From NCBI RefSeq assembly GCF_003261175.1, contig NZ_QLNP01000063.1, positions 62,001-126,000 of the forward strand: 64,000 nucleotides of DNA. The letters run 5' to 3'. Below the pieces are notes generated by a model. It saw only the letters and a list, made by a program, of their open reading frames with translations, did not search any database and was not told the origin of the DNA. The DNA comes from Arthrobacter globiformis (GTDB lineage: Bacteria; Actinomycetota; Actinomycetes; Actinomycetales; Micrococcaceae). Shown here piece after piece: positions 1 through 64,000 of this stretch. A program made the position numbers and the translations under genes. Positions within the stretch are counted from its first letter, which is position 1. Every line of letters begins with the position of its first letter.

Positions 1-564
1 GGGGCCCTTCAGCGCCAGCGTGCGGACGTTGCCGAGGTCACCGTCGTCGTCCACCGGAATGAAGTACAGCTCGCCCCGCCGCGAGTTGGTGAACCAGGCT
101 CCGTGGTCCGTGAGCGCCACGTCGTTGATGAAGGCTTCCTTCTTGGTCAGCTGGTAGGTCTTGACCGTCTTTCCTGTGTCCGTGTCGTACACGTAGGCCT
201 GGCCGGTGGGGCCGCCGGCCACGAACAGCAGATCATTGTGCCGGTCTGCCTTCATGCCCACGGCCACCCTGCCCGCGGGCGCATCGATGAACCTGGAGGC
301 CTTGTCCCTACGGATGTCGCCGCGGTAGATGTCCCCAGTGACGAGGTCGCCAGCGAAGAATTCGGTGCTGCCGGCGGCCGCGATGCCTTCGGCGCCCTTG
401 GCCCCGTCCAGCAGGATGACCGGGGCGACGTCGTCCGATCGCGACTGCACGGTCCGCGACTCTCCGGCGGAGGCGACGGGTGCGGGGACCAGGAGCGCGG
501 CGAGGGCGAGGAACCCTGCGGCTGCAAGGCGGCTGGTATGGCCTGAACTGGTGCTGATGGGCAT
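1..564 (-). CDS. Secreted SMP-30/beta-propeller-like protein, partial
   Basis: The reading frame is open from an ATG at 564 to the window edge (188 codons seen), so the C-terminus is missing. The first 33 residues form a clear Sec signal peptide: a short polar start, a hydrophobic run (AAAGFLALAALLVPAP) and an AxA-type cleavage site (VASA). The mature part starts with a low-complexity Ser/Asp stretch and then shows propeller-like strands such as FFAGDLVTGDIYRGD and YVYDTDTGKT, as in SMP-30/gluconolactonase or superoxide-dismutase-like secreted propellers. GGAG lies 9 bases before the ATG. No catalytic residues can be assigned from the visible part, so the function is open; extracellular location is the firm part of the call. 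Confidence 0.7.
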   Translation of the reverse strand, partial: MPISTSSGHTSRLAAAGFLALAALLVPAPVASAGESRTVQSRSDDVAPVILLDGAKGAEGIAAAGSTEFFAGDLVTGDIYRGDIRRDKASRFIDAPAGRVAVGMKADRHNDLLFVAGGPTGQAYVYDTDTGKTVKTYQLTKKEAFINDVALTDHGAWFTNSRRGELYFIPVDDDGDLGNVRTLALKGP

Positions 565-782
565 GGCGGTGCTCTCCACGAGTCGACTTTTCCGTGCGAG
601 CAGGCCGTTGTACGGGAGTCCGCACGCTGGTCTTTTCAGTGTAAGGACCCGGCTGGGGGCAGGCCATATCCCGGGAACGCGGAAGCCACGCCCCGGCCCA
701 GGCTGCGAGTTTTTGGGGATGGTTCGCGGGATCGGAACGCGGGGGCAATCCCCCTGTAACAGCGGCCGGGCAGGCTGGGAGC

Positions 783-1658
783 ATGAAGCCGCAAGCGACT
801 GCCCCGTCCCCTGCCGAACTGAGCTGTGAAGTCTGCGGGCAGATGCCCGAGCCCACCAAAACGCGCCTCACGGTGGCCAATGTCGCCGTCATGCTCCCGA
901 TCGAACTGCTGGTGCACGCGCTGGTGGTGCAGACGCACCTGCCCTATGTTGCCAAGGTGCTCGTCCTGGCCCTGACGGCCACCGTCCTGGTGATCTGGGT
1001 GGCCGAGCCGTCCGCCGCACGGATCCTGCGGCGGTGGCTCCACGCACCCGCGCTCCGTCACCGCCGGCACCTTGGCACGGCACCGGCGCTGTGGCGCGCC
1101 CGGACCGTGCTCCGCGACGAACCTGGCTCCCTCAAGCGGATCACCAGGTCCCTGGCGCTGCTGGACACCAACATCCTGGGCATCCACGTCCACCCGGTCC
1201 AGGGCGGGGTGATGGATGAATTCGTGCTGTCCGCCCCCGGCGCGGTCAGCGAGCGCCAACTGCTGGAGGCCCTGGCAGACGGCGGCGGACGGAGCCCGCA
1301 GGCCTGGCCCACCACCGCCCTGGCCATGGCCGACGGGCAGACCAAGGCCCTGAGCCTGGCCGCCCGGATCGCCGACGCACCCGGGGAGCTGCCACTGGCC
1401 GTGGCCGAACTGCTGTCCGCCCGGATCCTCGACCCCGGCAGCGAGTCAGCCCGCCACGCCCAAACGGACGCCCGTGCAACGAACGACGCCGGCACCATCC
1501 TGAAGATCCCGACCGCCTGGCACGGACCCATCACCTTTTTCCGTCCCGGCGAGCCGTTCACGCCGGCCGAGTCGGCCCGCGCCCACCGGCTCGCGGAGCT
1601 CGCCGAAATCCTGGCGCACCGGGAGCCCCAGCGGCTGGGTCAGAACCCGGAGGGGTAG
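783..1658 (+). CDS. Membrane-anchored ACT-domain protein
   Basis: This 291-residue protein begins with a cytosolic segment holding a CEVCGQ motif. Two hydrophobic helices follow (about residues 30-75), then a soluble part in which residues about 115-185 resemble an ACT regulatory domain (LLDTNILGIHVHPV, then a second half beginning FVLSAPG). ACT domains usually bind amino acids or other small ligands. Similar two-helix plus ACT proteins are recurrent, uncharacterised actinobacterial proteins. Its last 19 bases overlap the convergent aldo/keto reductase gene. A ligand cannot be deduced. Confidence 0.65.
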   Translation: MKPQATAPSPAELSCEVCGQMPEPTKTRLTVANVAVMLPIELLVHALVVQTHLPYVAKVLVLALTATVLVIWVAEPSAARILRRWLHAPALRHRRHLGTAPALWRARTVLRDEPGSLKRITRSLALLDTNILGIHVHPVQGGVMDEFVLSAPGAVSERQLLEALADGGGRSPQAWPTTALAMADGQTKALSLAARIADAPGELPLAVAELLSARILDPGSESARHAQTDARATNDAGTILKIPTAWHGPITFFRPGEPFTPAESARAHRLAELAEILAHREPQRLGQNPEG

Positions 1659-2623
1659 CGGGGCGTGTAGCTCTCCTCGAGGCGCCGGACCTCGGAGTCG
1701 GTCAGGGCAAGCCCGACGGCGGCAGCGGCGTCGTCGATATGGCGTTCCTTCGTCGCCCCGATGATGGGGGCGGTGACGGCGGACTTGCCCGCGCTCCAGG
1801 CCAAAGCGATCTGCGCCATCGGCACGCCACGTTCATCCGCCACGGCGGCGACTGCATCAACGATGGCCTTGTTCGCGTCCTCGTCCTGCTTGTACAGCCC
1901 CTTGCCGAACTCGTCCGTGTCCTGCCGGGTCCCGGACCCCGCAGCGCCCCACGGCCGTGTCAGGTTTCCGCGCGCCAGCGGGCTCCAGGGGATGACGCCC
2001 ACACCCGTGGCCTGGCAGAAGGGGTGCATTTCGCGTTCCTCCTCCCGTTCGAGGAGGTTGTACTGGTCCTGCATGGACACGAACCGGGTCCAGCCATGCA
2101 GTTCCGCCACATGCTGCATCCGGGCGAACTGCCAGGCCCACATGCTCGACGCCCCGATATAACGGGCCTTCCCCGCCTTCACGACGTCGTGCAGGGCCTC
2201 CATCGTCTCCTCGACCGGGGTCACCGGGTCGTAGCGGTGGATCTGGTATAGGTCGACGTAGTCGGTGCCAAGCCGGGCGAGGGACGCGTCGATCTCGTGC
2301 ATGATCGCTGCCCGGCTGAGGCCACCTCCGTTGCGGGCCTGGCGCATCCGGCCGTGGACCTTGGTGGCGATCTGGACCTCCTCCCGGGGGGCCAGTTCCT
2401 TGAGCAGGGTGCCGGTGATCTCCTCGCTTGAGCCGGCCGAGTACACATTTGCCGTGTCGAAGGTGGTGATCCCCGCCTCGTAGGCGCGCCGCACGAATGG
2501 CCTGGCTTCATCGAGTCCCACGCTCCACCCGTGCGACCCCTTCTCCGGATCGCCGTAGCTCATCATGCCCAGGACAACGGCGCTGATTTCCAGCCCGGAG
2601 TTTCCAAGTCGGACCGTCTTCAT
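1640..2623 (-). CDS. Aldo/keto reductase
   Basis: A full-length (327 aa) NAD(P)H-dependent aldo/keto reductase that reduces aldehydes or ketones in the cytosol. The catalytic tetrad is visible: Asp and Tyr in FDTANVY (about residues 57-62), Lys in ATKVHG (about 91) and His in QIHRYD (about 132). The C-terminal IIGATKERH segment matches the cofactor-binding end of the YajO/Tas-like subfamily. A strong GGAAGGAAG precedes the ATG. The gene is divergent from the MFS transporter at 2891 and shares its 267-base upstream region, which carries the GGGATCCC palindromes, so co-regulation is possible. The physiological substrate is unknown. Confidence 0.88.
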   Translation of the reverse strand: MKTVRLGNSGLEISAVVLGMMSYGDPEKGSHGWSVGLDEARPFVRRAYEAGITTFDTANVYSAGSSEEITGTLLKELAPREEVQIATKVHGRMRQARNGGGLSRAAIMHEIDASLARLGTDYVDLYQIHRYDPVTPVEETMEALHDVVKAGKARYIGASSMWAWQFARMQHVAELHGWTRFVSMQDQYNLLEREEEREMHPFCQATGVGVIPWSPLARGNLTRPWGAAGSGTRQDTDEFGKGLYKQDEDANKAIVDAVAAVADERGVPMAQIALAWSAGKSAVTAPIIGATKERHIDDAAAAVGLALTDSEVRRLEESYTPRYPSGF

Positions 2624-2709
2624 TCGGTACTTCCTTCCGATGTTTTGCCGTGCGGCCCGCAGTCACAATCCGTTTTTTCGGGGGCCACGGCTATCTTCCC
2701 CGAAATCCC

Positions 2710-2738
2710 TTGACAGTGTTCCACGCCACACCTATCTT
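2710..2738 (+). promoter_or_regulatory. Sigma70-type promoter of the MFS transporter at 2891
   Basis: TTGACA (2710-2715), a 17-base spacer and TATCTT (2733-2738) form a near-consensus vegetative promoter. Predicted transcription start is near 2745, inside the first palindromic operator, giving a leader of about 145 bases. Confidence 0.7.
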
Positions 2739-2741
2739 GAA

Positions 2742-2769
2742 TTTGGGATCCCAAAACGGGATCCCAAAA
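2742..2769. promoter_or_regulatory. Tandem palindromic operators (GGGATCCC core)
   Basis: A perfect 14-base palindrome TTTGGGATCCCAAA lies at 2742-2755. A second copy with an imperfect left arm (CGGGATCCCAAAA) follows with its centre 13 bases downstream. They cover the predicted transcription start of the transporter, the position expected of a repressor site. The same word recurs twice at 4284-4346. The cognate protein is not shown by the sequence; the GntR/FCD regulator at 7373 in the same cluster is the natural candidate. Confidence 0.75.
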
Positions 2770-2890
2770 CGGCGGGGTCATTCCGCCGGCGCAAACCAAT
2801 CCGCCGGCCCAAAGATTCGCCGAATCGCGGCCGCACCGCCCCACTTCATCCCCCATCCCATGTCCGCACCCTTCCCACTAAGGAGAAGCT

Positions 2891-4249
2891 GTGTCTCTCC
2901 CAGATACTGAAGCAGTGACAACCCAGGCCCGTTCCCCGGAATCCCGCGGCACCAAGCCGGGCAAGGACGGCGTGCAACGGCGCACCAACGTCCGCTGGAA
3001 GCTGTTCCTGCTGCTGCTCGTCCTGGTCGCCGTCAACTACATCGACCGCGGCTCCATCTCCGTGGCGCTGCCCATCATCCAAAAGGAATTCAACCTCGCC
3101 CCGGAGCTCGTTGGCCTCCTGCTCTCCGCGTTCTTCTGGACCTACGCCCTGATGCAGATCCCGGTCGGTTTGCTGATCGACAAGTTCGGTCCGCGCAAGG
3201 TCATGACCGCCTCGTGCGTGGGCTGGGGCGCCGCCACCGCCGCCTCCGGCATGGCCGGCGGCTTCCTCAGCATGTTCATCGCCCGGCTGGGCATCGGCGT
3301 CACCGAGGCCGGCGTCATGCCGGCCGGCGGCAAGCTGAACGCCATTTGGATGCACAAGTCGGAGCGCGGCCGCGGCGCCACCATTCTGGACGCCGGCGCT
3401 CCCCTCGGCGCCGGCCTGGGCGGCATCCTCATCGCCGGACTCATCGCCGCCACCGGCAGCTGGCGCAGCTCGTTCGTCATCGCCGGAGCCGCCACCGTCC
3501 TCATGGGCCTGGCCGTCTGGTGGTATGTCCGCGACAACCCCCGCCAGCACCGCGCGGTCAACGAGGCCGAGGCCGAGTACATCGAAGCCTCCCATGCCGC
3601 CGAAGACGCCGAGGCCGAACTCGACGGCAGCAAGGGCAAGCGTGCACTGCTCCCCTACCTGAAGTTCCGGTCCTTCTGGGCCATGTGCTTCGGCTGGCTG
3701 GGTTTCAACGGCGTGTTCTACGGCCTGCTCACCTGGGGTCCGCTGTACCTTGCCCAGGCCAAGGGCTTCGACCTGAAAACCATCGGCTGGTCCACCTTCG
3801 TGATCTTCGGCGCCGGTTTTGTCGGCGAGATCCTGGGCGGCACCATTGCCGACAAGTGGCGGGCGTCCGGCGCCTCGGCCAACCGCGTCATGCGGACGCT
3901 GCTGGGAATCTCCAGCGTCGTGGTGGTGGGCGGCCTCATCGGGGTAACCGTAGTCGCGGACCCGACCACCGCCGTCGTCCTTCTCTCCGTGGTGATGTTC
4001 TTCCTCCGCTGGGTGGGCCTGTTCTGGAGCATCCCGTCCATCCTGGGCGGCCGCACCAACGCCGGCGTCCTCGGCGGAGCCATGAATTTCAGCGGCAACA
4101 TCTCCGGGTTCGTCACGCCGATCGCCGTCGGCCTGATCGTCGGTGCCACCGGCTCCTACACCTGGGCGCTGCTCTACTTCGTGGGATCCGCCATCATCAT
4201 GGGCGTCTCCGTGCTCACCCTGAACTACAACAAGCGCCTGCCTGTCTAA
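2891..4249 (+). CDS. MFS transporter, anion:cation symporter (ACS) family
   Basis: A 452-residue polytopic membrane protein with about 12 helices. The first helix region (VNYIDRGSISVALPII) and the loop 2-3 motif DKFGPRK (about residue 96) are typical of the ACS family, which takes up organic anions such as hexuronates, glucarate, tartrate, allantoate and aromatic acids. The GTG start is chosen because AAGGAG lies five bases upstream; an ATG-started frame would remove helix 1. It heads a catabolic cluster and its promoter shares operators with the next transporter. Having ACS and MHS transporters side by side suggests two related substrates, or substrate and intermediate. Confidence 0.85.
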   Translation: MSLPDTEAVTTQARSPESRGTKPGKDGVQRRTNVRWKLFLLLLVLVAVNYIDRGSISVALPIIQKEFNLAPELVGLLLSAFFWTYALMQIPVGLLIDKFGPRKVMTASCVGWGAATAASGMAGGFLSMFIARLGIGVTEAGVMPAGGKLNAIWMHKSERGRGATILDAGAPLGAGLGGILIAGLIAATGSWRSSFVIAGAATVLMGLAVWWYVRDNPRQHRAVNEAEAEYIEASHAAEDAEAELDGSKGKRALLPYLKFRSFWAMCFGWLGFNGVFYGLLTWGPLYLAQAKGFDLKTIGWSTFVIFGAGFVGEILGGTIADKWRASGASANRVMRTLLGISSVVVVGGLIGVTVVADPTTAVVLLSVVMFFLRWVGLFWSIPSILGGRTNAGVLGGAMNFSGNISGFVTPIAVGLIVGATGSYTWALLYFVGSAIIMGVSVLTLNYNKRLPV

Positions 4250-4283
4250 GCCTCCCAAGCCAAGCCGAGCAGCAGTCTCCCGA

Positions 4284-4346
4284 TTTGGGATCCCAAAGCA
4301 TTGACATCAGCCCACCCGCAACTTACCGTCATATTGGGATCCCAAA
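4284..4346 (+). promoter_or_regulatory. Promoter flanked by two GGGATCCC palindromes
   Basis: TTTGGGATCCCAAA (4284-4297) is followed by TTGACA (4301-4306), a 17-base spacer and TACCGT (4324-4329), then by ATTGGGATCCCAAA (4333-4346). One operator sits just upstream of -35 and the other over the predicted start, with centres 49 bases apart (under five helical turns). The arrangement suits looping or cooperative binding by a dimeric repressor. It drives the transporter at 4425 and probably the genes behind it. Confidence 0.75.
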
Positions 4347-4424
4347 CCGGCACTCCGAGGAGAACATCCTCGCCCCACCCCAACACCGGTCCCGTACCCC
4401 CGTCGCATCGCCCAGGAGGGCCAC

Positions 4425-5792
4425 ATGTCGATCAACTCCCAAACCCGAGGTTCCGTGTCCGACGCCAAGCCGAAGGGCGGCGGAAACTCAATGAAGAGGG
4501 TCGTCGCCGCGAGCTTTGTCGGCACCACACTTGAGTACTACGACTTCTTTGCCTACAGCACGGCAGCTTCCATCGTCTTCCCCATCCTGTTTTTCCCCGG
4601 CTCCGAACCCGCCACGGGCCTCCTTCTGGCCCTGGCCACCTACGCGGTCGGCTATGTTGTGCGCCCCTTGGGCGCCGCAATCTTCGGCCACTTCGGCGAC
4701 AAGATTGGCCGCAAGAACGTCCTCGTCACCACATTGCTCCTGATGGGCCTGGCCAGTGCCGCCGTCGGACTCCTTCCCACCTACGAAAACATCGGGGTCT
4801 GGGCTCCGGTCCTGCTGGTCAGCCTGCGCTTCCTGCAGGGCATCGGCATCGGTGGCGAATGGGGCGGCGCCGCCCTCATGGTCACCGAGTCGGACAAGAG
4901 CGGCCGGCGCGGGCTCTTCGGCAGCCTCGTCCAGACAGCCGCGCCGACGGGCCTGCTGCTGGCCACCGGCATCTTCACGCTCATGACCTCGGCGCTGTCC
5001 AAGGAAGCCTTCCTCGCCTGGGGCTGGCGGATCCCGTTCCTGATCAGCTTCGCGCTGGTGGCAATCGGCCTGTACATCCGGCTGAAACTCGCGGAGTCCC
5101 CGATCTTCGAAGAGACGGAGAAGAAGGCTGCGGCGAAGCAGCAGGAGGAAGTCAAGGCTCCTCTCCTGTACGTCTTCAGGCACTACAAGAAGCAGCTGGC
5201 CCTTGCGGTCGGCGCCCGGATCGGCAGTGATATCGCGTTCTACATCTTCGCGCTGTTCGTCCTCGTCTACGGAACCGAACACCTGGGCCTGCCCAAGAGC
5301 CTGGCCCTCGCGGCATCGACGATTTCGGCCGTTGCCCAGATGATCAGCATCCCGCTCTTCGGCGCGCTCTCGGACCGGGTGGGCCGCAGGCCTGTCATGA
5401 TCGGCGGCGCCGTCGGGGGCATTATCTACAGCTTCGTGTTCATCGCGATGCTCAACTCCAAGGACCCGTTCCTGGTGCTCATCGCCCCTGCCATCGGCCT
5501 GGTGATCGTTGCGGCCATGTACGCCCCGGTGGCCTCGTTCATCCCCGAACTGTTCGCCACCAAGGTCCGGTACACCGGCTCCGCCGTGGGCTTCCAGCTC
5601 GCCGGCGTCTTCGGCGGCGGCTTTGCCCCGCTGATCGCCATCCAGCTGATCGTCCTGACCAGCTCCGGATTCGCTGTGGCCGGATATCTTTCCGCCGCGC
5701 TGCTGCTCATGGTGTTCTGCGTCTACATGGCCAAGGAAACGTCCAGGATCACCATGAACGAGGCCGGCAAGTCAGCCGGCATCACGCACTAA
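4425..5792 (+). CDS. MFS transporter, metabolite:H+ symporter (MHS) family
   Basis: A 455-residue transporter with the MHS signature TTLEYYDFFAYSTAA in helix 1 (about residue 34), the GHFGDKIGRKN loop motif (about 88) and the second-half counterpart GALSDRVGRRP. Family members (ShiA, KgtP, ProP, CitA) carry small carboxylates or betaines by proton symport. The ATG follows AGGAGG at seven-base spacing. The amidase starts a few bases after its stop, so the two are co-transcribed. The neighbouring hydrolases suggest uptake of a cyclic or open-chain amide acid, but no substrate residues are diagnostic. Confidence 0.87.
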   Translation: MSINSQTRGSVSDAKPKGGGNSMKRVVAASFVGTTLEYYDFFAYSTAASIVFPILFFPGSEPATGLLLALATYAVGYVVRPLGAAIFGHFGDKIGRKNVLVTTLLLMGLASAAVGLLPTYENIGVWAPVLLVSLRFLQGIGIGGEWGGAALMVTESDKSGRRGLFGSLVQTAAPTGLLLATGIFTLMTSALSKEAFLAWGWRIPFLISFALVAIGLYIRLKLAESPIFEETEKKAAAKQQEEVKAPLLYVFRHYKKQLALAVGARIGSDIAFYIFALFVLVYGTEHLGLPKSLALAASTISAVAQMISIPLFGALSDRVGRRPVMIGGAVGGIIYSFVFIAMLNSKDPFLVLIAPAIGLVIVAAMYAPVASFIPELFATKVRYTGSAVGFQLAGVFGGGFAPLIAIQLIVLTSSGFAVAGYLSAALLLMVFCVYMAKETSRITMNEAGKSAGITH

Positions 5793-5797
5793 GGATC

Positions 5798-7315
5798 ATG
5801 GACATGAACAACACCGCCCCGGCTTCGACGCACGCTTCCACGGACAGGGACTCCATTGACAGGGAGCAGCTAACCCGGCTTTCCATGACCGAATGGGCGA
5901 CAGCCCTGCGGGAGGGCCGCCTGACAGCCATTGAGTGCCTGGAAGTGCACCTCGAGCGGATAGCCGAAGCAAACCCCCGCCTGAATGCCATCGTCACCCT
6001 CAACCCGCTGGCCGCTGAGGAAGCCGCCGCCGCGGACCGGGCTGCCGCCGAGGGCCGATCGCTGGGCCCGTTGCACGGCGTGCCGTTCACGGTGAAAGAC
6101 ACCCTCGCAACGAAGGGCCTGCGGACCACGGCAGGAAGCCCCCTGTTGGGGGATTACGTTCCGGAACAGTCCGCGACGGCGGTCCGCCGCCTGCGGGAGG
6201 CCGGAGCGGTGTTGTTGGGCAAGACCAACTGTTCGGAGTTTGCGGTGGAAACACACACCCGCAACCCGCTTTTCGGGGACACCTGGAGCCCCTGGGGCCC
6301 CGGCCTTACGTCCGGCGGTTCCACCGGGGGCGACAGCGCGGCCGTGGCCTCCGGCATGAGCGCTTTCGGGCTCGGCACGGACTTCGGCGGGTCCATCCGC
6401 TGGCCGGCCCACTGCACGGGGCTGGCGAGCCTGCGGCCCACGGTAGGACTGGTGCCGGAGACGGGGCTCCTCCCGTACTTACCGCCGGCGGCCGGAGAAA
6501 GCCTCCCCGTACCCAACTCCATGTCTGCCCTGCACCGTCTCGGCACCGTGGCCTGGCTGGCCCGGAGCGTGGACGATCTGGGCGTGCTGCTCGGGATCCT
6601 CGCCGGTCCGGACGGTGGGGACCCTTCCACTGTCCCCGTACCGCTGGGCGGCCCGGTGGAAACACTGGACGGGATCAGCTGCGCCTGGTTCGAGGACGAG
6701 GGCACGCATCCGGTCCGGGAGGATCTGGTGGCTGCCGTCCGGCGGGCCGCCGCAACCCTCAACGGCCTTGGCGTTCCGACGACGCACGGCAGGCCGCCGG
6801 GCCTCGAGCGGGCGGCGGCCGCCTTTGTGGCCCTTCGCACTGCTGAGGGAATGCCCGAAGTGGTGGAGCTTGCCTCCGGGCGCGAGGACCAGCTGGGCAG
6901 CAACCTCCGCAACACCTTGCTGGGCGCAGAACCCGTCTCGGTGGCGGACTACCGCAAGGCCGCCGCGGAGCGGGATGCGATCCGCGCGCAGGTGCTCGGG
7001 TTCATGGAACAGCACAACATCCTGCTGCTCCCTGTGGCCAGCGTGCCGGCGTCGGATCCCCGGACCGGTTCCTTCACCGTCAGCGGCCAGGACATTCCCT
7101 GGACGGAGCTGGGGTCCTGCTGCCGGGCCATCAGCATCCTTGGCTTTCCGGTGGCGGTTGTGCCGTGCGGGCTTTCCCGTGAAGGCCTCCCGGTTGGTGT
7201 CCAGGTGGTGGGCCGGCCGTACCGCGATCGCGAAGTACTCGCTGTTGCTGCGGCCTTGGAACGGGAGTTTGGCCGCTTCAGCCCTCCGTCACCCAGTCCC
7301 AGGTCAGAGGACTGA
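5798..7315 (+). CDS. Amidase signature (AS) family hydrolase
   Basis: A 505-residue amidase-signature enzyme that hydrolyses an amide to acid and ammonia through a Ser-cisSer-Lys triad. The Lys is in TVKDTLATKG (about 99), the cis-Ser region is GGSTGGDSAAVASG (about 172; canonical GGSSGG with the second Ser replaced by Thr) and the nucleophile Ser is in GTDFGGSIRWPA (about 198). The start could be ATG 5798 or ATG 5804, the latter better spaced from AAGGA. In this cluster it could play the N-carbamoylase or half-amidase role that follows the ring-opening hydrolase, since no M20-type carbamoylase is present. This is inference. Confidence 0.85.
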   Translation: MDMNNTAPASTHASTDRDSIDREQLTRLSMTEWATALREGRLTAIECLEVHLERIAEANPRLNAIVTLNPLAAEEAAAADRAAAEGRSLGPLHGVPFTVKDTLATKGLRTTAGSPLLGDYVPEQSATAVRRLREAGAVLLGKTNCSEFAVETHTRNPLFGDTWSPWGPGLTSGGSTGGDSAAVASGMSAFGLGTDFGGSIRWPAHCTGLASLRPTVGLVPETGLLPYLPPAAGESLPVPNSMSALHRLGTVAWLARSVDDLGVLLGILAGPDGGDPSTVPVPLGGPVETLDGISCAWFEDEGTHPVREDLVAAVRRAAATLNGLGVPTTHGRPPGLERAAAAFVALRTAEGMPEVVELASGREDQLGSNLRNTLLGAEPVSVADYRKAAAERDAIRAQVLGFMEQHNILLLPVASVPASDPRTGSFTVSGQDIPWTELGSCCRAISILGFPVAVVPCGLSREGLPVGVQVVGRPYRDREVLAVAAALEREFGRFSPPSPSPRSED

Positions 7316-7372
7316 GCCGTGATGGATGCCGCCGAGCACATAGAGTCACTAAAAACCACGAATGGAGCAAAG

Positions 7373-8056
7373 ATGCTGACCGCAGATCAAACGCCGGCCA
7401 CGGACCGCCCCCTCCGCGAGACTGTCCGGGACACGCTCCGCACCAGGATCTTCGAAGGCCACTACGCTCCCGGCGCCCGGCTCGTGGAACGCGACCTTGC
7501 CGCGGAGTTCAACGTCTCCCGGCTTCCCGTCCGCGAGGCGCTCCGGATGCTGCGGCAGGAAGGCCTGCTCAGCGACCGCGGAGCGAGGGGCGCAGAGGTC
7601 AGCTCGCTCAGCCCCAAGGACGTGGAGGACCTCTTCGACGTCCGCCAGTCACTGGAGGTGCTCGCCTGCCGGCTCGTCGCGGTCCGGGCAACGCCGGAGG
7701 ACCTTGGCCTCCTCGAAGGACTACTGGAGGAGGCCGAACGGTGCCTCGCCAAAGGCGCCGTCATGGAGGCCCACCGGGCCAACAGCGATTTCCATGACGC
7801 CATCACCCGTATCGCGGACAACGGCTTCCTCAAGGCCGCGCTGGAGCCGTTGCAGGGCCGGATGCACTGGCTGTTCCGGCACGTCAGCGACCTGCCCGAA
7901 CTGATCCAGGAACACCGGGACCTGTACGAGGCCATCGCCAGCGGCGATCCGGACCGTGCCGCTGCCCAGTCGGCGTCGCACATCGGCAAATACCGCGAAC
8001 AGTTCCCCGACGACTTCCAGAAAACCGAACCAGCCCTGCACCGGAAGAAAAAATGA
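7373..8056 (+). CDS. GntR family (FCD type) transcriptional regulator
   Basis: A 227-residue regulator with an N-terminal winged helix (LRETVRDTLRTRIFEG ... FNVSRLPVREALRML, about residues 10-75) and a C-terminal helical FCD ligand domain (DLFDVRQSLEVLACRLV onward). FCD-GntR proteins are dimers that usually repress catabolic operons until an acid intermediate binds. I chose ATG 7373 because GGAG lies at good spacing; GTG 7319 or ATG 7322 in the same frame would add 17-18 residues. Its stop overlaps the start of the next gene (ATGA). It is the only regulator in the cluster, so it probably reads the GGGATCCC palindromes. Confidence 0.88.
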   Translation: MLTADQTPATDRPLRETVRDTLRTRIFEGHYAPGARLVERDLAAEFNVSRLPVREALRMLRQEGLLSDRGARGAEVSSLSPKDVEDLFDVRQSLEVLACRLVAVRATPEDLGLLEGLLEEAERCLAKGAVMEAHRANSDFHDAITRIADNGFLKAALEPLQGRMHWLFRHVSDLPELIQEHRDLYEAIASGDPDRAAAQSASHIGKYREQFPDDFQKTEPALHRKKK

Positions 8057-8838
8057 AACTCCTTGTCATCAACCCCAACATCAGCGACGACGTCACGGCG
8101 CTCATCGAATCTGAAGCCTTGAGGTCCGCCTCCCCCGGCACCAGCCTGGCGGTCCGCACGGCCGGCCACGGAGTGGAGTACATCGAAACCCGCTTTGAAT
8201 CACTCATCGCTGCGGGCGCCGTCGCCGAGATCATCGCCGAACACACCGCCGGCTTGGCCCGGGAACCTATTGACGGCGTCGTGGTGGCGGCCTTCGGGGA
8301 TCCGGGAATGCCGGCCCTGAAGGAACTCGCCGACGTGCCCGTCATCGGGATCACCGAGGCAGCCCTCTGCGCCGCGGCGCTGCAGGGGCACCGGTTCTCC
8401 ATCATTGCCATCTCGGACCGGATCCGCCCGTGGTACCTGGACTGCGTGGAGCGGTTCGGCCTCGGCGGCCGGCTGGCGTCCATCCGCTCCATCAACGAGA
8501 CCCTGAAGGCCATCGGCTCGGTGCAGCAGGACTTCAAGGAAACCCTTCTGGCACTCAGCCGGCAGGCCGTCGCGGAAGACGGGGCCGACGTCGTCATCCT
8601 CGCCGGAGCGCCGCTGGCGGGGCTGGCCCGCGAACTCCGGGCGCAGATCCCCGTCCCCGTCGTGGACGGCATCTCCGCCGGCATCCGGATGGCCGAAGCC
8701 GTGGTGGGGCTTCAGTCCGGCCCGCACCGTGCCGGCGCGTTCGCTCCGCCGCCGGTCAAGGCCCGCAAGGGCCTGTCCGAAAATCTCGACGCCGCCCTGA
8801 CCGCCGCCCAGACGGCGTCGAACGCCGCCGCCAAGTAA
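8053..8838 (+). CDS. Hydantoin/allantoin racemase homologue lacking both catalytic Cys
   Basis: A 261-residue protein of the Asp/Glu/hydantoin racemase superfamily, aligned well by its start (MKLLVINPN), the FGDPG motif and HRFSIIAISDR. In characterised hydantoin racemases two cysteines act as acid and base, in a CFGDPG motif and a GCAGM motif. Here these read AAFGDPG (Ala80) and LAGAPLAG (Gly185), so both are absent while the motif surroundings are kept. It overlaps the regulator gene by four bases and precedes the hydantoinase. A classical two-base racemase mechanism is unlikely; a different reaction in the same fold, or a loss of function, are the alternatives. Confidence 0.8.
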   Translation: MKLLVINPNISDDVTALIESEALRSASPGTSLAVRTAGHGVEYIETRFESLIAAGAVAEIIAEHTAGLAREPIDGVVVAAFGDPGMPALKELADVPVIGITEAALCAAALQGHRFSIIAISDRIRPWYLDCVERFGLGGRLASIRSINETLKAIGSVQQDFKETLLALSRQAVAEDGADVVILAGAPLAGLARELRAQIPVPVVDGISAGIRMAEAVVGLQSGPHRAGAFAPPPVKARKGLSENLDAALTAAQTASNAAAK

Positions 8839-8871
8839 GCCCAACATACTTTCCCCGTAAGGAAGACAACG

Positions 8872-10293
8872 ATGTCCCGCATACCCGAACTCGTCATCGC
8901 CAACGGAACCGTGGTCAACAGTTTTGGCCGCCGGCACGCCCATGTCGTGGTGGTGGACGGCAAGATCAGCCAGCTCATTGATGCCGCAGAACCAGCCCCC
9001 GCCGCCGTCCGCACCGTCGACGCGACCGGCCAGCTGGTGATCCCCGGCGGTGTGGACGGGCACTGCCACGTGGCCCAGGTGACCGGCCGGTTCCGCACCC
9101 TGGACGATTACCGGACCACCTCAACCGCTGCCCTGTGGGGCGGCACCACCACCATCATCGACTTCGGCATCCCCCGCGACGCCCGCGAAACCCCGCTCGA
9201 GGCCGTGCTCAACAAGAAGGAGCTGGCGCAGCAATCCCGCTGCGACGTCGCTCTCCACGGGTCCGTGATCAGCTGGGACGAGACCGTTCCATGGCAGCTG
9301 GAGCAGCTTGCCGCCGAGGGCGTCCGCTCGGTGAAGATGTACACCACCAACCGCGGCACCACCATGGCGGATGGGGACACCATCCTGAAGGTCATGCGCG
9401 AAATGGTCCGGCTGGACGGCCTCACCTACATCCACGCCGAACACGACCCAATCGTCACCGACTGCACCCAGCAGCACGCCGACGACGGACGGATCGGCAT
9501 CGAGCACCTGCACCGCACCCGCCCCGAGCTTGCCGAGGAAATTTCGGTCAAGGAAACCCTGGCCATGGCCCAGTACACGAAGGCCCCGGTGTACTTCGTG
9601 CACCAGTCCACCCCCGCGGCGGTCGACCTGGTCACCGACGCCCGTGCCCGCGGCCAGGAGGCCTACTCGGAAACGTGCCCGCACTACCTCACGCTCGACG
9701 ACACCGTATACGGCTCGGCCTTCCCGGAGTGGTACGCCTGCTGCCCGCCGATGCGCAACCCGGAGACGGTCGCGGCGCTTAAGGAGCGGCTGGCCGGCGG
9801 CGCCATCCACACCGTGGCCTCGGACCATTCCTGCTACGACCTGACCCAGAAGCGGGAACGCACGGATGACATCCGCGCCATGCCACACGGCCTCCCGGGT
9901 GTGGAAACGCGCATGCCCGTCACGTTCACGGTGATGGCCGAATCCGGCAGCAGCGTGGAGGACTTCGTGGAGGTCTTCTCGGCCGGACCGGCGCGCGTCA
10001 ACGCCCTGCCCGGCAAGGGCGCTATCGCCGAGGGCTTCGACGCGGACCTGGTGCTCTTCGATCCATCAGAACAGCGGACCGTGGACGGCGGGGCGCTGCA
10101 CATGGGAACCGACTTCTCACCCTTCGACGGCCGCGCCTTGGCCGGCTGGCCCGCCGTCGTGGTTTCCGCAGGCCGCGTGGTACTGGACCGTGATGGCTTC
10201 CACGATCCGGGGGCCGTGGGACGCTTCGTGGCCCGGAACGGGTTCCGCGAACACCTTGCCGCCACTGCCGACCTGTCCCCCGCGACCCTCTAG
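8872..10293 (+). CDS. Dihydropyrimidinase/hydantoinase-type amidohydrolase
   Basis: A 473-residue cyclic-amide hydrolase with all ligands for a binuclear metal site: His-x-His in DGHCHV (about 64-66), the Lys that becomes carboxylated in SVKMYTT (about 155), His in IHAEH, His in VHQST and Asp in ASDHS. Family members (D-hydantoinase, dihydropyrimidinase, allantoinase, imidase) open five- or six-membered cyclic ureides or imides. AAGGAAG precedes the ATG. It lies between two racemase-superfamily genes and follows the amidase, which suggests ring opening followed by amide hydrolysis. Which ring is not visible. Confidence 0.88.
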   Translation: MSRIPELVIANGTVVNSFGRRHAHVVVVDGKISQLIDAAEPAPAAVRTVDATGQLVIPGGVDGHCHVAQVTGRFRTLDDYRTTSTAALWGGTTTIIDFGIPRDARETPLEAVLNKKELAQQSRCDVALHGSVISWDETVPWQLEQLAAEGVRSVKMYTTNRGTTMADGDTILKVMREMVRLDGLTYIHAEHDPIVTDCTQQHADDGRIGIEHLHRTRPELAEEISVKETLAMAQYTKAPVYFVHQSTPAAVDLVTDARARGQEAYSETCPHYLTLDDTVYGSAFPEWYACCPPMRNPETVAALKERLAGGAIHTVASDHSCYDLTQKRERTDDIRAMPHGLPGVETRMPVTFTVMAESGSSVEDFVEVFSAGPARVNALPGKGAIAEGFDADLVLFDPSEQRTVDGGALHMGTDFSPFDGRALAGWPAVVVSAGRVVLDRDGFHDPGAVGRFVARNGFREHLAATADLSPATL

Positions 10294-10302
10294 GAGCACG
10301 CC

Positions 10303-11049
10303 ATGACTTCTCCCAACCGTCCCGCATCATCTGTCCGGCCAACCCGGATCGGCATGGTCGTGCCGTCCTCCAACATTTGCCTGGAGCCGCAGAGCTACCG
10401 CATCCTGGGCGACCGGACGGACGTCACCATCCACTTCACCCGGATCCCGGTGACACGGATCGCCCTGGACGATTCATCGGACAGGCAGTTCGACCCCGCC
10501 GTCATGCGCGAGGCCGCCAGGCTGCTGGCGACGGCGGACGTGGACGTGATCGCCTGGAACGGCACCTCGGGATCGTGGCTGGGTTCCGGGCACGACCGCG
10601 AGCTCGTCCTCGAAATCACCGACGCCACCGGCATCCCCGCCACGACGTCCACCCTCGCGTACCTGGAGGCGTTCCGGGCCTTCGGCACTGAGCGGATCGG
10701 GCTGTTCACGCCGTACACGGAGGACGTCAACGAGGCCATCATCCGGTCCTATGAGCGGGACGGCATCAAAACCGTCAGCCACCGCTGCCTGGGCCTGAGC
10801 GACAACGAGTCCTTCGGCCGGGTCACGGACGATGAAATGCGTCCCGGCTCGCTGGAGCTCGCTGCCGACGCCCCGGACGCGCTGATCTACCTCTGCACCA
10901 ACCTGTACGGCGCCAACATCGCGGCCGAAATCGAGGCGGGCACCGGCGTTCCGGTGCTGGATTCGGTGGCCGTCACGCTGTGGCACTGCCTGAAACTTGC
11001 CGGCTCCCCCTTGCTCGCACCAAGGTGGGGCAGGCTCCTCGGGGACTGA
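10303..11049 (+). CDS. Arylmalonate decarboxylase / maleate isomerase-like protein
   Basis: A 248-residue protein of the Asp/Glu racemase superfamily, closest by pattern to arylmalonate decarboxylase and maleate cis-trans isomerase. The start IGMVVPSSN fits both. At the first active-site position it has Gly-Thr-Ser (87-89, WNGTSGSW) rather than Cys, and at the second it has Cys198 (LCTNL). Gly-Thr-Ser plus one late Cys is the arrangement in arylmalonate decarboxylase, whereas racemases and maleate isomerase use two cysteines. RBS AGGAGCACGCC precedes the ATG ten bases after the hydantoinase. A cofactor-free decarboxylation of a malonate-type product is plausible but unproven. Confidence 0.75.
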   Translation: MTSPNRPASSVRPTRIGMVVPSSNICLEPQSYRILGDRTDVTIHFTRIPVTRIALDDSSDRQFDPAVMREAARLLATADVDVIAWNGTSGSWLGSGHDRELVLEITDATGIPATTSTLAYLEAFRAFGTERIGLFTPYTEDVNEAIIRSYERDGIKTVSHRCLGLSDNESFGRVTDDEMRPGSLELAADAPDALIYLCTNLYGANIAAEIEAGTGVPVLDSVAVTLWHCLKLAGSPLLAPRWGRLLGD

Positions 11050-11102
11050 TTCCCCATCCCCGGGGCGCTCTGCTTCCGGAGCGGATCCTACCCGGATCGG
11101 GT

Positions 11103-12020
11103 CTACATCCGGACTTTGAGCGCCCCGGGATCCACCCAGATGGAGAGGCTCTTGACGGTGCCCACGTGGTCGCCGTCGAGCTGGAACTCCTCCCCGTGCT
11201 CCAGGGTGACCTCGATCTTCTTGCCCTGGAAGTACTCGGCGGATTCCTTCTGGTTCTTCCTGCGGCCGAAAATGCCCGCCGCGACGCCCAGCCAGCCGAA
11301 GTGGCCGCGGGGGGCCAGGATCAGCAGGTCCAGGATGCCGTCGTCGACCTTTGCCTCGGGGAAAATCTCGATGCCGCCCATGATCCGGCCGCAGTTTCCG
11401 GCCATGACACTGCGGATCCGCCGCTTGACGGGCTGCTTGTCGTCCACCCTGACGGTGGCCCGAACGGGCTTGCCCGGCAGCTTGCGGATGCCTGCTTCAA
11501 CGTAAGCGAGCCAGCCCATGCGGTCCTTCAGTGCGTCCACCGTGTCCGCCATGATCGCGGCGTCATAGCCCACGCCGGCCATCACCAGGAAGACGTTCTC
11601 GTGGTCGGACCCGTCAAAGGTGCTCCTGGCGACGTCAATCGTGCGGACGGTGCCGTTCAGGACGTCGTACGCAGCGGAGACGGGATCGGAGATGTCCACG
11701 CCCATGTTGCGGGCCAGCAGGTTGCCGGTCCCCAGCGGCACCATCCCCATCGGCGTATCGGTGCCGGCCAGCGCCTCAGCCACGCACCGCACGGTACCGT
11801 CGCCGCCGGCGGCAATAACGACGTCGACCCCCGCCTCCAGGGCCTCGCGGGCCTGGCCGACGCCAGGGTCTTCAACGGTGGTTTCCAGCCACAACGGCTC
11901 GGCCCAGCCCTGTGTGTCGCACAGCCGGACCAGCGCGGCGCGGAGGTCGGCGCCAACAGCCTTGGCGGGGTTCACGATCACGGCGGCCCGTGGCGGCGAG
12001 GAAGCATTCTGGGCGGTCAT
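11103..12020 (-). CDS. Diacylglycerol kinase family lipid kinase
   Basis: A 305-residue cytosolic or membrane-peripheral lipid kinase of the DagK/YegS family. The nucleotide-binding motif AAGGDGTVRCVAEAL (about residues 69-83), PLGTGNLLARNMG and the later DGILDLLIL segment are in the expected order, and the length is normal. Members phosphorylate diacylglycerol or related lipids for phospholipid turnover. It stands alone on the minus strand, convergent with the preceding cluster. The exact lipid acceptor is unknown. Confidence 0.87.
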   Translation of the reverse strand: MTAQNASSPPRAAVIVNPAKAVGADLRAALVRLCDTQGWAEPLWLETTVEDPGVGQAREALEAGVDVVIAAGGDGTVRCVAEALAGTDTPMGMVPLGTGNLLARNMGVDISDPVSAAYDVLNGTVRTIDVARSTFDGSDHENVFLVMAGVGYDAAIMADTVDALKDRMGWLAYVEAGIRKLPGKPVRATVRVDDKQPVKRRIRSVMAGNCGRIMGGIEIFPEAKVDDGILDLLILAPRGHFGWLGVAAGIFGRRKNQKESAEYFQGKKIEVTLEHGEEFQLDGDHVGTVKSLSIWVDPGALKVRM

Positions 12021-12145
12021 GGTGTCCTTCGGCTGCTGCGGGCGGGCCCGAAAGCCCCGGAACTCAAATCGTAGCCGCGATCCCGGGATATGGGCACGAA
12101 GCTAAGTCGGTCGACTCGCAGCGGCGGCCCTCAGCACCCCCGCCC

Positions 12146-13432
12146 TCATCCCCCCGGCCCCAGCCTGCTGGCGCTGCGGCGGTCCAGGGCCGATGTCCCC
12201 GCAACGGTCAGGATGAGTGCGGCGGCAAGGAACAGGGGAAGCTGCGGCACCCCGGTGATGACGACGCCGGCCGCCGCCGTTCCGGCCGACCCGGCGGCAA
12301 TCTTGAGGGCACCTACCCAAACAAACACCTGCGCCCGGACCTGCGGCGGGGCAAACTCGCTGCGGGCGGCCAGCGTTGCGGCGAAAAAGTATGAGTTCAT
12401 GACCCCCGCAACGCCGTAGGCGGCGACGGCAGGCGCAAAAGACGCCGACTGCGCGGCTACGGCGAGCGCCGCGGCCACCAAGCCGGCCAGCCGCGTCACC
12501 AGCCGGTCCGCGTCGCCCCGCAGCGGGCGGCACATGACTCCCGCCGAACCCGCCAGGCCGCCCAGCCCGTAGGCGGCCGTCAGAACGCCGGAAGCCGCCG
12601 GTTGGACCTGGAACATTGCCGTGGAGGCGACGGCCGCGATGGGAAGCGCCGCAACGGAGAACGCCACCGTTACGGTCAGGTACAGCATCCTTCGCAGGCG
12701 CCCCGTGACAGCCATCAGCCGAAGGATCTCAGCCGGCTTCGGAACATCAGCTGCCCGCGCTGCCGGGGGCGCGTATGGCAGCAACCGCACGACGGCGGCG
12801 GCAACGAATGTGGCCGCCGCGAGAATGAGCGCGGCAGCCGTGGGTCCGGCCCACGCTGAGACAGCGGCCACGACGCTCGGACCGATGGTCCCGCCGATTC
12901 CGTAGGTGGCAACATCCCAGCCCTGGGCGCGGCGCTGGCTGACCTGGTCCGGGCCGGCGATTGCCGGAAGGCGGCTGCTGATGCCGCCGGTCAACAATGG
13001 ACCAACCAGCCCTGACGTCACGAGCAGAACGCCAGTCACCGCCGGCCAAATGACCGGGTACAGGAGCACGGCAGCCGCCAGGGTAGCGCCATGGAGGACG
13101 CACGCCCACGCGATCAGGACTCGGCCGTCGCGGCAGGAGTCCAGGCTCCGTGCCACCAGCGGCCCCAGCAGGTGCGGGGCCGTGATGCAGGCGCCGAGTA
13201 CGCCGGCCAGCCAGCCGGGCGCCCCGCTGGTGGTGACCATGAGGACGATCGCCACAACGACCCCGCCGTCCGCGGTGCGCGCCAGGGCCGCGGCCGCCAC
13301 GTAGCGGGCCAATCCGCCGCTTTTCCGGGACAGGTCCGGAGTTGGCTGACCGCGCTGGGCTGTCCGCCACCCCGGCGCTTCTTGCTCTGCCGGCGATTTT
13401 TGCTCCGCCGTGCCGCGGTTCAGGCTACCCAT
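12146..13432 (-). CDS. MFS transporter (exporter-like)
   Basis: A 428-residue polytopic protein; after a charged start of about 35 residues there are repeated Ala/Val-rich membrane helices typical of MFS exporters. Longer upstream frames overlap the DapA-like gene, so ATG 13432 is chosen: it lies 11 bases after that gene's stop, with AGGTG at suitable spacing. Co-transcription with the DapA-like gene is likely. No substrate-specific motif is evident; export of a small metabolite or drug is the family expectation. Confidence 0.78.
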   Translation of the reverse strand: MGSLNRGTAEQKSPAEQEAPGWRTAQRGQPTPDLSRKSGGLARYVAAAALARTADGGVVVAIVLMVTTSGAPGWLAGVLGACITAPHLLGPLVARSLDSCRDGRVLIAWACVLHGATLAAAVLLYPVIWPAVTGVLLVTSGLVGPLLTGGISSRLPAIAGPDQVSQRRAQGWDVATYGIGGTIGPSVVAAVSAWAGPTAAALILAAATFVAAAVVRLLPYAPPAARAADVPKPAEILRLMAVTGRLRRMLYLTVTVAFSVAALPIAAVASTAMFQVQPAASGVLTAAYGLGGLAGSAGVMCRPLRGDADRLVTRLAGLVAAALAVAAQSASFAPAVAAYGVAGVMNSYFFAATLAARSEFAPPQVRAQVFVWVGALKIAAGSAGTAAAGVVITGVPQLPLFLAAALILTVAGTSALDRRSASRLGPGG

Positions 13433-13443
13433 GCCGCACCTGC

Positions 13444-14352
13444 TCAGGCTCCCAGTCCGCTGAGGCGCAGGGCTTCGTCGACCCTGGTGCGGCCCTCGGT
13501 GTCCAGGCTTTGCAGTGGGCGGGGCAGGCACGGCGCCTCCACGAAACCAAGCACTTCGGCCATGGTGGCAGTGACCCGCAGGCTCCCGTAGGCGCGGAAG
13601 AGCGCCCACACGGGCTCCAGCGCGGCAGATGCTGCCAGCGCTGGGGTGCCTTGGCCGGTTTGATGGTCGGTCTGAACTGTCCGGGCAAGGTCAACGATTC
13701 CCCTGGCGGTGTTGGGAAACAGGCCGGCCATGACCGAATACCAAACGTCGCAGCCGGCGAGCAGTGCCTCCGCTGCGGCCCAGTCGCCGCTGATGCCCAG
13801 GGAAATACCCTCGGGAACTGCGGCCCGGAGCCGGGCGATGCGGTCGGCGGCCTGCCCCAGTGCCGGGGGCGGGAACTTGATCGCTGCGATGCCCGGAAGT
13901 TCGGCGATGCGGCCGTGGAGTTCATCGGAGAAGGTGAACCCGGTGGTGGCCGGGTTGTCGTAGACGGCAATCGGCAGATCGGACGCGGACGAGACCTCGC
14001 GGTAGAGGCCGTAAACCTCTTCGTCGGACAGCCGCTGATACGACACCGGCGCCAGCAGCAGACCCGAGGCACCCGCACTCTGGGCATCCTCGACGCAGTC
14101 CAGAACGTCACGGGTGCGCATGGCACCGACACCTGCCACCACCGGTGTCCCCTGGGCAGCTTCGACGGCCGCCTCCACCGCCTTGCGGCGTTCGTCGCGC
14201 AGCAGATAGGTGTAGATGCCTGTCGACCCCAGCACACCAATGGAGTCCACTCCGGCATCCGCGCACCGCGAGACCAGCCGCGCAAAGGCGGCTTCGTCGA
14301 TGTCGTTCCCGGCGAGCGGCGTCAGGGGAAATGCACAAAGGCCGTTAAACAC
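13444..14352 (-). CDS. Dihydrodipicolinate synthase (DapA) family aldolase
   Basis: A 302-residue class I aldolase/lyase of the DHDPS/NAL superfamily. The Schiff-base Lys is in AAIKFPPP (about 160) and the proton-relay Tyr in IAVYDNPATT; the pyruvate-binding region reads GVLGSTGIYTYL, not the GTTGE of true DapA, so a catabolic aldolase or lyase is more likely than lysine biosynthesis. GTG 14352 is chosen because GAAAGG lies six bases upstream and the protein then starts MFNGLCAFPLTPL, as relatives do; TTG 14373 would add seven residues. It is divergent from a MocR regulator that probably controls it together with the downstream MFS gene. Confidence 0.82.
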   Translation of the reverse strand: MFNGLCAFPLTPLAGNDIDEAAFARLVSRCADAGVDSIGVLGSTGIYTYLLRDERRKAVEAAVEAAQGTPVVAGVGAMRTRDVLDCVEDAQSAGASGLLLAPVSYQRLSDEEVYGLYREVSSASDLPIAVYDNPATTGFTFSDELHGRIAELPGIAAIKFPPPALGQAADRIARLRAAVPEGISLGISGDWAAAEALLAGCDVWYSVMAGLFPNTARGIVDLARTVQTDHQTGQGTPALAASAALEPVWALFRAYGSLRVTATMAEVLGFVEAPCLPRPLQSLDTEGRTRVDEALRLSGLGA

Positions 14353-14449
14353 GGGGGTCCTTTCTTCAGTCAATTTGGTTGTTCCCTCATGCTCACAGCC
14401 GGATTGGTCCTAGCATAGATCCAAGAATCCACGTTTCAGGAGAACCAAG

Positions 14450-15859
14450 ATCGAAGCCGAACTTCCGCTCGTTCTGGACCACCAGAGCCGCGTCCCGCTT
14501 GCCGCCCAGCTGGTCGGCCGCCTCCGGGAAGCGATCCTGGACGGAACCCTGAGGCCGGAACACAGCCTGCCGGCGTCTCGGCGTCTTGCCGCCGGGCTGG
14601 GCATCTCCCGCGGTGTTGTGGTCCGCGCCTACGAACAGCTTGCCGGCGAGGGGTACCTGGAAAGCCGGGGCTCGGGCGGTACGCGCGTGGCAGTACGCGC
14701 CGACGGCCGGGGCATGGCGTCGGATGTCGCCCAAGAGACTGCCGGCACCGGGCTAACCGTATCGATAGACCTCACGCCGGGCCGGCCGTCCGGCGCCCCG
14801 TTCCGTGACCGTGACTGGCGGGCCGTCTGGCGGAAAGCTGTTGCCGAGCCGGTGCAGGTTGAGCTTCCGGACGCCTTGGGCACCCCCGTCCTTCGCACCG
14901 CCGTGGCAGGTCACCTCGCCGCGTCCCGCGGACTTACGGTGAGTGCTGAGGACGTCATCATCACAGCGGGCACCAGTGACGCCCTGCAGCTGATCGTCGC
15001 AGCGCTCCGTGGCCAGGCGGGCGCGCCCCTCGTGCTGATGGAGGACCCCGGCTACCCCACGGCCAGGCGCGTGCTTTCCGCGGCCGGAGCCGCGGTGGAA
15101 ACCCTGCCGGTTGCCGGCGACGGGCTGGAGGCAGCACAGCTTGCGGCCCTTGGCCACCATCCGGACGCCGTCCTGGTGACGCCCAGCCACCAGTACCCCC
15201 TGGGCGGGCGGATGCCGGTAAGGGAACGGCTTGCCCTGCTGGCCTGGGCTGAGGCCAACCGCGTGCTCATCCTGGAAGACGACTATGACAGCGAGTTCCG
15301 GCACCGCAGGATGCCCCTACCCGCCCTTGCCTCACTGCCCTCCGCCGCCGAAGTCGTTTTGGTAGGCACCTTCTCAAAGTCACTGAGCCCGTGGCTGCGC
15401 TGCGGCTATCTCGTGGTTCGCGGCGCCTCCGGGCAGCGGCTCAAGGCTGCGCGGCATGACCTCGGCACGCCCGTTCCTGGAGTCATGCAGTCGGCCCTGG
15501 CCAACTACATCGCCGGCGGCGGCCTCGCACGGCACATCGCCCGGGCCCGGCGCCAGTACGCCCACCGCCGCGAACTGCTTCTCGACCGCTTCGGAGGACG
15601 GACAGACGTCCAGTTGGCGGGCCTCGACGGCGGCCTGCACGCCGTCATTCGGCTTGAGCCGGGCGTTCCTGCCGAGCGCTTGGCCGAGGAAGCACTGGCA
15701 CAGGGGGTCCGGGTCGTTACGCTGGCAAGCTACTTTGCAGAGCGGACGCCGGAGAACGGCTTGGTCATCGGGTATGGCGCCCCGACAGATCTTCAGCTTG
15801 CCCGTGCGCTGGACATCATTGCCGGGATACTCGACCGAATGGCCGGCAACCCCGTGTAA
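14450..15859 (+). CDS. MocR/PdxR-type regulator (GntR wHTH + aminotransferase fold), apparent ATC start
   Basis: The frame encodes about 469 residues, the normal size of a MocR regulator. A winged helix comes first (RVPLAAQLVGRLREAILDG ... LPASRRLAAGLGISRGVV, residues 14-60) and then a class-I aminotransferase domain with the PLP-binding Lys in FSKSLSPWLR (about 310). The frame has no ATG, GTG or TTG between its upstream stop (TAG at 14411) and GTG 14618; starting at 14618 would destroy the HTH. AGGAG (14438-14442) lies seven bases before an ATC at 14450, exactly where a start belongs. I therefore annotate from 14450 as a non-canonical AUC start, or an ATG-to-ATC change. It probably senses an amino-acid or PLP-linked signal and regulates the divergent DapA-like operon. 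Confidence 0.78.
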   Translation: MEAELPLVLDHQSRVPLAAQLVGRLREAILDGTLRPEHSLPASRRLAAGLGISRGVVVRAYEQLAGEGYLESRGSGGTRVAVRADGRGMASDVAQETAGTGLTVSIDLTPGRPSGAPFRDRDWRAVWRKAVAEPVQVELPDALGTPVLRTAVAGHLAASRGLTVSAEDVIITAGTSDALQLIVAALRGQAGAPLVLMEDPGYPTARRVLSAAGAAVETLPVAGDGLEAAQLAALGHHPDAVLVTPSHQYPLGGRMPVRERLALLAWAEANRVLILEDDYDSEFRHRRMPLPALASLPSAAEVVLVGTFSKSLSPWLRCGYLVVRGASGQRLKAARHDLGTPVPGVMQSALANYIAGGGLARHIARARRQYAHRRELLLDRFGGRTDVQLAGLDGGLHAVIRLEPGVPAERLAEEALAQGVRVVTLASYFAERTPENGLVIGYGAPTDLQLARALDIIAGILDRMAGNPV

Positions 15860-15868
15860 CGGGGCAAT

Positions 15869-16474
15869 TCAGCGGCCGGTCGCGAGGACGATGGCCAGGG
15901 TGAGCATGAGCACGGCGACGCCGCCGTCGAGGAAACGCCACGACGCCGGCCGCGCGAAGAAGCCGCTGAGGCCGCGAGCGCCGTAGCCGATCAGGGGAAA
16001 CCAGAGTGCGCTGCCGGCGGCAGCCCCTGCCCCGAAGAGCCACTTGCCGGAATCGCCCTGGGCGTTGGCCAGGGAGCCCAGCAGCACCAGCGTGTCGAGG
16101 TACACGTGCGGATTGAGCCAGGTGAGGGCGGCGGCGGTGAGCACTGCCGACCAGACCGTCCCCCTGCCCGGAGAATCCGCGGCCTTGAGGATCCCGGGCC
16201 GCAGGGCGCGCCGGGCAGCGAAAACTGCGTAGGCGAGAAGGAACGCGGCCCCGACCCATCGCACCACGGCGAGCAGGGCGGGAGCGTTCTGGATGAGCGC
16301 CCCGATTCCGGCGACGCCGGCCAGGATCAGGACCGCGTCACTGGCGAGGCACACCAGGACAACCGGCAGGACGGCCTCCCGCTTGAGGCCCTGCCGCAGG
16401 ACGAAGGCGTTCTGTGCGCCGATGGCGATTATGAGGCCGAGCCCGGCGCCGAGCCCGGTCAGGAAGGGAAGCAT
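15869..16474 (-). CDS. lysE: LysE/ArgO family amino-acid exporter
   Basis: A 201-residue membrane protein with about six helices. The family start GLGAGLGLIIAIGAQNAFVLRQG and the WLNPHVYLDTLVLLG motif are diagnostic of LysE/ArgO exporters, which extrude L-lysine and L-arginine to prevent toxic build-up during peptide use. It is divergent from the LysG/ArgP regulator at 16544, the classic arrangement known from Corynebacterium. Its stop lies about ten bases from the convergent MocR gene. Confidence 0.92.
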   Translation of the reverse strand: MLPFLTGLGAGLGLIIAIGAQNAFVLRQGLKREAVLPVVLVCLASDAVLILAGVAGIGALIQNAPALLAVVRWVGAAFLLAYAVFAARRALRPGILKAADSPGRGTVWSAVLTAAALTWLNPHVYLDTLVLLGSLANAQGDSGKWLFGAGAAAGSALWFPLIGYGARGLSGFFARPASWRFLDGGVAVLMLTLAIVLATGR

Positions 16475-16543
16475 TCTTCGAAGGTACGGCCGCCAAATCT
16501 GAAAAGCAATTTACTTTTTCTGCAGTTCCATTAGAGTATCTTC

Positions 16544-17449
16544 ATGGAACTCGATCAGCTCCGCGCTCTCGCCGCCGTCGTCGACCACGAGACCTTCGAC
16601 GCCGCAGCGAGCGAACTGCGGCTCACGCCCTCAGCCGTGAGCCAGCGCATCAAGGCGCTTGAACGCTCCGTGGGCAGCGTGCTGGTGCGGCGCCTCAAGC
16701 CGGTTCGGCCCACGCCGGCGGGCGAACAGCTCCTCCGCTCCGCGCGCCAGCTGCTGCTCCTCGCGGACGAGGCGGTCCTCGCCCTGCGCGGACCAGACAC
16801 TGCAGCGGAGGACGACGGCGGGCGGCCGGGTGCCGAGCGGCTGCGGGTTCCCATCGTGGCAAACGCGGACTCGATCGCGACTTGGCTCCCGGCGGCCTAC
16901 CGGGAAATTGCGCTTGGCGGCCGGGTGGCCCTCGAGCTGCTGCGCGACGACGAGCATTCCACAGCTGACCTCCTGCGGTCCGGCGACGCCGTAGGCGCGA
17001 TCACCGCGGATCCCCGGCCGGTGCAGGGGTGCACGATCCGCCCGCTGGGCACCATGGTGTACAGGGCCAAGGCCTCGCGCGAGTTCGCGGACCGCTGGTT
17101 CCCCGGCGGTCCCACTCCGGAGGCCCTCGCCGTCGCCCCCGTCATGCAGTACGACCGGAAGGACACCCACCAGCTCGCAATCCTCGCGCTCGTAGCCCCG
17201 GATGCGACCCCCCCACAGCACTTCATCCCCGATTCCGTGCAGTTCGTCGAATCAGTTCACGCCGGCCTGGGCTGGGGCATGGTGCCGGACCAGCAGGATC
17301 CCGAGGACTCGCTCGTTGAGCTCGACCCGGCCTGGAGTGAGGACCTGCGACTCTACTGGCAGGCGTGGACGCTGGAATCGCCGGGCCTCACGGAGGTGAC
17401 AAACGCCGTCGTCCGCGCCGCCCAAACGCTGCCGCCGCACCGGACCTAG
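16544..17449 (+). CDS. lysG: LysG/ArgP family LysR-type activator of lysE
   Basis: A 301-residue LysR-type regulator with an N-terminal HTH (LDQLRALAAVVDHETFDAAASELRL region) and a C-terminal effector domain. ArgP/LysG proteins activate the lysine exporter gene when lysine, arginine or histidine accumulate. The divergent lysE confirms the assignment. No Shine-Dalgarno precedes the ATG; TAGAGT lies seven bases upstream as a possible -10, so the message may be leaderless. The operator should be in the 69-base gap (16475-16543), which is AT-rich compared with its surroundings. Confidence 0.9.
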   Translation: MELDQLRALAAVVDHETFDAAASELRLTPSAVSQRIKALERSVGSVLVRRLKPVRPTPAGEQLLRSARQLLLLADEAVLALRGPDTAAEDDGGRPGAERLRVPIVANADSIATWLPAAYREIALGGRVALELLRDDEHSTADLLRSGDAVGAITADPRPVQGCTIRPLGTMVYRAKASREFADRWFPGGPTPEALAVAPVMQYDRKDTHQLAILALVAPDATPPQHFIPDSVQFVESVHAGLGWGMVPDQQDPEDSLVELDPAWSEDLRLYWQAWTLESPGLTEVTNAVVRAAQTLPPHRT

Positions 17450-17469
17450 CTTCGGTGGCGGCGGGTCCG

Positions 17470-19017
17470 TTAGGACAGCACGGGCTCGAGATCATTCTTC
17501 TCGTCAACGATAGGGATGTTCTTGGGAGCTGCGGCCCTGACGAACCTTGGTCCGGCCGGGCCATACGCGTCTGCCGGTTCCGGGAAGAGCCAGAGCACCG
17601 CGGGGTAAAGCACCGCAGCCAGGCCAATGGAAATGGGAATGCTCAGGTCTACTCCCGCGGCGAGATTGCCGAGGGCACCGACGAACTGGTTCGGAACGTT
17701 CACGAACATGATTCCCATGACTGCTGCGAAGATCCAGACGCCCATCGCACGCCAGTTCCACCCTCGGTTGAACCAGTACCGGCCGCCGACCTGGCGGCGG
17801 TTGAAGACCTGGAGGGAGTCGGCGTCGTACCAGCCCCGCCGCGTCACGTACCCAATCATCATCATGATCATCCACGGAGCGGTGCAGGTGATGATGAGCA
17901 CCGCGAATGTGGAGATGCTCTGCACAATGTTAAAGGCGAAGCGGCCCACATAAATGAAGACAATGGCGATGAACCCGATGAACAACGTGGCCTGGACGCG
18001 CGAGAACCGGGGAAAGACGCTGGAGAAGTCAAGACCTGTTCCGTAAAGCGCCGTGGTGCCCGTGGACATGCCGCCCACCAGGGCAATGAGGCACACCGGC
18101 AGGAAGTACCACGCGGGGGAAACCGCCAGAAGCCCGCCCACATAGTCAGAGTTCTCGAAGAACGCTGGCGCCTCAGTGGCAATGATGGTGGCCGTGACCA
18201 GCCCGAAGCCAAACGGCACGAGGGTGGCCACCTGGGCGAGGAAGGCAGCAGCCATGACCTTTCGCTTTGGTGTCTCAGCCGGAATGTACCGGGACCAGTC
18301 ACCTAGGAACGCGCCAAAGGAGATGGGGTTGGACATGACGATCAGTGCAGATCCTATGAAGGATGGCCAGAACAGGGCGCTGGTGGCGGCGTCCGCCCCC
18401 TGCCCGAACGTTCCGGCGTAGGACGGGTCAAACGCACCCGCAAACGCAACGATGCCGAGCAGGAACAGCAGGGACGCAGCTACCACCGCGACCTTATTGA
18501 CCCAGAGCATGAAGCGGAACCCATAGATGCACACAGTAAGGATGAGAACAGCAAAGACGCCGTAGGCGAGGCTTAACGTCACCGCGTTTTGGGGCAGGCC
18601 GATCAGGCGGTTCGCGCCCCCTACCAGCGCGTCCCCTGAACTCCACACAGAGATGGAGAAGAACGCGAACGCCGTCAGGAGTGACAAGAAGGATCCCACA
18701 ACCCGGCCGTGCACGCCCAGATGCCCGGACGACGAAACAGCATTGTTCATTCCGTTGGTCGGACCAAAAACAGCCATTGGGCAAAGTATCAGGCCGCCAA
18801 CCACGACGCCCAGGACCGTGGCCAGCAGCGCGTCCTTGAAGGACAACCCGAAGAGGATGGGGAACGATCCCAGGACCACCGTGGCAAATGTGTTTGCGCC
18901 GCCAAATACCAGACGGAAGAGGTCCAGCGGTTTAGCGGTCCTGTCGGTGGCAGGAATCGGTTCGATGCCGTGCTTTTCGACTTCGGTCACGGCAGGGGCT
19001 TTGAAATCTTGTGTCAT
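17470..19017 (-). CDS. NCS1 family nucleobase/allantoin-type permease
   Basis: A 515-residue, 12-helix permease of the nucleobase:cation-symport-1 family (CodB, Mhp1, PucI type). Diagnostic parts are the N-terminal LVFGGANTFATVVLGSFP segment, the middle SNPISFGAFLGDWSRYIP and the late YVTRRGWYDADSLQVF. Substrates in this family include cytosine, uracil, hydantoins, allantoin and thiamine. Its ATG overlaps the stop of the upstream NTF2-like gene by four bases (19014-19017), so the two are translationally coupled. There is no hydantoinase next to it, but one occurs at 8872 in the same window. Confidence 0.87.
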   Translation of the reverse strand: MTQDFKAPAVTEVEKHGIEPIPATDRTAKPLDLFRLVFGGANTFATVVLGSFPILFGLSFKDALLATVLGVVVGGLILCPMAVFGPTNGMNNAVSSSGHLGVHGRVVGSFLSLLTAFAFFSISVWSSGDALVGGANRLIGLPQNAVTLSLAYGVFAVLILTVCIYGFRFMLWVNKVAVVAASLLFLLGIVAFAGAFDPSYAGTFGQGADAATSALFWPSFIGSALIVMSNPISFGAFLGDWSRYIPAETPKRKVMAAAFLAQVATLVPFGFGLVTATIIATEAPAFFENSDYVGGLLAVSPAWYFLPVCLIALVGGMSTGTTALYGTGLDFSSVFPRFSRVQATLFIGFIAIVFIYVGRFAFNIVQSISTFAVLIITCTAPWMIMMMIGYVTRRGWYDADSLQVFNRRQVGGRYWFNRGWNWRAMGVWIFAAVMGIMFVNVPNQFVGALGNLAAGVDLSIPISIGLAAVLYPAVLWLFPEPADAYGPAGPRFVRAAAPKNIPIVDEKNDLEPVLS

Positions 19018-19427
19018 GAGGTTGCCTTCGGGCTAACCGGCGCCGGAGAAAGGTGCTCGTGAATGGCCAGCAGGTTGCCAGGCTCCGTCCTGGTGAAGAT
19101 GATGGTCTCCCTCTCGTGAAGTGTCCCTTTTGTGCCAGCCACGTCGATGACGGTTTTGACATCATGGCTGAACACGGCGCATGGGCCGGCGATCCGGATG
19201 TGCGCATTGGAACTGGCGCATTCTGCGACCCGCCAACCATCCTCGAGCCAGCCCTGCCACAGGGCGCGGTATTCCCCGCGCGAACCCAAACGGTCCGATT
19301 CGGAATGGAAGACGAAGGTCGCGTCAGGCGCGAAGCAGTCGAAGTAGTCGTCAGTGTCGGTGGCCGCGAAGGCGGTCATCAGCCGCTGCGCTGCTGCCTC
19401 AACCTCGGCGATGGTTATTAGGTCCAC
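19014..19427 (-). CDS. NTF2/SnoaL-like small protein
   Basis: A 137-residue single-domain protein of the SnoaL/NTF2 cone fold: a helical start (IAEVEAAAQRLMTAFAATDTDDYFDCFAPDATFVFH) followed by strands. It may be a small enzyme or ligand-binding protein. The GTG start is assumed. Four-base overlap with the NCS1 permease suggests it handles the imported compound. Function otherwise unknown. Confidence 0.72.
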   Translation of the reverse strand: MDLITIAEVEAAAQRLMTAFAATDTDDYFDCFAPDATFVFHSESDRLGSRGEYRALWQGWLEDGWRVAECASSNAHIRIAGPCAVFSHDVKTVIDVAGTKGTLHERETIIFTRTEPGNLLAIHEHLSPAPVSPKATS

Positions 19428-19527
19428 GGGAGCTCACTCTCGGCGTTGCGTGCAAAGTTTCGGCCGTGACGTGTCTCAGCTCACATCCGGTCAGGGTCTC
19501 AGTAAACCGGGCAACTTATCCTCTAGT

Positions 19528-19539
19528 CAACAATTGTTG
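19528..19539. promoter_or_regulatory. Palindrome CAACAATTGTTG upstream of the NCS1 operon
   Basis: A perfect 12-base palindrome lies about 100 bases upstream of the NTF2-like start, in an AT-rich patch; a further TTTTGTTGC half-copy follows at about 19551-19560. It is placed like an operator for the NTF2-permease pair. No regulator gene is adjacent. Confidence 0.4.
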
Positions 19540-19618
19540 CTTGTGAGTCACTTTTGTTGCTCGCCGTCGGGTGCAGACCACAGCGGGGCCGCGGGTGATC
19601 CAAAACCCAGCAAACACA

Positions 19619-19650
19619 GCAGCGGCGGGTGCTTATGCACCCGCCGCTGC
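19619..19650 (-). terminator. Strong hairpin terminator after the NlpC/P60 gene
   Basis: A perfect 14-base-pair stem (GCAGCGGCGGGTGC and its complement) encloses a four-base loop. Read on the minus strand it lies about 50 bases after the NlpC/P60 stop and is followed by T-rich sequence (TGTGTTTGCTGGGTTTT). Confidence 0.75.
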
Positions 19651-19701
19651 GTTGTTCCGTTCCGCCTGCCTGGCTGTCGCCCGTCAGGCATTCACCCGCT
19701 G

Positions 19702-20631
19702 TTAAGCGTTCACCCGCACGTAGGTGGAGCCGGTGAGCCAGGAGGCCGGGTGCACGATGGTTTCGTTGACGCCATTCATGCCGCTGCTGATGGCCTGGCC
19801 GCCGCCGATGTAGACGCCGACGTGTCCGGCGCTGATCATCAGGTCCCCGGGCTGCGGGGCGGAGACCGGAGTCCCGTACTGGTAGAACTGCGCGGGGGCC
19901 AGGTCGCCGACGGACTTGCCGACAGAGCGCAGTGCCTGCTCCACCAGGATGGTGCAGTCCTGGGTGGCGCCGAGCTGTGCCCGGGCAGAGGCCACAATGG
20001 CTCCGCCCACGCCACTGGCTGACTGGGTTGCAGCCGCCGGTGTAATCGAGGCGGAGGCGTTGTAGATTCCCATGCCGGAGGGCGCCGGGGCTGCCGGTGC
20101 CGGAGCCGCGGGAACTGCCGGAGCGGCGGGAGCCGCAGGTACTGCCGGGGCTGCAACTGCACCCGGTCCCGGGATGAGGATCTGGTCGCCGGGGTAAATG
20201 ACAGACGCCAGGGACAGGCCGTTCTCCGCGAGGAGTGTATCGAGGCTGACACCATGGCGTGCTGCGATGGCACCAAGGGTGTCGCCGGACACAACGGTGT
20301 GCGACGCGCCGGCAACAGCAGATCCGCCACTTGCCGGCGCGGGGACTGCCGGGGCGGCCTGCGCCGGAGCGGGGACGGCCTGGGCGGGTGCTGCCAGCGC
20401 CTGGCCAGCGGCGGACTGGACTGCAGCAGCAGCGTCAGGCGTTTCCGGCGCGTAGGCACCTGCGTGTGCGGGTGCTCCCGCGCCGAAGAGGAGCCCGGAA
20501 GCGACGGCGGCTGCGGCCGCCGGCTTGGCAACCGAGGCGGCGTTGGACTTGAGGGAATACTGCAGGCCCTGCAAAGCGATGGACGTCGTCGGGGTGGCGC
20601 GGTGGCGCGCCGGGGTGAACTTACGTGACAT
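19702..20631 (-). CDS. Secreted LysM-NlpC/P60 peptidoglycan hydrolase
   Basis: A 309-residue exported cell-wall protein. An unusually long leader (about 57 residues, ending GAGAPAHAGA) is followed by an Ala/Pro-rich stretch and a LysM domain (SHTVVSGDTLGAIAARHGV ... IYPGDQILIP, about 110-155). A second Ala/Pro linker and a C-terminal NlpC/P60 domain follow, with the catalytic Cys in ATQDCTILVEQAL and His in SAGHVGVYIGG. It is expected to cleave within stem peptides at the wall. A c-di-AMP riboswitch lies directly upstream, as for other actinobacterial wall hydrolases. Confidence 0.9.
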   Translation of the reverse strand: MSRKFTPARHRATPTTSIALQGLQYSLKSNAASVAKPAAAAAVASGLLFGAGAPAHAGAYAPETPDAAAAVQSAAGQALAAPAQAVPAPAQAAPAVPAPASGGSAVAGASHTVVSGDTLGAIAARHGVSLDTLLAENGLSLASVIYPGDQILIPGPGAVAAPAVPAAPAAPAVPAAPAPAAPAPSGMGIYNASASITPAAATQSASGVGGAIVASARAQLGATQDCTILVEQALRSVGKSVGDLAPAQFYQYGTPVSAPQPGDLMISAGHVGVYIGGGQAISSGMNGVNETIVHPASWLTGSTYVRVNA

Positions 20632-20639
20632 GGTTGATG

Positions 20640-20805
20640 TGCCTCTCCCATGCCTGCGGGGTGAGCTGTCGGGTTCGGATGGGAGTCACCCGGTCCTGCC
20701 CGCCGTTGGGCGGAGCGTCTGGACTTAACCCCTAGGCCTTGGCGCGCAAGGCCGGTACAAAGGTGGTTCCCCCGTCCCTGCCTGTTGGTCATAGCGAACG
20801 GATCC
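20640..20805 (-). ncRNA. Cyclic di-AMP riboswitch (ydaO-yuaA class)
   Basis: The minus-strand leader of the NlpC/P60 gene carries the recognisable 3' core CCGAACCCGACAGCTCACC followed by CCGCAGGCATGGGAG, and upstream the blocks GGGACGGGGGAACC and CTAGGGGTTAAGTCC. These are the conserved elements of the ydaO class as found ahead of actinobacterial rpf and NlpC genes. c-di-AMP binding generally turns these genes off. The boundaries given are approximate and rest on the conserved blocks. Confidence 0.85.
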
Positions 20806-20955
20806 CGGTCAGCGGCAGGGCTCGGCATTCTGCCCGGGAATGCCCTGAGCGGAACCAGGGCACCGGCCGAGGCTATCGCATTCATGCCCCAAAAGTCACA
20901 TTTGAGTAACGAGGGTGTGTCGGAAGGGTTGGGGACACCCCCCGGATGCTGCAGC

Positions 20956-22329
20956 CTACAGGGCCTTCACGGCGCCCAGCACCTTCATCAGGGACTCCTT
21001 GGCGTCGCCGAACAGCAGCGTGGTCTGCGGCTCGAACATGAGATCGTTCTCGATCCCCGCGAACCCGGGGCGCATGGAGCGCTTGAGGAACACCACCTGC
21101 CGCGCGTCCGCCACCTCAAGGATCGGCATCCCGTAGATCGGCGAGCCGGCGGTGGTCTTGGCGGCGGGGTTCACGACGTCGTTCGCGCCCACCACGAGCG
21201 CGACGTCGGCGGTGCGGAACTCGGAGTTGATCTCGCCCATTTCCTTGAGCGATTCGTAGGGCACATTGGCCTCGGCGAGGAGCACGTTCATGTGCCCGGG
21301 CATGCGTCCCGCCACGGGATGGATGGCGAAGTCCACGCGGGTACCCCGGGATTCCAGGGCCTGGGCGAGCTCCGCCGCGGTGTGCTGTCCCTGCGCGACG
21401 GCCAGCCCGTAGCCGGGGACGATGATCACGCGCTGCGCGTAGCCCAGCAGCACCGCCACGTCCTCCGGGCTCGACGACCGGACCGGACGGTCGCTCACGG
21501 CGGTGGATCCCGCCGTCGAACCTCCCCGGAACGCACCGAACAGGATGCCGGCCACGCTGCGGCCCATGGCAGCGGCCATCGCCCGGGTGAGGATGGTGCC
21601 CGACGCCCCCACCAGCGTGCCGGCCACCACCAGGAGCACGTTGCCCAGCACCAGGCCGGACGCCGCAACCGCGAGGCCGGTGAAGGCGTTGAGCAGCGAG
21701 ATGACGATCGGCACGTCGGCGCCGCCCACCGGCAGCACCAGCAGCACGCCTGCCACCAGGCCGAGCAGCAGGAGCAGGAGGGCCAGGACCAGCGAACCCC
21801 CAAGCACGACGGCGGCAGCCGCGCCCACCGCTGCGAGCAGCACCGCGCCCATGAGCACCGGCAGGCCGGGGAACACCACGGGGCGGGTGGTCATGAGCTC
21901 CTGCAGCTTCGCGAACGTCACGGCGGAACCGGCAAAGGACACCGCCCCCACCAGCAGGGTGAAGACGACGGCGACGCGCACCCAGGCGTCCTCCGCATGC
22001 GGCAGTTCCAGCAGCGCCACGAGGGCGGCGGCGCCGCCGCCCACGCCGTTGAAGAGGGCGACGAGCTGCGGCATCTGGGTCATCTTGACGCGCCTGGCCA
22101 CCGGGGCGGCCACACCTGAACCGACCACAATGGCCCCAAGGATCAGGGGGACGTTGTCCAGCCGGGTCGAGAAAAAGACGGTAACGACGGCGACCAGCGC
22201 GCCGAACGCACCGATGAGGTTGCCGCGGCGGGCGGTGCGCGGGGAATTCAGGCCCTTCAGGGCCAGGATGAAGAAGACGGCGGCCGCGAGGTAAAGCAGG
22301 GCGGTGACGTTGGGGTCGAGGAGGGTCAA
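20956..22329 (-). CDS. pntB: NAD(P) transhydrogenase subunit beta
   Basis: A 457-residue inner-membrane subunit of proton-translocating transhydrogenase. The N-terminal half has about nine hydrophobic helices and the C-terminal domain III binds NADP(H), with the expected PGYGLAVAQGQ, GMPILEVADARQV and KRSMRPGFAGIEN motifs. The enzyme uses the proton gradient to make NADPH from NADH. It is the last gene of pntAA-pntAB-pntB; its ATG overlaps the pntAB stop by four bases. Confidence 0.95.
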   Translation of the reverse strand: MTLLDPNVTALLYLAAAVFFILALKGLNSPRTARRGNLIGAFGALVAVVTVFFSTRLDNVPLILGAIVVGSGVAAPVARRVKMTQMPQLVALFNGVGGGAAALVALLELPHAEDAWVRVAVVFTLLVGAVSFAGSAVTFAKLQELMTTRPVVFPGLPVLMGAVLLAAVGAAAAVVLGGSLVLALLLLLLGLVAGVLLVLPVGGADVPIVISLLNAFTGLAVAASGLVLGNVLLVVAGTLVGASGTILTRAMAAAMGRSVAGILFGAFRGGSTAGSTAVSDRPVRSSSPEDVAVLLGYAQRVIIVPGYGLAVAQGQHTAAELAQALESRGTRVDFAIHPVAGRMPGHMNVLLAEANVPYESLKEMGEINSEFRTADVALVVGANDVVNPAAKTTAGSPIYGMPILEVADARQVVFLKRSMRPGFAGIENDLMFEPQTTLLFGDAKESLMKVLGAVKAL

Positions 22330-22676
22330 CGTGTGGCCTCCGTATTCTCCTTGGTGTCAGGCTGAGTTTCATCCGGTGTGGGCTTGGCCGGCTTATCCGG
22401 CTTGCGGCCCCGGAACATCTCCAGCATGCGGTCCGTTACCACGAAGCCACCCACCAGGTTGGCCGTGGCAAGCACCACGGCCAGCAGCGCCACCGCGAGG
22501 ACCCAGGGGTGCGTGGCCTGGCCGGCAACGATGATGGCACCCACCAGGATGATCCCGTGGATGGCGTTCGCACCGGACATCAGGGGCGTATGCAGCGTGC
22601 TGGAAACCTTCGACACCACTTCGAAGCCGACAAACACCGCAAGGACGGTGATGGTCAGCAGGCTGATGCCGTCCAT
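22326..22676 (-). CDS. pntAB: NAD(P) transhydrogenase subunit alpha, membrane part
   Basis: A 116-residue protein with three or four hydrophobic helices and the typical TPLMSGANAIHGIILVGA segment of the membrane part of the alpha subunit. In three-gene systems the alpha subunit is split, as here. It overlaps the end of pntAA by one base and the start of pntB by four, so the three are translationally coupled. Confidence 0.93.
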   Translation of the reverse strand: MDGISLLTITVLAVFVGFEVVSKVSSTLHTPLMSGANAIHGIILVGAIIVAGQATHPWVLAVALLAVVLATANLVGGFVVTDRMLEMFRGRKPDKPAKPTPDETQPDTKENTEATR

Positions 22677-23905
22677 CAGACCACCCCTTCGTTTTCCGAC
22701 GCCTTCACTGGGTCATTCGCCAACTCGTCGGCGAGTTCGCTGTCCGCTGTCCCGTTCTCCCCGGCGAGCACCGCGAGAGCCTCTGCCGTCGGCGGGTGCC
22801 GCACCACGCCGTCGTGCGTCAGGCATGCACCTGCGATCACGTCGTCGTCAAAATCCGGGGCCACCGTCCCGTCCCGCGTCATCAGCGCCAGCAGGTTTGC
22901 CACGTTCTTCGCGTAGAGCCGGGAGGCGTCCGTGGGCATGGCCGACGGCGCGTCCTTGAGGCCGACGACGGCGACGGTCCCCTTTCCGTCGGCCGTGGGG
23001 ACGTGGATGTCCCGGCCGGCGACGGACCCCTCCACGTTGCCGCCGGACTCCGCGGCGAGGTCGACGACGACCGACCCGGGGCGCATGCCCTGCACCATTT
23101 CACGGGTCACCAGGAGCGGGGCGTGCCGGCCGGGAACGGCAGCCGTGGTGATCAGCACGTCGGCATCGGCGACGTGCGGTGCCAGCAGCTGCCGCTGCAG
23201 GGCGCCGCGGTCGGCGGTGAGCTCACGGGCGTACCCGCCGGCCGCCTCTGCGGTCTCCAGGTCCAGCTTGATGAAGGTGCCGCCCATGGACGTGACCTCT
23301 TCCGCCGAGGAGGGCCGGATGTCGTTGGCGGAGACGCGTGCGCCGAGCCGCTTCGCCGTCCCGATTGCCTGCAGCCCGGCCACCCCGACGCCGAGCACCA
23401 GCACCCGTGCGGGCGGGACGGTTCCGGCGGCAGTCATGTACAGCGGGAAGAAGCGGGGCAGGCGGATGGCGGCTTCAAGGACGCAACGGTAGCCCGCCAC
23501 GAGGGCCTGCGAGGACAGGGCGTCCATGGACTGGGCCCGGGAGATGCGCGGCACGAGTTCCAGTGCAAAGGACGTGACTCCGCCTTCGGCCAGCGCCCTG
23601 ACGGTGGCCAGTTCGGACGACGGCGAGGCCAGGCCCACGGTGACGGCGCCGCGTTTCAGGGCTGTCGCCGTCGGAAGTTCCAGCGGACGGACGTGGGCGA
23701 GGATGTCCAGCCCGGCGGGATCGAGGTCGTCAACGATGTGGGCGCCGGCATGGCGGTATTCGTCGTCGGCATGCCCGGCAGAGACGCCCGCACGGGACTC
23801 GATCAGCACCTCCAGGCCCAGTCCCGCCAGCTGCTTTACGGTTTCCGGCGTCGCAGCGACCCGCCGTTCGCCTTCCCGGCGCTCCCGCGCTATGCCCAGC
23901 TTCAC
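22676..23905 (-). CDS. pntAA: NAD(P) transhydrogenase subunit alpha, NAD-binding part
   Basis: A 409-residue soluble NAD(H)-binding domain I, related to alanine dehydrogenase. It starts VKLGIARERREGERRVAATP, contains the Rossmann motif VLVLGVGVAGLQAIGTAKRLG (here given in part: VLGVGVAGLQAIGTA) and ends without membrane helices. GTG 23905 is chosen: it gives the family-typical N-terminus and has GGAAGG upstream. A GTG at 23989 in frame would add 28 unconserved residues and has no RBS. Confidence 0.92.
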   Translation of the reverse strand: MKLGIARERREGERRVAATPETVKQLAGLGLEVLIESRAGVSAGHADDEYRHAGAHIVDDLDPAGLDILAHVRPLELPTATALKRGAVTVGLASPSSELATVRALAEGGVTSFALELVPRISRAQSMDALSSQALVAGYRCVLEAAIRLPRFFPLYMTAAGTVPPARVLVLGVGVAGLQAIGTAKRLGARVSANDIRPSSAEEVTSMGGTFIKLDLETAEAAGGYARELTADRGALQRQLLAPHVADADVLITTAAVPGRHAPLLVTREMVQGMRPGSVVVDLAAESGGNVEGSVAGRDIHVPTADGKGTVAVVGLKDAPSAMPTDASRLYAKNVANLLALMTRDGTVAPDFDDDVIAGACLTHDGVVRHPPTAEALAVLAGENGTADSELADELANDPVKASENEGVV

Positions 23906-24082
23906 CCGCCACGTCCTTCCAACGGGTGCAGCGGCTCCTGCTCTGGGGGTCCCGCCCGGGGCGGTATTCACGGAGCGGCGCTGCTGCACGTAGTTGGCTA
24001 GAGTCTATGGCCCAAGGGCGCGTGGCGGGAGGGTGGCGGGCCGCTTAGAAGTATGCGGAAAAGTCCGCACTGGTTGCCGGAC

Positions 24083-24922
24083 CTATCGCCCGCTGGAGAA
24101 GTCCGACGAAATTCGCTCTGCCGTGGCCACGATTTCCTTCCGCACGGACTCGAGGTAGGCCTCGCGGTCCGGTTTGGCGGCCACAGACTGTGCCTGCAGC
24201 GAGACGTTGACGGCGGCCACCACCTTCGGACCGTGATAAACAGGCGCGGCCACGGACATCAGCCCCAGTTCGAGCTCCTGGTCCAAGAGGCACCAGCCCT
24301 GAGCCCGGACCTTGTCCAGGACGGCAAGCAGGTCCTTCACCGTGCCAATCGCGCGTGGAGTGAGCGGCTTGATCTCCGCCGCGGCCAGGTAATCCTTCAG
24401 CTGCTCCGGCGGGAGCCCCGCGAGCAGCACCCTGCCCATCGACGTCGCATAGGCGGGAAACCTGGTGCCCACGGTGATGCCGATGGTCATGATCCGGCGC
24501 GTGGTGACCCTGGCGATGTAGGCGATGTCCGTTCCGTCCAGCACCGCCGCCGACGTCGACTCTCCCAGCTTCAGGGACAGCTCCTCCAGGTGCGGCTGGG
24601 CCAGCTGCGGCAGGGAGAGGCCTGAAAGGTAGGCGTAGCCGAGCTGCAGCACCTGGGCCGTAAGCGCGAAAGTCTTGCCGTCGGTCCGAACGTAGCCGAG
24701 CTCCACCAGCGTGTGCAGGAATCGCCGGGCCGTGGCGCGCGTGAGATCCGTGCGGGCAGCCACCTCGGTGAGCGTCATGTCGGCATGCTCGGTGTCGAAC
24801 GCGCGGATCACCGCGAGCCCGCGCGCGAGCGACTGCACATACTGGTCGCTCGCCGCCGGTGTCGCGCCGTCTTTCGGCTGGCGGCCCGCCCGAGGCGTGG
24901 TCGCTGCTGCTGCGTCGGTCAT
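24083..24922 (-). CDS. IclR family regulator (PcaR-like)
   Basis: A 279-residue IclR regulator: HTH at about residues 25-80 (LARGLAVIRAFDTEHADMTLTEVAART) and a C-terminal effector domain (GRVLLAGLPPE onward). It lies on the same strand directly after pcaJ, and its relatives beside pca genes (PcaR/PcaU/PobR) activate beta-ketoadipate genes in response to pathway acids. ATG 24922 is chosen with AGGA upstream; the longer frame would start inside the palindromic repeat. It is probably the local pca regulator, with the IclR at 34925 serving the quinate/shikimate end. Confidence 0.87.
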   Translation of the reverse strand: MTDAAAATTPRAGRQPKDGATPAASDQYVQSLARGLAVIRAFDTEHADMTLTEVAARTDLTRATARRFLHTLVELGYVRTDGKTFALTAQVLQLGYAYLSGLSLPQLAQPHLEELSLKLGESTSAAVLDGTDIAYIARVTTRRIMTIGITVGTRFPAYATSMGRVLLAGLPPEQLKDYLAAAEIKPLTPRAIGTVKDLLAVLDKVRAQGWCLLDQELELGLMSVAAPVYHGPKVVAAVNVSLQAQSVAAKPDREAYLESVRKEIVATAERISSDFSSGR

Positions 24923-24975
24923 GGTTACCAATCCTAATCGGCGCGAACGGACACTTCCGGCCCCGCCACCACTCA

Positions 24976-25036
24976 CGCGAACTGGCAGCTGATGCCCTCA
25001 AAACCCGGGTTTGCGGTCATTTGCTGCCAGTTCGCG
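24976..25036. repeat. 61-base imperfect palindrome (REP-like)
   Basis: Both ends read CGCGAACTGGCAGC and its complement, 14 perfect base pairs. Inward the arms continue with ATG..C/GCAAA similarity and meet at CCCGGG. It can fold into one hairpin of about 28 pairs. It lies in the gap between pcaJ and the IclR gene. There is no T-tract, so it is not a standard terminator; a dispersed intergenic palindrome is the alternative. No second copy was found in this window. Confidence 0.75.
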
Positions 25037-25053
25037 CTGGGAGGGGGAAAGCG

Positions 25054-25737
25054 TTAGTGCTCGACGGCGGGGGCGGCCGTGAGGGGGACGGGGACGAGTT
25101 TCTGGAGGTCTTCGAGGGTGCAGCCGAAGGTTTCGCGGACGCGGACGCCGTCGGGGCCGGTGAGGAAGACAGCCTTGTCGGTGTAGACGCGGGTCACGCA
25201 GCCCACGCCGGTGAGCGGGTAGGTGCAGGCCTCCACGATCTTGGAGGCACCTTCGCGGGTCAGGAGAGTCATCATCACGAAGACGTCCTTGGCTCCGGTG
25301 GCCAGGTCCATCGCGCCGCCGACGGCGGGGATGGCGTCCGGTGCCCCGGTGTGCCAGTTGGCGAGGTCGCCGGTGGCGGAAACCTGGAACGCGCCGAGGA
25401 CGCAGATGTCCAGGTGCCCGCCGCGCATGATCGCGAAGGAGTCGGCGTGGTGGAAGTAGGACGCGCCGGGGAGTTCGGTGACGGGGATCTTGCCGGCGTT
25501 GATGAGGTCACCGTCGATCTGGTCGCCGGTTGCCACCGGGCCCATGCCGAGCATGCCGTTCTCGGTGTGGAGGGTGATGTTCTGCTCGGGCTTGAGGTAG
25601 TTCGACACCAGGGTGGGCTGGCCGATGCCCAGGTTCACGAAGGATCCCGGCGCGATGTCCCGCGCCACCATGCGGGCGAGGTCGTCGCGGCCCAGCGGCG
25701 TTTCGGACGTCTGGATGCTCGTCTCTACAAGGCTCAT
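25054..25737 (-). CDS. pcaJ: 3-oxoadipate CoA-transferase subunit B
   Basis: A 227-residue CoA-transferase beta subunit. With PcaI it moves CoA from succinyl-CoA to 3-oxoadipate. The catalytic Glu is in the LHTENGMLGMG motif (about 60), and NLGIGQPTLV near the start fits family I transferases. It starts one base after the pcaI stop codon. It is the last structural gene of the pca operon. Confidence 0.93.
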   Translation of the reverse strand: MSLVETSIQTSETPLGRDDLARMVARDIAPGSFVNLGIGQPTLVSNYLKPEQNITLHTENGMLGMGPVATGDQIDGDLINAGKIPVTELPGASYFHHADSFAIMRGGHLDICVLGAFQVSATGDLANWHTGAPDAIPAVGGAMDLATGAKDVFVMMTLLTREGASKIVEACTYPLTGVGCVTRVYTDKAVFLTGPDGVRVRETFGCTLEDLQKLVPVPLTAAPAVEH

Positions 25738-25738
25738 C

Positions 25739-26446
25739 TCAGGCCACCTGTCCTTTCAGGTCCGCGCCGGCGGCGGCAGCACCGCTGGAATCAATACGGA
25801 CAATGCTGGTGACGTAAATGCCGGGCGTCACGATGTTCTCCGGATCCAGCGCACCCGTGGGCACGATTTCGGACACCTGCACGATGGTGTGCTTGGCGGC
25901 GGCGGCCATGATCGGCCCGAAGTTCCGGGCAGTCTTGCGGTAGACCAGGTTACCGACGCCGTCGGCCTTCAGCGCCTTGATCAGGGCGACGTCGGCGTGG
26001 ATGGGGGTCTCGAACACCTGCCCACGGCCGTCGATGATGCGGGTTTCCTTGCCCTCGGCCAGCATGGTGCCGTACCCGGTGGGGGTGAAAAACCCGCCGA
26101 TGCCGGCGCCGGCGGCGCGGATGCGTTCGGCCAGGTTGCCCTGCGGCACCAGCTCCAGCTCGATCTGCCCGGCCTTGTACTTCGCGTCGAAGTGCCAGGA
26201 GTCGGACTGCCGCGGGAAGGAACAGATCATCTTGCGGACCCGGCCTTCCTTGATCAGCAGCGCCAGGCCCTGGTCGCCCTGGCCGGCGTTGTTGTTCACC
26301 ACGGTCAGGTCCGTGGCGCCGCACTCGAGCAGCGCGTCAATCAGTTCGAACGGCTGCCCGGCATTGCCGAACCCGCCGATCATCACCGTGGACCCGTCCT
26401 TGACGCCGGCCACAGCCTCCTGGACCGAATCTACAAAGCTCAGCAT
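25739..26446 (-). CDS. pcaI: 3-oxoadipate CoA-transferase subunit A
   Basis: A 235-residue alpha subunit with the oxyanion/CoA-binding motif MIGGFGNAGQPFELI (about 21-36) and GGFFTPTGYGT. It forms the heteromeric transferase with PcaJ, making 3-oxoadipyl-CoA. It begins four bases after the pcaF stop and is part of the pca polycistron. Confidence 0.93.
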   Translation of the reverse strand: MLSFVDSVQEAVAGVKDGSTVMIGGFGNAGQPFELIDALLECGATDLTVVNNNAGQGDQGLALLIKEGRVRKMICSFPRQSDSWHFDAKYKAGQIELELVPQGNLAERIRAAGAGIGGFFTPTGYGTMLAEGKETRIIDGRGQVFETPIHADVALIKALKADGVGNLVYRKTARNFGPIMAAAAKHTIVQVSEIVPTGALDPENIVTPGIYVTSIVRIDSSGAAAAGADLKGQVA

Positions 26447-26450
26447 TCGC

Positions 26451-27662
26451 CTACGCCTTTCCGTTTGCAGGGGAGGAAGCAGTTACGTTTTCAAGCACCA
26501 CAGCGAGGCCCTGGCCCACGCCGATGCAGATCGCCGCGACACCCCAGCGCTCTCCGGACACCTGGAGGGACCGGGCGAGGGTGCCCAGGATGCGGGTGCC
26601 GGATGCGCCGAGCGGGTGGCCCATCGCGATCGCGCCGCCGTGCCGGTTCACGATTGCGGGGTCGATGCCCCAGGCGTTGATGCAGGCCAGGGACTGCGCG
26701 GCGAACGCTTCGTTAAGTTCGACGGCGCCCACCTGGTCCCAGCCGATGCCCGCCTTCGCAAGGGCCTTGTTTGCCGCCTCCACGGGGGCGAAGCCGAAGT
26801 ACTGCGGGTCGTTGCCGTGCGCACCGCGCCCGGCGATCCGGGCCAGCGGCTCCAGGCCCAGGATCGAGGACGCGTTCTCGGACCCGACCCACGCCGCGGA
26901 CGCGCCATCTGACAGCGGGGAGGCGTTGCCGGCCGTGACGGTGCCGTCCTCGGTGCGGAACACGGTCTTGAGCCCGGCCAGCTTTTCGGCCGAGGAGCCG
27001 GCGCGGATGCCCTCGTCCCGGACCAGCTCGGTGCCCGGAACCGGAGCCACGAGGTTGTCGTAGAAACCCTCGTCCCAGGCGGCCGCGGCCAGGTTGTGGG
27101 AGTTGGCGGAGAATTCGTCCTGCTGTTCGCGGGTCACCCCGTACTTCTCGCGGAGCCGTTCGGTCGCCTCGCCCAGGGAGATGGTCCACTCCTTGGGCAT
27201 GGCCTTGTTCACCAGGCGCCAGCCCAGCGTGGTGGACGCCAGGGTCATGTCCCCGGCCGGGTAGGGCTTCTCGGTCTTGGGCAGCACCCAGGGGGCGCGG
27301 CTCATGGATTCGGCGCCGCCGATCAGCATGACCTCGGCGTCGCCAGCGTTGACCTGGCGGGAGGCGATGATCGCCGCGTCCAGCGACGAACCGCACAGCC
27401 GGTTCACAGTCGTGCCCGGGATCGAGACCGGAAGGCCAGCCAACAGCGTTCCCATCCGGGCGATGTTGCGGTTCTCCTCGCCGGCGCCGTTGGCGTTGCC
27501 GAAGACCACCTCGTCGATGCGCTCGACGTCGAGCTGCGGGGCGCGCTTCACGGATTCGCGGATCACGTGGGCGGCGAGGTCGTCCGGGCGGACGGCGGCG
27601 AGGCCGGAGCCGAACTTGCCGAAGGGCGTCCTCACGGCGTCGTAGATGAAGGCCTGGTTCAT
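26451..27662 (-). CDS. pcaF: 3-oxoadipyl-CoA thiolase
   Basis: A 403-residue thiolase that cleaves 3-oxoadipyl-CoA to succinyl-CoA and acetyl-CoA. Visible motifs are the nucleophilic Cys in VNRLCGSSLDAA (about 90), NRHGGAIAMGHPLGASG and the late Cys in VAAICIGVGQG. ATG 27662 is chosen: it overlaps the pcaC stop by four bases and gives the family start MNQAFIYDAVRTPFGKFG. A longer frame upstream is only a shadow of pcaC. Confidence 0.94.
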   Translation of the reverse strand: MNQAFIYDAVRTPFGKFGSGLAAVRPDDLAAHVIRESVKRAPQLDVERIDEVVFGNANGAGEENRNIARMGTLLAGLPVSIPGTTVNRLCGSSLDAAIIASRQVNAGDAEVMLIGGAESMSRAPWVLPKTEKPYPAGDMTLASTTLGWRLVNKAMPKEWTISLGEATERLREKYGVTREQQDEFSANSHNLAAAAWDEGFYDNLVAPVPGTELVRDEGIRAGSSAEKLAGLKTVFRTEDGTVTAGNASPLSDGASAAWVGSENASSILGLEPLARIAGRGAHGNDPQYFGFAPVEAANKALAKAGIGWDQVGAVELNEAFAAQSLACINAWGIDPAIVNRHGGAIAMGHPLGASGTRILGTLARSLQVSGERWGVAAICIGVGQGLAVVLENVTASSPANGKA

Positions 27663-28099
27663 GGCGTGCTGTCCATTTCTTTGAAGACCTGCTGGGCGGT
27701 CTTGAAGGCGGTGTTGGCGGAAGGAACTCCGCAGTAGATGGCGGTCTGCAGCAGGATCTCTTTGATCTCGTCCCTGCTCAGCCCGTTGGTGATGGCCGCG
27801 CGGATGTGCATGGCCAGTTCTTCCCAGTGTCCGTGCGCCACCATCGCGGTGATGGTGACGGCGGAGCGCATCTGGCGCGGCAGGCCCGGACGGGTCCAGA
27901 TGCCGCCCCACGCGATGCGGGTGATCATGTCCTGGAAGTCCTCGGTGAAGGCATCCTTTTTGGCGTTCGCCCGGTCCACGTGCGCGTCGCCGAGCACTTC
28001 GCGCCGGACCACCATGCCGCCGTCGTAAATCTCCTGGCTGGTGGCGTCCGGCTGAACCACCCCGTTGCGCTGGCTGCCGGTAACTTCAGCGCCGCTCAC
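27659..28099 (-). CDS. pcaC: 4-carboxymuconolactone decarboxylase
   Basis: A 146-residue AhpD-like protein; it decarboxylates 4-carboxymuconolactone to 3-oxoadipate enol-lactone. The family motifs YDGGMVVRREVLGDAHV, ITRIAWGGIWTRPGL and EILLQTAIYCGVPSAN are present in order. Unlike in some actinobacteria it is not fused to pcaD. Four-base overlaps on both sides couple it to pcaD and pcaF. Confidence 0.95.
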   Translation of the reverse strand: MSGAEVTGSQRNGVVQPDATSQEIYDGGMVVRREVLGDAHVDRANAKKDAFTEDFQDMITRIAWGGIWTRPGLPRQMRSAVTITAMVAHGHWEELAMHIRAAITNGLSRDEIKEILLQTAIYCGVPSANTAFKTAQQVFKEMDSTP

Positions 28100-28914
28100 T
28101 TGGCAGCTCCCCGGGATTCAGTCCAGGAAATCAGGCTCCGCATCAGCTCGGCCACGTGGGCCGGCGCCTCGGCGGGCGCCAGGTGCGCCACGCCTTCCAG
28201 CGTGGCTGCGGAGGCGGTGCCTCCACCCGCGGTGATTCCGGCGGCCACCTCTTCGGCGACCGACGGCGGGGCGACGCCGTCCAGCGCACCCGCCACCACC
28301 TGCGTCGGGACAGTGATGCTGCCGAGCTGGTTACGCACATCGAAGGCGGCCAGGGCCTCGCAGCAGAAGGCGTAGCTGAAGCGGTCGGCGTCGCGCAGGG
28401 AGTGCAGGAGCCGGCTGCTGAGTTCCGGTTCGCGGTCCATGAACCCGGGCGCGAACCAGCGTTCGGCGGAGCCCTGGATCATCACGGGAGTGCCTTGGCT
28501 GCGGACGGTCTCGGCGCGTTCCAGCCAGCCCTCGGGGGTGCCAAGCTTGGCGCCGGAGCACTGCACGGAGAGGCTCTTCAGCCGGTCGGCGTGCTTGATG
28601 CCCAGCTGCAGGCCGGTGGCCCCACCCAGGGAAACGCCGGCGTAGTGGAATTTCTCGCCGGGGGCGATCGAATCCACGAGTTCGACGACGGCGTCCGCCA
28701 GGTCGGCGACGCTGAACGTTTCGGCGGCGGCGGGAGAGACGCCGTGGCCGGGCAGGTCCCAGGCGATGACGTCGAGATCGTTGCCCAGGAGCGAGCCGAC
28801 CTGCGCCCACAGCACCGAGGAGGTGCCGAGCGAGGGCCCGACGATCAGGAGCGGTTTGTCCCCCAGCGTGCGCTGGGGGGAAAGCAGCACTGCCTTGACT
28901 GCTGGTTTAGCCAC
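28096..28914 (-). CDS. pcaD: 3-oxoadipate enol-lactonase
   Basis: A 272-residue alpha/beta hydrolase that converts 3-oxoadipate enol-lactone to 3-oxoadipate. The catalytic triad is Ser in AGVSLGGATG, Asp in AGALDGVAP and His in EGVAHLAP. GTG 28914 is chosen, with GGAG six bases upstream and an eight-base overlap with the end of pcaB; a longer frame would run deep into pcaB. Its stop overlaps the pcaC start. Confidence 0.92.
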   Translation of the reverse strand: MAKPAVKAVLLSPQRTLGDKPLLIVGPSLGTSSVLWAQVGSLLGNDLDVIAWDLPGHGVSPAAAETFSVADLADAVVELVDSIAPGEKFHYAGVSLGGATGLQLGIKHADRLKSLSVQCSGAKLGTPEGWLERAETVRSQGTPVMIQGSAERWFAPGFMDREPELSSRLLHSLRDADRFSYAFCCEALAAFDVRNQLGSITVPTQVVAGALDGVAPPSVAEEVAAGITAGGGTASAATLEGVAHLAPAEAPAHVAELMRSLISWTESRGAAK

Positions 28915-30442
28915 GGGAATCTCCGTTTCCGTCTGGTTCGGTTGAAGTAAGCGCAAAATCCGGAAAAGCCGCCACGATCCGACGCGAGATCCCGGCTGCC
29001 TGTCCGAGGTAGCTGGCGGGATTGAGCAGCTCCTCCAGCTGGGCGTCGGAAAGCGTATCCGCGGGGACGGCCTCACGCAGCAGCCGGCAATAGGTGGCGG
29101 CCTGTTCGGCTACCGGCGCCTGCAGCGTCTTGTCGACGACGGCCTGCAGCTGCTGCTTCCCGTCCATTCCGGCTTCCCCGGCGGGAAGGAGCGGCGCCAC
29201 CGCGGCGGAGACGCCCTCGCTGAGCAGCAGCGGACCGGACAGGTCCAGGTTTTTCCGCATGCCGTCGGGGAAGACCTGCAGCCCCTCCGCGAGTTCACGG
29301 ATGTGGCCGCAGGCGCCGAGGGCCAGCGCGAGCAGCTGGCGCAGGGCCGGCCATTCGCTGTGCCATGCTCCGTCGGGGCGTTCGTCGTTGAAAGTTGCCG
29401 CGGCAAGGTGCAGCTGCGCAGCCAGGGCGGGGGCCTGGAGGGCGGCACTGCGGACCAGCACGGACAGCACGGGGTTCTGCTTCTGCGGCATCGCCGAGGA
29501 AACTCCACGGCCGGGGGCGCGCGGTTCGGCCACTTCGGCTACCTCGGGACGGCTCAGGAACAGGACATCCGCGGCGATCTTGCCGAGCGCGTCAACTACG
29601 GAGGCCACGGCGTCACCCAGCGACGTCACGGCCAGCCGGTTGGTGTGCCACGGTGCCGGCGCGGCGGCCAGGCCCAGCTGGGTGGCCAGCGCATCGGAGA
29701 GTGCAAAGGGATCCGTGGCGGAACCGGACGTCAGCCCTGCATTTGAAGTCAACACGGTGCCCGCGGCCAGCGTGCCCGCCGCGCCGCCGAACTGCACCGG
29801 CAGCTCCAGTCCCTCGAGCCGGCGAGCCGCGGCCGCCAGCCCATGGAACCACTGCGCCGCCCGAAGCCCGAACGTAAACGGCAGCGAGTGCTGGGTCAGG
29901 CTCCTGCCCACGCACAGCGTGTCCGCATGCCGCTGGGCCAAACGGGCGAGGGCCGCCGTCGTGCCTTTCACGTCCGCGAGCAGCGCTTCGACGGTGTTGC
30001 GGGCCACCAGCATCAGGGCCGTGTCCAGCACGTCCTGGCTGGTCAGCGAGGTGTGCACGGCCTTCGCAGCACCGACGCCGGCAGTGTCCAGCGCCTTGAC
30101 CTGGACCCTGAGGTCGGCCAGCAGCGGGATGACCGGATTTCCGCCGCCCTGCGCCCGCCGGGAAATATCGGCAAGACCGTACCGGGAGGGATCGGCGGCG
30201 TGGGCCACCACGGCAGCGGAACCGGCGGGAGCGAGATCATGCTGCTCCAGCACGGCGGCCCAGCCGGCCTCGACGGCGAGAATTGCCGCGAGGACGGCCC
30301 GGTCACCGGTCAGCGCCGCCACCAGGGGCGACGCCGACACAGGACTGAGCAGGCCGAAGTCGCCGTTCAGTCCCGCATCACCGTGGAGCCCGGCATCGCC
30401 GTGAAGGCCGCCGCCGGCGCCCGCTGCCTGAAACCCGGTCAC
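28907..30442 (-). CDS. pcaB: 3-carboxy-cis,cis-muconate cycloisomerase
   Basis: A 511-residue fumarase/aspartase-superfamily enzyme that lactonises 3-carboxymuconate. The superfamily signature SSAMPQKQNPVLS (about 315) and the SLTSQDVLDTALML segment are present. It is longer than usual at the N-terminus: before the family start GLLSPVSASP there are about 29 extra residues, including three near-copies of the hexapeptide GLHGDA. Four-base overlap with pcaG. Confidence 0.93.
   Translation of the reverse strand: MTGFQAAGAGGGLHGDAGLHGDAGLNGDFGLLSPVSASPLVAALTGDRAVLAAILAVEAGWAAVLEQHDLAPAGSAAVVAHAADPSRYGLADISRRAQGGGNPVIPLLADLRVQVKALDTAGVGAAKAVHTSLTSQDVLDTALMLVARNTVEALLADVKGTTAALARLAQRHADTLCVGRSLTQHSLPFTFGLRAAQWFHGLAAAARRLEGLELPVQFGGAAGTLAAGTVLTSNAGLTSGSATDPFALSDALATQLGLAAAPAPWHTNRLAVTSLGDAVASVVDALGKIAADVLFLSRPEVAEVAEPRAPGRGVSSAMPQKQNPVLSVLVRSAALQAPALAAQLHLAAATFNDERPDGAWHSEWPALRQLLALALGACGHIRELAEGLQVFPDGMRKNLDLSGPLLLSEGVSAAVAPLLPAGEAGMDGKQQLQAVVDKTLQAPVAEQAATYCRLLREAVPADTLSDAQLEELLNPASYLGQAAGISRRIVAAFPDFALTSTEPDGNGDSRG
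30356..30409 (-). repeat. Three 18-base in-frame repeats in pcaB
   Basis: Codons 12-29 of pcaB encode GLHGDA, GLHGDA, GLNGDF: an 18-base unit present three times with drift in the last copy. It sits before the conserved domain and is probably a replication-slippage expansion of the ancestral start (GDFGLLSPV). Confidence 0.7.
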
Positions 30443-31029
30443 TTTGCGGCGCCCCCGGTTCCGGTTCCCTCGAAGTCGAGGAAGACGGTTTCGCCTTCAC
30501 CCTGCAGGCGGATGTCCCAGGTGAGGCCGCCGTCGGCGTCGCGGCGTGCGATCAGCGTCTTGCGGCGCTCGGGGTCCAGTGAGGACAGCAGCGGGTCCTT
30601 CGCCAGCGCTTCCTCGTTCTCCGGCAGGTAAACGCGGGTGAAGAGGCGGTTCATCAGGCCGCGCGCAAAGATGGCGACGGAGATGAATGCCGCGGCGCCC
30701 GGTTCGGTGGGGCCGGGGTTCACCGTGGTGAAGGTGTAGATGCCGCTGTTGCCCACGGCGCTCCGGCCGAAGCCGGTGAAGGTGTAGCCGTCACGGACCA
30801 GCGAGCCGGTCCGGTGGACGATGTTGCCCTCGGTATCCGGCTGCCAGATTTCGAGGATGGCGTCCGGGATCGTGTGCCCGGCGCCGTCGTAGACGGTGCC
30901 CTGCAGGCGGATGGAGCCCGGGGAACCGGGCGCCAGCAGCTCGCGGTCCTTGTTGTAGGGCAGGGCGTAGCCGTAGAACGGGCCCACGGTCTGGCCCGGG
31001 GTGGGAACTAGCTTGGTGGAGTTACTCAT
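30439..31029 (-). CDS. pcaG: Protocatechuate 3,4-dioxygenase alpha subunit
   Basis: A 196-residue intradiol dioxygenase subunit. It has the beta-sandwich core (IRLQGTVYDGAGHTIPDAIL, EIWQPDTEGN, FGRSAVGNSGIYTFTTVNPG) but not the iron ligands, as is normal for the alpha chain. With PcaH it opens protocatechuate to 3-carboxymuconate. It overlaps pcaH by eight bases and pcaB by four. Confidence 0.94.
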   Translation of the reverse strand: MSNSTKLVPTPGQTVGPFYGYALPYNKDRELLAPGSPGSIRLQGTVYDGAGHTIPDAILEIWQPDTEGNIVHRTGSLVRDGYTFTGFGRSAVGNSGIYTFTTVNPGPTEPGAAAFISVAIFARGLMNRLFTRVYLPENEEALAKDPLLSSLDPERRKTLIARRDADGGLTWDIRLQGEGETVFLDFEGTGTGGAAK

Positions 31030-31924
31030 GGTCGTCGCCTTCCGCGCCCAGCGCCTCGTTCTCGGTCCAGGTCCGCTTGGAGCCCGTCAGGACGATGTCC
31101 CAGTTGTAGCCCAGCGCCCATTCGGGCTCGGTCAGGTCGTGGTCGTAGGTGGCCACGAGCCGGTCGCGGGCATCCTGGTCCACGATCGACTGGTAGATCG
31201 GGTCCAGCGGGAAGAGCTGGTCGCCCGGGAAGTACATCTGGGTGACGATCCGCTGCGTGAACTCCTGGCCGAACAGCGAGAAGTGGATGTGCGCTGGACG
31301 CCAGGCGTTCAGGTGGTTCTTCCACGGGTAGGCGCCCGGCTTGATGGTGGTGAAGCGGTAGGAGCCGTCCGGGCCGGTGATGCAGCGGCCCACACCGGTG
31401 AAGTTGGGGTCCAGCGGTGCGGGGTGCTGGTCGCGCTTGTGGATGTAGCGGCCGGAGGAGTTTGCCTGCCAGATCTCCACCAGCTGGCCGGCTACCGGCC
31501 TGCCGTCGCCGTCGAGCACGCGGCCGGCGACGATGATGCGTTCGCCCTGCGGTTCGCCGTTGTGCTGGATGGTCAGGTCCGATTCCAGGGCGTGGACGTC
31601 CTGGTGGCCGAACGCCGGGGAGTACAGCTCGATGGTTTCCGGGTCAGCGTGGTGCAGGCTCTTGGTGGGGTGGCGCAGGAGGCTGCTGCGGTACGGCGCG
31701 AAGTCCAGGCGCGGCTGGGTTTCCGGCGCCGCACCGTCCTTCAGCGCCCGGGCGTAGGCGTCTCCGATGGCCTTGATCTCCTCGGTGAGATCCTGCTGGG
31801 TTTCCACCCGCGGCGCTTCAGCCGGAACGGCCGTCCCGGCGGCCGGGGTTGCGGGTACTGCGTCCGACAGGTCCTCGGTCAGCGCGTCGGCGTTGTACGT
31901 TGCGAGATTCACGTCTTCAGGCAC
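31022..31924 (-). CDS. pcaH: Protocatechuate 3,4-dioxygenase beta subunit
   Basis: A 300-residue catalytic subunit with non-haem Fe(III). Visible ligand regions are the Tyr residues in TGPDGSYRFTTIKPGAYPW and the two His in RPAHIHFSLFG. The N-terminal 60 residues are an Ala/Glu-rich extension. The GTG start has AAAGGAGG at ideal spacing. It is the first pca gene, 58 bases after the dehydroshikimate dehydratase gene, whose product is its substrate. Confidence 0.95.
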   Translation of the reverse strand: MPEDVNLATYNADALTEDLSDAVPATPAAGTAVPAEAPRVETQQDLTEEIKAIGDAYARALKDGAAPETQPRLDFAPYRSSLLRHPTKSLHHADPETIELYSPAFGHQDVHALESDLTIQHNGEPQGERIIVAGRVLDGDGRPVAGQLVEIWQANSSGRYIHKRDQHPAPLDPNFTGVGRCITGPDGSYRFTTIKPGAYPWKNHLNAWRPAHIHFSLFGQEFTQRIVTQMYFPGDQLFPLDPIYQSIVDQDARDRLVATYDHDLTEPEWALGYNWDIVLTGSKRTWTENEALGAEGDDHE

Positions 31925-31982
31925 AGCAGCCTCCTTTCAATCTGTGGTTGGGCAAATCTTTTGTGGTTTGGGCGGTGGGTGG

Positions 31983-33884
31983 CTACTTGGTCGGTTGGTG
32001 CAGGTGGTCGTACTGGACGGCGTGGCGCACCGGCGCGTTGGGCGCACCGTAGCCGTCATAGCTGCCGCGGCGTTCCACCATTTCGAAGAACACGCTGCCC
32101 ACCGTGGCGGTGTAGAAGTGCAGGAACTCGCCATCGGCGTCACGGTCGTACAGCAGGTTGAGGTCCCGGAGCGTGTCCAGGAAACCGGGCTCGAGGTCGA
32201 AGCGGGCGTCCAGATCCTCGTAGTAGTTCTCCGGGATCTGCAGGAAGGCCAGTCCCCGGTCGCGGGCGGCGCGGGCTGTTGCCACCAGGTCCTCCACCGC
32301 GAAGGCGATGTGCTCCTGGTAGGTCTTCCGCGGTGCGGTTCCCGCGTCGGCGCCGTCCTGCTGGATGACCGGGGCCAGGTTCAGCACCAGGCGCACGTCC
32401 CGGTCTGAGGTCTGCATGACCTGCGAGCGGACCAGGCCGCTGGGGCTGGCGACCTCTGCGTACGGCTGCGGCTCCAGCGCCAGCGCGCTCGTGTAGAAAA
32501 GGACAGCCTCGTCGAAGTGCTGCCACGGCTGGGCCAGGTTCACGTGGTCGATCACCGCGGTCCGGGCACCGGACGGAACCTCCAGCCCCTGCCCAAATTC
32601 AGCAGTCCAGGCGGCCGTCCCGTCCGGGTTGCCCTGGCACAGGAAGATCTCGGTGGAGTCGGGGGCGGCGAAGCCCTGGAACACTTCCTCGTTGGCCTGG
32701 CTCTTCCGGGGAACCACGGGGGCCTTGAGCTGCTGGGCGCGGGCGGAGGCAATCACCGGGGAGTCGACGTCGAACCCCAGGGCGGCAATGGCGGGTTCGG
32801 CGGCCGCGGGAGCCTGTTCGTTGATGATCACCCGGGCGTGGCCCATGGACCAGAGCTGGACATCCTTGGTGCGGTGGCGGCCGTTGAACTCGAAGCCAAG
32901 CTGGCCGAGCACCTCTTCCAGCACCCCGGTGTCCGCGGCCTTCACCTCGGCGAAGTTGAAGCCGGCAGGCTCCGCCACCTGCGGCAGGGTGGCCAGTTCC
33001 ATGGGATAACGACGGCGCGATGCCGCCTGCGTGCCGGCGGAACCGGTGGCGCCAAGAAGGGCAGTGTCCAGCCACTTGGCGCTCTGCTCCTCCAGCCAGA
33101 TCAGCGAACGCATCGCGTCCACGGCGGTGCGTTCGACGTCGGACTGGCGGAAGACGTCGTTGAAGACCTCAAGGGACACCGGGCCGGTATAGCCGGCGCG
33201 GACCACGTGGCCCATGAACTTGGCGAGCTCGAACTGGCCCTCCCCCGGGAAGACGCGGTAGTGCCGGCTCCACGAGAGCACGTCCATGGAGAGCTTGGGG
33301 GCGTCGGCCACCTGCACGAAGAAGATCTTGTCCGCGTTGATGTCCTCGATCGGCGCGGTGTCCCAGTCCCGGGACAAGATGTGGAAGGAGTCCAGGCAGG
33401 TGCCGAGGTGGGGATGATCCACCATTTCCACGAGGCGGTGGGCGTGCTCGTAGTCGTTGACGTACTTGCCCCAGGCGAGGGCCTCGTAGGCGACCTTGAC
33501 GCCGTGCTCGCCGGCAAGGCCCGCCAGGGCGGCGAGCTGAGCGGCGCGGAGGTCGTCGTCGTCGATCGTGGCGGTGGCGACGTTGGTGCAGACCAGGATG
33601 GTGTCCATGCCCAGCCGGGACATGAGCCGGAACTTGGCCTCGGCCCGGCGGAGGTTGGCGGCGAGCAGGTCCTCGGTCACGCTGTCGAAGTCGCGGAACG
33701 GCTGGTAGAGGTCCAGCGTGAGGCCCAGGTCCGCGGCCATCTTGCGGACGTCCTCGGGGCTGAGTGCTGAGGTGACCAGGTCCTGCTCGAAAATTTCGAT
33801 GCCGTCGAAGCCCGCGATGGCGCAGGCCTGCATCTTTTCCTTCAGCGTCCCGGAGAGGCAGACGGTGGCGATTCCGGTGCGCAT
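31983..33884 (-). CDS. quiC: 3-Dehydroshikimate dehydratase (TIM barrel + HPPD-like domain)
   Basis: A 633-residue two-domain enzyme that dehydrates 3-dehydroshikimate to protocatechuate. Residues 1-280 form a sugar-isomerase/AP-endonuclease-2 TIM barrel (MRTGIATVCLSGTLKEKM start, GTCLDSFHILSRD metal region). Residues about 300-610 form a 4-hydroxyphenylpyruvate-dioxygenase-like VOC domain that keeps metal-ligand candidates in VIDHVNLAQPW, YQEHIAFAVEDL and VFFEMVERRG. This fusion is the QuiC1 type known in pseudomonads. The start overlaps the stop of the upstream gene by one base. Confidence 0.92.
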   Translation of the reverse strand: MRTGIATVCLSGTLKEKMQACAIAGFDGIEIFEQDLVTSALSPEDVRKMAADLGLTLDLYQPFRDFDSVTEDLLAANLRRAEAKFRLMSRLGMDTILVCTNVATATIDDDDLRAAQLAALAGLAGEHGVKVAYEALAWGKYVNDYEHAHRLVEMVDHPHLGTCLDSFHILSRDWDTAPIEDINADKIFFVQVADAPKLSMDVLSWSRHYRVFPGEGQFELAKFMGHVVRAGYTGPVSLEVFNDVFRQSDVERTAVDAMRSLIWLEEQSAKWLDTALLGATGSAGTQAASRRRYPMELATLPQVAEPAGFNFAEVKAADTGVLEEVLGQLGFEFNGRHRTKDVQLWSMGHARVIINEQAPAAAEPAIAALGFDVDSPVIASARAQQLKAPVVPRKSQANEEVFQGFAAPDSTEIFLCQGNPDGTAAWTAEFGQGLEVPSGARTAVIDHVNLAQPWQHFDEAVLFYTSALALEPQPYAEVASPSGLVRSQVMQTSDRDVRLVLNLAPVIQQDGADAGTAPRKTYQEHIAFAVEDLVATARAARDRGLAFLQIPENYYEDLDARFDLEPGFLDTLRDLNLLYDRDADGEFLHFYTATVGSVFFEMVERRGSYDGYGAPNAPVRHAVQYDHLHQPTK

Positions 33885-34765
33885 CAGACGGCCATCTCTT
33901 CGGCCGCGATGAGCTCGAGGAAGTGGGCGCGCATCCGTTCGGCGTCGGGCTCGAGCCCGGTGAAGATGCGGAAGGCGTCGGCGGCCTGGCCCACGGCCAT
34001 GCGTCCGCCGTCCAGCACCTGGCAGCCCTTGGCGCGCGATTCGCGGACCAGCTCGGTGTCGATCGGGCGGTAGACGATGTCCGCCACCCAGTGCCGGGGC
34101 TCCACGAGCGCCATGTCCAGCGGGGTGCCCGGGTGGGCGGCCATGCCCACGGGGGTGCAGTGCACCAGTCCGTCGGCGGCGGGCATCAGCTGCGGCAGCT
34201 CCGCCGTCGCGCGTGCCGTGACGGTGCGGTCCGGGAAGAAGCCGGCCAGTTCGGCGGCACGTTCCGCGCAGCGCGCCGGATCCATGTCCACGAGCTCCAG
34301 CGTCTGCACGCCGGCGGTGAGCAGGGCGTAGGCGACGGCGGATCCGGCGCCGCCCGCTCCCAGCTGCACCACGCGGTCAAGCTTGGCGTCCGGAAGTCCG
34401 GAGGCAAGGGCGGCGGCAAAGCCGGAGAAGTCGGTGTTGTGGCCGATGAACCGTCCGTCCTGGATCACCACGGTATTGACGGCGCCTAGGCGTTCGGCAT
34501 CGGGGGCGATCTCGTCCAGGCGCTCGAGGACCAGCTGCTTGCACGGGTGGGTGATGTTCAGCCCGTTGAAGCCCATCCGGTACGCACTTTGCAGCAGATC
34601 GCCAACGGCGGTGGCCGGCAGGTCAAGCTCATGCAGGTCGATTGGCCGGTAGAGGTAACGGACGCCCTGGACGTCACCTTCACGCTCGTGCATATGGGGC
34701 GAGAGCGACGGCATCACGCCGTCCCCGACAAGTCCTATCAGATAGGACTCGGTTCGATTGCTCAT
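33884..34765 (-). CDS. Shikimate/quinate dehydrogenase family protein
   Basis: A 293-residue NAD(P)-dependent dehydrogenase of the AroE family. The substrate-binding NITHPCKQLVLERLD motif (catalytic Lys in HPCKQ), GFNGLNITHP and the Rossmann segment QLGAGGAGSAVAYAL are clear. Sitting in a quinate/shikimate operon, it most likely oxidises shikimate or quinate (YdiB/QsuD-like) rather than serving biosynthesis. ATG 34765 is chosen because it gives the family start; 29 residues of upstream frame are unconserved. Confidence 0.88.
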   Translation of the reverse strand: MSNRTESYLIGLVGDGVMPSLSPHMHEREGDVQGVRYLYRPIDLHELDLPATAVGDLLQSAYRMGFNGLNITHPCKQLVLERLDEIAPDAERLGAVNTVVIQDGRFIGHNTDFSGFAAALASGLPDAKLDRVVQLGAGGAGSAVAYALLTAGVQTLELVDMDPARCAERAAELAGFFPDRTVTARATAELPQLMPAADGLVHCTPVGMAAHPGTPLDMALVEPRHWVADIVYRPIDTELVRESRAKGCQVLDGGRMAVGQAADAFRIFTGLEPDAERMRAHFLELIAAEEMAV

Positions 34766-34854
34766 GCGTGCGGCTCCTTTGACAACGGCACTCGGCCGGC
34801 TCGGGCGCCTGCAGCGCCCCGTGCTGGCCGGGTGATACGGATAACAATACAACA

Positions 34855-34875
34855 GAAGTTCATATGATGCACTTC
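34855..34875. promoter_or_regulatory. Inverted repeat upstream of the quinate/pca operon
   Basis: GAAGT and ACTTC (34855-34859 and 34871-34875) flank an AT-rich 11-base centre containing CATATG. It lies 90 bases before the first gene of the operon, in the only AT-rich patch of the 159-base gap. Such a site would suit an IclR protein, and the gene at 34925 is adjacent. Weak by itself. Confidence 0.4.
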
Positions 34876-34924
34876 CGTTCTACATGCGAACAATTGGTTC
34901 CCGCGCATCTGTTTCTCGCGCGTC

Positions 34925-35776
34925 TTAGCGCTGCGGCAGCCGGGCAGAAAGCTCGACGGCGGCCGCCTGCAGGAGGGGAACCAGCGCCACCAGCGCCTCC
35001 ATGCTGAGCCGGAACACCGGAACGGCGGTGGCCAGGGACGCAAACGCGACGCCCTGGGAGTTGAAGACGGGGACCGCCACGGCGCGCATGCCCAACTCGT
35101 TCTCCTCATCCATGACCGCGTACCCCTGCCGCCGAACCTTCTCGATCTCGGCGCGGAAGGCATCCCGGTCGGTGATGGACAGGGCAGTCAGCGGCTCCAA
35201 CGGGAGTTCCTCGAGCAACTGTTCGCGGTCCTCGTCCTCAGCGAAGGCGACGAGCGCCTTGCCGACGGAGGTGGTGTGGAGCGCGCCGAGAAAGCCGGGG
35301 TCGCTGGTCACGCGGAACGTCTGCGGGCCGTCCACCTTGTTCACGGTCAGGTGGTGGATGCCGTCCCGGACGGACAGGATGGTGGCCTCTCCCGTCTCTT
35401 CAGTCACCCGGCGCAGGATGGGCAGCGCCGTGCCGGCAAAGCCGTGATGATTGGAGACGCGCTGGCCGAGCTGGAAGATGCGCAGGCCGAGGTGGTAGCG
35501 GCGGCCGTCCGGCTCGTAGTCCACAAAACCGTCGCGGGTGAGCGAGCCAAGCAGCCGGTAGGTGGTACTGAAGGGAAGGTCCGCGCGGCGGGAAATCTCG
35601 GCCGCGCTGGCGCCGCGGGGCTCATCCCCCAGCAGGACCAGCAGGCCCAGAGCCTTGCCCACCATGTCGGTGCGGGATTCTCCTTTGGCGGTTCTTGCTT
35701 CTTCGGCGGGGGTATCTGCGGCAGCGACGGGGCGCCCCGAGGAGGCGTCTTCGCCTGTGGCTTCCTTCACACTCAT
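34925..35776 (-). CDS. IclR family regulator of quinate/shikimate use
   Basis: A 283-residue IclR regulator with an N-terminal acidic tail of about 35 residues, HTH (VGKALGLLVLLGDEPRGASAAEISRRADL) and a C-terminal ligand domain (TTSVGKALVAFAEDEDREQ, ending with VPLLQAAAVELS). It is divergent from the MHS permease at 36004 and lies upstream of the quinate operon on the same strand, so it probably controls both. ATG 35776 is chosen over a TTG at 35794; no strong RBS is present for either. Confidence 0.87.
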   Translation of the reverse strand: MSVKEATGEDASSGRPVAAADTPAEEARTAKGESRTDMVGKALGLLVLLGDEPRGASAAEISRRADLPFSTTYRLLGSLTRDGFVDYEPDGRRYHLGLRIFQLGQRVSNHHGFAGTALPILRRVTEETGEATILSVRDGIHHLTVNKVDGPQTFRVTSDPGFLGALHTTSVGKALVAFAEDEDREQLLEELPLEPLTALSITDRDAFRAEIEKVRRQGYAVMDEENELGMRAVAVPVFNSQGVAFASLATAVPVFRLSMEALVALVPLLQAAAVELSARLPQR

Positions 35777-36003
35777 ATCTTGATGCTGCCACAATGTGAG
35801 AGCTGTTTCTAGATCGTGAGTAAGTTTCTTGACAGGTGACTGCCCTCACAGCCATCATTGCTGTATCGCACAAGTAGCTCCCACCATGTGGCTACTGAGT
35901 CCGGGTCTTTCCAAGAACCTCCTGCCGCCCCTTCCCCAACCGGGACGGCGGCCGCGACCCCTGATCTGTCCCGCGACAACGTCGTCCCCCTGAAGGAACA
36001 CCC

Positions 36004-37323
36004 ATGAGCCACACCACCCAGTCCCCTACGGCGGGCAACGCTGCCCAGGCCGGGACACCGAAGAAGGCAGCCCTTGCCAGCTTCCTCGGCAGCGCCGTCG
36101 AGTATTACGACTTCTTTATCTTCGGCTCGGCAGCCGCGCTGATCTTCCCCCACGTGTTTTTCCCGAACGCGGACGCCAATGCAGCCGTCATGTCCTTTGC
36201 GACCTTCGGCTTTGCGTACATCGCACGTCCCGTCGGCGCCGTCATCCTGGGCCACTTCGGTGACCGGGTGGGCCGGCGCAAGGTCCTCATGTTCACCCTG
36301 GTCCTCATGGGTGCCTCCACCTTCCTGATCGGCTGCCTGCCGGACTTCAACACCGTTGGCTGGTGGGCGCCTGCGCTGCTGGTGCTGGCCCGCCTCTGCC
36401 AGGGCCTCTCGGCCGCCGGTGAACAGGCCGGCGCATCCTCCATGACCCTGGAGCACGCTCCGGACAACCAGCGCTCCTTCTTCACCTCGTGGACCCTGAC
36501 CGGCACCCAGGGCGGCCAGATCCTCGCCGCCCTCGTCTTCATCCCGGTCCTCGCGCTGCCTGACGAGATCAAATACGGCATCGGCTGGCGCATCCCGTTC
36601 TGGCTCAGCGCCGTGGTGGTGATCGTGGCGTTCTTCATCCGCCGCACGCTGCACGAGCCGCCCGCCTTCGAGGAAGCCCAGAAGACCGCCCAAATCGCCA
36701 AGCTGCCCGTGGCCGACCTGCTGAAGTCCCACTGGCGCGACGTCCTCCGGGTCATCTGCTGCGCCTTCATCGCCGCCGTCTCCACCGTGTTCGGCACCCT
36801 CGCCATCAGCTACGCCAAGACCGTTGCCGGCGTGGACGGCACCACCACCCTGTGGCTCGTGGTCGGCGCAAACCTGGTGGCCCTGGGCACCCAGCCGCTG
36901 TTCGGCAAGCTGGCCGACAGGATCGGCCGGAAGCCGGTGTTCATCTACGGCGCAGTGGTCAGCGCCGTCCTGACCCCCGTGTTCCTGCTGAGCCTCGAAT
37001 CCGGCAGCGTCCCGCTGATGTTCCTCGCCGCCATCGGCTTCTTCTCCTGCGGCTACGCAGCCTCGAACGCCGTCTGGCCGTCCTTCTACGCCGAGATGTT
37101 CAGCACCAGGGTGCGTTTCTCCGGCCTGGCCATCGGCACGCAACTCGGCTTCCTGATGGCCGGGTTCGCGCCGGCCATCGTCGCGGCCATGGGCGGCATC
37201 AAGCCCGGCGGCTGGGTGCAGATCAGCATCTTCACCGCGGTCATCTGCGGCGTCGCCGCGATCTCGGCCCTGACGGCCAAGGAGACCTTCAAGGTTCCCA
37301 CCAAGGAGCTCGGCCTTAAGTAG
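36004..37323 (+). CDS. MHS family MFS permease, likely shikimate/quinate importer
   Basis: A 439-residue, 12-helix MHS transporter: AVEYYDFFIFGSAAALIF in helix 1, GHFGDRVGRRK in loop 2-3 (about 87) and GKLADRIGRKP in the second half. Its nearest characterised types are ShiA-like shikimate permeases. The divergent IclR gene and the adjacent dehydroshikimate route support shikimate, quinate or protocatechuate as substrate. AAGGAACACCC precedes the ATG. A TTGACA lies at 35829-35834 in the divergent gap, but no convincing -10 at normal spacing was found. Confidence 0.85.
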   Translation: MSHTTQSPTAGNAAQAGTPKKAALASFLGSAVEYYDFFIFGSAAALIFPHVFFPNADANAAVMSFATFGFAYIARPVGAVILGHFGDRVGRRKVLMFTLVLMGASTFLIGCLPDFNTVGWWAPALLVLARLCQGLSAAGEQAGASSMTLEHAPDNQRSFFTSWTLTGTQGGQILAALVFIPVLALPDEIKYGIGWRIPFWLSAVVVIVAFFIRRTLHEPPAFEEAQKTAQIAKLPVADLLKSHWRDVLRVICCAFIAAVSTVFGTLAISYAKTVAGVDGTTTLWLVVGANLVALGTQPLFGKLADRIGRKPVFIYGAVVSAVLTPVFLLSLESGSVPLMFLAAIGFFSCGYAASNAVWPSFYAEMFSTRVRFSGLAIGTQLGFLMAGFAPAIVAAMGGIKPGGWVQISIFTAVICGVAAISALTAKETFKVPTKELGLK

Positions 37324-37353
37324 CCCTACTCAGGCCGCCTACCTAACGTGCGT

Positions 37354-37403
37354 CCCGCCGTCGTGACCCCGTTTGCTCCCCAGACCGGGTCACGACCGGC
37401 GGG
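37354..37403. terminator. Inverted repeat between the permease and ligase genes
   Basis: CCCGCCGTCGTGACCC (37354-37369) pairs with GGGTCACGACCGGCGGG (37387-37403) across a 17-base loop. It sits between two convergent genes and may stop transcription from either side, although no T-tract follows directly. Confidence 0.5.
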
Positions 37404-37463
37404 TCGCCGCGATTTCAGGCCATTTTGGTTTTAAAGAAGGTCGCGACGGCGGCCCCCCTGTTT

Positions 37464-38540
37464 TCAGGTGGCAAGCACTTCGGCGAGGTCGAACTTCACC
37501 GGCTCCTCGAGCTGTTCATAGGTGCAGGACTCCGGGTCCCGGTCCGGCCGCCAGCGCACGAACTGGGCGGTGTGGCGGAACCGCTCACCCTCCATGTGGT
37601 CGTATTTCACTTCCAGCACCCGTTCCGGCCGCAGCGGCGTGAAGGACAGGTCCTTGCCCGCGCTCCAGCGGCTGCCCTCCGCGTTGCGGGGTGTCCGGGT
37701 GCCGTCCTCCTGCTTGGCCCAGGCCCAGGGATGCTCGTCGAAGCTGGTGACCAGGGGCTGGAGTTCCTCGAAAAGTTCCTTGCGCCGCTTCATGGGAAAG
37801 GCTCCCACAACGCCCACGCTGGCGAGTTCGCCGTCGGGCCTGTACAGGCCCAGCAACAGCGAGCCGATCGTGCCGGGCCCGCTCTTGTGCACGCGGTAGC
37901 CTGCCAGGACGCAGTCGGCGGTCCGTTCGTGCTTGATCTTGAACATGACGCGCTTGTCCGGCTGGTAGGGCCCGTCCAGCGGCTTGGCAATGATCCCGTC
38001 CAGGCCGGCGCCCTCGAACTGGTGGAACCACTTACCGGCCAACTCCGGGTCCTGCGTGGCGGCGGTCAGGTGGACCGGGGCGCTGGCGGAGGCGAAGGCC
38101 TGTTCCAGGGCCGCACGCCGCTCCGCGAAGGGACGGCCGCTGAAGTCCTCGTCGCCGAGGGCCAGCAGATCGAAGGCCACGAACTTCGCCGGCGTCTGCT
38201 CGGACAGCATCTTGACCCTGCTGGCGGCGGGATGGATCCGCTGCTGCAGGGCGTCGAAGTCCAGCCGGTCCCCGGAGGAGCCCACCAGGACAATCTCGCC
38301 GTCGAGCACGCACTTGGGCGGCAGGTTGGCCTTCAGCGCCTCCACAAGTTCAGGGAAGTAGCGCGTCATCGGCTTCTCGTTGCGGCTGCCGATCTCCACG
38401 TCATCGCCGTCGCGGAAGATGATGGAGCGGAATCCGTCCCACTTCGGCTCGTAGCTCAGGCGGCCTTCGGGGATGGCGCCGACCGATTTGGCCAGCATGG
38501 GGGCGACAGGGGGCATGACCGGCAGCTGCATAGGCCCCAT
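37464..38540 (-). CDS. ATP-dependent DNA ligase (LigC-like)
   Basis: A 358-residue ATP-dependent DNA ligase with the adenylated Lys in YEPKWDGFR (K33), the motif III-IV region (CVLDGEIVL, LDGIIAKP) and motif V (MFKIKHERTADCV), followed by an OB-fold domain. The size matches stand-alone repair ligases of the LigC group rather than LigD, and no Ku gene is next to it. ATG 38540 and ATG 38531 are both possible; the upstream frame is unconserved. It likely acts in base-excision or gap repair. Confidence 0.88.
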   Translation of the reverse strand: MGPMQLPVMPPVAPMLAKSVGAIPEGRLSYEPKWDGFRSIIFRDGDDVEIGSRNEKPMTRYFPELVEALKANLPPKCVLDGEIVLVGSSGDRLDFDALQQRIHPAASRVKMLSEQTPAKFVAFDLLALGDEDFSGRPFAERRAALEQAFASASAPVHLTAATQDPELAGKWFHQFEGAGLDGIIAKPLDGPYQPDKRVMFKIKHERTADCVLAGYRVHKSGPGTIGSLLLGLYRPDGELASVGVVGAFPMKRRKELFEELQPLVTSFDEHPWAWAKQEDGTRTPRNAEGSRWSAGKDLSFTPLRPERVLEVKYDHMEGERFRHTAQFVRWRPDRDPESCTYEQLEEPVKFDLAEVLAT

Positions 38541-38638
38541 TCTTGCCCGGCACCCGCCCGGACGCCACCCCCATCCCCGGCGCGCCCGCACCAGGCCGGC
38601 CCCTCGACATGGCCCCCCCTCGCCGGTAGACATTAACG

Positions 38639-39610
38639 ATGGCAGCTATCGGTTTCCACGCATCGCACGAACAGATCAGCCCCGGCCAGCTCCTGAAGGA
38701 CGTGCAACGTGCTGAGGAGGCGGGCTTCGACGCTGCAATGTGCTCGGACCACATCGAACCGTGGTCCGCGCGGCAGGGGCACTCGGGCTTCGCGTGGTCC
38801 TGGCTCGGGGCTGCCTTGGCCAGCACCAACCTGCGCTTCGGCGTGGTCACTGCTCCGGGGCAGCGGTACCACCCCGCCATCATCGCCCACGCCTCGGCCA
38901 CGCTGGCGTCCATGTTTCCGGGGAGGTTCTGGATGGCTCCGGGCAGCGGCGAGAACATGAACGAGCACGTCACCGGCGACCCCTGGCCGCTGAAGGAGAC
39001 CCGCCAGCAACGGCTGGAGGAGTGCGTGGACGTCATCCGCCGGCTGCACGCCGGCGAGGAAGTGACCCACCACGGCCTCGTCACGGTGGAACAGGCGCGG
39101 ATCTGGGATGTGCCTTCGCCACCGCCGCCCCTGATCGCACCGGCCATCAGCGTTGAAACGGCCCGCCGGGCCGCCGGCTGGGCTGACGGCTTGGTAACGG
39201 TGAACCAGCCGGCCGAAAAGCTCACCGAAATGCTGGGAGCGTACCGGTCCGGGGGCGGCAAGGGGAAGGCCGTGCTGCAGATCCACCTGTCCTGGGCTTC
39301 CCGGGAGGAGGACGCCGTCGCCATTGCCCTGGACCAGTGGCGTTCGAACGTCTTCGCCCCGCCCATCCCGTGGGACCTGCCGACGGCGGCGCACTTCGAC
39401 GGCGTCAGCTCCGACGTCGGGGAGGCCCAGGTCCGGAAATCGGTGAACGTCTCCGCCAGTCTGGACCGCCATGTGCAGTGGCTGGGCGAGTACCTGGACC
39501 TCGGCTTCGACGAGCTGTACCTTCACTTCGTGGGACAGGACCAGGCCCCGTTCATCGACGCCTTCGCGGACAGTGTCCTGCCGCAGCTGCGGAAGGTGCC
39601 GGTGGCATGA
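38639..39610 (+). CDS. LLM-class flavin-dependent oxidoreductase (TIGR03885-like)
   Basis: A 323-residue luciferase-like TIM-barrel oxidoreductase (IGFHASHEQISPGQLLKDVQ start, CSDHIEPWSARQGHSGFAW, GRFWMAPGSGENMNEH). These motifs fit the family described as a non-F420 flavin oxidoreductase that often lies beside GH13 genes. Its stop overlaps the ATG of the GH13 gene by four bases, so the two are translationally coupled. The substrate is unknown. Confidence 0.85.
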   Translation: MAAIGFHASHEQISPGQLLKDVQRAEEAGFDAAMCSDHIEPWSARQGHSGFAWSWLGAALASTNLRFGVVTAPGQRYHPAIIAHASATLASMFPGRFWMAPGSGENMNEHVTGDPWPLKETRQQRLEECVDVIRRLHAGEEVTHHGLVTVEQARIWDVPSPPPPLIAPAISVETARRAAGWADGLVTVNQPAEKLTEMLGAYRSGGGKGKAVLQIHLSWASREEDAVAIALDQWRSNVFAPPIPWDLPTAAHFDGVSSDVGEAQVRKSVNVSASLDRHVQWLGEYLDLGFDELYLHFVGQDQAPFIDAFADSVLPQLRKVPVA

Positions 39611-41301
39611 ACATCGCGGAGACATCGGACCTGTGGTGGAAAACCGCCGTCGTCTACTGCCTGGATGTGGAAACCTTCTTTGACCACGACGGTGACGGCA
39701 CCGGCGATTTCAGCGGCCTGACCCAGCGGGTGGACTACCTGGCGGCGCTGGGGGTGAACTGCATCTGGCTGATGCCGTTTTATCCGTCCCCGGACCGGGA
39801 CGACGGTTACGACGTCACGGACTTCTTCGACGTAGACCGCCGGCTGGGCACGCTGGGCGACTTTGTGGAGTTCATCCGCACCGCGAAGGACCGCGGCATC
39901 CGGGTGATCGCGGATTTCGTGGTCAACCACACCTCCAACCAGCACCCCTGGTTCGTAGAGGCTCGAAAATCTGTGGACAACCCGTACCGGGACTACTACG
40001 TCTGGCGGGGCGATCCGCCGCCGGACACGTCCTCGGAAGTGGTGTTTCCGGGCGAGCAGACCTCCATCTGGACCCAGGACGATGCCACCGGCGAGTGGTA
40101 CCTGCACATGTTCATGGAGCACCAGCCGGACCTTAACGTGACCAACCCCAAGGTCCGCAACGAGATCGCCAAGGCCATGGGCCTCTGGCTGGAGCTCGGG
40201 CTCGACGGTTTCCGGCTCGATGCGGTGCCGTTTTTCCTGGAGACCCGCGGGGCACCCAAGGACGAGGCAGCCACCATCGACCCGCATGACTACCTCAGCG
40301 CCCTGCGCAGCTTCGTCAACCGGCGCAACGGCGGCGCCGTGCTGCTGGGCGAGGTGAACCTGCCGTACAAGGACCAGCTGGAGTATTTCGGCGGTGCCGA
40401 AGGCAACGAGCTGAACATGCAGTTCGACTTCATGTCCATGCAGCACATCTACCTGTCGCTCGCCAGGCAGGACGCCCGCCCGCTGGCCGAGACGCTGAAG
40501 ACGCGACCGCAGCTGCATCCGGACAACCACTGGGCGATGTTCGTGCGCAATCATGACGAGCTAACCCTGGACAAGCTCAGCGACGGCGAGCGGGAGGAGG
40601 TCTTCGCCGCCTTCGGACCGGACAAGAACATGCAGCTCTACGGCCGGGGGCTGCGGCGCAGGCTGCCGCCGATGTTGGACGGCGACGCCGACCGGATCCG
40701 CATGGTCTACTCCCTGATGTTCTCCCTGCCGGGCACGCCGGTGCTCTTCTACGGCGAGGAGATCGGCATGGGCGAGGACCTGCGGCAGAAGGGCCGCGCC
40801 GCCGTCCGCACGCCCATGCAGTGGAACGGCGAGAAGAACGGCGGCTTCTCCAGCGCGAAGGCGTCCGAGCTGGTGGTCCCGCTGGCCCGCGGTGAGTACG
40901 GCCCGGAAAAGGTGAACGCCGCCAGCGCCAAACGGGACCCTGAGTCGCTGTGGAACTTCATGGCAACGCTCATCCAGCGGTACCGCGAATCACCGGAGCT
41001 GGGATGGGGCGAGTTCGCCGTCCTTGAGCAGCCGGAGCCGGCCGTTTTTGCCCACCGCTGCAGCTCGGCGGAGGCCACCGTGGTGCTGCTGCACAACTTC
41101 GGCGAGGCGCCGGTCAAGGTCGCCGCGAACGTCGGATCCGGGGACAGTTCGGCGCGGGCTTTCAGGGACGCCATCCTGCTGGATCTGTTCGACGGCGGGG
41201 ACGTCCCGTTGGAGGCCGACGGCGGGTTCACCGTTGAGCTGGGACGGTACGGCTACCGCTGGTTCCGGGTCCACCGGCCCGGTGACCGCCTGGCGCCCTA
41301 G
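39607..41301 (+). CDS. GH13 alpha-amylase family protein, trehalose-synthase-like
   Basis: A 564-residue (beta/alpha)8 enzyme with the three catalytic acids: Asp in LDGFRLDAVPFF, Glu in LLGEVNLPY and Asp in FVRNHDELTLD. The RNHDELTL block followed by a long insert and GEEIGMGED is typical of trehalose synthase and its homologues, which interconvert maltose and trehalose. The Ca-binding EF-like loop DHDGDGTGDFSG is near the start (about 25). The upstream flavin enzyme overlaps it. True trehalose synthase activity is likely but not certain. Confidence 0.83.
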   Translation: MNIAETSDLWWKTAVVYCLDVETFFDHDGDGTGDFSGLTQRVDYLAALGVNCIWLMPFYPSPDRDDGYDVTDFFDVDRRLGTLGDFVEFIRTAKDRGIRVIADFVVNHTSNQHPWFVEARKSVDNPYRDYYVWRGDPPPDTSSEVVFPGEQTSIWTQDDATGEWYLHMFMEHQPDLNVTNPKVRNEIAKAMGLWLELGLDGFRLDAVPFFLETRGAPKDEAATIDPHDYLSALRSFVNRRNGGAVLLGEVNLPYKDQLEYFGGAEGNELNMQFDFMSMQHIYLSLARQDARPLAETLKTRPQLHPDNHWAMFVRNHDELTLDKLSDGEREEVFAAFGPDKNMQLYGRGLRRRLPPMLDGDADRIRMVYSLMFSLPGTPVLFYGEEIGMGEDLRQKGRAAVRTPMQWNGEKNGGFSSAKASELVVPLARGEYGPEKVNAASAKRDPESLWNFMATLIQRYRESPELGWGEFAVLEQPEPAVFAHRCSSAEATVVLLHNFGEAPVKVAANVGSGDSSARAFRDAILLDLFDGGDVPLEADGGFTVELGRYGYRWFRVHRPGDRLAP

Positions 41302-43106
41302 GGGCTCTGGAGGTCCCGGCGGAACACCTTCACCTCCCACGGGCGCAGGTCCAACTGTTGTGGTCCCGACGCCGGCGCTTCGCCGGCGTCCGGCGGATAG
41401 TTCCCCAGCACCAGCTCGGCCGTTCCCTGGCCGTCCAAGCCGCCGCTGCCAAACCAGCCGTCGTCGAGCCCGGCCGTCCGGACGGTCCCCGAAAAGTTGG
41501 CCAGCACCAGCAGTTCCGCTTCCGGAAGCGAGCGCTTGAACGCGTAGACGTGTTCGTCGTCGGGCAGCAGCATGCTGAAATCCCCGTACGCCACGACAGG
41601 GTCCGCGTGCCGGAACGCGATCACCTTGCGGTAGAAGCTGAAGACGGAGTCGGGGTCGTCAACCTGGGCGGCGGCGTTGATGGTGTTCGCGTTGGGGTTC
41701 ACTGCAATCCAGGGCGCCCCGGTGGTGAAGCCGCCGTGCCGGCTGGCGTCCCACTGCACGGGTGTCCGGGCGTTGTCCCGGTTCAGCGGCGCCAGAGCGG
41801 CGAGGACCTCCGCGTCGGTGTGGCCCAGGTGTGTGGTGGCTTCGCGGTGGTGGTTGAGGACTTCAATATCGCGGTAGTCGCTGATGGCGCCGAACGCCAT
41901 GTTGGTCATGCCCAGTTCCTCGCCCTGGTAGACGTACGGCGTGCCGCGGTGCAGGTGCAGGACGGCGGCCAGCATCTTCGCCGACAGCTCGCGGTACTGG
42001 CCGTCGTCGCCGAACCGGGAGACGGCGCGGGCCTGGTCGTGGTTGCCCCAGTAGAGGCTGTTCCAGCCGCGCTCCGCGAGCCCTTCCTGCCAGCGGCCCA
42101 GGGACTTCTTGAGGTCGGTGAGCAGCAGCTTCTTGGGCCGCCACTTGTTGCCGCCCTCCTGGTCGAGGGCCACGTGCTCGAACTGGAACACCATGTCCAC
42201 CTCCCCGCGGCCGGGATCGGTGAAGAGGGCGGCGTCCTCGACGGTGACGCCCGGCATCTCGCCCACGGTGAGCAGGTCCTTGTCCCGCCCCGCGAAGACT
42301 TCCCGGTGCATCTCCTGCAGGAACTCGTGGATGCGCGGGCCACAGATGAAGTGCGGGCCGCCGTCGCCGTAGAGCATGCCTTCGGCCTGCGGGCCGTCCG
42401 GCAGCGACTGCTGTTTTGAGATGAAGTTGATGACGTCCATCCGGAAGCCGTCCACGCCGCGGTCCAGCCACCAGTTCATCATGTCGTACACGGCGGCCCG
42501 CACCTCCGGGTTTTCCCAGTTGAGGTCCGGCTGCTTCCGGGAGAACAGGTGCAGGTAGTACTCCCCCGTCTCCGCGTCGTACTCCCAGGCGGGCCCGGAG
42601 AAGGCAGAGCCCCAGTTGTTGGGTTCTGCACCCGGCATTCCAGGAGCAGGTGCACCCGGCCCGGCGCCCTCGCGCGGCGGCCGCCACCAGTACCAGTCCC
42701 GCTTGGGGTTGTCCTTGCTGGAGCGGGACTCAGCGAACCACGGATGCTCGTCCGAGGTGTGGTTCACCACCAGGTCCATCACCAGCTTCATGTCCCGCGA
42801 GTGCAGGCCGTCCAGCAGTTCGTCGAGGGTTTCCAGGTCGCCGAACACGGGATCAATGTCGCGGTAGTCGCTGATGTCGTAGCCGTTGTCATCCTGCGGT
42901 GAGCGGTACACGGGTGAAAGCCAGACGACGTCGACCCCCAGCTTTTGCAGGTAGTCCAGCTTGCCGATGATCCCGCGGAGGTCGCCGACGCCGTCGCCGT
43001 CCGAGTCAGCGAAGCTGCGCGGATAGATCTGGTAGACCACCGCGCTCTTGAACCACTCCCTGCCGGCGCGGTAGGCCGCTTCTGCCTCGGTTTCCTGCGT
43101 GGTCAT
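41298..43106 (-). CDS. GH13 alpha-glucosidase / oligo-1,6-glucosidase-like
   Basis: A 602-residue GH13 glucosidase. Catalytic residues: Asp in GVDGFRMDVINF, Glu in LTVGEMPGVT and Asp in YWGNHDQARAVSRFGDD. The start WFKSAVVYQIYPRSFADSDGDG is the canonical alpha-glucosidase entry, and MDLVVNHTSDEHPWF follows. It should release glucose from short alpha-glucans or sucrose-like sugars. ATG 43106 has AGGAGG upstream; a longer frame (to 43388) is unconserved. It is convergent with the trehalose-synthase-like gene and both stops share the CTAG at 41298-41301. Confidence 0.88.
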   Translation of the reverse strand: MTTQETEAEAAYRAGREWFKSAVVYQIYPRSFADSDGDGVGDLRGIIGKLDYLQKLGVDVVWLSPVYRSPQDDNGYDISDYRDIDPVFGDLETLDELLDGLHSRDMKLVMDLVVNHTSDEHPWFAESRSSKDNPKRDWYWWRPPREGAGPGAPAPGMPGAEPNNWGSAFSGPAWEYDAETGEYYLHLFSRKQPDLNWENPEVRAAVYDMMNWWLDRGVDGFRMDVINFISKQQSLPDGPQAEGMLYGDGGPHFICGPRIHEFLQEMHREVFAGRDKDLLTVGEMPGVTVEDAALFTDPGRGEVDMVFQFEHVALDQEGGNKWRPKKLLLTDLKKSLGRWQEGLAERGWNSLYWGNHDQARAVSRFGDDGQYRELSAKMLAAVLHLHRGTPYVYQGEELGMTNMAFGAISDYRDIEVLNHHREATTHLGHTDAEVLAALAPLNRDNARTPVQWDASRHGGFTTGAPWIAVNPNANTINAAAQVDDPDSVFSFYRKVIAFRHADPVVAYGDFSMLLPDDEHVYAFKRSLPEAELLVLANFSGTVRTAGLDDGWFGSGGLDGQGTAELVLGNYPPDAGEAPASGPQQLDLRPWEVKVFRRDLQSP

Positions 43107-43359
43107 CGCTGGCTCCTCCTGGTCGACGGTGGCGGGCTGCTGCCCCCTGAAAGTCTTGTTCCAGAAGAATCGGCGGTCAATGGTTTGACTCAAAGGCCTA
43201 CGCGGAATAGCCGTCCGGACAGTGATGGCGGCGGAAACCGCCTTGGCGCCGGAAACTAACCGGGTGCTAACGGGCAGGAAACGCGTGCGCAACAATGCCA
43301 CGCCACACTTGGTTGTGCCGGCAATTGCAGGCACCAGCTCCAGCTCAGGAGGCCACGCC

Positions 43360-43596
43360 ATGTTGAAGGAAGCCAAACCCCACATCACCCGGGTCCGTGC
43401 CCTGGACCAGCTGCATCGCGGCGACGAGATCGAGGCCCGCCTGTCGGTGGGCCCCAGCTATGACGACGTCATCGTCCGCCGCGGCAGCGTCCAGGAGACA
43501 GCCCCGGGCATCGGCGTCGTGTGGATCATGGATCATCACTCGGGCATGCGCAAGGCCATCAATACGGACGAATGCAGCGTCTGGCGGGTCGCCTGA
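43360..43596 (+). CDS. Small conserved hypothetical protein
   Basis: A 78-residue soluble protein, unrecognised by family name, with mixed charge and a strand-rich centre (EIEARLSVGPSYDDVIVRRGSV) ending in WRVA. ATG 43360 is chosen because AGGAGG lies at eight-base spacing; an upstream in-frame ATG at 43222 has no RBS. No TM segment or signal peptide. Confidence 0.65.
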   Translation: MLKEAKPHITRVRALDQLHRGDEIEARLSVGPSYDDVIVRRGSVQETAPGIGVVWIMDHHSGMRKAINTDECSVWRVA

Positions 43597-43601
43597 GCCA
43601 G

Positions 43602-43889
43602 CTAGCCGCCAGCCACCGACTGAATAATCAGCACTTCCTGGCCGGCAGAAACTTCCGTTTCCAGGCCGCGGAGACGCCGGACCTCCTCACCGTTCACGTA
43701 AATATTCACGTAGCGGCGGAGCGCACCCGTCTCGTCCCGCAGCCGCCTGGCCAGTACCGGATACGTCCCGGTCACGGAATCCAGCAACGAACCCACAGTC
43801 ACCGCCCCGTCGGCGGGTGTAGTCAGTATGGACTGCCCGCCGGCGAGTGGCTGGAGGACGCCGGGAAGGACCACACTGATCTCAGCCAC
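43602..43889 (-). CDS. MoaD/ThiS-like ubiquitin-fold protein
   Basis: A 95-residue beta-grasp protein ending in the Gly-Gly tail typical of MoaD, ThiS and archaeal SAMPs (IIQSVAGG). The core YVNIYVNGEEVRRLRGLETEV matches the MoaD/ThiS fold. Such tails are adenylated and used for sulfur carriage or conjugation, but no E1-like, MoaE or ThiG partner is adjacent. It lies nine bases downstream of the BNR-repeat gene on the same strand, so the two are an operon. Confidence 0.82.
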   Translation of the reverse strand: MAEISVVLPGVLQPLAGGQSILTTPADGAVTVGSLLDSVTGTYPVLARRLRDETGALRRYVNIYVNGEEVRRLRGLETEVSAGQEVLIIQSVAGG

Positions 43890-43898
43890 TGCACTTCC

Positions 43899-45029
43899 TC
43901 ATGCGGGAGTCCCCGCTGTAACCGGGGCTCCGGCCACGACGGCAGCGCGGACGCACAGCACATCCGGAAGGTGGGAGGCCACTTCCGCAAAGGTTTCTCC
44001 TTCGTCGGCGCTGGCATACACCGTGCCGCCGCGCGTTCCGAAGTAGACCCCGGCGGGTTCGGCGGAATCCACGGAGGCCGCGTCACGGAGCACAGCGTTG
44101 AATTCTGACTGCGGCAGCCCCGAATCCAGGCGCTTCCACGTGGTGCCGGCGTCGTCCGTACGGTGCACGGCGAGCTTTCCGTCCGGCGGGATGCGTTCGC
44201 CGTCGGCTTTCAGGGGAACAACCCAGGCCGTGCCTGCGCGCCGGGGGTGCGTCAGCATGACGAACCCGAAATCGGCCGGCAGGCCTTCCGCTATCGATTC
44301 CCAGTTCTCGGCATTGTCGTCGGTGCGGTATACGCCGTGGTGGTTCTGCGCGTAAAGGCGGCCGTCGACGGCGGCATCGGCGGCAATCTTGTGGACGCAC
44401 TGGCCGAATTCCGGGTTGGGGTCGGGCATGAAGTAGGCGGAGATGCCTTTGTTCCGGGGCTCCCAGGACGTCCCGCCGTCGAGCGAGCGGTAGACGCCCC
44501 CCGTGCTCATGGCGACGTGCACGTTGTCCCCGGAGGGGTTGACCACGATCGAGTGGGCGGCCGCGCCGCCATATCCTGCACCCCATTCGCTGCGGTGCGG
44601 GTGGTCCCACAGTCCGCGGTTCAGCTCGAAGTGCTCGCCGCCATCGGTCGATTTCCACACCGAAATCGGCTCCGCGCCGGCCCAGACCACCCCCGGGCGG
44701 GATTCGGCGTCGGGGTAGATCTGCCAGATGCGTTCCACGGCGGCGTCGGTGCCTTCGGGGAACTTGATGGCACCCTGCTCGGGCTCGGTCCAGCTGGCGC
44801 CGAGGTCATCCGAGTGGGCAACGTGGGGGCCCCAGTGCTCGGAGCGCACTCCCACCATGATGCGTGTGCGGCCGTCCCGCGTGTCGATTCCGATGCTCGG
44901 TATCTCGCTCATCAGGAAGTGCGGGCCGGAAAAGGACCATTGTTTCCGGTCCTGGCTGGTGGCCAGCCAGAGGCCTTTTTTGGTCCCGATCGCTAAGACG
45001 AAACTCTCTGCGGCATTCATGCTCCCCAT
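43899..45029 (-). CDS. WD40/YVTN/BNR-like repeat propeller protein
   Basis: A 376-residue propeller of the VPS10/sialidase-like BNR type. Repeats of the form STDGGEHFELNRGLWD, SLDGGTSWEPRNKGI, TDDNAENWESIAEGLP, TDDAGTTWKRLDSGLP and SADEGETFAEVASHLP (Asp-box-like) occur about every 50 residues. No signal peptide is visible, so it is probably cytosolic. ATG 45029 has GGAG at seven bases; ATG 45020 is the alternative. It is followed at once by the MoaD-like gene. Such propellers are often misnamed glycosyl hydrolases; no catalytic residues are evident. Confidence 0.8.
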   Translation of the reverse strand: MGSMNAAESFVLAIGTKKGLWLATSQDRKQWSFSGPHFLMSEIPSIGIDTRDGRTRIMVGVRSEHWGPHVAHSDDLGASWTEPEQGAIKFPEGTDAAVERIWQIYPDAESRPGVVWAGAEPISVWKSTDGGEHFELNRGLWDHPHRSEWGAGYGGAAAHSIVVNPSGDNVHVAMSTGGVYRSLDGGTSWEPRNKGISAYFMPDPNPEFGQCVHKIAADAAVDGRLYAQNHHGVYRTDDNAENWESIAEGLPADFGFVMLTHPRRAGTAWVVPLKADGERIPPDGKLAVHRTDDAGTTWKRLDSGLPQSEFNAVLRDAASVDSAEPAGVYFGTRGGTVYASADEGETFAEVASHLPDVLCVRAAVVAGAPVTAGTPA

Positions 45030-45104
45030 GCAACCACTCCGGTGGAGGGGCTGCAATGGTTTGGGCCCCCGCGGGTTTTCCTGGGTTCGTCGCCCGGGCG
45101 GGAC

Positions 45105-45392
45105 CTAGGACCCGATCCCCGCACCGGCTTTGGCGCTGCCGGCCTTCCCGGCACGGCGGTTTCGCCACCACCGGCGGAGCAGGTCGGCGGCTGCCAGGAT
45201 TCCGGCCAGGGGCGTCAGGACGGCGGCGGCGTAAACGAACAGCAGCCAGGTCAGCGTGGCGATCGGAGGCTGGCTCCGGCTCAGCAGGGACAGGCCACCG
45301 AACAGGCCCGCCACCCAGAAGAGCACCACCAGCGTCAGCACGGCTGCCGCCGGAAAGTACTCGTTCCGCACCACCCTCTTCAAGGTTTCCAC
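45105..45392 (-). CDS. Small two-helix membrane protein
   Basis: A 95-residue membrane protein with two hydrophobic segments (AAAVLTLVVLFWVAGLFGGL and LLFVYAAAVLTPLAGILAAA) and a basic C-terminus (RRWWRNRRAGK). GTG 45392 is chosen because AGGAGG lies seven bases upstream; longer frames lack an RBS. Function unknown. Confidence 0.65.
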   Translation of the reverse strand: METLKRVVRNEYFPAAAVLTLVVLFWVAGLFGGLSLLSRSQPPIATLTWLLFVYAAAVLTPLAGILAAADLLRRWWRNRRAGKAGSAKAGAGIGS

Positions 45393-45539
45393 CACTGATC
45401 CTCCTGCGCCTTGCATCCCCATGAGACCAGTATGCGACGCAGACCCGCCGTCACGGAGACGGCACGGCGAACGTGTGATGAATACAACCGCTGCCTGGCC
45501 TGGCTGCATTCTGTCAGTCGCGGGGACTACACTGAACTA

Positions 45540-45555
45540 TCGAACATATATTCGA
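45540..45555. promoter_or_regulatory. LexA box (SOS operator) of umuDC
   Basis: TCGAACATATATTCGA matches the actinobacterial LexA consensus TCGAAC-N4-GTTCGA with one mismatch (A for G in the right arm). It lies 13 bases before the umuD start, so it covers the promoter. Confidence 0.88.
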
Positions 45556-45567
45556 AAAAGGTGTGTT

Positions 45568-45999
45568 GTGGGCGTGATCATCGGACCCCGCGTGATAGAG
45601 GCGGGACTTTCCCTGCGGCTGGTGCTGATTTCGCCCGTGGCCGTGGCGGCGGGCTTCCCGTCCCCCGCCCAGGACTACTTTGACGGGCGGATCGACCTCA
45701 ACGAGCACCTGATCAAGGACATCACCAGCACGTATATCGTGCGGGTCTCCGGGGACTCGATGGAACAGGCCGGCATCAGCGACGGCGACGAACTGATCGT
45801 CAACCGGGCGCTGGAACCACGCGACGGATCCGTGGTCGTCGCAGTGCTGGACGGCGAGCTCACCGTCAAGCGCCTGAAGATCACCGCGGCAGGCGTGGTG
45901 CTCCAGGCCGCCAACCCTCTGTATCCGGACATCAGCGTCCCCGTCCTGGCCGACCTCACCATCTGGGGCGTGGCCACGAGGTGCCTGCATCATGTCTAG
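45568..45999 (+). CDS. umuD: LexA-like S24 protease subunit of DNA polymerase V
   Basis: A 143-residue UmuD. The self-cleavage region [11 protein letters not shown] (about 28-38) is followed by the catalytic Ser in SGDSMEQAG (about 64) and Lys in TVKRLK (about 101). After DNA damage, RecA-assisted cleavage gives UmuD', which joins UmuC for translesion synthesis. GTG 45568 follows AAGGTG. A LexA box precedes it and umuC overlaps its end by eight bases. Confidence 0.93.
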
Positions 46000-47275
46000 T
46001 TCGCCGCAGCAGATAGCGCTGGTGGACGTGAACTGTTTTTATGCCAGTGCGGAGCGGGCCTTCGACCCCTCCCTGGAAGGCAAGCCGCTCGTCGTGCTCT
46101 CCAACAATGACGGCTGCGCCGTGACCCGCAGTCCGGAGGCCAAGGCCCTGGGGATCAGCACGGGCGATCCGTGGTTTAAGCTCGCCCCTCGGGCCAAGGA
46201 GTGGGGCCTCATTGCCCGGTCCAGCAACTATGAACTGTACGGCGACATCAGCGCCCGCGTCATGGAACTGCTGGGGCGCTACTCGGCCTGGCTTGAGGTG
46301 TACAGCATCGACGAGGCGTTCCTGGGCATCAAGGGCAGCCCCGATCAGGTGCTGGGTCTCGGCCGGACCATCAAGGCCGCGGTCCAGCGCAACGTCGGGG
46401 TGCCCGTATGCGTCGGCATCGCCGCCACCAAGACGCTCGCCAAACTCGCCAACCGGTGGGCGAAGAACAACCCCGCGCTCTGCGGGGTGTGCCGCTGGGA
46501 GTCGATGGAGCCGGAGGTACGTGAACTGCTCATGGCCCGGCTGCCGGTCTCGGAGGTGTGGGGTATTGCGGGCCGGCTCGAAAAGCGGCTGAACGCCCTG
46601 GGGATCTGCACCATCCTGGAGCTCAGCCGGGCAGATCCGGTAGTGATCCGCGACCGCTTTTCGGTGGTGCTGATGCGCACCGTGCTCGAACTGCGCGGAA
46701 CACCCTGCATACCGCTGGAGGAAGAGCGCATGGGCCGGGACCAGCTGATCTTCTCCCGCTCGTTTTCCACTCCCCTGACGTCAGCTCCGGAATTTCGCCA
46801 GGTTCTGAGCGTCTACGCGCAACAGGCGAGTGCCCGGCTGGCCCGGCACCACCTTCAGGCCAAGGTCCTCACCGCGTTCGCCGGCACGTCCCATTACAAC
46901 GCGGAGGACAAGTCGTTCCCCTCGGTATGCGTTCCGCTGCCCATGCCCACCTCAGACCCGGTACTGCTCACTAGGGCTGCCCAGGCCCTGCTTCCCGCGA
47001 TCCAGGACGGCGTCAAATACGCCCGCGCCGGGATCCTCGTCACCGACCTGCGGCCGTCCGGCAACCAGCAGCCCCTTGAGCCCTTCGCCAACCCGCACGA
47101 GGAACGCGGGATCGGCCCGCTGGTTGAACAGATCAGCCGCAAGTACGGCAGGGGCACCATCGGTCTCGGGTTTGCAGGCCTGAGGACCGGCCTGGATTGG
47201 AGCATGAAGCGTGGAATGCGTTCGCCACGCTACACGACGCACTGGGACGAGTTGCCGGTGGTGCGCGCGGCCTGA
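45992..47275 (+). CDS. umuC: Error-prone Y-family polymerase subunit of Pol V
   Basis: A 427-residue Y-family polymerase. Catalytic acids are visible in [17 protein letters not shown] (first Asp) and [10 protein letters not shown] (Asp-Glu), and the C-terminal UmuC-type extension ([21 protein letters not shown]) is complete. It is the translesion partner of UmuD and is induced by the same LexA-controlled promoter. It overlaps umuD by eight bases. Confidence 0.94.
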
Positions 47276-47302
47276 CCGGCCCGCGCGTCCACCACGGACC
47301 GC

Positions 47303-47503
47303 TCAGTCCACAAATTCAGACTGCGTCTCGATGAAATCCCACTCGGCTTCGGTCAGGACTGCCTGGGGCGTATCCGGGTGCGGACCTCCCGCCTCGGCAA
47401 TCCCCTGCATCACGAACAGCGGAACGTCGCCGGCCCGCAGGTTCTCGCGAAGCCATTCCTTGCTTTTCAGGTCCAGATCAAGCCACCACATGTAAATCTG
47501 CAT
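47303..47503 (-). CDS. Small conserved hypothetical protein
   Basis: A 66-residue acidic, Trp-containing protein (MQIYMWWLDLDLKSKEWLRE ... EWDFIETQSEFVD). AAAGG lies ten bases upstream of the ATG. It has no TM helix or known motif. It sits between umuC and a stress protein on the opposite strand. Supported by RBS and coding composition only. Confidence 0.55.
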   Translation of the reverse strand: MQIYMWWLDLDLKSKEWLRENLRAGDVPLFVMQGIAEAGGPHPDTPQAVLTEAEWDFIETQSEFVD

Positions 47504-47680
47504 GGGACGCCGCCTTTCTACGTCTCCACGCTAGGCTCGGCGCGGCCGGGATTCAAGGGAAAATCAGCACTCTTCTCCGCGGGACAGCAGCCGTCCCGCG
47601 GGGGTAGAAACCGCCCCTGAGCTGGGGCGAAGGCCGCTGTGGCTCTGGTCTTTCCTGATGCCGCAGGCACACAATTGATT

Positions 47681-48187
47681 ATGGATGCAGAGCATTTCAG
47701 CGGCCCGCCTCCCCTCCTAGTGGGCATGGTTCCCGGCCAGCATCCGGAGGTCCTCAAGACTGCCGTCACTCTGGCGCAAAAGCTGTCCGCCCCGCTGCTG
47801 TGCGCCTACGTGGACGAGGCAAGCTACCTGGTGGAGTGGGATCCCGGGCGCTCTGCGCACCGGCTTTCCCTGCATCCCGACAGGGACGACGACGACATCC
47901 GTTCCGTAACGACGGAACTGAAGTCGGCCATCGGCTCGGCCCTGCAGGACGGAGGGCCGGCGTGGACCTTGCGCACGCTTGCCGGGGATCCCGCCCGCGC
48001 CCTCGGCAGGCTGGCGTCGGAAGTCAATGCTCCCATGATCATTGTGGGCACTCCGGAGCGCGGCTTCGGGCACCGGATCACGGAACTCCTGAACGGCTCC
48101 GTGGCCGCCTGGCTCACCCACCATCAAAGCCGTCCCGTGCTGGTGGTCCCGTTCCGGATGGCCGCTCACCAGGACCAGCCCGAATAG
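47681..48187 (+). CDS. Universal stress protein (UspA) family protein
   Basis: A 168-residue UspA-fold protein: PPLLVGMVPGQHPEVLKTAV at the start and the ATP-binding-type end VGTPERGFGHRITELLNGSV followed by SRPVLVVPF. Usp proteins are cytosolic stress-survival factors. ATG 47681 begins close to the fold; GTG 47639, with GAAGG five bases upstream, would add 14 residues and cannot be excluded. Confidence 0.78.
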   Translation: MDAEHFSGPPPLLVGMVPGQHPEVLKTAVTLAQKLSAPLLCAYVDEASYLVEWDPGRSAHRLSLHPDRDDDDIRSVTTELKSAIGSALQDGGPAWTLRTLAGDPARALGRLASEVNAPMIIVGTPERGFGHRITELLNGSVAAWLTHHQSRPVLVVPFRMAAHQDQPE

Positions 48188-48309
48188 CCAGTAGTGGCCC
48201 AAGGCAGCCGCGGAAAAGTAAAGCGAAAGTAGTTATTCGAGGTGGTGGCCAACATGGCTACCGGCAAGTAAGCTGATCAGGCAGGCCTACGCAGGCCCGC
48301 CCAAAGACT

Positions 48310-48354
48310 GCTCCGGAGTGCGTATCCCCCAATAACGCGCTCCGGAGCTTTTTT
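48310..48354 (+). terminator. Rho-independent terminator
   Basis: GCTCCGGAG (48310-48318) pairs with CTCCGGAGC (48340-48348), with further GCGT/ACGC pairing inside, followed by TTTTTT. It lies 120 bases after the stress-protein stop, leaving an unexplained transcribed stretch between. Confidence 0.88.
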
Positions 48355-48436
48355 GTTGCCCGGAGGGCTTCCGGCGCCGGACTGTTCCTGTGCGCACCAT
48401 CACTTCCCGCACCCCCGTCGACCTGTCGCGCCACCC

Positions 48437-48465
48437 TTGACTGATACCCCCTAGGGGTATATCTT
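48437..48465 (+). promoter_or_regulatory. csoR promoter with CsoR operator in the spacer
   Basis: TTGACT (48437-48442), a 17-base spacer and TATCTT (48460-48465). The spacer holds ATACCCCCTAGGGGTAT (48444-48460), a GC-rich pseudo-palindrome of the CsoR type. Predicted transcription start falls on or next to the csoR ATG (48472). Confidence 0.85.
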
Positions 48466-48471
48466 GAGGAG

Positions 48472-48828
48472 ATGGAAACTTCCGAAGGACGGACGTCCAC
48501 GGCGCCTAACGAAGAAGCGATCGCGGAGGGGCCGCAGCACGGCTACACGGCGGACAAGGATGCCTACCTGCGCCGGCTCCGGCGGATCGAGGGACAGGTC
48601 CGTGGCATCGCCCGGATGGTTGAAGAAGACAAGTACTGCATCGACATCCTGACGCAGGTGGCGGCCGTGACCAAAGCCCTGCACGCCGTCAGCCTGGGGC
48701 TGGTGGAAGAACACATAGGCCACTGCGTTGTCGGGGCGGCCTCCGAACCTGATCCTGACCTGCGGGCTGAAGCCATCGACCTCAAGGTGAAGGAGGCGGC
48801 GGGTGCCATCGGGCGCCTGCTGCGGTAG
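48472..48828 (+). CDS. csoR: Copper-sensing repressor CsoR
   Basis: A 118-residue CsoR/DUF156 repressor. The Cu(I) ligands Cys56, His81 and Cys85 (KYCID, EEHIGHC) have the exact spacing (25 and 4) of mycobacterial CsoR. The basic LRRLRRIEGQVRGIARM helix binds DNA. Cu(I) binding releases it from the operator, which lies inside its own promoter. A Gly/Glu-rich N-terminal tail of about 25 residues precedes the fold. It heads the csoR-copZ-copA operon. Confidence 0.95.
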   Translation: METSEGRTSTAPNEEAIAEGPQHGYTADKDAYLRRLRRIEGQVRGIARMVEEDKYCIDILTQVAAVTKALHAVSLGLVEEHIGHCVVGAASEPDPDLRAEAIDLKVKEAAGAIGRLLR

Positions 48829-48887
48829 CCGCAACCACCACCCATCAGCCGACCAAACCCCGTCGTCACACCTACAAGGAGTCAGTA

Positions 48888-49118
48888 ATGAGCACCATCT
48901 CCACCAAAGTCCACGTCTCCGGCATGACCTGCGGGCACTGCGTATCGGCCGTCAGCGAGGAGCTTGAGGCACTGGCCGGCGTCGAGGAGATCGACATCGA
49001 CCTCAATGCCGGCGGCGTTTCGACCGTCACCATTACCTCCACGCAGAAGCTCTCCCCCTCCGAAATCGGTGAGGCAGTGGCCGAGGCGGGCTACCTGGTG
49101 GTGGCCAACGAGGCCTGA
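48888..49118 (+). CDS. copZ: Copper chaperone (HMA domain)
   Basis: A 76-residue single heavy-metal-associated domain with the Cu(I)-binding motif GMTCGHC (residues 12-18). It ferries Cu(I) to CopA and CsoR. AAGGAG precedes the ATG. It lies 59 bases after csoR and 60 before copA, in one operon. Confidence 0.95.
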   Translation: MSTISTKVHVSGMTCGHCVSAVSEELEALAGVEEIDIDLNAGGVSTVTITSTQKLSPSEIGEAVAEAGYLVVANEA

Positions 49119-49178
49119 CCCGCCTCCCGTTGTCACCGAACACGGCAGAAGTTCAGCACGACCAGAGAAGGGCCAGCC

Positions 49179-51545
49179 ATGGGCACCGAACACCTTTCCG
49201 CAGGCTCCGCCAGCCGGGTGATCGAACTCGACGTCGAGGGCATGACCTGCGCGTCGTGCGTGAACCGGGTGGAAAAGAAGCTCGCCAAGCTCGAAGGCGT
49301 CGAGGCCACCGTCAACCTCCCCCTGGAAACAGCGCACGTGACCGTCCCGGCTGGCATCACGGACCAACAGATCACAGACCAGGTAGCCTCCGCCGGCTAC
49401 AAGGCGAGCATCAAAACGGTCATCGGGGAGGACCACGACGAGACCCCGGCCGACGCCGCCCCGCACCACGAAGACCATATGGCGCACGGCGGCAAGGCAT
49501 CGGAGCTGAAGCCGCGCCTGCTCGTCGCGGCGGTCCTGGCCGTACCGGTGTTCCTCATCTCAATGTTCCCGGCTTTCCAGTTCCCCAACTGGGGCTGGGT
49601 GGCCGGCGCCCTGGCGCTGCCTGTGGTCAGCTGGGCGGCGTGGCCCTTCCACAAGGCGGCCGCCATCAATGCCCGCCACTTCGCCTCCACCATGGACACC
49701 CTGGTATCGCTCGGAGTGATCGCGGCCTACCTGTTTTCCGCCTGGCAACTCCTGGCCGACCCCCGCCTGACCGAACACCCCGGGATGGAGCAGATGGGCG
49801 GCGCGGGTTCCGGCGGCCTGTACTTCGAGGTGGCCAGCGTGGTCACCACGTTCCTTCTGCTGGGCCGGTTCCTGGAGGCGAACGCCAAGGCGAAGGCCGG
49901 TGACGCGCTCAGGGCCCTCCTGGACCTCGGTGCCAAGGACGCCACCATCCTGCAGGACGGCGCCGAGGTGAAGATCCCGGCAAGCCGGCTGGCTGTCGGG
50001 GACCTGATCGTGGTCCGCCCGGGTGAAAAGATCGCCACCGACGGCGTGGTGGTGGACGGCGCCTCGGCGGTGGACGCCTCGCTGGTCACAGGCGAATCAG
50101 CGCCGGTGGACGTCGGTCCGGGCAGCCAGGTCACAGGTGCCACCATCAACACGTCCGGCCGGGTGCTGGTCCGGGCTACTCGAGTCGGCGCGGAAACCAC
50201 CCTGGCCCAGATGGGGCGGCTCGTTTCCCAGGCGCAGACCGGAAAGGCGCCCATTGCCCGGCTTGCCGACCGCATCAGCGCAGTGTTCGTGCCGGTGGTC
50301 CTGGCCATCGCCCTCCTCACATTCGCTGGATGGCTGATCGCCGCCGGACAGGACGGTACCGGCCCCGACATCACCGGGCCGGAGCTCCGCGCGGCCTTCA
50401 CGGCCGCGGTAGCTGTGCTGGTCATCGCCTGCCCCTGCGCCCTTGGCCTGGCTACCCCCGTGGGTCTCCTGACCGGCACCGGCCGCGGTGCGCAGCTGGG
50501 CATCCTCATCAAGGGCCCACAGGTCCTGGAAGACACCCGCACGGTGGACACCATCCTGCTGGACAAGACCGGAACCGTCACCAGCGGCCAGCTCTCCGTT
50601 GAGGCCACCGTGGCATTCGCCCCGTTCAGCGAGGCGGAAGTTCTGCGGCTGGCCGGTGCGGTCGAGTCGGCGTCGGAGCATCCGATCGCCGCCGCGATCG
50701 CCGCCGCCGCACGGGCCGCCGTGCCCGTAGTGGGTCAGCCGTCGCACACCAGCCACAGCAGCAGTGAAGCGGACGACGGCGCCGGCCTGCCCGCCGTCGT
50801 CGGCTTCCGTTCCGCACCCGGCGGCGGAGTGGTGGGAACCGTTGAAGACCGGCTCGTGGTTGCCGGACGCAGCGGGTGGCTGCGGGACAACGGCGTGGAG
50901 CCCACGCCGGCGCAGAATCAGTCACTCCGGACCGCGGAACAGTCCGGCGCGACGGCCATCTGGGTGGCGGTCGACGGCGAGGCTGCCGGCATCGTCGAAC
51001 TGCGGGATACGGTCAAGGCGGGATCGGCGGCGGCCGTCGCGCGGTTCAGGGCCCTGGGCCTGCGGCCCATGCTGCTCACGGGCGACAACGCCGCGGTCGC
51101 AGCCCAGGTGGCCACCGCCGTCGGAATCGCTGCGGACGATGTTTTCGCCGGCGTCCTGCCCGAGGGCAAGGTGGAAGCGGTACGTCGGCTGCAGGCCGGC
51201 GGTGCCACCGTGGCCATGGCAGGAGACGGCGTGAACGACGCCGCGGCCCTGGCGCAGGCCGATCTGGGGATCGCGATGGGCTCCGGCACGGACGTGGCGA
51301 TCGAAGCCGCCGACCTGACTGTGATGGGCAACGATCTGGGGCAGGTGGCCACCGCGATCGAGCTGTCCCGCCGCACCCTGGCCACCATCAAGACCAACCT
51401 GTTCTGGGCCTTCTTCTACAACGCGATGGGCATTCCGCTGGCCGCCCTCGGCCTGCTCAATCCGATGATCGCAGGGGTGGCCATGGCAGCGAGCTCGGTG
51501 CTGGTGGTGGCCAACTCGCTGAGGCTCCGCCGCTTCGGCAGGTAG
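49179..51545 (+). CDS. copA: Cu(I)-exporting P1B-type ATPase
   Basis: A 788-residue copper-efflux ATPase. In order: one HMA domain (GMTCASC, about 22-28), a His-rich linker (APHHEDHMAHGG, about 92-103), eight helices with the TGES-type loop (VTGESAPVD), the CPC transport motif (VIACPCALG, about 418), the phosphorylated Asp in LDKTGT (about 462), the SEHP loop and the hinge GDGVNDAAAL. It pumps Cu(I) out across the membrane. A Ser/His-rich stretch (SHTSHSSSEADDG) is inserted in the nucleotide-binding domain. Confidence 0.96.
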   Translation: MGTEHLSAGSASRVIELDVEGMTCASCVNRVEKKLAKLEGVEATVNLPLETAHVTVPAGITDQQITDQVASAGYKASIKTVIGEDHDETPADAAPHHEDHMAHGGKASELKPRLLVAAVLAVPVFLISMFPAFQFPNWGWVAGALALPVVSWAAWPFHKAAAINARHFASTMDTLVSLGVIAAYLFSAWQLLADPRLTEHPGMEQMGGAGSGGLYFEVASVVTTFLLLGRFLEANAKAKAGDALRALLDLGAKDATILQDGAEVKIPASRLAVGDLIVVRPGEKIATDGVVVDGASAVDASLVTGESAPVDVGPGSQVTGATINTSGRVLVRATRVGAETTLAQMGRLVSQAQTGKAPIARLADRISAVFVPVVLAIALLTFAGWLIAAGQDGTGPDITGPELRAAFTAAVAVLVIACPCALGLATPVGLLTGTGRGAQLGILIKGPQVLEDTRTVDTILLDKTGTVTSGQLSVEATVAFAPFSEAEVLRLAGAVESASEHPIAAAIAAAARAAVPVVGQPSHTSHSSSEADDGAGLPAVVGFRSAPGGGVVGTVEDRLVVAGRSGWLRDNGVEPTPAQNQSLRTAEQSGATAIWVAVDGEAAGIVELRDTVKAGSAAAVARFRALGLRPMLLTGDNAAVAAQVATAVGIAADDVFAGVLPEGKVEAVRRLQAGGATVAMAGDGVNDAAALAQADLGIAMGSGTDVAIEAADLTVMGNDLGQVATAIELSRRTLATIKTNLFWAFFYNAMGIPLAALGLLNPMIAGVAMAASSVLVVANSLRLRRFGR

Positions 51546-51554
51546 TACCCAGGC

Positions 51555-51827
51555 CTAGGCGGTACCGAAGCGGAGGGCCGAGCGCGCCTTCGCCTTGGCC
51601 GCCTCCTCGTCGCGGTCCTTGGCGGGGGCGTGGGTCACGAGGGCGTCGAGCAGGTGCTGGGTCACGTGCGCTATCTCGTGCACGGCGCGCTCGAACGCCT
51701 CCTCATTCACCTTCGACGGCTTGGTACTGCCGCTCACTTTGCGAACGTACTGCAACGCTGCGGCGTGGATCTCCTCGGACGTGGCGTGCGGTTCGTAGTT
51801 ATGGAGGGTACGGATATTCCGGCACAT
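51555..51827 (-). CDS. DUF2277 domain protein
   Basis: A 90-residue helical protein starting MCRNIRTLHNYEPHATSEEI, the hallmark of DUF2277. No function is established for the family. It is convergent with copA, nine bases apart. Confidence 0.87.
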   Translation of the reverse strand: MCRNIRTLHNYEPHATSEEIHAAALQYVRKVSGSTKPSKVNEEAFERAVHEIAHVTQHLLDALVTHAPAKDRDEEAAKAKARSALRFGTA

Positions 51828-52038
51828 ACCCCCATGCTAGGCTCTGGAGCGCCGAGGATCGACCCTTCCGCCCCGCTTCAGGGAGGGCACCGCCCATGGG
51901 TAGGACTCCATGGGGAGCGCTGCCCATCGACACTCTTTTGGGCTGAAGGATAGTTTTGAGGCAATGGATCTTCCGGACGAGCCGGAGGCCACGGGGGATG
52001 CCGACTGGATCGGGTCCGTTGATTGAAGGAGATACGTC

Positions 52039-52305
52039 ATGGCTTTGTTGGGTGCAGATGTTGAAGCGCTGCGGAACCTGGGCACCAGGCTCACCGCTGG
52101 TTCGAATGACATCCAGAACCAGAAGAACCAGCTGAACAATCAGCTCGACGGCGTCGACTGGAGGGGCCCGGACGCTGACAGGTTCCGTGACGAGTGGAGG
52201 AGCAACCACTTGCCGGCCCTCGAGAGGGTGGCGCGCGCCCTGGAAGAGGCGGGCCAGCAGGCAAACCGCAACGCGCAGCAGCAGACTGAAGCTTCCCAGG
52301 GCTAG
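52039..52305 (+). CDS. Orphan WXG100-like protein
   Basis: An 88-residue helical hairpin protein with the central Trp-x-Gly turn (DGVDWRGPDADRFRDEW, about 40) and heptad-like helices on both sides. WXG100 proteins are ESX/type VII secretion substrates or toxin N-domains. No ESX component, PPE or toxin gene is adjacent. AAGGAG precedes the ATG. A strong hairpin terminator follows. Confidence 0.83.
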   Translation: MALLGADVEALRNLGTRLTAGSNDIQNQKNQLNNQLDGVDWRGPDADRFRDEWRSNHLPALERVARALEEAGQQANRNAQQQTEASQG

Positions 52306-52317
52306 ACCGGGTACGTA

Positions 52318-52354
52318 ACGGAGGGCCGGACGCAGCATGCGTCCGGCCCTCCGT
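52318..52354. terminator. Perfect 17-bp hairpin terminator
   Basis: ACGGAGGGCCGGACGCA, a three-base loop and the exact complement. It lies 12 bases after the WXG100 stop and before the convergent EamA gene; a short CATTTAA follows, so it probably works in both directions. Confidence 0.8.
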
Positions 52355-52396
52355 CATTTAAGCGGTCTGCCACAAGACACGTCCGTTATTGAGGAC

Positions 52397-53455
52397 TCAG
52401 GGGACGGGTTCGACGTCGTTCGCGTGGTCAAGCGGTGCGGTCACCGCTGCCCGGTCCCCCGCTTTGGCCCCCCGAAGCTCGTCCAGCCGGACGAACAGTA
52501 CCCCGCCGACAATCAGCACGCCGCCGAGGAGCTGGATGGCACCGGGCAGTTCGCCAAGCAACAGCCAGGCCCAGATCACGGCAAACAGGACCTCGGTGAG
52601 GGACACGAACGAGGCCACTTTGGAGCCGAGTGCGCGTGCAGCCATGACTCCTGAGACGTAGGCCAGCACGGTGGCCAGGAGCACGAGGCCGCCGAGCGGA
52701 ACCCACCAGGGGGTGGTCCACGGGCCGAGTTCCGTGTCAGCCGTGCTGATGGCCATGGGCAGGAGTCCCGTGGCTGCCGTCAGCCACATCACCGCTGCCC
52801 CCACCAGAAGCCCGCCCGACGCGAGGACGATGGGCGGCAGGGTGTCATTCTGCTTGGCCGTGATGAAGAAGTACATGGCCAAGCAGACGGCAGCGGCGAG
52901 GCCCCAGAACACACCGACGGCGTCGACCTTAACCGCGCCGGTGAGGTCCAGCACGAGGACAAGGCCGCCCAGGGACAGCAGGGTCCCAGCAATTGTCAGG
53001 GGGCGGGGCCGCTTCCGGCTGGCCAGCCAGAGCCACAGGACGATCAACACCGGAGCGAGGTATTCGAGCAGGAGTGCCACACCAACCGACAGCCGGGCCA
53101 CGGCGTTGAAGTAGAACAGCTGGCATGCAGCCACACCAATCAGGCCAAACAGCACGATCGTGACCCAGTTGGACCGCAGCTGGCTCCAGCGCCCCCGAAG
53201 CGCCAGAACAGCAGGGATGGCAAGGATGAGTGCTGCCGCTGTCAGCCGGGCCGTGACGGCTGCCCCGGGCGTCCAGCCGGTTTCCAGCAGTGACTTGGCA
53301 AAGGATCCGGAGAGCCCGAAGACGGCTGACGAAAAGAGGGCGATGCCCAGTCCTGATGCAAGGAAGCCGGAGGCCTTTGCCGAGGCCCGCGCCGCGGCAG
53401 GAGCCGGAGCCGTAGAAATCAGCGCTGTGTTGGCGCGGCGGATCGGTGCGGACAC
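52397..53455 (-). CDS. EamA/DMT family transporter
   Basis: A 352-residue protein with ten hydrophobic helices in two EamA repeats (the second reads GSKVASFVSLTEVLFAVIWAWLLLGELPG). Members export amino acids, purines or other metabolites. The GTG start follows GGGAGGCCTCC. It is divergent from a CGNR-type regulator, an arrangement often seen in actinobacteria, which suggests that regulator controls it. Confidence 0.85.
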   Translation of the reverse strand: MSAPIRRANTALISTAPAPAAARASAKASGFLASGLGIALFSSAVFGLSGSFAKSLLETGWTPGAAVTARLTAAALILAIPAVLALRGRWSQLRSNWVTIVLFGLIGVAACQLFYFNAVARLSVGVALLLEYLAPVLIVLWLWLASRKRPRPLTIAGTLLSLGGLVLVLDLTGAVKVDAVGVFWGLAAAVCLAMYFFITAKQNDTLPPIVLASGGLLVGAAVMWLTAATGLLPMAISTADTELGPWTTPWWVPLGGLVLLATVLAYVSGVMAARALGSKVASFVSLTEVLFAVIWAWLLLGELPGAIQLLGGVLIVGGVLFVRLDELRGAKAGDRAAVTAPLDHANDVEPVP

Positions 53456-53525
53456 GGAGGCCTCCCGTCAGGAGTAAAGTGGGGTATTGGTCCTGACATT
53501 ACGCCCCGCACTGTAAGGAGTCAAG

Positions 53526-54071
53526 GTGGTTTTTGCCCCTGACACAGAACTCTCACTGCGCTTCGTGGTGAACCTCATCAACTCTGCCGCCAACGGCGAG
53601 GAAAGCCTGGCCACGGTGGAGGACCTCGACGACTTCCTGCGGCAGGAGGGCTTTACCGGCTCCCGCACCCACGACGCCGCCGAACTGGCCAGCGTCCATT
53701 CACTGCGCGCAGAACTGGCAACTTTGTGGACCGCCGACGAGGATACGGCCGTGGACGGTGTGAACCGACTCCTGCGGGAAGCCCGCGCACTCCCCCAGCT
53801 CCTCAAGCACGACCAGTGGGACTGGCACCTGCACGCCACCACGCACGATGCCCCGCTGGCGGACAGGATGGGCACCGAAGCCGCCATGGCGCTGGTGGAC
53901 GTGATCCGCAGCAAGGAGATGGACCGGATGCTGGTGTGCGCGGCCGATGACTGCGACGCCGCGGTCCTTGATCTCAGCCGCAACCGGTCCAAGCGGTACT
54001 GCGACACCGGAAACTGCGCCAACCGCGCGCATGTCGCGGCCTATCGTGCCCGCCGTGCCAGCGGGGAGTAA
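53526..54071 (+). CDS. CGNR zinc-finger / ABATE domain regulator
   Basis: A 181-residue protein with an N-terminal ABATE (stress-ligand) domain and a C-terminal CGNR zinc finger: VCAADDCDAAVLDLSRNRSKRYC and CANRAHVAAYRAR give the four Cys. It is a likely DNA-binding regulator of the divergent EamA transporter. The GTG start follows AAGGAG. The stop lies in the first copy of a 20-base tandem repeat. Confidence 0.86.
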   Translation: MVFAPDTELSLRFVVNLINSAANGEESLATVEDLDDFLRQEGFTGSRTHDAAELASVHSLRAELATLWTADEDTAVDGVNRLLREARALPQLLKHDQWDWHLHATTHDAPLADRMGTEAAMALVDVIRSKEMDRMLVCAADDCDAAVLDLSRNRSKRYCDTGNCANRAHVAAYRARRASGE

Positions 54072-54109
54072 GGCGGGCCAGCGGGGAGTAAGGCGGGCCA
54101 GCGGGGAGG
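54061..54109. repeat. 20-base tandem repeat, about 2.5 copies
   Basis: GCGGGGAGTAAGGCGGGCCA occurs at 54061-54080 and 54081-54100, with a partial third copy to 54109. The TAA of the first copy is the stop of the CGNR gene. It is a slippage repeat between convergent genes. Confidence 0.9.
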
Positions 54110-54112
54110 GCG

Positions 54113-54520
54113 TTAGGAGGCTCCGCCGTCGGGCGCGGACTCACCCGTTCCGGCTGTACCGGCACCCGGGGCATCCGGACGGCGCTGGGTTCCCTCACTT
54201 CGGGTTGCCTGGGTCCCGTGGCCGCCGTGTCCCCGCGAGGACTTCCGGGCGGAGCTCAGGTTCACCCCGGAGCCTTTGCCCAGGTGCGCGGCGTTGTCCT
54301 TGTAGCTCATGGACAGCATCGCCGCGATGACGAGGGTGACAATGAAGGCGATGCCGGCGGCGATGAAGGCCAGGTCGAACCGCGGTGCCCGGGCGCTGCC
54401 GCCGGAGGCAAAGATCAGCACCGCGAAGAACGCCACCACAGCCCAGAAGGCGGAGAACATCAGGGGTCCCTTGACCGAGGTCCGCAGATTGCGCGGTTCT
54501 CCTGGTTTCTGGTGTGCCAA
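54113..54520 (-). CDS. Two-helix membrane protein with Gly/Ser/Arg-rich tail
   Basis: A 135-residue membrane protein. Two helices (GPLMFSAFWAVVAFFAVLIF and FDLAFIAAGIAFIVTLVIAA) are followed by a disordered, basic Gly/His/Ser-rich tail. The TTG start at 54520 is supported by GGGAGGAATCACC directly upstream. No family assigned. Confidence 0.68.
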   Translation of the reverse strand: MAHQKPGEPRNLRTSVKGPLMFSAFWAVVAFFAVLIFASGGSARAPRFDLAFIAAGIAFIVTLVIAAMLSMSYKDNAAHLGKGSGVNLSSARKSSRGHGGHGTQATRSEGTQRRPDAPGAGTAGTGESAPDGGAS

Positions 54521-54637
54521 GGTGATTCCTCCCGTGCGAGCGGCGCGATGCGGCCTGCCCGCTGTGCTGTGTGCTGGTTTTGAAGGGTACTGGTAGCCAA
54601 AGGCTGTTCTACAAGGAGTAGAACCCCTGGTTCTAGT

Positions 54638-55225
54638 TTACGGCCTTGACGCGGCGGCCCGCGCATCGTGCCGGAGCGAGAGGCCCGCCAGGATCCAGAG
54701 CACGCCCGAGATGATGGCGCCGCCGCCGGCAACGCCCAGCAGCGCATGCGGGCCAAGCCCCACGAAGAACGGCAGGGTGCCGGCCGTGCCCAGCCCGATG
54801 ATTCCCGATGCCAGCCAGTCGCGGGCCAGGACATGCCGCCCGCGGAACCTGATGCCCAGGTACAGCTCGGACGCCGACGCCACGGCCAGCCCCACAGCAC
54901 CAACAACGGCGAACACCAGGCTGCCCTGCAGGAACAGCAGGGCCACGCCGGCTCCGGTCAGGGCAGCTCCCGCGGCGGAAAGAACGCGGCCGGCAGGCGC
55001 CTCGCGGCGGAAGCCGGTCAGCGGAATGCCCCACAGCAGGATCAGGCCGGTGGCCAGCAGGTACGCCCCGCCCGCGAGCGACATTCCAGTCACGGAAGGA
55101 GCCGCCCAGAACACAGTCACGGCGGCGAACACCAGTGCGGCGGCGGCCCGCAGCAAGGCGGGCTTCCACAGCTCCGCCAAGGGGGCGGGCGCGTCGGATT
55201 CAGCGGGGGTAGCGGGGGAAGTCAC
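54638..55225 (-). CDS. Multi-helix membrane protein, HdeD/DUF308-like
   Basis: A 195-residue protein with about six hydrophobic segments arranged in pairs and a loop ELYLGIRFRGRHVLARDWL, loosely reminiscent of the HdeD/DUF308 family. The GTG start follows GGAGCG closely. Function unknown. Next to a MATE exporter on the same strand, which starts 1.4 kb upstream. Confidence 0.62.
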   Translation of the reverse strand: MTSPATPAESDAPAPLAELWKPALLRAAAALVFAAVTVFWAAPSVTGMSLAGGAYLLATGLILLWGIPLTGFRREAPAGRVLSAAGAALTGAGVALLFLQGSLVFAVVGAVGLAVASASELYLGIRFRGRHVLARDWLASGIIGLGTAGTLPFFVGLGPHALLGVAGGGAIISGVLWILAGLSLRHDARAAASRP

Positions 55226-55272
55226 CGCTCCAGTTTAGTGCGCCAGCCTGTGCCGGCGAATCCGGGCCCACG

Positions 55273-56625
55273 CTACGAGCCGAGCACCATCCAGCGGTCC
55301 GTTCTGGCCCGCAGCCCCAGCGTTACGGCGCGGGCGCACATGTATCCCAGCGAAAAGGCCACCCACACCCACACCAGCGCCGCGGTGCCGTCGGCCCCGG
55401 CCAGCGGCACCGCCAGCAGCAGTGGAAGGTACACCGCAAGATTTACGACGCCGGCAATCGCCAGATACTTCGCGTCGCCGGCCCCGATCAGCACCCCGTC
55501 GAGGACGAACACGTACCCCGCCAGGGGCTGGCCCGCGGCCAGAACCCACAGTGCTGAGGTCAGGACCGACTGGACGCCGGCGTCGGGTGTGAAGAGGGCC
55601 CCGGCGAACGGGGCCACCACGGCGAGCAGCACGCCGGTGGCCACGCCAAAGCCGGTACCCCAGCGGATCATGGTCCGGGTCAGGATTCGCGCCTTGCCGG
55701 GGTTGGAGGCTCCCAACTCCTTGCCGATCAGCGCCTGGGCGGCGATAGCCAGGGCGTCCAGGGCGAAGGCGAGGAAGGTGAAGACTGTCATGGCCAGCTG
55801 GTGGGCAGCCAGATTCACGGCACCCTGGGCCGCGACCACGAGCACGGTGGCGAGGATGGCGATCCGGAGGCTCAGGGTGCGCAGCATGAGCCAGGAGCCC
55901 ACCCTGGTCATGGCCCGGATCCCATGCCAGTCGGGCAGCAGGCTGACGCCGTGGCGACGAGCGCTGCGCTGCACCATCACCAGATACACCGCGGCCATGG
56001 CCCACTGCGCGATGCTGGTTCCCACCGCAGACCCGACGACGGACAGTCCGAGTCCGTAAACCAGCACCAAATTCAGCACGATGTTCAGCGTGAATCCCGC
56101 CGTGGCCACCACCAACGGCGTCCGGGTGTCCTGCAGTCCCCTCAGCACGCCCGTACCGGCGAAGATCAGCAGCATCGCCACCAGCCCGGGCATGGACCAG
56201 CGCAGGTAACCCACGGCGAAGGTGCGGATTTCCGGGCTCGGTCCCATGAGCCCGATCAGCGGCTCGGCGGCGAGGAAGCCAGCCAGCGCCAGTGCGGTCC
56301 CGAGCAGCAGGGCCAGCCAGACGCCGTCGCGCCCGGCGGCAAGTGCCCGTCCGAGCTGGCCATCCCCCACCGCCCGCGCCACGGCAGGGGTGGTGGAGTA
56401 GGCCAGGAAAACCATCAGTCCCACCGCAGTGTGCAGTACCGCCGAGGCCAGCCCCACGCCAGCCAGCTGGGCAACGCCCAGGTGACCCACAATGGCCGAG
56501 TCGGCCAGCAGGAAGAGCGGTTCGGCGATCAGCGCGCCGAAGGCGGGAACGGCAAGCCGGAGGATTTCCCGTCCGTGGCTGTCGGGCTTGGGGGTGGAAA
56601 CGGCGGCGGAAGGCGATGGGGGCAC
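55273..56625 (-). CDS. MATE family efflux transporter (DinF-like)
   Basis: A 450-residue, 12-helix MATE exporter. The N-terminal helix EILRLAVPAFGALIAEPLFLLADSA (here noted by its AEPLFLLADSAIVGHLG part) and the central repeat IGKELGASNPGKARIL are diagnostic, closest to DinF-type MATE proteins. They export cationic drugs or toxic metabolites by H+ or Na+ antiport. The GTG start is assumed. Confidence 0.88.
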   Translation of the reverse strand: MPPSPSAAVSTPKPDSHGREILRLAVPAFGALIAEPLFLLADSAIVGHLGVAQLAGVGLASAVLHTAVGLMVFLAYSTTPAVARAVGDGQLGRALAAGRDGVWLALLLGTALALAGFLAAEPLIGLMGPSPEIRTFAVGYLRWSMPGLVAMLLIFAGTGVLRGLQDTRTPLVVATAGFTLNIVLNLVLVYGLGLSVVGSAVGTSIAQWAMAAVYLVMVQRSARRHGVSLLPDWHGIRAMTRVGSWLMLRTLSLRIAILATVLVVAAQGAVNLAAHQLAMTVFTFLAFALDALAIAAQALIGKELGASNPGKARILTRTMIRWGTGFGVATGVLLAVVAPFAGALFTPDAGVQSVLTSALWVLAAGQPLAGYVFVLDGVLIGAGDAKYLAIAGVVNLAVYLPLLLAVPLAGADGTAALVWVWVAFSLGYMCARAVTLGLRARTDRWMVLGS

Positions 56626-56670
56626 GCCTTCAGCGTAACGGCCTGGGCAAAAGATAACCCCGACCCATTA

Positions 56671-56684
56671 GTTGACACTTCAAC
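56671..56684. promoter_or_regulatory. Inverted repeat GTTGA-CACT-TCAAC upstream of DoxX gene
   Basis: GTTGACACTTCAAC is a 5-4-5 inverted repeat 100 bases before the DoxX start; it also contains a TTGACA. Spaced half-sites of this kind are used by MarR- and HxlR-type redox regulators, which often control DoxX genes. No regulator gene is adjacent. Confidence 0.45.
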
Positions 56685-56783
56685 AAAAGTTCGGGACAGT
56701 GGAAGGGAAGCTTCACCGGACGCGCTGCAGACCGCGTGCCCAAAAGAGACAACCCCCAATCGAACCGAACGGTGAGAATCTCC

Positions 56784-57218
56784 ATGAACCAGTCCACCCA
56801 GACCACCACAGCCCTGACGATCCTGCGAGTCATCACGGGATTCCTCTTCGCCGCCCACGGCTGGCAGAAGTTCAGCGAATTCACCATCGCCGGGACCCAG
56901 GCATCCTTCGCCAAGATGGGGGTACCGGCCGCTGAGGTCGCCGCCCCGGTCGTTGCCACCCTGGAGCTGATGGGCGGCATCGCCCTCATCCTCGGCGTGC
57001 TGACCCGCGTCTTCGCCGCACTGCTCGCCCTGGACATGCTTGGCGCCCTGTTCCTCGTCCATGCCTCGGCCGGAGTCTTCGTCGCCACCGGCGGCTATGA
57101 GCTGGTTCTCCTGCTTGCAGCGGGGGCAGCAGCCATCGCCCTTGCCGGAGCCGGCCGCCTCTCGGCGGACGCGGCCCTGTTCGGCCGCAGCAATTCCAAG
57201 CTCAAGGTTCTCGCGTAA
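56784..57218 (+). CDS. DoxX family membrane protein
   Basis: A 144-residue four-helix membrane protein: LTILRVITGFLFAAHGWQKFSEF, PVVATLELMGGIALILGVLTR and LVLLLAAGAAAIALAGAGRLSAD are the DoxX/SURF4-like helices with the conserved HGWQK motif. DoxX proteins take part in oxidative and electrophile stress defence. ATG 56784 has GGTGAG at seven-base spacing; ATG 56736 would add 16 unconserved residues. Confidence 0.87.
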   Translation: MNQSTQTTTALTILRVITGFLFAAHGWQKFSEFTIAGTQASFAKMGVPAAEVAAPVVATLELMGGIALILGVLTRVFAALLALDMLGALFLVHASAGVFVATGGYELVLLLAAGAAAIALAGAGRLSADAALFGRSNSKLKVLA

Positions 57219-57268
57219 CCTTCCCCGAAGACAATCACCGCTCCAGAGCGGTGACCGTCCAGGGAACG

Positions 57269-57332
57269 ACGACGGCGGCTGCTCGCCCGGCACTTCGGTG
57301 CCCGGTGGGCGGCCGCCGTCGTTTGTCGTTTA
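57269..57332. terminator. Bidirectional hairpin terminator
   Basis: ACGACGGCGGC (57269-57279) pairs with GCCGCCGTCGT (57312-57322), with an inner CGCCCGGCAC/GTGCCCGG stem closed by a TTCG tetraloop, then TTTGTCGTTT. It separates the convergent DoxX and AztD-like genes. Confidence 0.82.
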
Positions 57333-58757
57333 CTCGTTTTCCGCCCGCTGTTGCTGGTTCACCCTGTCAGTTAGGCAGCCGGTGACACCCGTCAGCTCAT
57401 CCGGAGTGTGAGCCAGCGTAGCCGTGCGGACGGTCTTGCCTGCTTTCAGGTCGACTGCGTGAAGTTTCCCCGTGGCCGGCTCGGTTACATAGGCGGTGGA
57501 GCCCTGGACGTACAGGGTTGGCCGGGGGTCCTGCCACGCCTCCGGCTCCTGCCAGGCGGCAACGACCGGGATCGCGGACACTGTGGCGCCAGTCACCGGG
57601 TTGAGGACATGCAGCGCGCCGTCGGTGCCGAGGACCAGCGCTTCCCCGGCCGGCCCACGCCCCAGGGACCGGAACGAATAGCTCGTACCGAGTTCCACCA
57701 GCTTCAGGGCCCTGGTATCCGTACTCACCAGCGAAATCCTGGTGGGCCGCTCCAGGACCGCGGCTTTGTCCACCTTGTAGTCCCCGAGCACCACGGGCGA
57801 CGCCGGCGAACCGGCCTGGTTGCCCACCCGGCCATAGGCGTCAGGACTGGAGATTTTGGAGAATTTGCCGTCCTTGAAAACCAAAACCCCGTCCTCGCAT
57901 CCGAAAATCACGGTGTTTTCGCCAGCCACTGCCTCGCCATGGACGCCGGGGCAGTTCTGGCTGCGGAGGACCTCCTTGCGGTCCGGACCTGTCTCCCTGC
58001 GGCCCGAACCCGCGACCGGCCCAAGGAGGGCCACGGCGTTGCGGGCGTTCTCGTCGCCCACGCTCACCAGCAGCTTGCCGTCCTCCAGCTCCACCGCCAC
58101 GCCGTGGTGGGCCTCGGGCGCCGTGTAGGTGGTCGTTTCCGGAAGGCCGTCCTCCGGCAGTTCGCCGAGGGCGGCCGACTCAAAGGACTTCACCTTGCCG
58201 GACCCGTCGCTGAACAGGACAGTTCTTCCGGCGTGCCGCACCACATGGCCGGGCTTGCTCGCCTCGAACGCGTAATCCGTCAGCGTGGGCTGGGCCGCGT
58301 AGGAGTGGCCGTGATCGCCGTGCCGCTCGGTCCAGACTCCGGCGTCGAGGACGCGGAACGAGTCATCCGCCGCCACCAGGACGTGGCGGCCGTCCCCGGC
58401 CGGGCTGATGCGGTTGTAGCCGTCCAGCTCGACATCCGCCACAGGCTCGAGGGTTTCGGCGTCCAGCACTCCGATGCCTCCCTCGTAGCTGTACGCGAGG
58501 CGTGGTTTGGGGGCGCGAAGTTCCGCGGGTTCTGCGGTCTCGACGTTCTGGGACGTGCTGGCGGAACTCTCGGCCGCCTCCTGACCGGGGCTTCCTGCGC
58601 AGCCGGACAGGAGGAGGGCTGCCCCGCAGGCCGCCGCCAACCGGATTGCGTGGGGTCTTGTGAACGGCAGCGTGAAGGGCCTGGCGAAAGACGCGATGGG
58701 GATGCCGCACCGGCGGGTGGTAGGTCGGGCAGGAAGGACAGGTCGTCTCGGTAACAT
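57330..58757 (-). CDS. Zinc metallochaperone AztD-like lipoprotein
   Basis: A 475-residue exported propeller. The leader ends in a lipobox (LLLSGC, Cys53) preceded by an unusually long Arg/Pro-rich N-region. The mature part has the His-rich zinc motif ERHGDHGHSY (about 143) and repeated propeller strands, matching AztD, the periplasmic zinc chaperone that serves AztC-type zinc ABC importers. No aztABC genes are in the window. A Zur-like palindrome lies six bases before the ATG, and no Shine-Dalgarno is present, so the message may be leaderless. Confidence 0.82.
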   Translation of the reverse strand: MLPRRPVLPARPTTRRCGIPIASFARPFTLPFTRPHAIRLAAACGAALLLSGCAGSPGQEAAESSASTSQNVETAEPAELRAPKPRLAYSYEGGIGVLDAETLEPVADVELDGYNRISPAGDGRHVLVAADDSFRVLDAGVWTERHGDHGHSYAAQPTLTDYAFEASKPGHVVRHAGRTVLFSDGSGKVKSFESAALGELPEDGLPETTTYTAPEAHHGVAVELEDGKLLVSVGDENARNAVALLGPVAGSGRRETGPDRKEVLRSQNCPGVHGEAVAGENTVIFGCEDGVLVFKDGKFSKISSPDAYGRVGNQAGSPASPVVLGDYKVDKAAVLERPTRISLVSTDTRALKLVELGTSYSFRSLGRGPAGEALVLGTDGALHVLNPVTGATVSAIPVVAAWQEPEAWQDPRPTLYVQGSTAYVTEPATGKLHAVDLKAGKTVRTATLAHTPDELTGVTGCLTDRVNQQQRAENE

Positions 58758-58763
58758 GACACT

Positions 58764-58778
58764 AATGATAATCATTAT
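58764..58778. promoter_or_regulatory. Zur/Fur-type box of the AztD-like gene
   Basis: TAATGATAATCATTA is a 15-base palindrome with one unpaired central base, and the flanks stay AT-rich (ATTAATAA) in an otherwise GC-rich genome. The TGATAATCA core fits the Fur superfamily. It overlaps the likely -10 (TATCAT) of the AztD-like gene, and the zinc-related product points to Zur. Confidence 0.82.
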
Positions 58779-58907
58779 TAATAACGCCCAAGCCAATCCG
58801 TCCCGTTCATGACGCCGGAGGCACGGCAGCCTGGGCTTATGGCGCGCGGGAGCGCGTTTGTGAAGTCCGGGATCTGCCCCGAGGACTGCGGTAAGTAAAC
58901 TGCGACC

Positions 58908-59882
58908 ATGAGCGAGACTGCCGCCAACTCAGTAACCCTCCGCTTCCTAGCCGCCCCCATGGACGTGGGCCACAGCGGATCAGTTGACGCCGGAACGGTG
59001 CTCGAGTGGGTGGACAAGGCGGCCTATGCGGCCGCCGTGGGCTGGGCCAAGTCCTACTGCGTCACCGCTTACGTGGGGAACATCCACTTCGCCGACCCGG
59101 TGAACATCGGCGACATGGTGGAGGTCACCGCCACCATCGTCTATACGGGCCGCTCCTCCATGCATATCAGGACGGTGGTCTCCTCCGGGGACCCCAAAGG
59201 CGGGCCGGCCACCATGCGGAGCCAGTGCATGGTGATTTTTGTGGCGGTTGGCGAGGACGGGAAGCCCATCCCGGTAAAGCAGTTCGAGCCGGCAACGGCG
59301 GAAGAACTGGAACAGCGGGACCATGCCCTGGCGCGGATCGGTATCCGTGAACAGATCGTCAAAGCCATGAGCGCCCAGGAATATACCGATGCCGGCACCG
59401 CTGAGCGCGTCGTCCTGCGGTTTATGGCGGCACCCACCGACGTGAACTGGGGCGGGAAAGTCCACGGCGGAATCGTCATGAAGTGGATCGATGAGGCTGC
59501 CTATGTGTGCGCCTCACGCTACTGCGGCCGGGACACGGTGGCTGTCTTCTCCGGCGGAGTCCGGTTCTACCGGCCGCTGCTGATTGGCCACGTGGTGGAG
59601 GTGGAAGCCCGGCTGGTCTACACGGGCACCAAGGGCATGCACATTGCCGTACATGTCCGCTCCGGGGACCCCAAGGGCCGTGAACTGAACCTGACCACCT
59701 ACTGCCTCACCGTGATGGTTGCCCGCGACGCCGAGGGCACCTCGGTCCCCATCCCTGCATGGACGCCCGTGTCCGACGAGGACAGGCGGCTCCATGCCCA
59801 TGCGCGGGAGCTCCTGGAGATCAGGGCGGCAGCCCCGGGGAACAGGCTGCCCAACCACCTGCTGCAGTCACAGCCGGGCTAA
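58908..59882 (+). CDS. Acyl-CoA thioesterase with two hotdog domains
   Basis: A 324-residue tandem hotdog protein. Both halves repeat the same order: VTLRFLAAPMDVGHSGSVDAG / VVLRFMAAPTDVNWGGKVHGG, then NIHFADPVNIGDMVEV / GVRFYRPLLIGHVVEV and SSGDPKGG / RSGDPKGR. This is the layout of BACH-type acyl-CoA hydrolases. The second half keeps the His of KVHGG and the first half lacks it (SVDAG), so one site may be degenerate. Cytosolic CoA-ester turnover is expected. Confidence 0.88.
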   Translation: MSETAANSVTLRFLAAPMDVGHSGSVDAGTVLEWVDKAAYAAAVGWAKSYCVTAYVGNIHFADPVNIGDMVEVTATIVYTGRSSMHIRTVVSSGDPKGGPATMRSQCMVIFVAVGEDGKPIPVKQFEPATAEELEQRDHALARIGIREQIVKAMSAQEYTDAGTAERVVLRFMAAPTDVNWGGKVHGGIVMKWIDEAAYVCASRYCGRDTVAVFSGGVRFYRPLLIGHVVEVEARLVYTGTKGMHIAVHVRSGDPKGRELNLTTYCLTVMVARDAEGTSVPIPAWTPVSDEDRRLHAHARELLEIRAAAPGNRLPNHLLQSQPG

Positions 59883-59892
59883 CGCCGGCAGC

Positions 59893-61278
59893 CTAGAAGC
59901 CGCCGCCTCCGCCGGCATCCCCCGCCATGTTGGCGAACCGCGAGTAGTGGCCCTGGAAGGCCACAACAATGTCCTTGGTGGGGCCGTTACGGTGCTTGGC
60001 GATGAGGATGTCCGCCTCGCCGGCCCGCGGGGACTCTTTGTCGTAGACGTCCTCACGGTGCAGCAGGATCACCATGTCGGCGTCCTGCTCGATGGACCCC
60101 GACTCTCGCAGGTCGGAGACCATGGGGCGCTTGTCCTGGCGCTGCTCAGAACCACGGTTCAGCTGCGACAGGGCAATGACGGGGACCTGGAGTTCCTTGG
60201 CCAGCAGCTTCAGCGCACGCGAGAACTCGGAGACTTCCTGCTGGCGGGACTCCACCTTCTTGCCCGAGCTCATGAGCTGCAGGTAGTCGAGGATCACGAG
60301 CTTGAGGTCGTGCTGCTGCTTGAGGCGGCGGCACTTGGCGCGGATCTCCATGAGGGACATGTTGGGGCTGTCGTCAATGAACAGCGGGGCATCATTCATG
60401 CGCCCCATCGTGGTGGCGATCTTAGACCACTGCTCGTCCTTGATGGTGCCCTTGCGGAGGTCCTGCAGGCCGATGGTGGCCTCGGCCGAGAGGAGGCGCA
60501 TGGCGATCTCGTTGCGGCCCATTTCGAGGGAGAACATCACCGTGGCGAGGTTGTTCTTGATGGCGGCCGAGCGGGCAAAGTCCAGCGCGAAGGTGGACTT
60601 ACCCACGGCGGGCCGGGCGGCGATGACGATCATCTGGCCCGGATGCAGTCCGTGGGTCAACTCGTCCAGCTCGTAGAAGCCGGTGGGAACGCCAACCATG
60701 CCTTCGCCGCGGTGGCCGGAGGCCTCGATCTCATCCACGGTGGACTCCATGACGTCCTTCAGGACGACGTAGTCCTCCGCGGTGCGGCGCTCCGCGACCG
60801 CGTAGACCTCCGCCTGGGCCTGGTTGACCAGGTCTTCGACTTCGCCGTCCTGGCCGTAGCCGAGCTGCACAATCTTGGTGCCGGCATTGACCAGCCGCCG
60901 GAGCACGGCGCGCTCGGCCACGATCTCGGCGTAGTAGCCTGCGTTCGCGGCCGTGGGTACCGTCTGAATGAGCTCATGGAGGTAGGCCGGTCCTCCGATC
61001 CGGTTGATCTCGCCGCGCTTGGTCAGCTCATCGGACACCGTGACGGCATCTGCGGGTTCTCCGCGGCCGTAAAGGTCGATGACGGCCTCATAGATGGTTT
61101 CGTGGGCGGGGCGGTAGAAGTCCTGCCCGCGCAGGATCTCGACCACGTCCGCAATGGCGTCCTTGGAGAGCATCATGCCGCCCAGGACGGACTGCTCGGC
61201 GGGGATGTCCTGGGGAGGTTTGCGGCTGCCTTCGGACGCGCGGGTACCTTCGATTGAGTCCAGGTGCGTAACTGACAA
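59893..61278 (-). CDS. dnaB: Replicative DNA helicase DnaB
   Basis: A 461-residue hexameric helicase of the replication fork. The N-terminal domain reads PPQDIPAEQSVLGGMMLSKDA; the RecA-like domain has Walker A in AARPAVGKSTFALD (about 225) and Walker B in LVILDYLQLM. There is no intein in Walker A. TTG 61278 is chosen: GGAGGACGGCAGC lies upstream and the protein then starts as its relatives do (MSVTHLDS); a longer frame has no conserved start. Near-origin location is typical of actinobacterial dnaB. Confidence 0.95.
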   Translation of the reverse strand: MSVTHLDSIEGTRASEGSRKPPQDIPAEQSVLGGMMLSKDAIADVVEILRGQDFYRPAHETIYEAVIDLYGRGEPADAVTVSDELTKRGEINRIGGPAYLHELIQTVPTAANAGYYAEIVAERAVLRRLVNAGTKIVQLGYGQDGEVEDLVNQAQAEVYAVAERRTAEDYVVLKDVMESTVDEIEASGHRGEGMVGVPTGFYELDELTHGLHPGQMIVIAARPAVGKSTFALDFARSAAIKNNLATVMFSLEMGRNEIAMRLLSAEATIGLQDLRKGTIKDEQWSKIATTMGRMNDAPLFIDDSPNMSLMEIRAKCRRLKQQHDLKLVILDYLQLMSSGKKVESRQQEVSEFSRALKLLAKELQVPVIALSQLNRGSEQRQDKRPMVSDLRESGSIEQDADMVILLHREDVYDKESPRAGEADILIAKHRNGPTKDIVVAFQGHYSRFANMAGDAGGGGGF

Positions 61279-61440
61279 AGCTGCCGTCCTCCATTGTGTC
61301 CGCAGTCCGTGCAGGAGGACTGCGGCGCGTGTGCCGTGTGCCGCGGGTGTGCCGCGCAGCAATTCTGCTGCCCGGGCTAATGCAACTACACCAGCAGGCC
61401 CTGACATTTTTCGGTCCGGGCCTTGAACCCCGGCGACCCC

Positions 61441-61967
61441 TCATCCACAGGTTTTCCACAGGGCAGCACTGATGGCCCGGAGTCCGGCTGTCCGCTGGCT
61501 CCGGCCTTCAGTCCGAAAGGGAAAACTCACCCGAATGGGGTGTCTCCGCTACGTTAGCGCCCGCCTGCCCACTCACAAAGCCCGGGGTTTCGCACCTCTG
61601 TGGATAACGTGTGCACAAGATGCCGCTGCTTGTGCACAGCCTGTGGGGGAAGCTGTGGATAGAAATTTTCTTTTCGGCATATATGCAGTCTGACCTGCTG
61701 AAACGTTCGGATTCTCCTGTGGATGAATTAAACTTTTCTGCAAACCTTCATCCACAGCCTTAGGCGTCCGCTGGGGATACCGGCCGGTAATCCCAGCGTC
61801 AAAGGGTGTTTTCGGCCCCTACATTCCCCCTCTGTGATATGGGTCACCGGCATATCTCCCGGCCCGCCCCCGCGTGCCATGCCGCACGGACGGATCATGC
61901 CGTCGGGGTCGTGACCGGCATCACGGGAGGAACGCACCATGCGTAGCCGGGCATATGCTGTGGATAA
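61441..61967. other. Cluster of DnaA-box-like sequences with AT-rich patches
   Basis: The 715-base non-coding gap upstream of dnaB holds at least seven sequences matching or nearly matching TTATCCACA: TCATCCACA (61441), TTTTCCACA (61452), TGTGGATAA (61599, exact on the minus strand), TGTGGATAG (61654), TGTGGATGA (61718), TCATCCACA (61748) and TGTGGATAA (61959, exact). Weaker TGTGCACAG and TGTGGGGGA lie at 61631 and 61642. Two AT-rich patches (61661-61687 and 61723-61742) lie among them. No convincing gene is present. It looks like a DnaA-binding region: oriC-like, regulatory or titrating. Confidence 0.75.
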
Positions 61968-61993
61968 CGAGGATGTGGCGTTAAGCTCTAGGT

Positions 61994-62401
61994 ATGGGCG
62001 ACGTTCTGACGGTCTTGATTCCTGCCCTTATCCTCGCCGCAGCCCTCTGGGCTCTCGCGACGGCACTGAAGCCGCGTGATGGGGGCATGTCCGACGCGGA
62101 CCGCTACCAGCTGGATCTGGCAAGGCGTTCCCAGGCCCACTATGCAGCCCAGGTTCAGGCGGCCATGGCAGCCCGGGCACGCTTGGAGGCTGCGGCCCTG
62201 CCGAGCCAGAACCGGCAACAGCAGATCCAGCAGCATGACCAGCGCCAGACACTTGCGACCGGGACCACGCTCAACCCGCAGCTGGCGCTGCAGCTGCAGA
62301 CTTTGGTGCGCAACGGGCAGAAGGTCCAGGCCATCCGGCTTCTGCGCCAGGCCACCCACTCCAACCTTTTGACCGCCAAGCAATATGTAGATCGGCTGTA
62401 A
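61994..62401 (+). CDS. Membrane-anchored protein with L7/L12-CTD-like segment
   Basis: A 135-residue protein with one N-terminal TM helix (VLTVLIPALILAAALWALAT), a Gln/Ala-rich helical middle, and a C-terminal segment NGQKVQAIRLLRQATHSNLLTAKQYVDRL. That segment resembles the C-terminal domain of ribosomal protein L7/L12 (KIxVIKxVRExTGLGLKEAKxLV). No clear RBS precedes the ATG. It is followed two bases later by a related gene. The function of such membrane L7/L12-like proteins is unknown. Confidence 0.7.
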   Translation: MGDVLTVLIPALILAAALWALATALKPRDGGMSDADRYQLDLARRSQAHYAAQVQAAMAARARLEAAALPSQNRQQQIQQHDQRQTLATGTTLNPQLALQLQTLVRNGQKVQAIRLLRQATHSNLLTAKQYVDRL

Positions 62402-62403
62402 CC

Positions 62404-62970
62404 ATGGAATCGCTCCTGATCCCCTTCCTGATCCTCGTGGCCGTTGCTGTGGCCGTGGCCCTCACGGCACGTGCGTTGGGCCACCGCCGGCGAACGGTCA
62501 GGGAGCCGGCCAAACCCCCCGTGGAGTCCGCAGAGCTGGCAAGGGAAGCGGCAGCCAAGCTGTCCGAGGATGAACACCGGCGGCTGTACGCGCTCATCGC
62601 CCAGGGCCAGGCCATGGCCGCGATCAAGCTGTACTACGAGGTGTCAGGGCAGGGCTTGCGCGCATCACGGGACGCGGTGGCCGCGCTGGCAGCCCACCCG
62701 CAGCCTTTCCAGCCACCGGCCCAGGAGACCAGTGAACCCGAGGACGACGACGAGCCACCGCAGCGGTTCCCGTACCGCTACCGGGCCATAGCCAGCAAAG
62801 GCGATGTCACCCGGGAGGTCAGCAGCAACATGCTCAATGACGAGATCTACGGCCGCATCCGCACCCTCGCCAAGAGCGGCAATATCGAAGCAGCTGCCAA
62901 CGCGCTGATCCGGCACTCGGACATCACGCTGAAACAGGCGCGCGAGTTCATCGCCCTGCTGGACGACTAA
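62404..62970 (+). CDS. Membrane-anchored protein with repeated L7/L12-CTD-like helices
   Basis: A 188-residue relative of the preceding protein: an N-terminal TM helix (LLIPFLILVAVAVAVALTA), then a segment IAQGQAMAAIKLYYEVSGQGLRASRDAV and a second segment SGNIEAAANALIRHSDITLKQAREFI, both like the L7/L12 C-terminal helix hairpin. An acidic linker (SEPEDDDEPP) separates them. Paralogy with the previous gene, by tandem duplication, is likely. Confidence 0.7.
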   Translation: MESLLIPFLILVAVAVAVALTARALGHRRRTVREPAKPPVESAELAREAAAKLSEDEHRRLYALIAQGQAMAAIKLYYEVSGQGLRASRDAVAALAAHPQPFQPPAQETSEPEDDDEPPQRFPYRYRAIASKGDVTREVSSNMLNDEIYGRIRTLAKSGNIEAAANALIRHSDITLKQAREFIALLDD

Positions 62971-62998
62971 CTACCCCGGCTGCCGGGCCCGGCGTCAC

Positions 62999-63361
62999 TC
63001 AGAAGTCGAACAGGTCCCCCAGCCAGCCTTCCTTCTTCTTGTGGCGGCGGCGGTCATAGTCACGGTCATATCCCTTGCCGTAGTTCCGGTCGTCATAGCG
63101 CGGCTGGTCCCGCCGCGGCTCTTCACGCCGTGGTTCAAAGTTCCGGTACAGCGGCGGAGGTGCCATGCCAGGCGCAGGTGACGCGGGTGCAGGGGGAACC
63201 GGCGCCGCAGATGCCGCCGGCGCCCCGGCGTTGACGCGGTCGATGATTTTGTCCAGCTCGCCGCGGTCCAGCCACACACCCCGGCACTGCGGGCAGTAGT
63301 CGATTTCCACACCGCTGCGTTCGCTCATGACCAGGTCTGAAGAATCAATGGGACATTTCAT
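62999..63361 (-). CDS. zf-TFIIB-type zinc ribbon protein
   Basis: A 120-residue protein with an N-terminal zinc ribbon of the TFIIB type (MKCPIDSSDL and IDYCPQCRGVWLDRGELDKII). A Pro/Ala linker and an Arg/Tyr/Asp-rich tail (RDYDRRRHKKKEGWLGDLFDF) follow. The second ligand of the first knuckle is Asp, as often seen. Function unknown; the Arg-rich tail suggests nucleic-acid or membrane contact. Confidence 0.82.
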   Translation of the reverse strand: MKCPIDSSDLVMSERSGVEIDYCPQCRGVWLDRGELDKIIDRVNAGAPAASAAPVPPAPASPAPGMAPPPLYRNFEPRREEPRRDQPRYDDRNYGKGYDRDYDRRRHKKKEGWLGDLFDF

Positions 63362-63398
63362 GCCCGGCTCAACGAGCGGGTGCTGCGATTAGTTCGCG

Positions 63399-64000
63399 TT
63401 ACCGCCCGCCTGAGATCCCGGCCAGCAGCTCTTCAAAGGGCAGTGACTCTGGCAGGGCGGGTTTGCGGCCCGGCTGCTCCCCTTCCAGGAGGCGGCTGAA
63501 CTCCGCCGCCGCCCGTTCGATCCGCACCGAAAGGGGGGTTCCGGCGTCGTCCGCGTTACCCCAGTCCTGGGGACCGGCGAAGACGGCCGTGGCGGCGGTC
63601 CGCGTGCGGAGGTAGCTGAAGAGCGGGCGCATGGCGTGGTCGAGCACCATCTGGTGGCGGTCCGTTCCGCCGGTTGCCCCCAGGAGGGCCGCTTTGCCGT
63701 CCAGTGACTTGGGGTCGAGGACGTCAATGAAGGACTTGAACAGCCCGCTATAGGACGCACTGAACACCGGTGAGACCGCAATGATGCCGTCGGAGGCCTC
63801 GACGCCGGCGATCACCTCTGCCAGCCGGGGCGGGGCAAAACCCGTGACGAAGTTGTTGGCGATGTCCACGGCCAGATCGCGGAGCTCCACGACGTCGGTG
63901 GTCACCCCGTAGCCGGCGGCAGCCAGCTCCCGGGTGGCGGCGGCGGCCAGCTGGTCGGCCAGAAGACGGGTCGACGACGGAACTCCCAGTCCGGCGGACA
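63399..64000 (-). CDS. NAD(P)H-dependent FMN reductase, partial
   Basis: The frame is open from the right window edge to the stop at 63399 (about 200 codons); only the extreme N-terminus is missing. It starts in SAGLGVPSSTRLLADQL, the phosphate-binding loop of flavodoxin-like FMN reductases, and has the SPVFSASYSGLFKSFIDVL dimer/flavin segment. It is close to the CE1759/SsuE-like group that supplies reduced FMN to monooxygenases. GTG 63905 is an internal codon, not the start. Confidence 0.87.
   Translation of the reverse strand, partial: SAGLGVPSSTRLLADQLAAAATRELAAAGYGVTTDVVELRDLAVDIANNFVTGFAPPRLAEVIAGVEASDGIIAVSPVFSASYSGLFKSFIDVLDPKSLDGKAALLGATGGTDRHQMVLDHAMRPLFSYLRTRTAATAVFAGPQDWGNADDAGTPLSVRIERAAAEFSRLLEGEQPGRKPALPESLPFEELLAGISGGR

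Follow-up and report, generated by a model that had tools for sequence, protein, structure and literature searches.

Seven open reading frames, all on the forward strand, span positions 2891–11049 of the window, the 64,000-nucleotide stretch of Arthrobacter globiformis DNA that was analysed, and lie where the initial annotation had placed them (Table 1). Against NCBIfam, the nearest family of ACS is the organic-anion (galactonate/phosphoglycerate) transporter type at a score below the cut-off (TIGR00893, 251 bits vs 395); MHS also falls below its cut-off (TIGR00883, 431.8 bits vs 443), as does HYD, which is nearest to D-hydantoinase (TIGR02033, 356 bits vs 393). AMI carries K100, S175 and S199 in 9 of 9 rows, that is, what we take to be the Ser-cisSer-Lys triad of the amidase signature. 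No carbamoylase was detected among the seven cluster genes with Pfam or NCBIfam; two genes above the M20 carbamoylase cut-off are present, both elsewhere in the genome, which also encodes a urease.

Table 1. Genes and putative regulatory features of the cluster (positions in the window)
Feature	Position	Strand	Remarks
Putative operon promoter	2710-2738	+	TTGACA 2710-2715, 17-base spacer, TATCTT 2733-2738; read by eye
Putative operator palindrome TTTGGGATCCCAAA	2742-2755	.	Ahead of operon
Imperfect second operator copy CGGGATCCCAAA	2757-2768	.	Directly after TTTGGGATCCCAAA
ACS, MFS transporter	2891-4249	+	Pfam MFS_1; 77/80 loci
Putative operator copy upstream of MHS-amidase cassette	4285-4296	.	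Exact core
Putative cassette promoter	4301-4329	+	TTGACA 4301-4306, 17-base spacer, TACCGT 4324-4329; read by eye; operators both sides
Second putative operator copy of cassette	4334-4345	.	Exact core
MHS, MFS metabolite/H+ symporter, optional cassette	4425-5792	+	Pfam MFS_1; 8/80 loci
AMI, amidase-signature amidase, optional cassette	5798-7315	+	Pfam Amidase PF01425, 291 bits; 8/80 loci
GntR/FCD-type regulator	7319-8056	+	Pfam GntR PF00392 and FCD PF07729; 79/80 loci
RAC, allantoin/hydantoin-racemase-fold protein without catalytic Cys pair	8053-8838	+	Pfam Asp_Glu_race PF01177, 148 bits
HYD, hydantoinase-type cyclic amidohydrolase	8872-10293	+	Pfam Amidohydro_1; NCBIfam
AMD, maleate-isomerase/AMDase-fold protein, single Cys	10303-11049	+	Pfam Amdase PF17645, 103 bits

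The closest known arrangement is that of the hyu operons, described in the available part of PMC3546935 as comprising hydantoin racemase, hydantoinase and carbamoylase. Both place a racemase-fold gene beside a hydantoinase-type amidohydrolase; the cluster differs in having no carbamoylase, a RAC devoid of both Cys residues, a HYD with a polar lid and an extra maleate-isomerase/AMDase-type gene (present in 80/80 loci, which were themselves fetched by that gene). With two racemase-fold proteins and no carbamoylase among its seven genes, the locus is not a standard hydantoin locus, as the initial annotation had maintained.

Conserved core, optional cassette and operator

The best 80 of 175 AMD relatives were used to fetch loci, and a gene was counted as present at a locus if it reached at least 55% identity on the same strand. 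HYD was found in all 80, the GntR regulator and RAC in 79 each and ACS in 77; a single 5.4 kb contig (L012) is among the misses for GntR, RAC and ACS alike. The gene order, which the initial annotation proposed to check in relatives, is conserved, each core gene recurring in 77–80 of the 80 loci. By this comparison, five genes make up the conserved unit: ACS, the GntR/FCD regulator, RAC, HYD and AMD. Beyond the seven cluster genes, none of the 40 largest families listed is shared with either the Amycolatopsis or the Nocardia loci. The one such family that is shared with Sinomonas lies opposite GntR-RAC on the other strand and seems spurious.

The amidase and the MHS transporter occur together in only 8 of the 80 loci, and two close relatives (L006 and L007) lack them although the flanking genes match, so this cassette is not needed for a complete core. 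The earlier proposal that an amidase-signature amidase replaces the carbamoylase was therefore rejected for the core, since the amidase was not found in 72 of the 80 loci by the 55% same-strand criterion. Among these 72 are the short contig L012 and a locus (L082) with a 48% identical amidase on the opposite strand. Genomic linkage nevertheless ties the cassette to the locus: two copies of the locus operator precede it, and the amidase orthologues, at nine places in 395 genomes, all lie within 7 kb of RAC (comparison by eye).

The sequence TTGACAGTG, at the putative operon promoter, occurs in 64 of 78 upstream regions, and 9-mers of the palindrome TTTGGGATCCCAAA are found in 77 of 78 regions upstream of the operon. 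The operator core TTGGGATCCCAA has three copies in the window vs 0.10 expected. A genome-wide search for exact matches to this 12-base core returned three sites in 4.88 Mb, all at the cluster and two of them ahead of the cassette, and hence gave no further pathway genes; in the cassette-bearing loci, two operator sites precede MHS in 8 of 8 cases. Across the genus, among the matches listed for the 74 genomes of known status, the 14-mer operator was found in 42 of 44 RAC-bearing vs none of 30 RAC-less genomes, the two RAC-positive exceptions without an exact 14-mer being G217 and G377. A reversed control pattern was found in 10 of 199 genus genomes (among the matches listed), so single operator sites by themselves prove little. 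The distribution of sites points to a regulon dedicated to the cluster with a private operator, and the GntR protein probably binds the palindrome TTTGGGATCCCAAA, as its linkage to the site suggests.

Active-site residues of RAC, HYD and AMD

RAC is nearest to allantoin racemases by both sequence and fold. However, Cys79 and Cys184 of KpAllR (KpAllR and P. fluorescens AllR, PDB 3qvj, 5lfd) are replaced by Ala and Gly in RAC, within the motifs AAFGDPG and AGAPLAG, and both catalytic Cys residues are absent in all 90 rows that reach 40% identity; for all residue counts, rows with stops, odd length or less than 70% query coverage had been dropped beforehand. The earlier description of RAC as hydantoin-racemase-like needs to be qualified by this loss. 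The Cys-less proteins form one clade that spans Actinobacteria and Proteobacteria, apart from 11 other paralogues that retain the second Cys only.

One reading is ordinary hydantoin or allantoin breakdown, with RAC as racemase, HYD as hydantoinase and a carbamoylase encoded elsewhere. The family relationships of RAC and HYD and the two genes above the M20 cut-off elsewhere in the genome speak for it. It is nevertheless very unlikely: RAC has neither KpAllR cysteine in any row, the scheme leaves AMD without a function, the exact operator core is confined to the cluster, and the same genome encodes a separate racemase-like gene that retains the second Cys. Moreover, Cys-to-Ser mutants of OpaE, a fungal relative, lose most activity, C90S keeping 4.8% and C199S at most 0.3% (PMC12661438, accessible portion). 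The combination of a retained fold and the loss of both catalytic Cys residues would also suit a catalytically dead RAC that serves as a ligand-binding or partner protein for AMD or HYD. We consider this improbable, as the Cys-less motifs are conserved across classes and 24 Actinobacterial rows show no variation at residues such as Y43, R47, D83, E102, S121, R123 and W127, although this invariance is weak evidence because the rows are 74–94% identical.

HYD retains H64, H66, K155, H188, H244 and D318 in 76 of 76 rows; we take these, including a carboxylated Lys, to be the metal ligands. At the lid positions, counted from HxH and the Lys rather than from a structure, it has Q69, T71, Y157, N160 and T164. 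The polar lid residues Q69, T71, N160 and T164, plus H339, are each kept in 75 or 76 of 76 rows. The lid of BsHYD, in contrast, is hydrophobic (Met63, Leu65, Phe152, Tyr155 and Phe159; PMC9863593, available part). Identity between HYD and the HYDs of the Proteobacterial modules, nine of which retain the usual Tyr and Asn, is only about 30%, so the substrates may differ between groups.

The best NCBIfam match of AMD is EutA (TIGR02990, 124.5 bits vs a cut-off of 318), an enzyme of ectoine utilisation, yet the cluster's seven genes include no ectoine-family gene; the match to AMDase is below its cut-off as well (NF052327, 89.5 bits vs 225). Two sets of residues are nearly invariant. G87 and C198, each in 99 of 100 rows, reproduce the Gly74/Cys188 pattern of AMDase, and N24, Y138 and N168, in 100 of 100 rows, align to maleate isomerase 4fq7, where the equivalent Asn, Tyr and Asn presumably hold carboxylates. 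The earlier assignment as arylmalonate-decarboxylase-like survives in the Gly/Cys pattern but not at the positions of Val156 and Gly189. Compared with arylmalonate decarboxylase (EC 4.1.1.76; PDB 3dg9, 2vlb), AMD has different sequence motifs, and the dioxyanion hole (Thr75, Ser76, Tyr126, Gly189) is kept at T88, S89 and Y138, whereas Gly189 is replaced by Thr199. For the hydrophobic pocket (Leu40, Val43, Tyr48, Val156, Met159), the comparison covers Val156 rather than the N-terminal pocket positions, and Val156 is replaced by Asn168 in 100 of 100 rows. The structure model of AMD is slightly closer to maleate isomerase than to AMDase. Compared with maleate cis-trans isomerase (PDB 2xed, 4fq7), in turn, the first Cys of 4fq7 corresponds to Gly87, and the second site is Cys198.

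These residues bear on two further readings, both already raised in the initial annotation. In the first, the ring carries a carboxylate beside the opened carbonyl (a hydantoin-5-carboxylate, e.g. alloxanate, or barbiturate), AMD decarboxylates the resulting malonate derivative in AMDase fashion, and RAC or the amidase frees urea and a C2/C3 acid. This would explain a decarboxylase-like protein after a ring-opening enzyme and accords with the single-Cys pattern and the Thr75/Ser76/Tyr126 equivalents of AMD; genes for hydroxyisourate hydrolase and OHCU decarboxylase are found close to the module on one Defluviimonas plasmid. We nonetheless regard it as unlikely. Purine-type neighbours were seen on that single plasmid only, and the pocket is altered by Asn168 and Thr199. 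AMDase decarboxylation depends on this hydrophobic pocket (PMC12576825 and PMC4996985, parts available), and AMDase-annotated proteins without it are considered by the authors of PMC4996985 unlikely to act on arylmalonates, with one protein reported as confirming this (same part). The portion of PMC4996985 at hand, a survey of 2016, also gives all 63 AMDases as Proteobacterial and their natural substrate as unidentified.

In the second reading, a maleimide- or succinimide-like cyclic imide is opened to a half-amide, the amidase deamidates it, and AMD acts as a cis-trans isomerase to yield fumarate. This is rather improbable, since maleate isomerase requires a nucleophilic Cys and a second Cys (PMC12576825, in the section available), and the first is Gly87 in 99 of 100 AMD rows. 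The structure 2xed, a Cys194 mutant, still has a covalent intermediate according to its title, which points to the first Cys. In addition, the half-amide step would proceed without an amidase in most loci, and no role would be left for RAC.

Distribution in and beyond the family

RAC and AMD travel together. In 395 sampled genomes of the family, 74 of the 75 with AMD also have RAC, so the operon is not rare, and at 75 of 77 AMD places the RAC start is no more than 3 kb away; the remaining two (G096 C14 and G056 C13) have no RAC on their own contig. In the RAC search, 167 of these 395 genomes had a match at 1e-20, and orthologues were defined by E values of at most 1.8e-90 (76 places in 74 genomes), the first match excluded having an E value of 4.5e-39 and 37% identity. 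In the wider phylum, 1 of 396 sampled genomes was positive at E 1e-50, namely the source genome itself, yet loci also exist in Amycolatopsis and Nocardia; the occurrence beyond the family is thus sporadic.

In Cupriavidus metallidurans the same five functions adjoin, GntR (31% identity) facing ACS (53%), AMD (47%), HYD (32%) and RAC (58%). On plasmids, among the 40 best records listed for RAC, all 19 that reach 40% identity carry AMD no farther than 10 kb away (by eye). Two rhizobia have an amidase-signature amidase between RAC and AMD and no HYD match in the stretch; these two loci suggest a constant RAC and AMD pair combined with a variable amide-opening enzyme. Separate occurrences are seen too, with Cys-less RACs beside an amidase and HYD but no AMD match in Allorhizobium, and AMD homologues without a RAC match in the fetched plasmid stretches L124–L131. 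The Proteobacterial neighbourhoods, searched for a clue to the substrate, gave no single answer: the neighbours vary and include ABC and TRAP systems, an SDR pair, FAH, a class V aminotransferase, UbiD and DUF3830, the last of which had no match in the open-access literature searched.

A candidate route for cyclic amides or ureides

We give about an even chance to the view that the cluster is a self-contained, repressible operon for the import and breakdown of a small, probably anionic, cyclic amide or ureide; it builds on gene content, co-conservation, operator linkage and residue losses, all read directly from sequence. In this scheme the substrate would be imported by the ACS symporter, and HYD would open the ring by metal-dependent amide hydrolysis to give an open-chain acid. 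AMD might act on this acid through a single acid/base residue, Cys198, and a maleate-isomerase-like carboxylate-holding site, its chemistry likely proceeding via an enediolate (proton shift, elimination or CO2 loss) rather than by the two-Cys addition of maleate isomerase. RAC could convert a related intermediate without the help of a cysteine, most likely by C–N cleavage releasing urea or ammonia, in which case a carbamoylase would not be needed. The GntR protein would probably repress at TTTGGGATCCCAAA until an inducer binds, and the amidase and second transporter, where present and under the same operator, would feed linear amides or half-amides into the route.

More tentatively, Actinobacteria and Proteobacteria could possibly share a carbamoylase-free ureide or cyclic-amide route in which the Cys-free RAC clade cleaves C–N bonds and the single-Cys AMD clade carries out enediolate chemistry on the ring-opened acid. 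As RAC and AMD have both lost residues that are catalytic in their relatives, this chemistry may be undescribed. No description of the cluster was found in the main texts of the open-access literature searched, nor in the portions of PMC4016543 and PMC6015842 that were available. Here gene order as well as a private operator link an AMDase-like protein with a ring-opening hydrolase and a racemase-fold protein without racemisation residues; if the chemistry is new, a widely studied fold would gain reactions, and soil ecology a nutrient source. That the substrate is probably anionic is suggested by the family of the transporter, and a homologue of ACS with 51–53% identity is encoded in four Betaproteobacterial modules.

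Core genes and the optional cassette

The initial annotation had proposed a seven-gene cluster, and this is borne out by profile matches. As calculated from the coordinates, the gaps between the genes are short: 5 bases separate MHS from AMI, 3 AMI from GntR, 33 RAC from HYD and 9 HYD from AMD, and GntR and RAC overlap by 4 bases.

Genes of the cluster (window 2891-11049) in order, assigned by profile matches
Gene	Order	Assignment	Strand
ACS	1	ACS-type MFS transporter	+
MHS	2	MHS-type MFS transporter	+
AMI	3	Amidase-signature amidase	+
GntR	4	GntR/FCD regulator	+
RAC	5	PF01177 racemase-fold protein	+
HYD	6	Cyclic amidohydrolase	+
AMD	7	PF17645/PF01177 protein	+

Conservation of gene order, named in the same annotation as a check, was found in relatives. 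AMD as query returned 175 relatives, the best 80 loci of which were retained with flanks of up to 10 kb each; presence was defined as at least 55% identity on the same strand. Five genes occur in 77-80 of these 80 loci (ACS 77, GntR 79, RAC 79, HYD 80, AMD 80), and MHS and AMI in merely 8. In cassette-free loci the aligned ends of ACS and GntR lie 42-150 bases apart. Two loci (L006, L007) share the flanks of the window (aldo-keto reductase, YegS, DHDPS family) and lack MHS-AMI, so the cassette is gained or lost among loci.

Since the 80 loci were picked via AMD, RAC and AMD were each searched independently in 395 family genomes. AMD is present in 75 (E up to 1e-70) and RAC orthologues (E ≤ 1.8e-90) in 74, all within those 75; a RAC start lies within 3 kb at 75 of 77 AMD places. 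The AMI orthologue occupies nine places in eight genomes (E up to 1e-120), all less than 7 kb from RAC when compared by eye.

A probable operator tied to the module

Of 78 regions 5' of ACS (77 loci plus the window), 77 contain the palindrome TTTGGGATCCCAAA as 9-mers; in the window a likely promoter, TTGACA-17-TATCTT, precedes it. Three copies of the operator core TTGGGATCCCAA lie in the window versus 0.10 expected, one ahead of ACS and one on each side of the cassette TTGACA, and these sites at the operon are the only exact matches in the 4.88 Mb genome (reversed control, 0). Exact sites number 115 across the 80 loci (1.56 Mb). Of these, 110 are located no more than 400 bases 5' of ACS or MHS, three between AKR and ACS (L005-L007) and one ahead of GntR (L082); in L060 a site lies 796 bases 5' of ACS. 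This search gave none in L012 and L021.

The operator 14-mer is present in 107 of 199 genus genomes, and the reversed control in 10. Of 74 genus genomes of known RAC status, 44 have RAC and 42 of these carry the 14-mer, against none of the 30 RAC-free genomes (p = 1e-18, a value that ignores the relatedness of the genomes). Each of the 31 sites among the matches listed for these genomes lies 2.3-6.1 kb from RAC. Two copies stand at all 8 cassettes, so the cassette, though optional, is most likely part of the same private regulon. At the level of sequence, we regard both the five-gene unit and its operator linkage as settled.

Active sites, proposed route and novelty

The losses of catalytic residues, with RAC lacking both catalytic Cys of allantoin/hydantoin racemases, can likewise be considered settled by sequence comparison. 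HYD keeps all metal ligands, and its His339 occupies the site of hydantoinase Asn337. The module would take up its substrate and open a ring, and the operon would be subject to repression. C-N cleavage by RAC is a guess, proposed because the regulon contains no carbamoylase and urease is encoded elsewhere in the genome.

In the Bacillus hydantoinase, Met63, Leu65, Phe152, Tyr155 and Phe159 cover the side chain with a hydrophobic lid (PMC9863593); the corresponding HYD residues are Gln69, Thr71, Tyr157, Asn160 and Thr164, the last three invariant in 76 of 76 rows and the first two in 75 of 76, with one gap. E. coli allantoinase, as described there, is like HYD polar at the Tyr155 site (Thr151; PMC9863593). 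As its lid residues are polar, HYD probably acts on a substrate whose side chain is small, polar or charged. Nine Proteobacterial module HYDs retain the lid Tyr and the Asn, so the substrate there may differ and need not be identical to the one here.

The protein families are already known. In the open-access literature searched, we found neither this combination of genes, nor a Cys-less RAC clade tied to a single-Cys partner, nor the dedicated operator. The 63 AMDases of a 2016 survey are given as Proteobacterial without exception, and its main text mentions neither dihydropyrimidinase nor Arthrobacter (PMC4996985).

Plasmid relatives and other genes of the source genome

The same enzymes recur in plasmid and megaplasmid records. 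Cupriavidus metallidurans CH34 carries ACS-AMD-HYD-RAC with a facing GntR gene; the Paraburkholderia largidicola module has DUF3830 in addition, that of Klebsiella oxytoca an ABC transporter, two SDR-type genes, FAH and a hydroxyisobutyrate-dehydrogenase type, and the order is rearranged in Diaphorobacter, Methylobacterium, Salipiger and Defluviimonas. Two rhizobia have RAC-amidase-AMD, with no HYD match within those stretches. In the best 40 of 353 records with RAC matches, AMD lies within 10 kb of RAC, judged by eye, in all 19 with at least 40% RAC identity. Counting against RAC-AMD linkage, no RAC match was obtained in eight fetched plasmid stretches (L124-L131) that hold an AMD homologue, and one Allorhizobium stretch (L136, from an Allorhizobium pseudoryzae plasmid), in which amidase and hydantoinase (HYD) flank two adjoining Cys-less RAC genes, gave no AMD match close to them. 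Paenarthrobacter sp. YJN-5 plasmid pYJN5-2 (L119) encodes a HYD relative (47% identity) beside an MFS gene, an NAD(P)-dependent oxidoreductase and an SDR; neither RAC nor AMD gave a match in this stretch.

Window 17470-19427, about 6.4 kb from the operon, holds a cytosine/purine/allantoin-type permease (PF02133), directly preceded by a short same-strand ORF; none of the window's three operator sites lies there. Some 13 kb away, window 24083-37323 resembles a quinate/shikimate-protocatechuate degradation cluster, with an IclR regulator, CoA transferase, thiolase, alpha/beta hydrolase, two protocatechuate 3,4-dioxygenase-kind genes, a TIM-barrel/HPPD-like fusion and shikimate dehydrogenase; the ORF at 36004 resembles an MFS gene, judged from the start of its sequence alone. 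Elsewhere in this genome, contig 29 (L150, 186000-205000) has a second amide-type cluster with an amidase-like gene and two AMD-like genes, of which one has Cys at both sites. An M20 match close to this cluster is weak and falls below the cut-off. Contig 61 (L149) carries a separate allantoin-racemase-like gene in which the first site reads AGYGEHG and the second catalytic Cys is kept.
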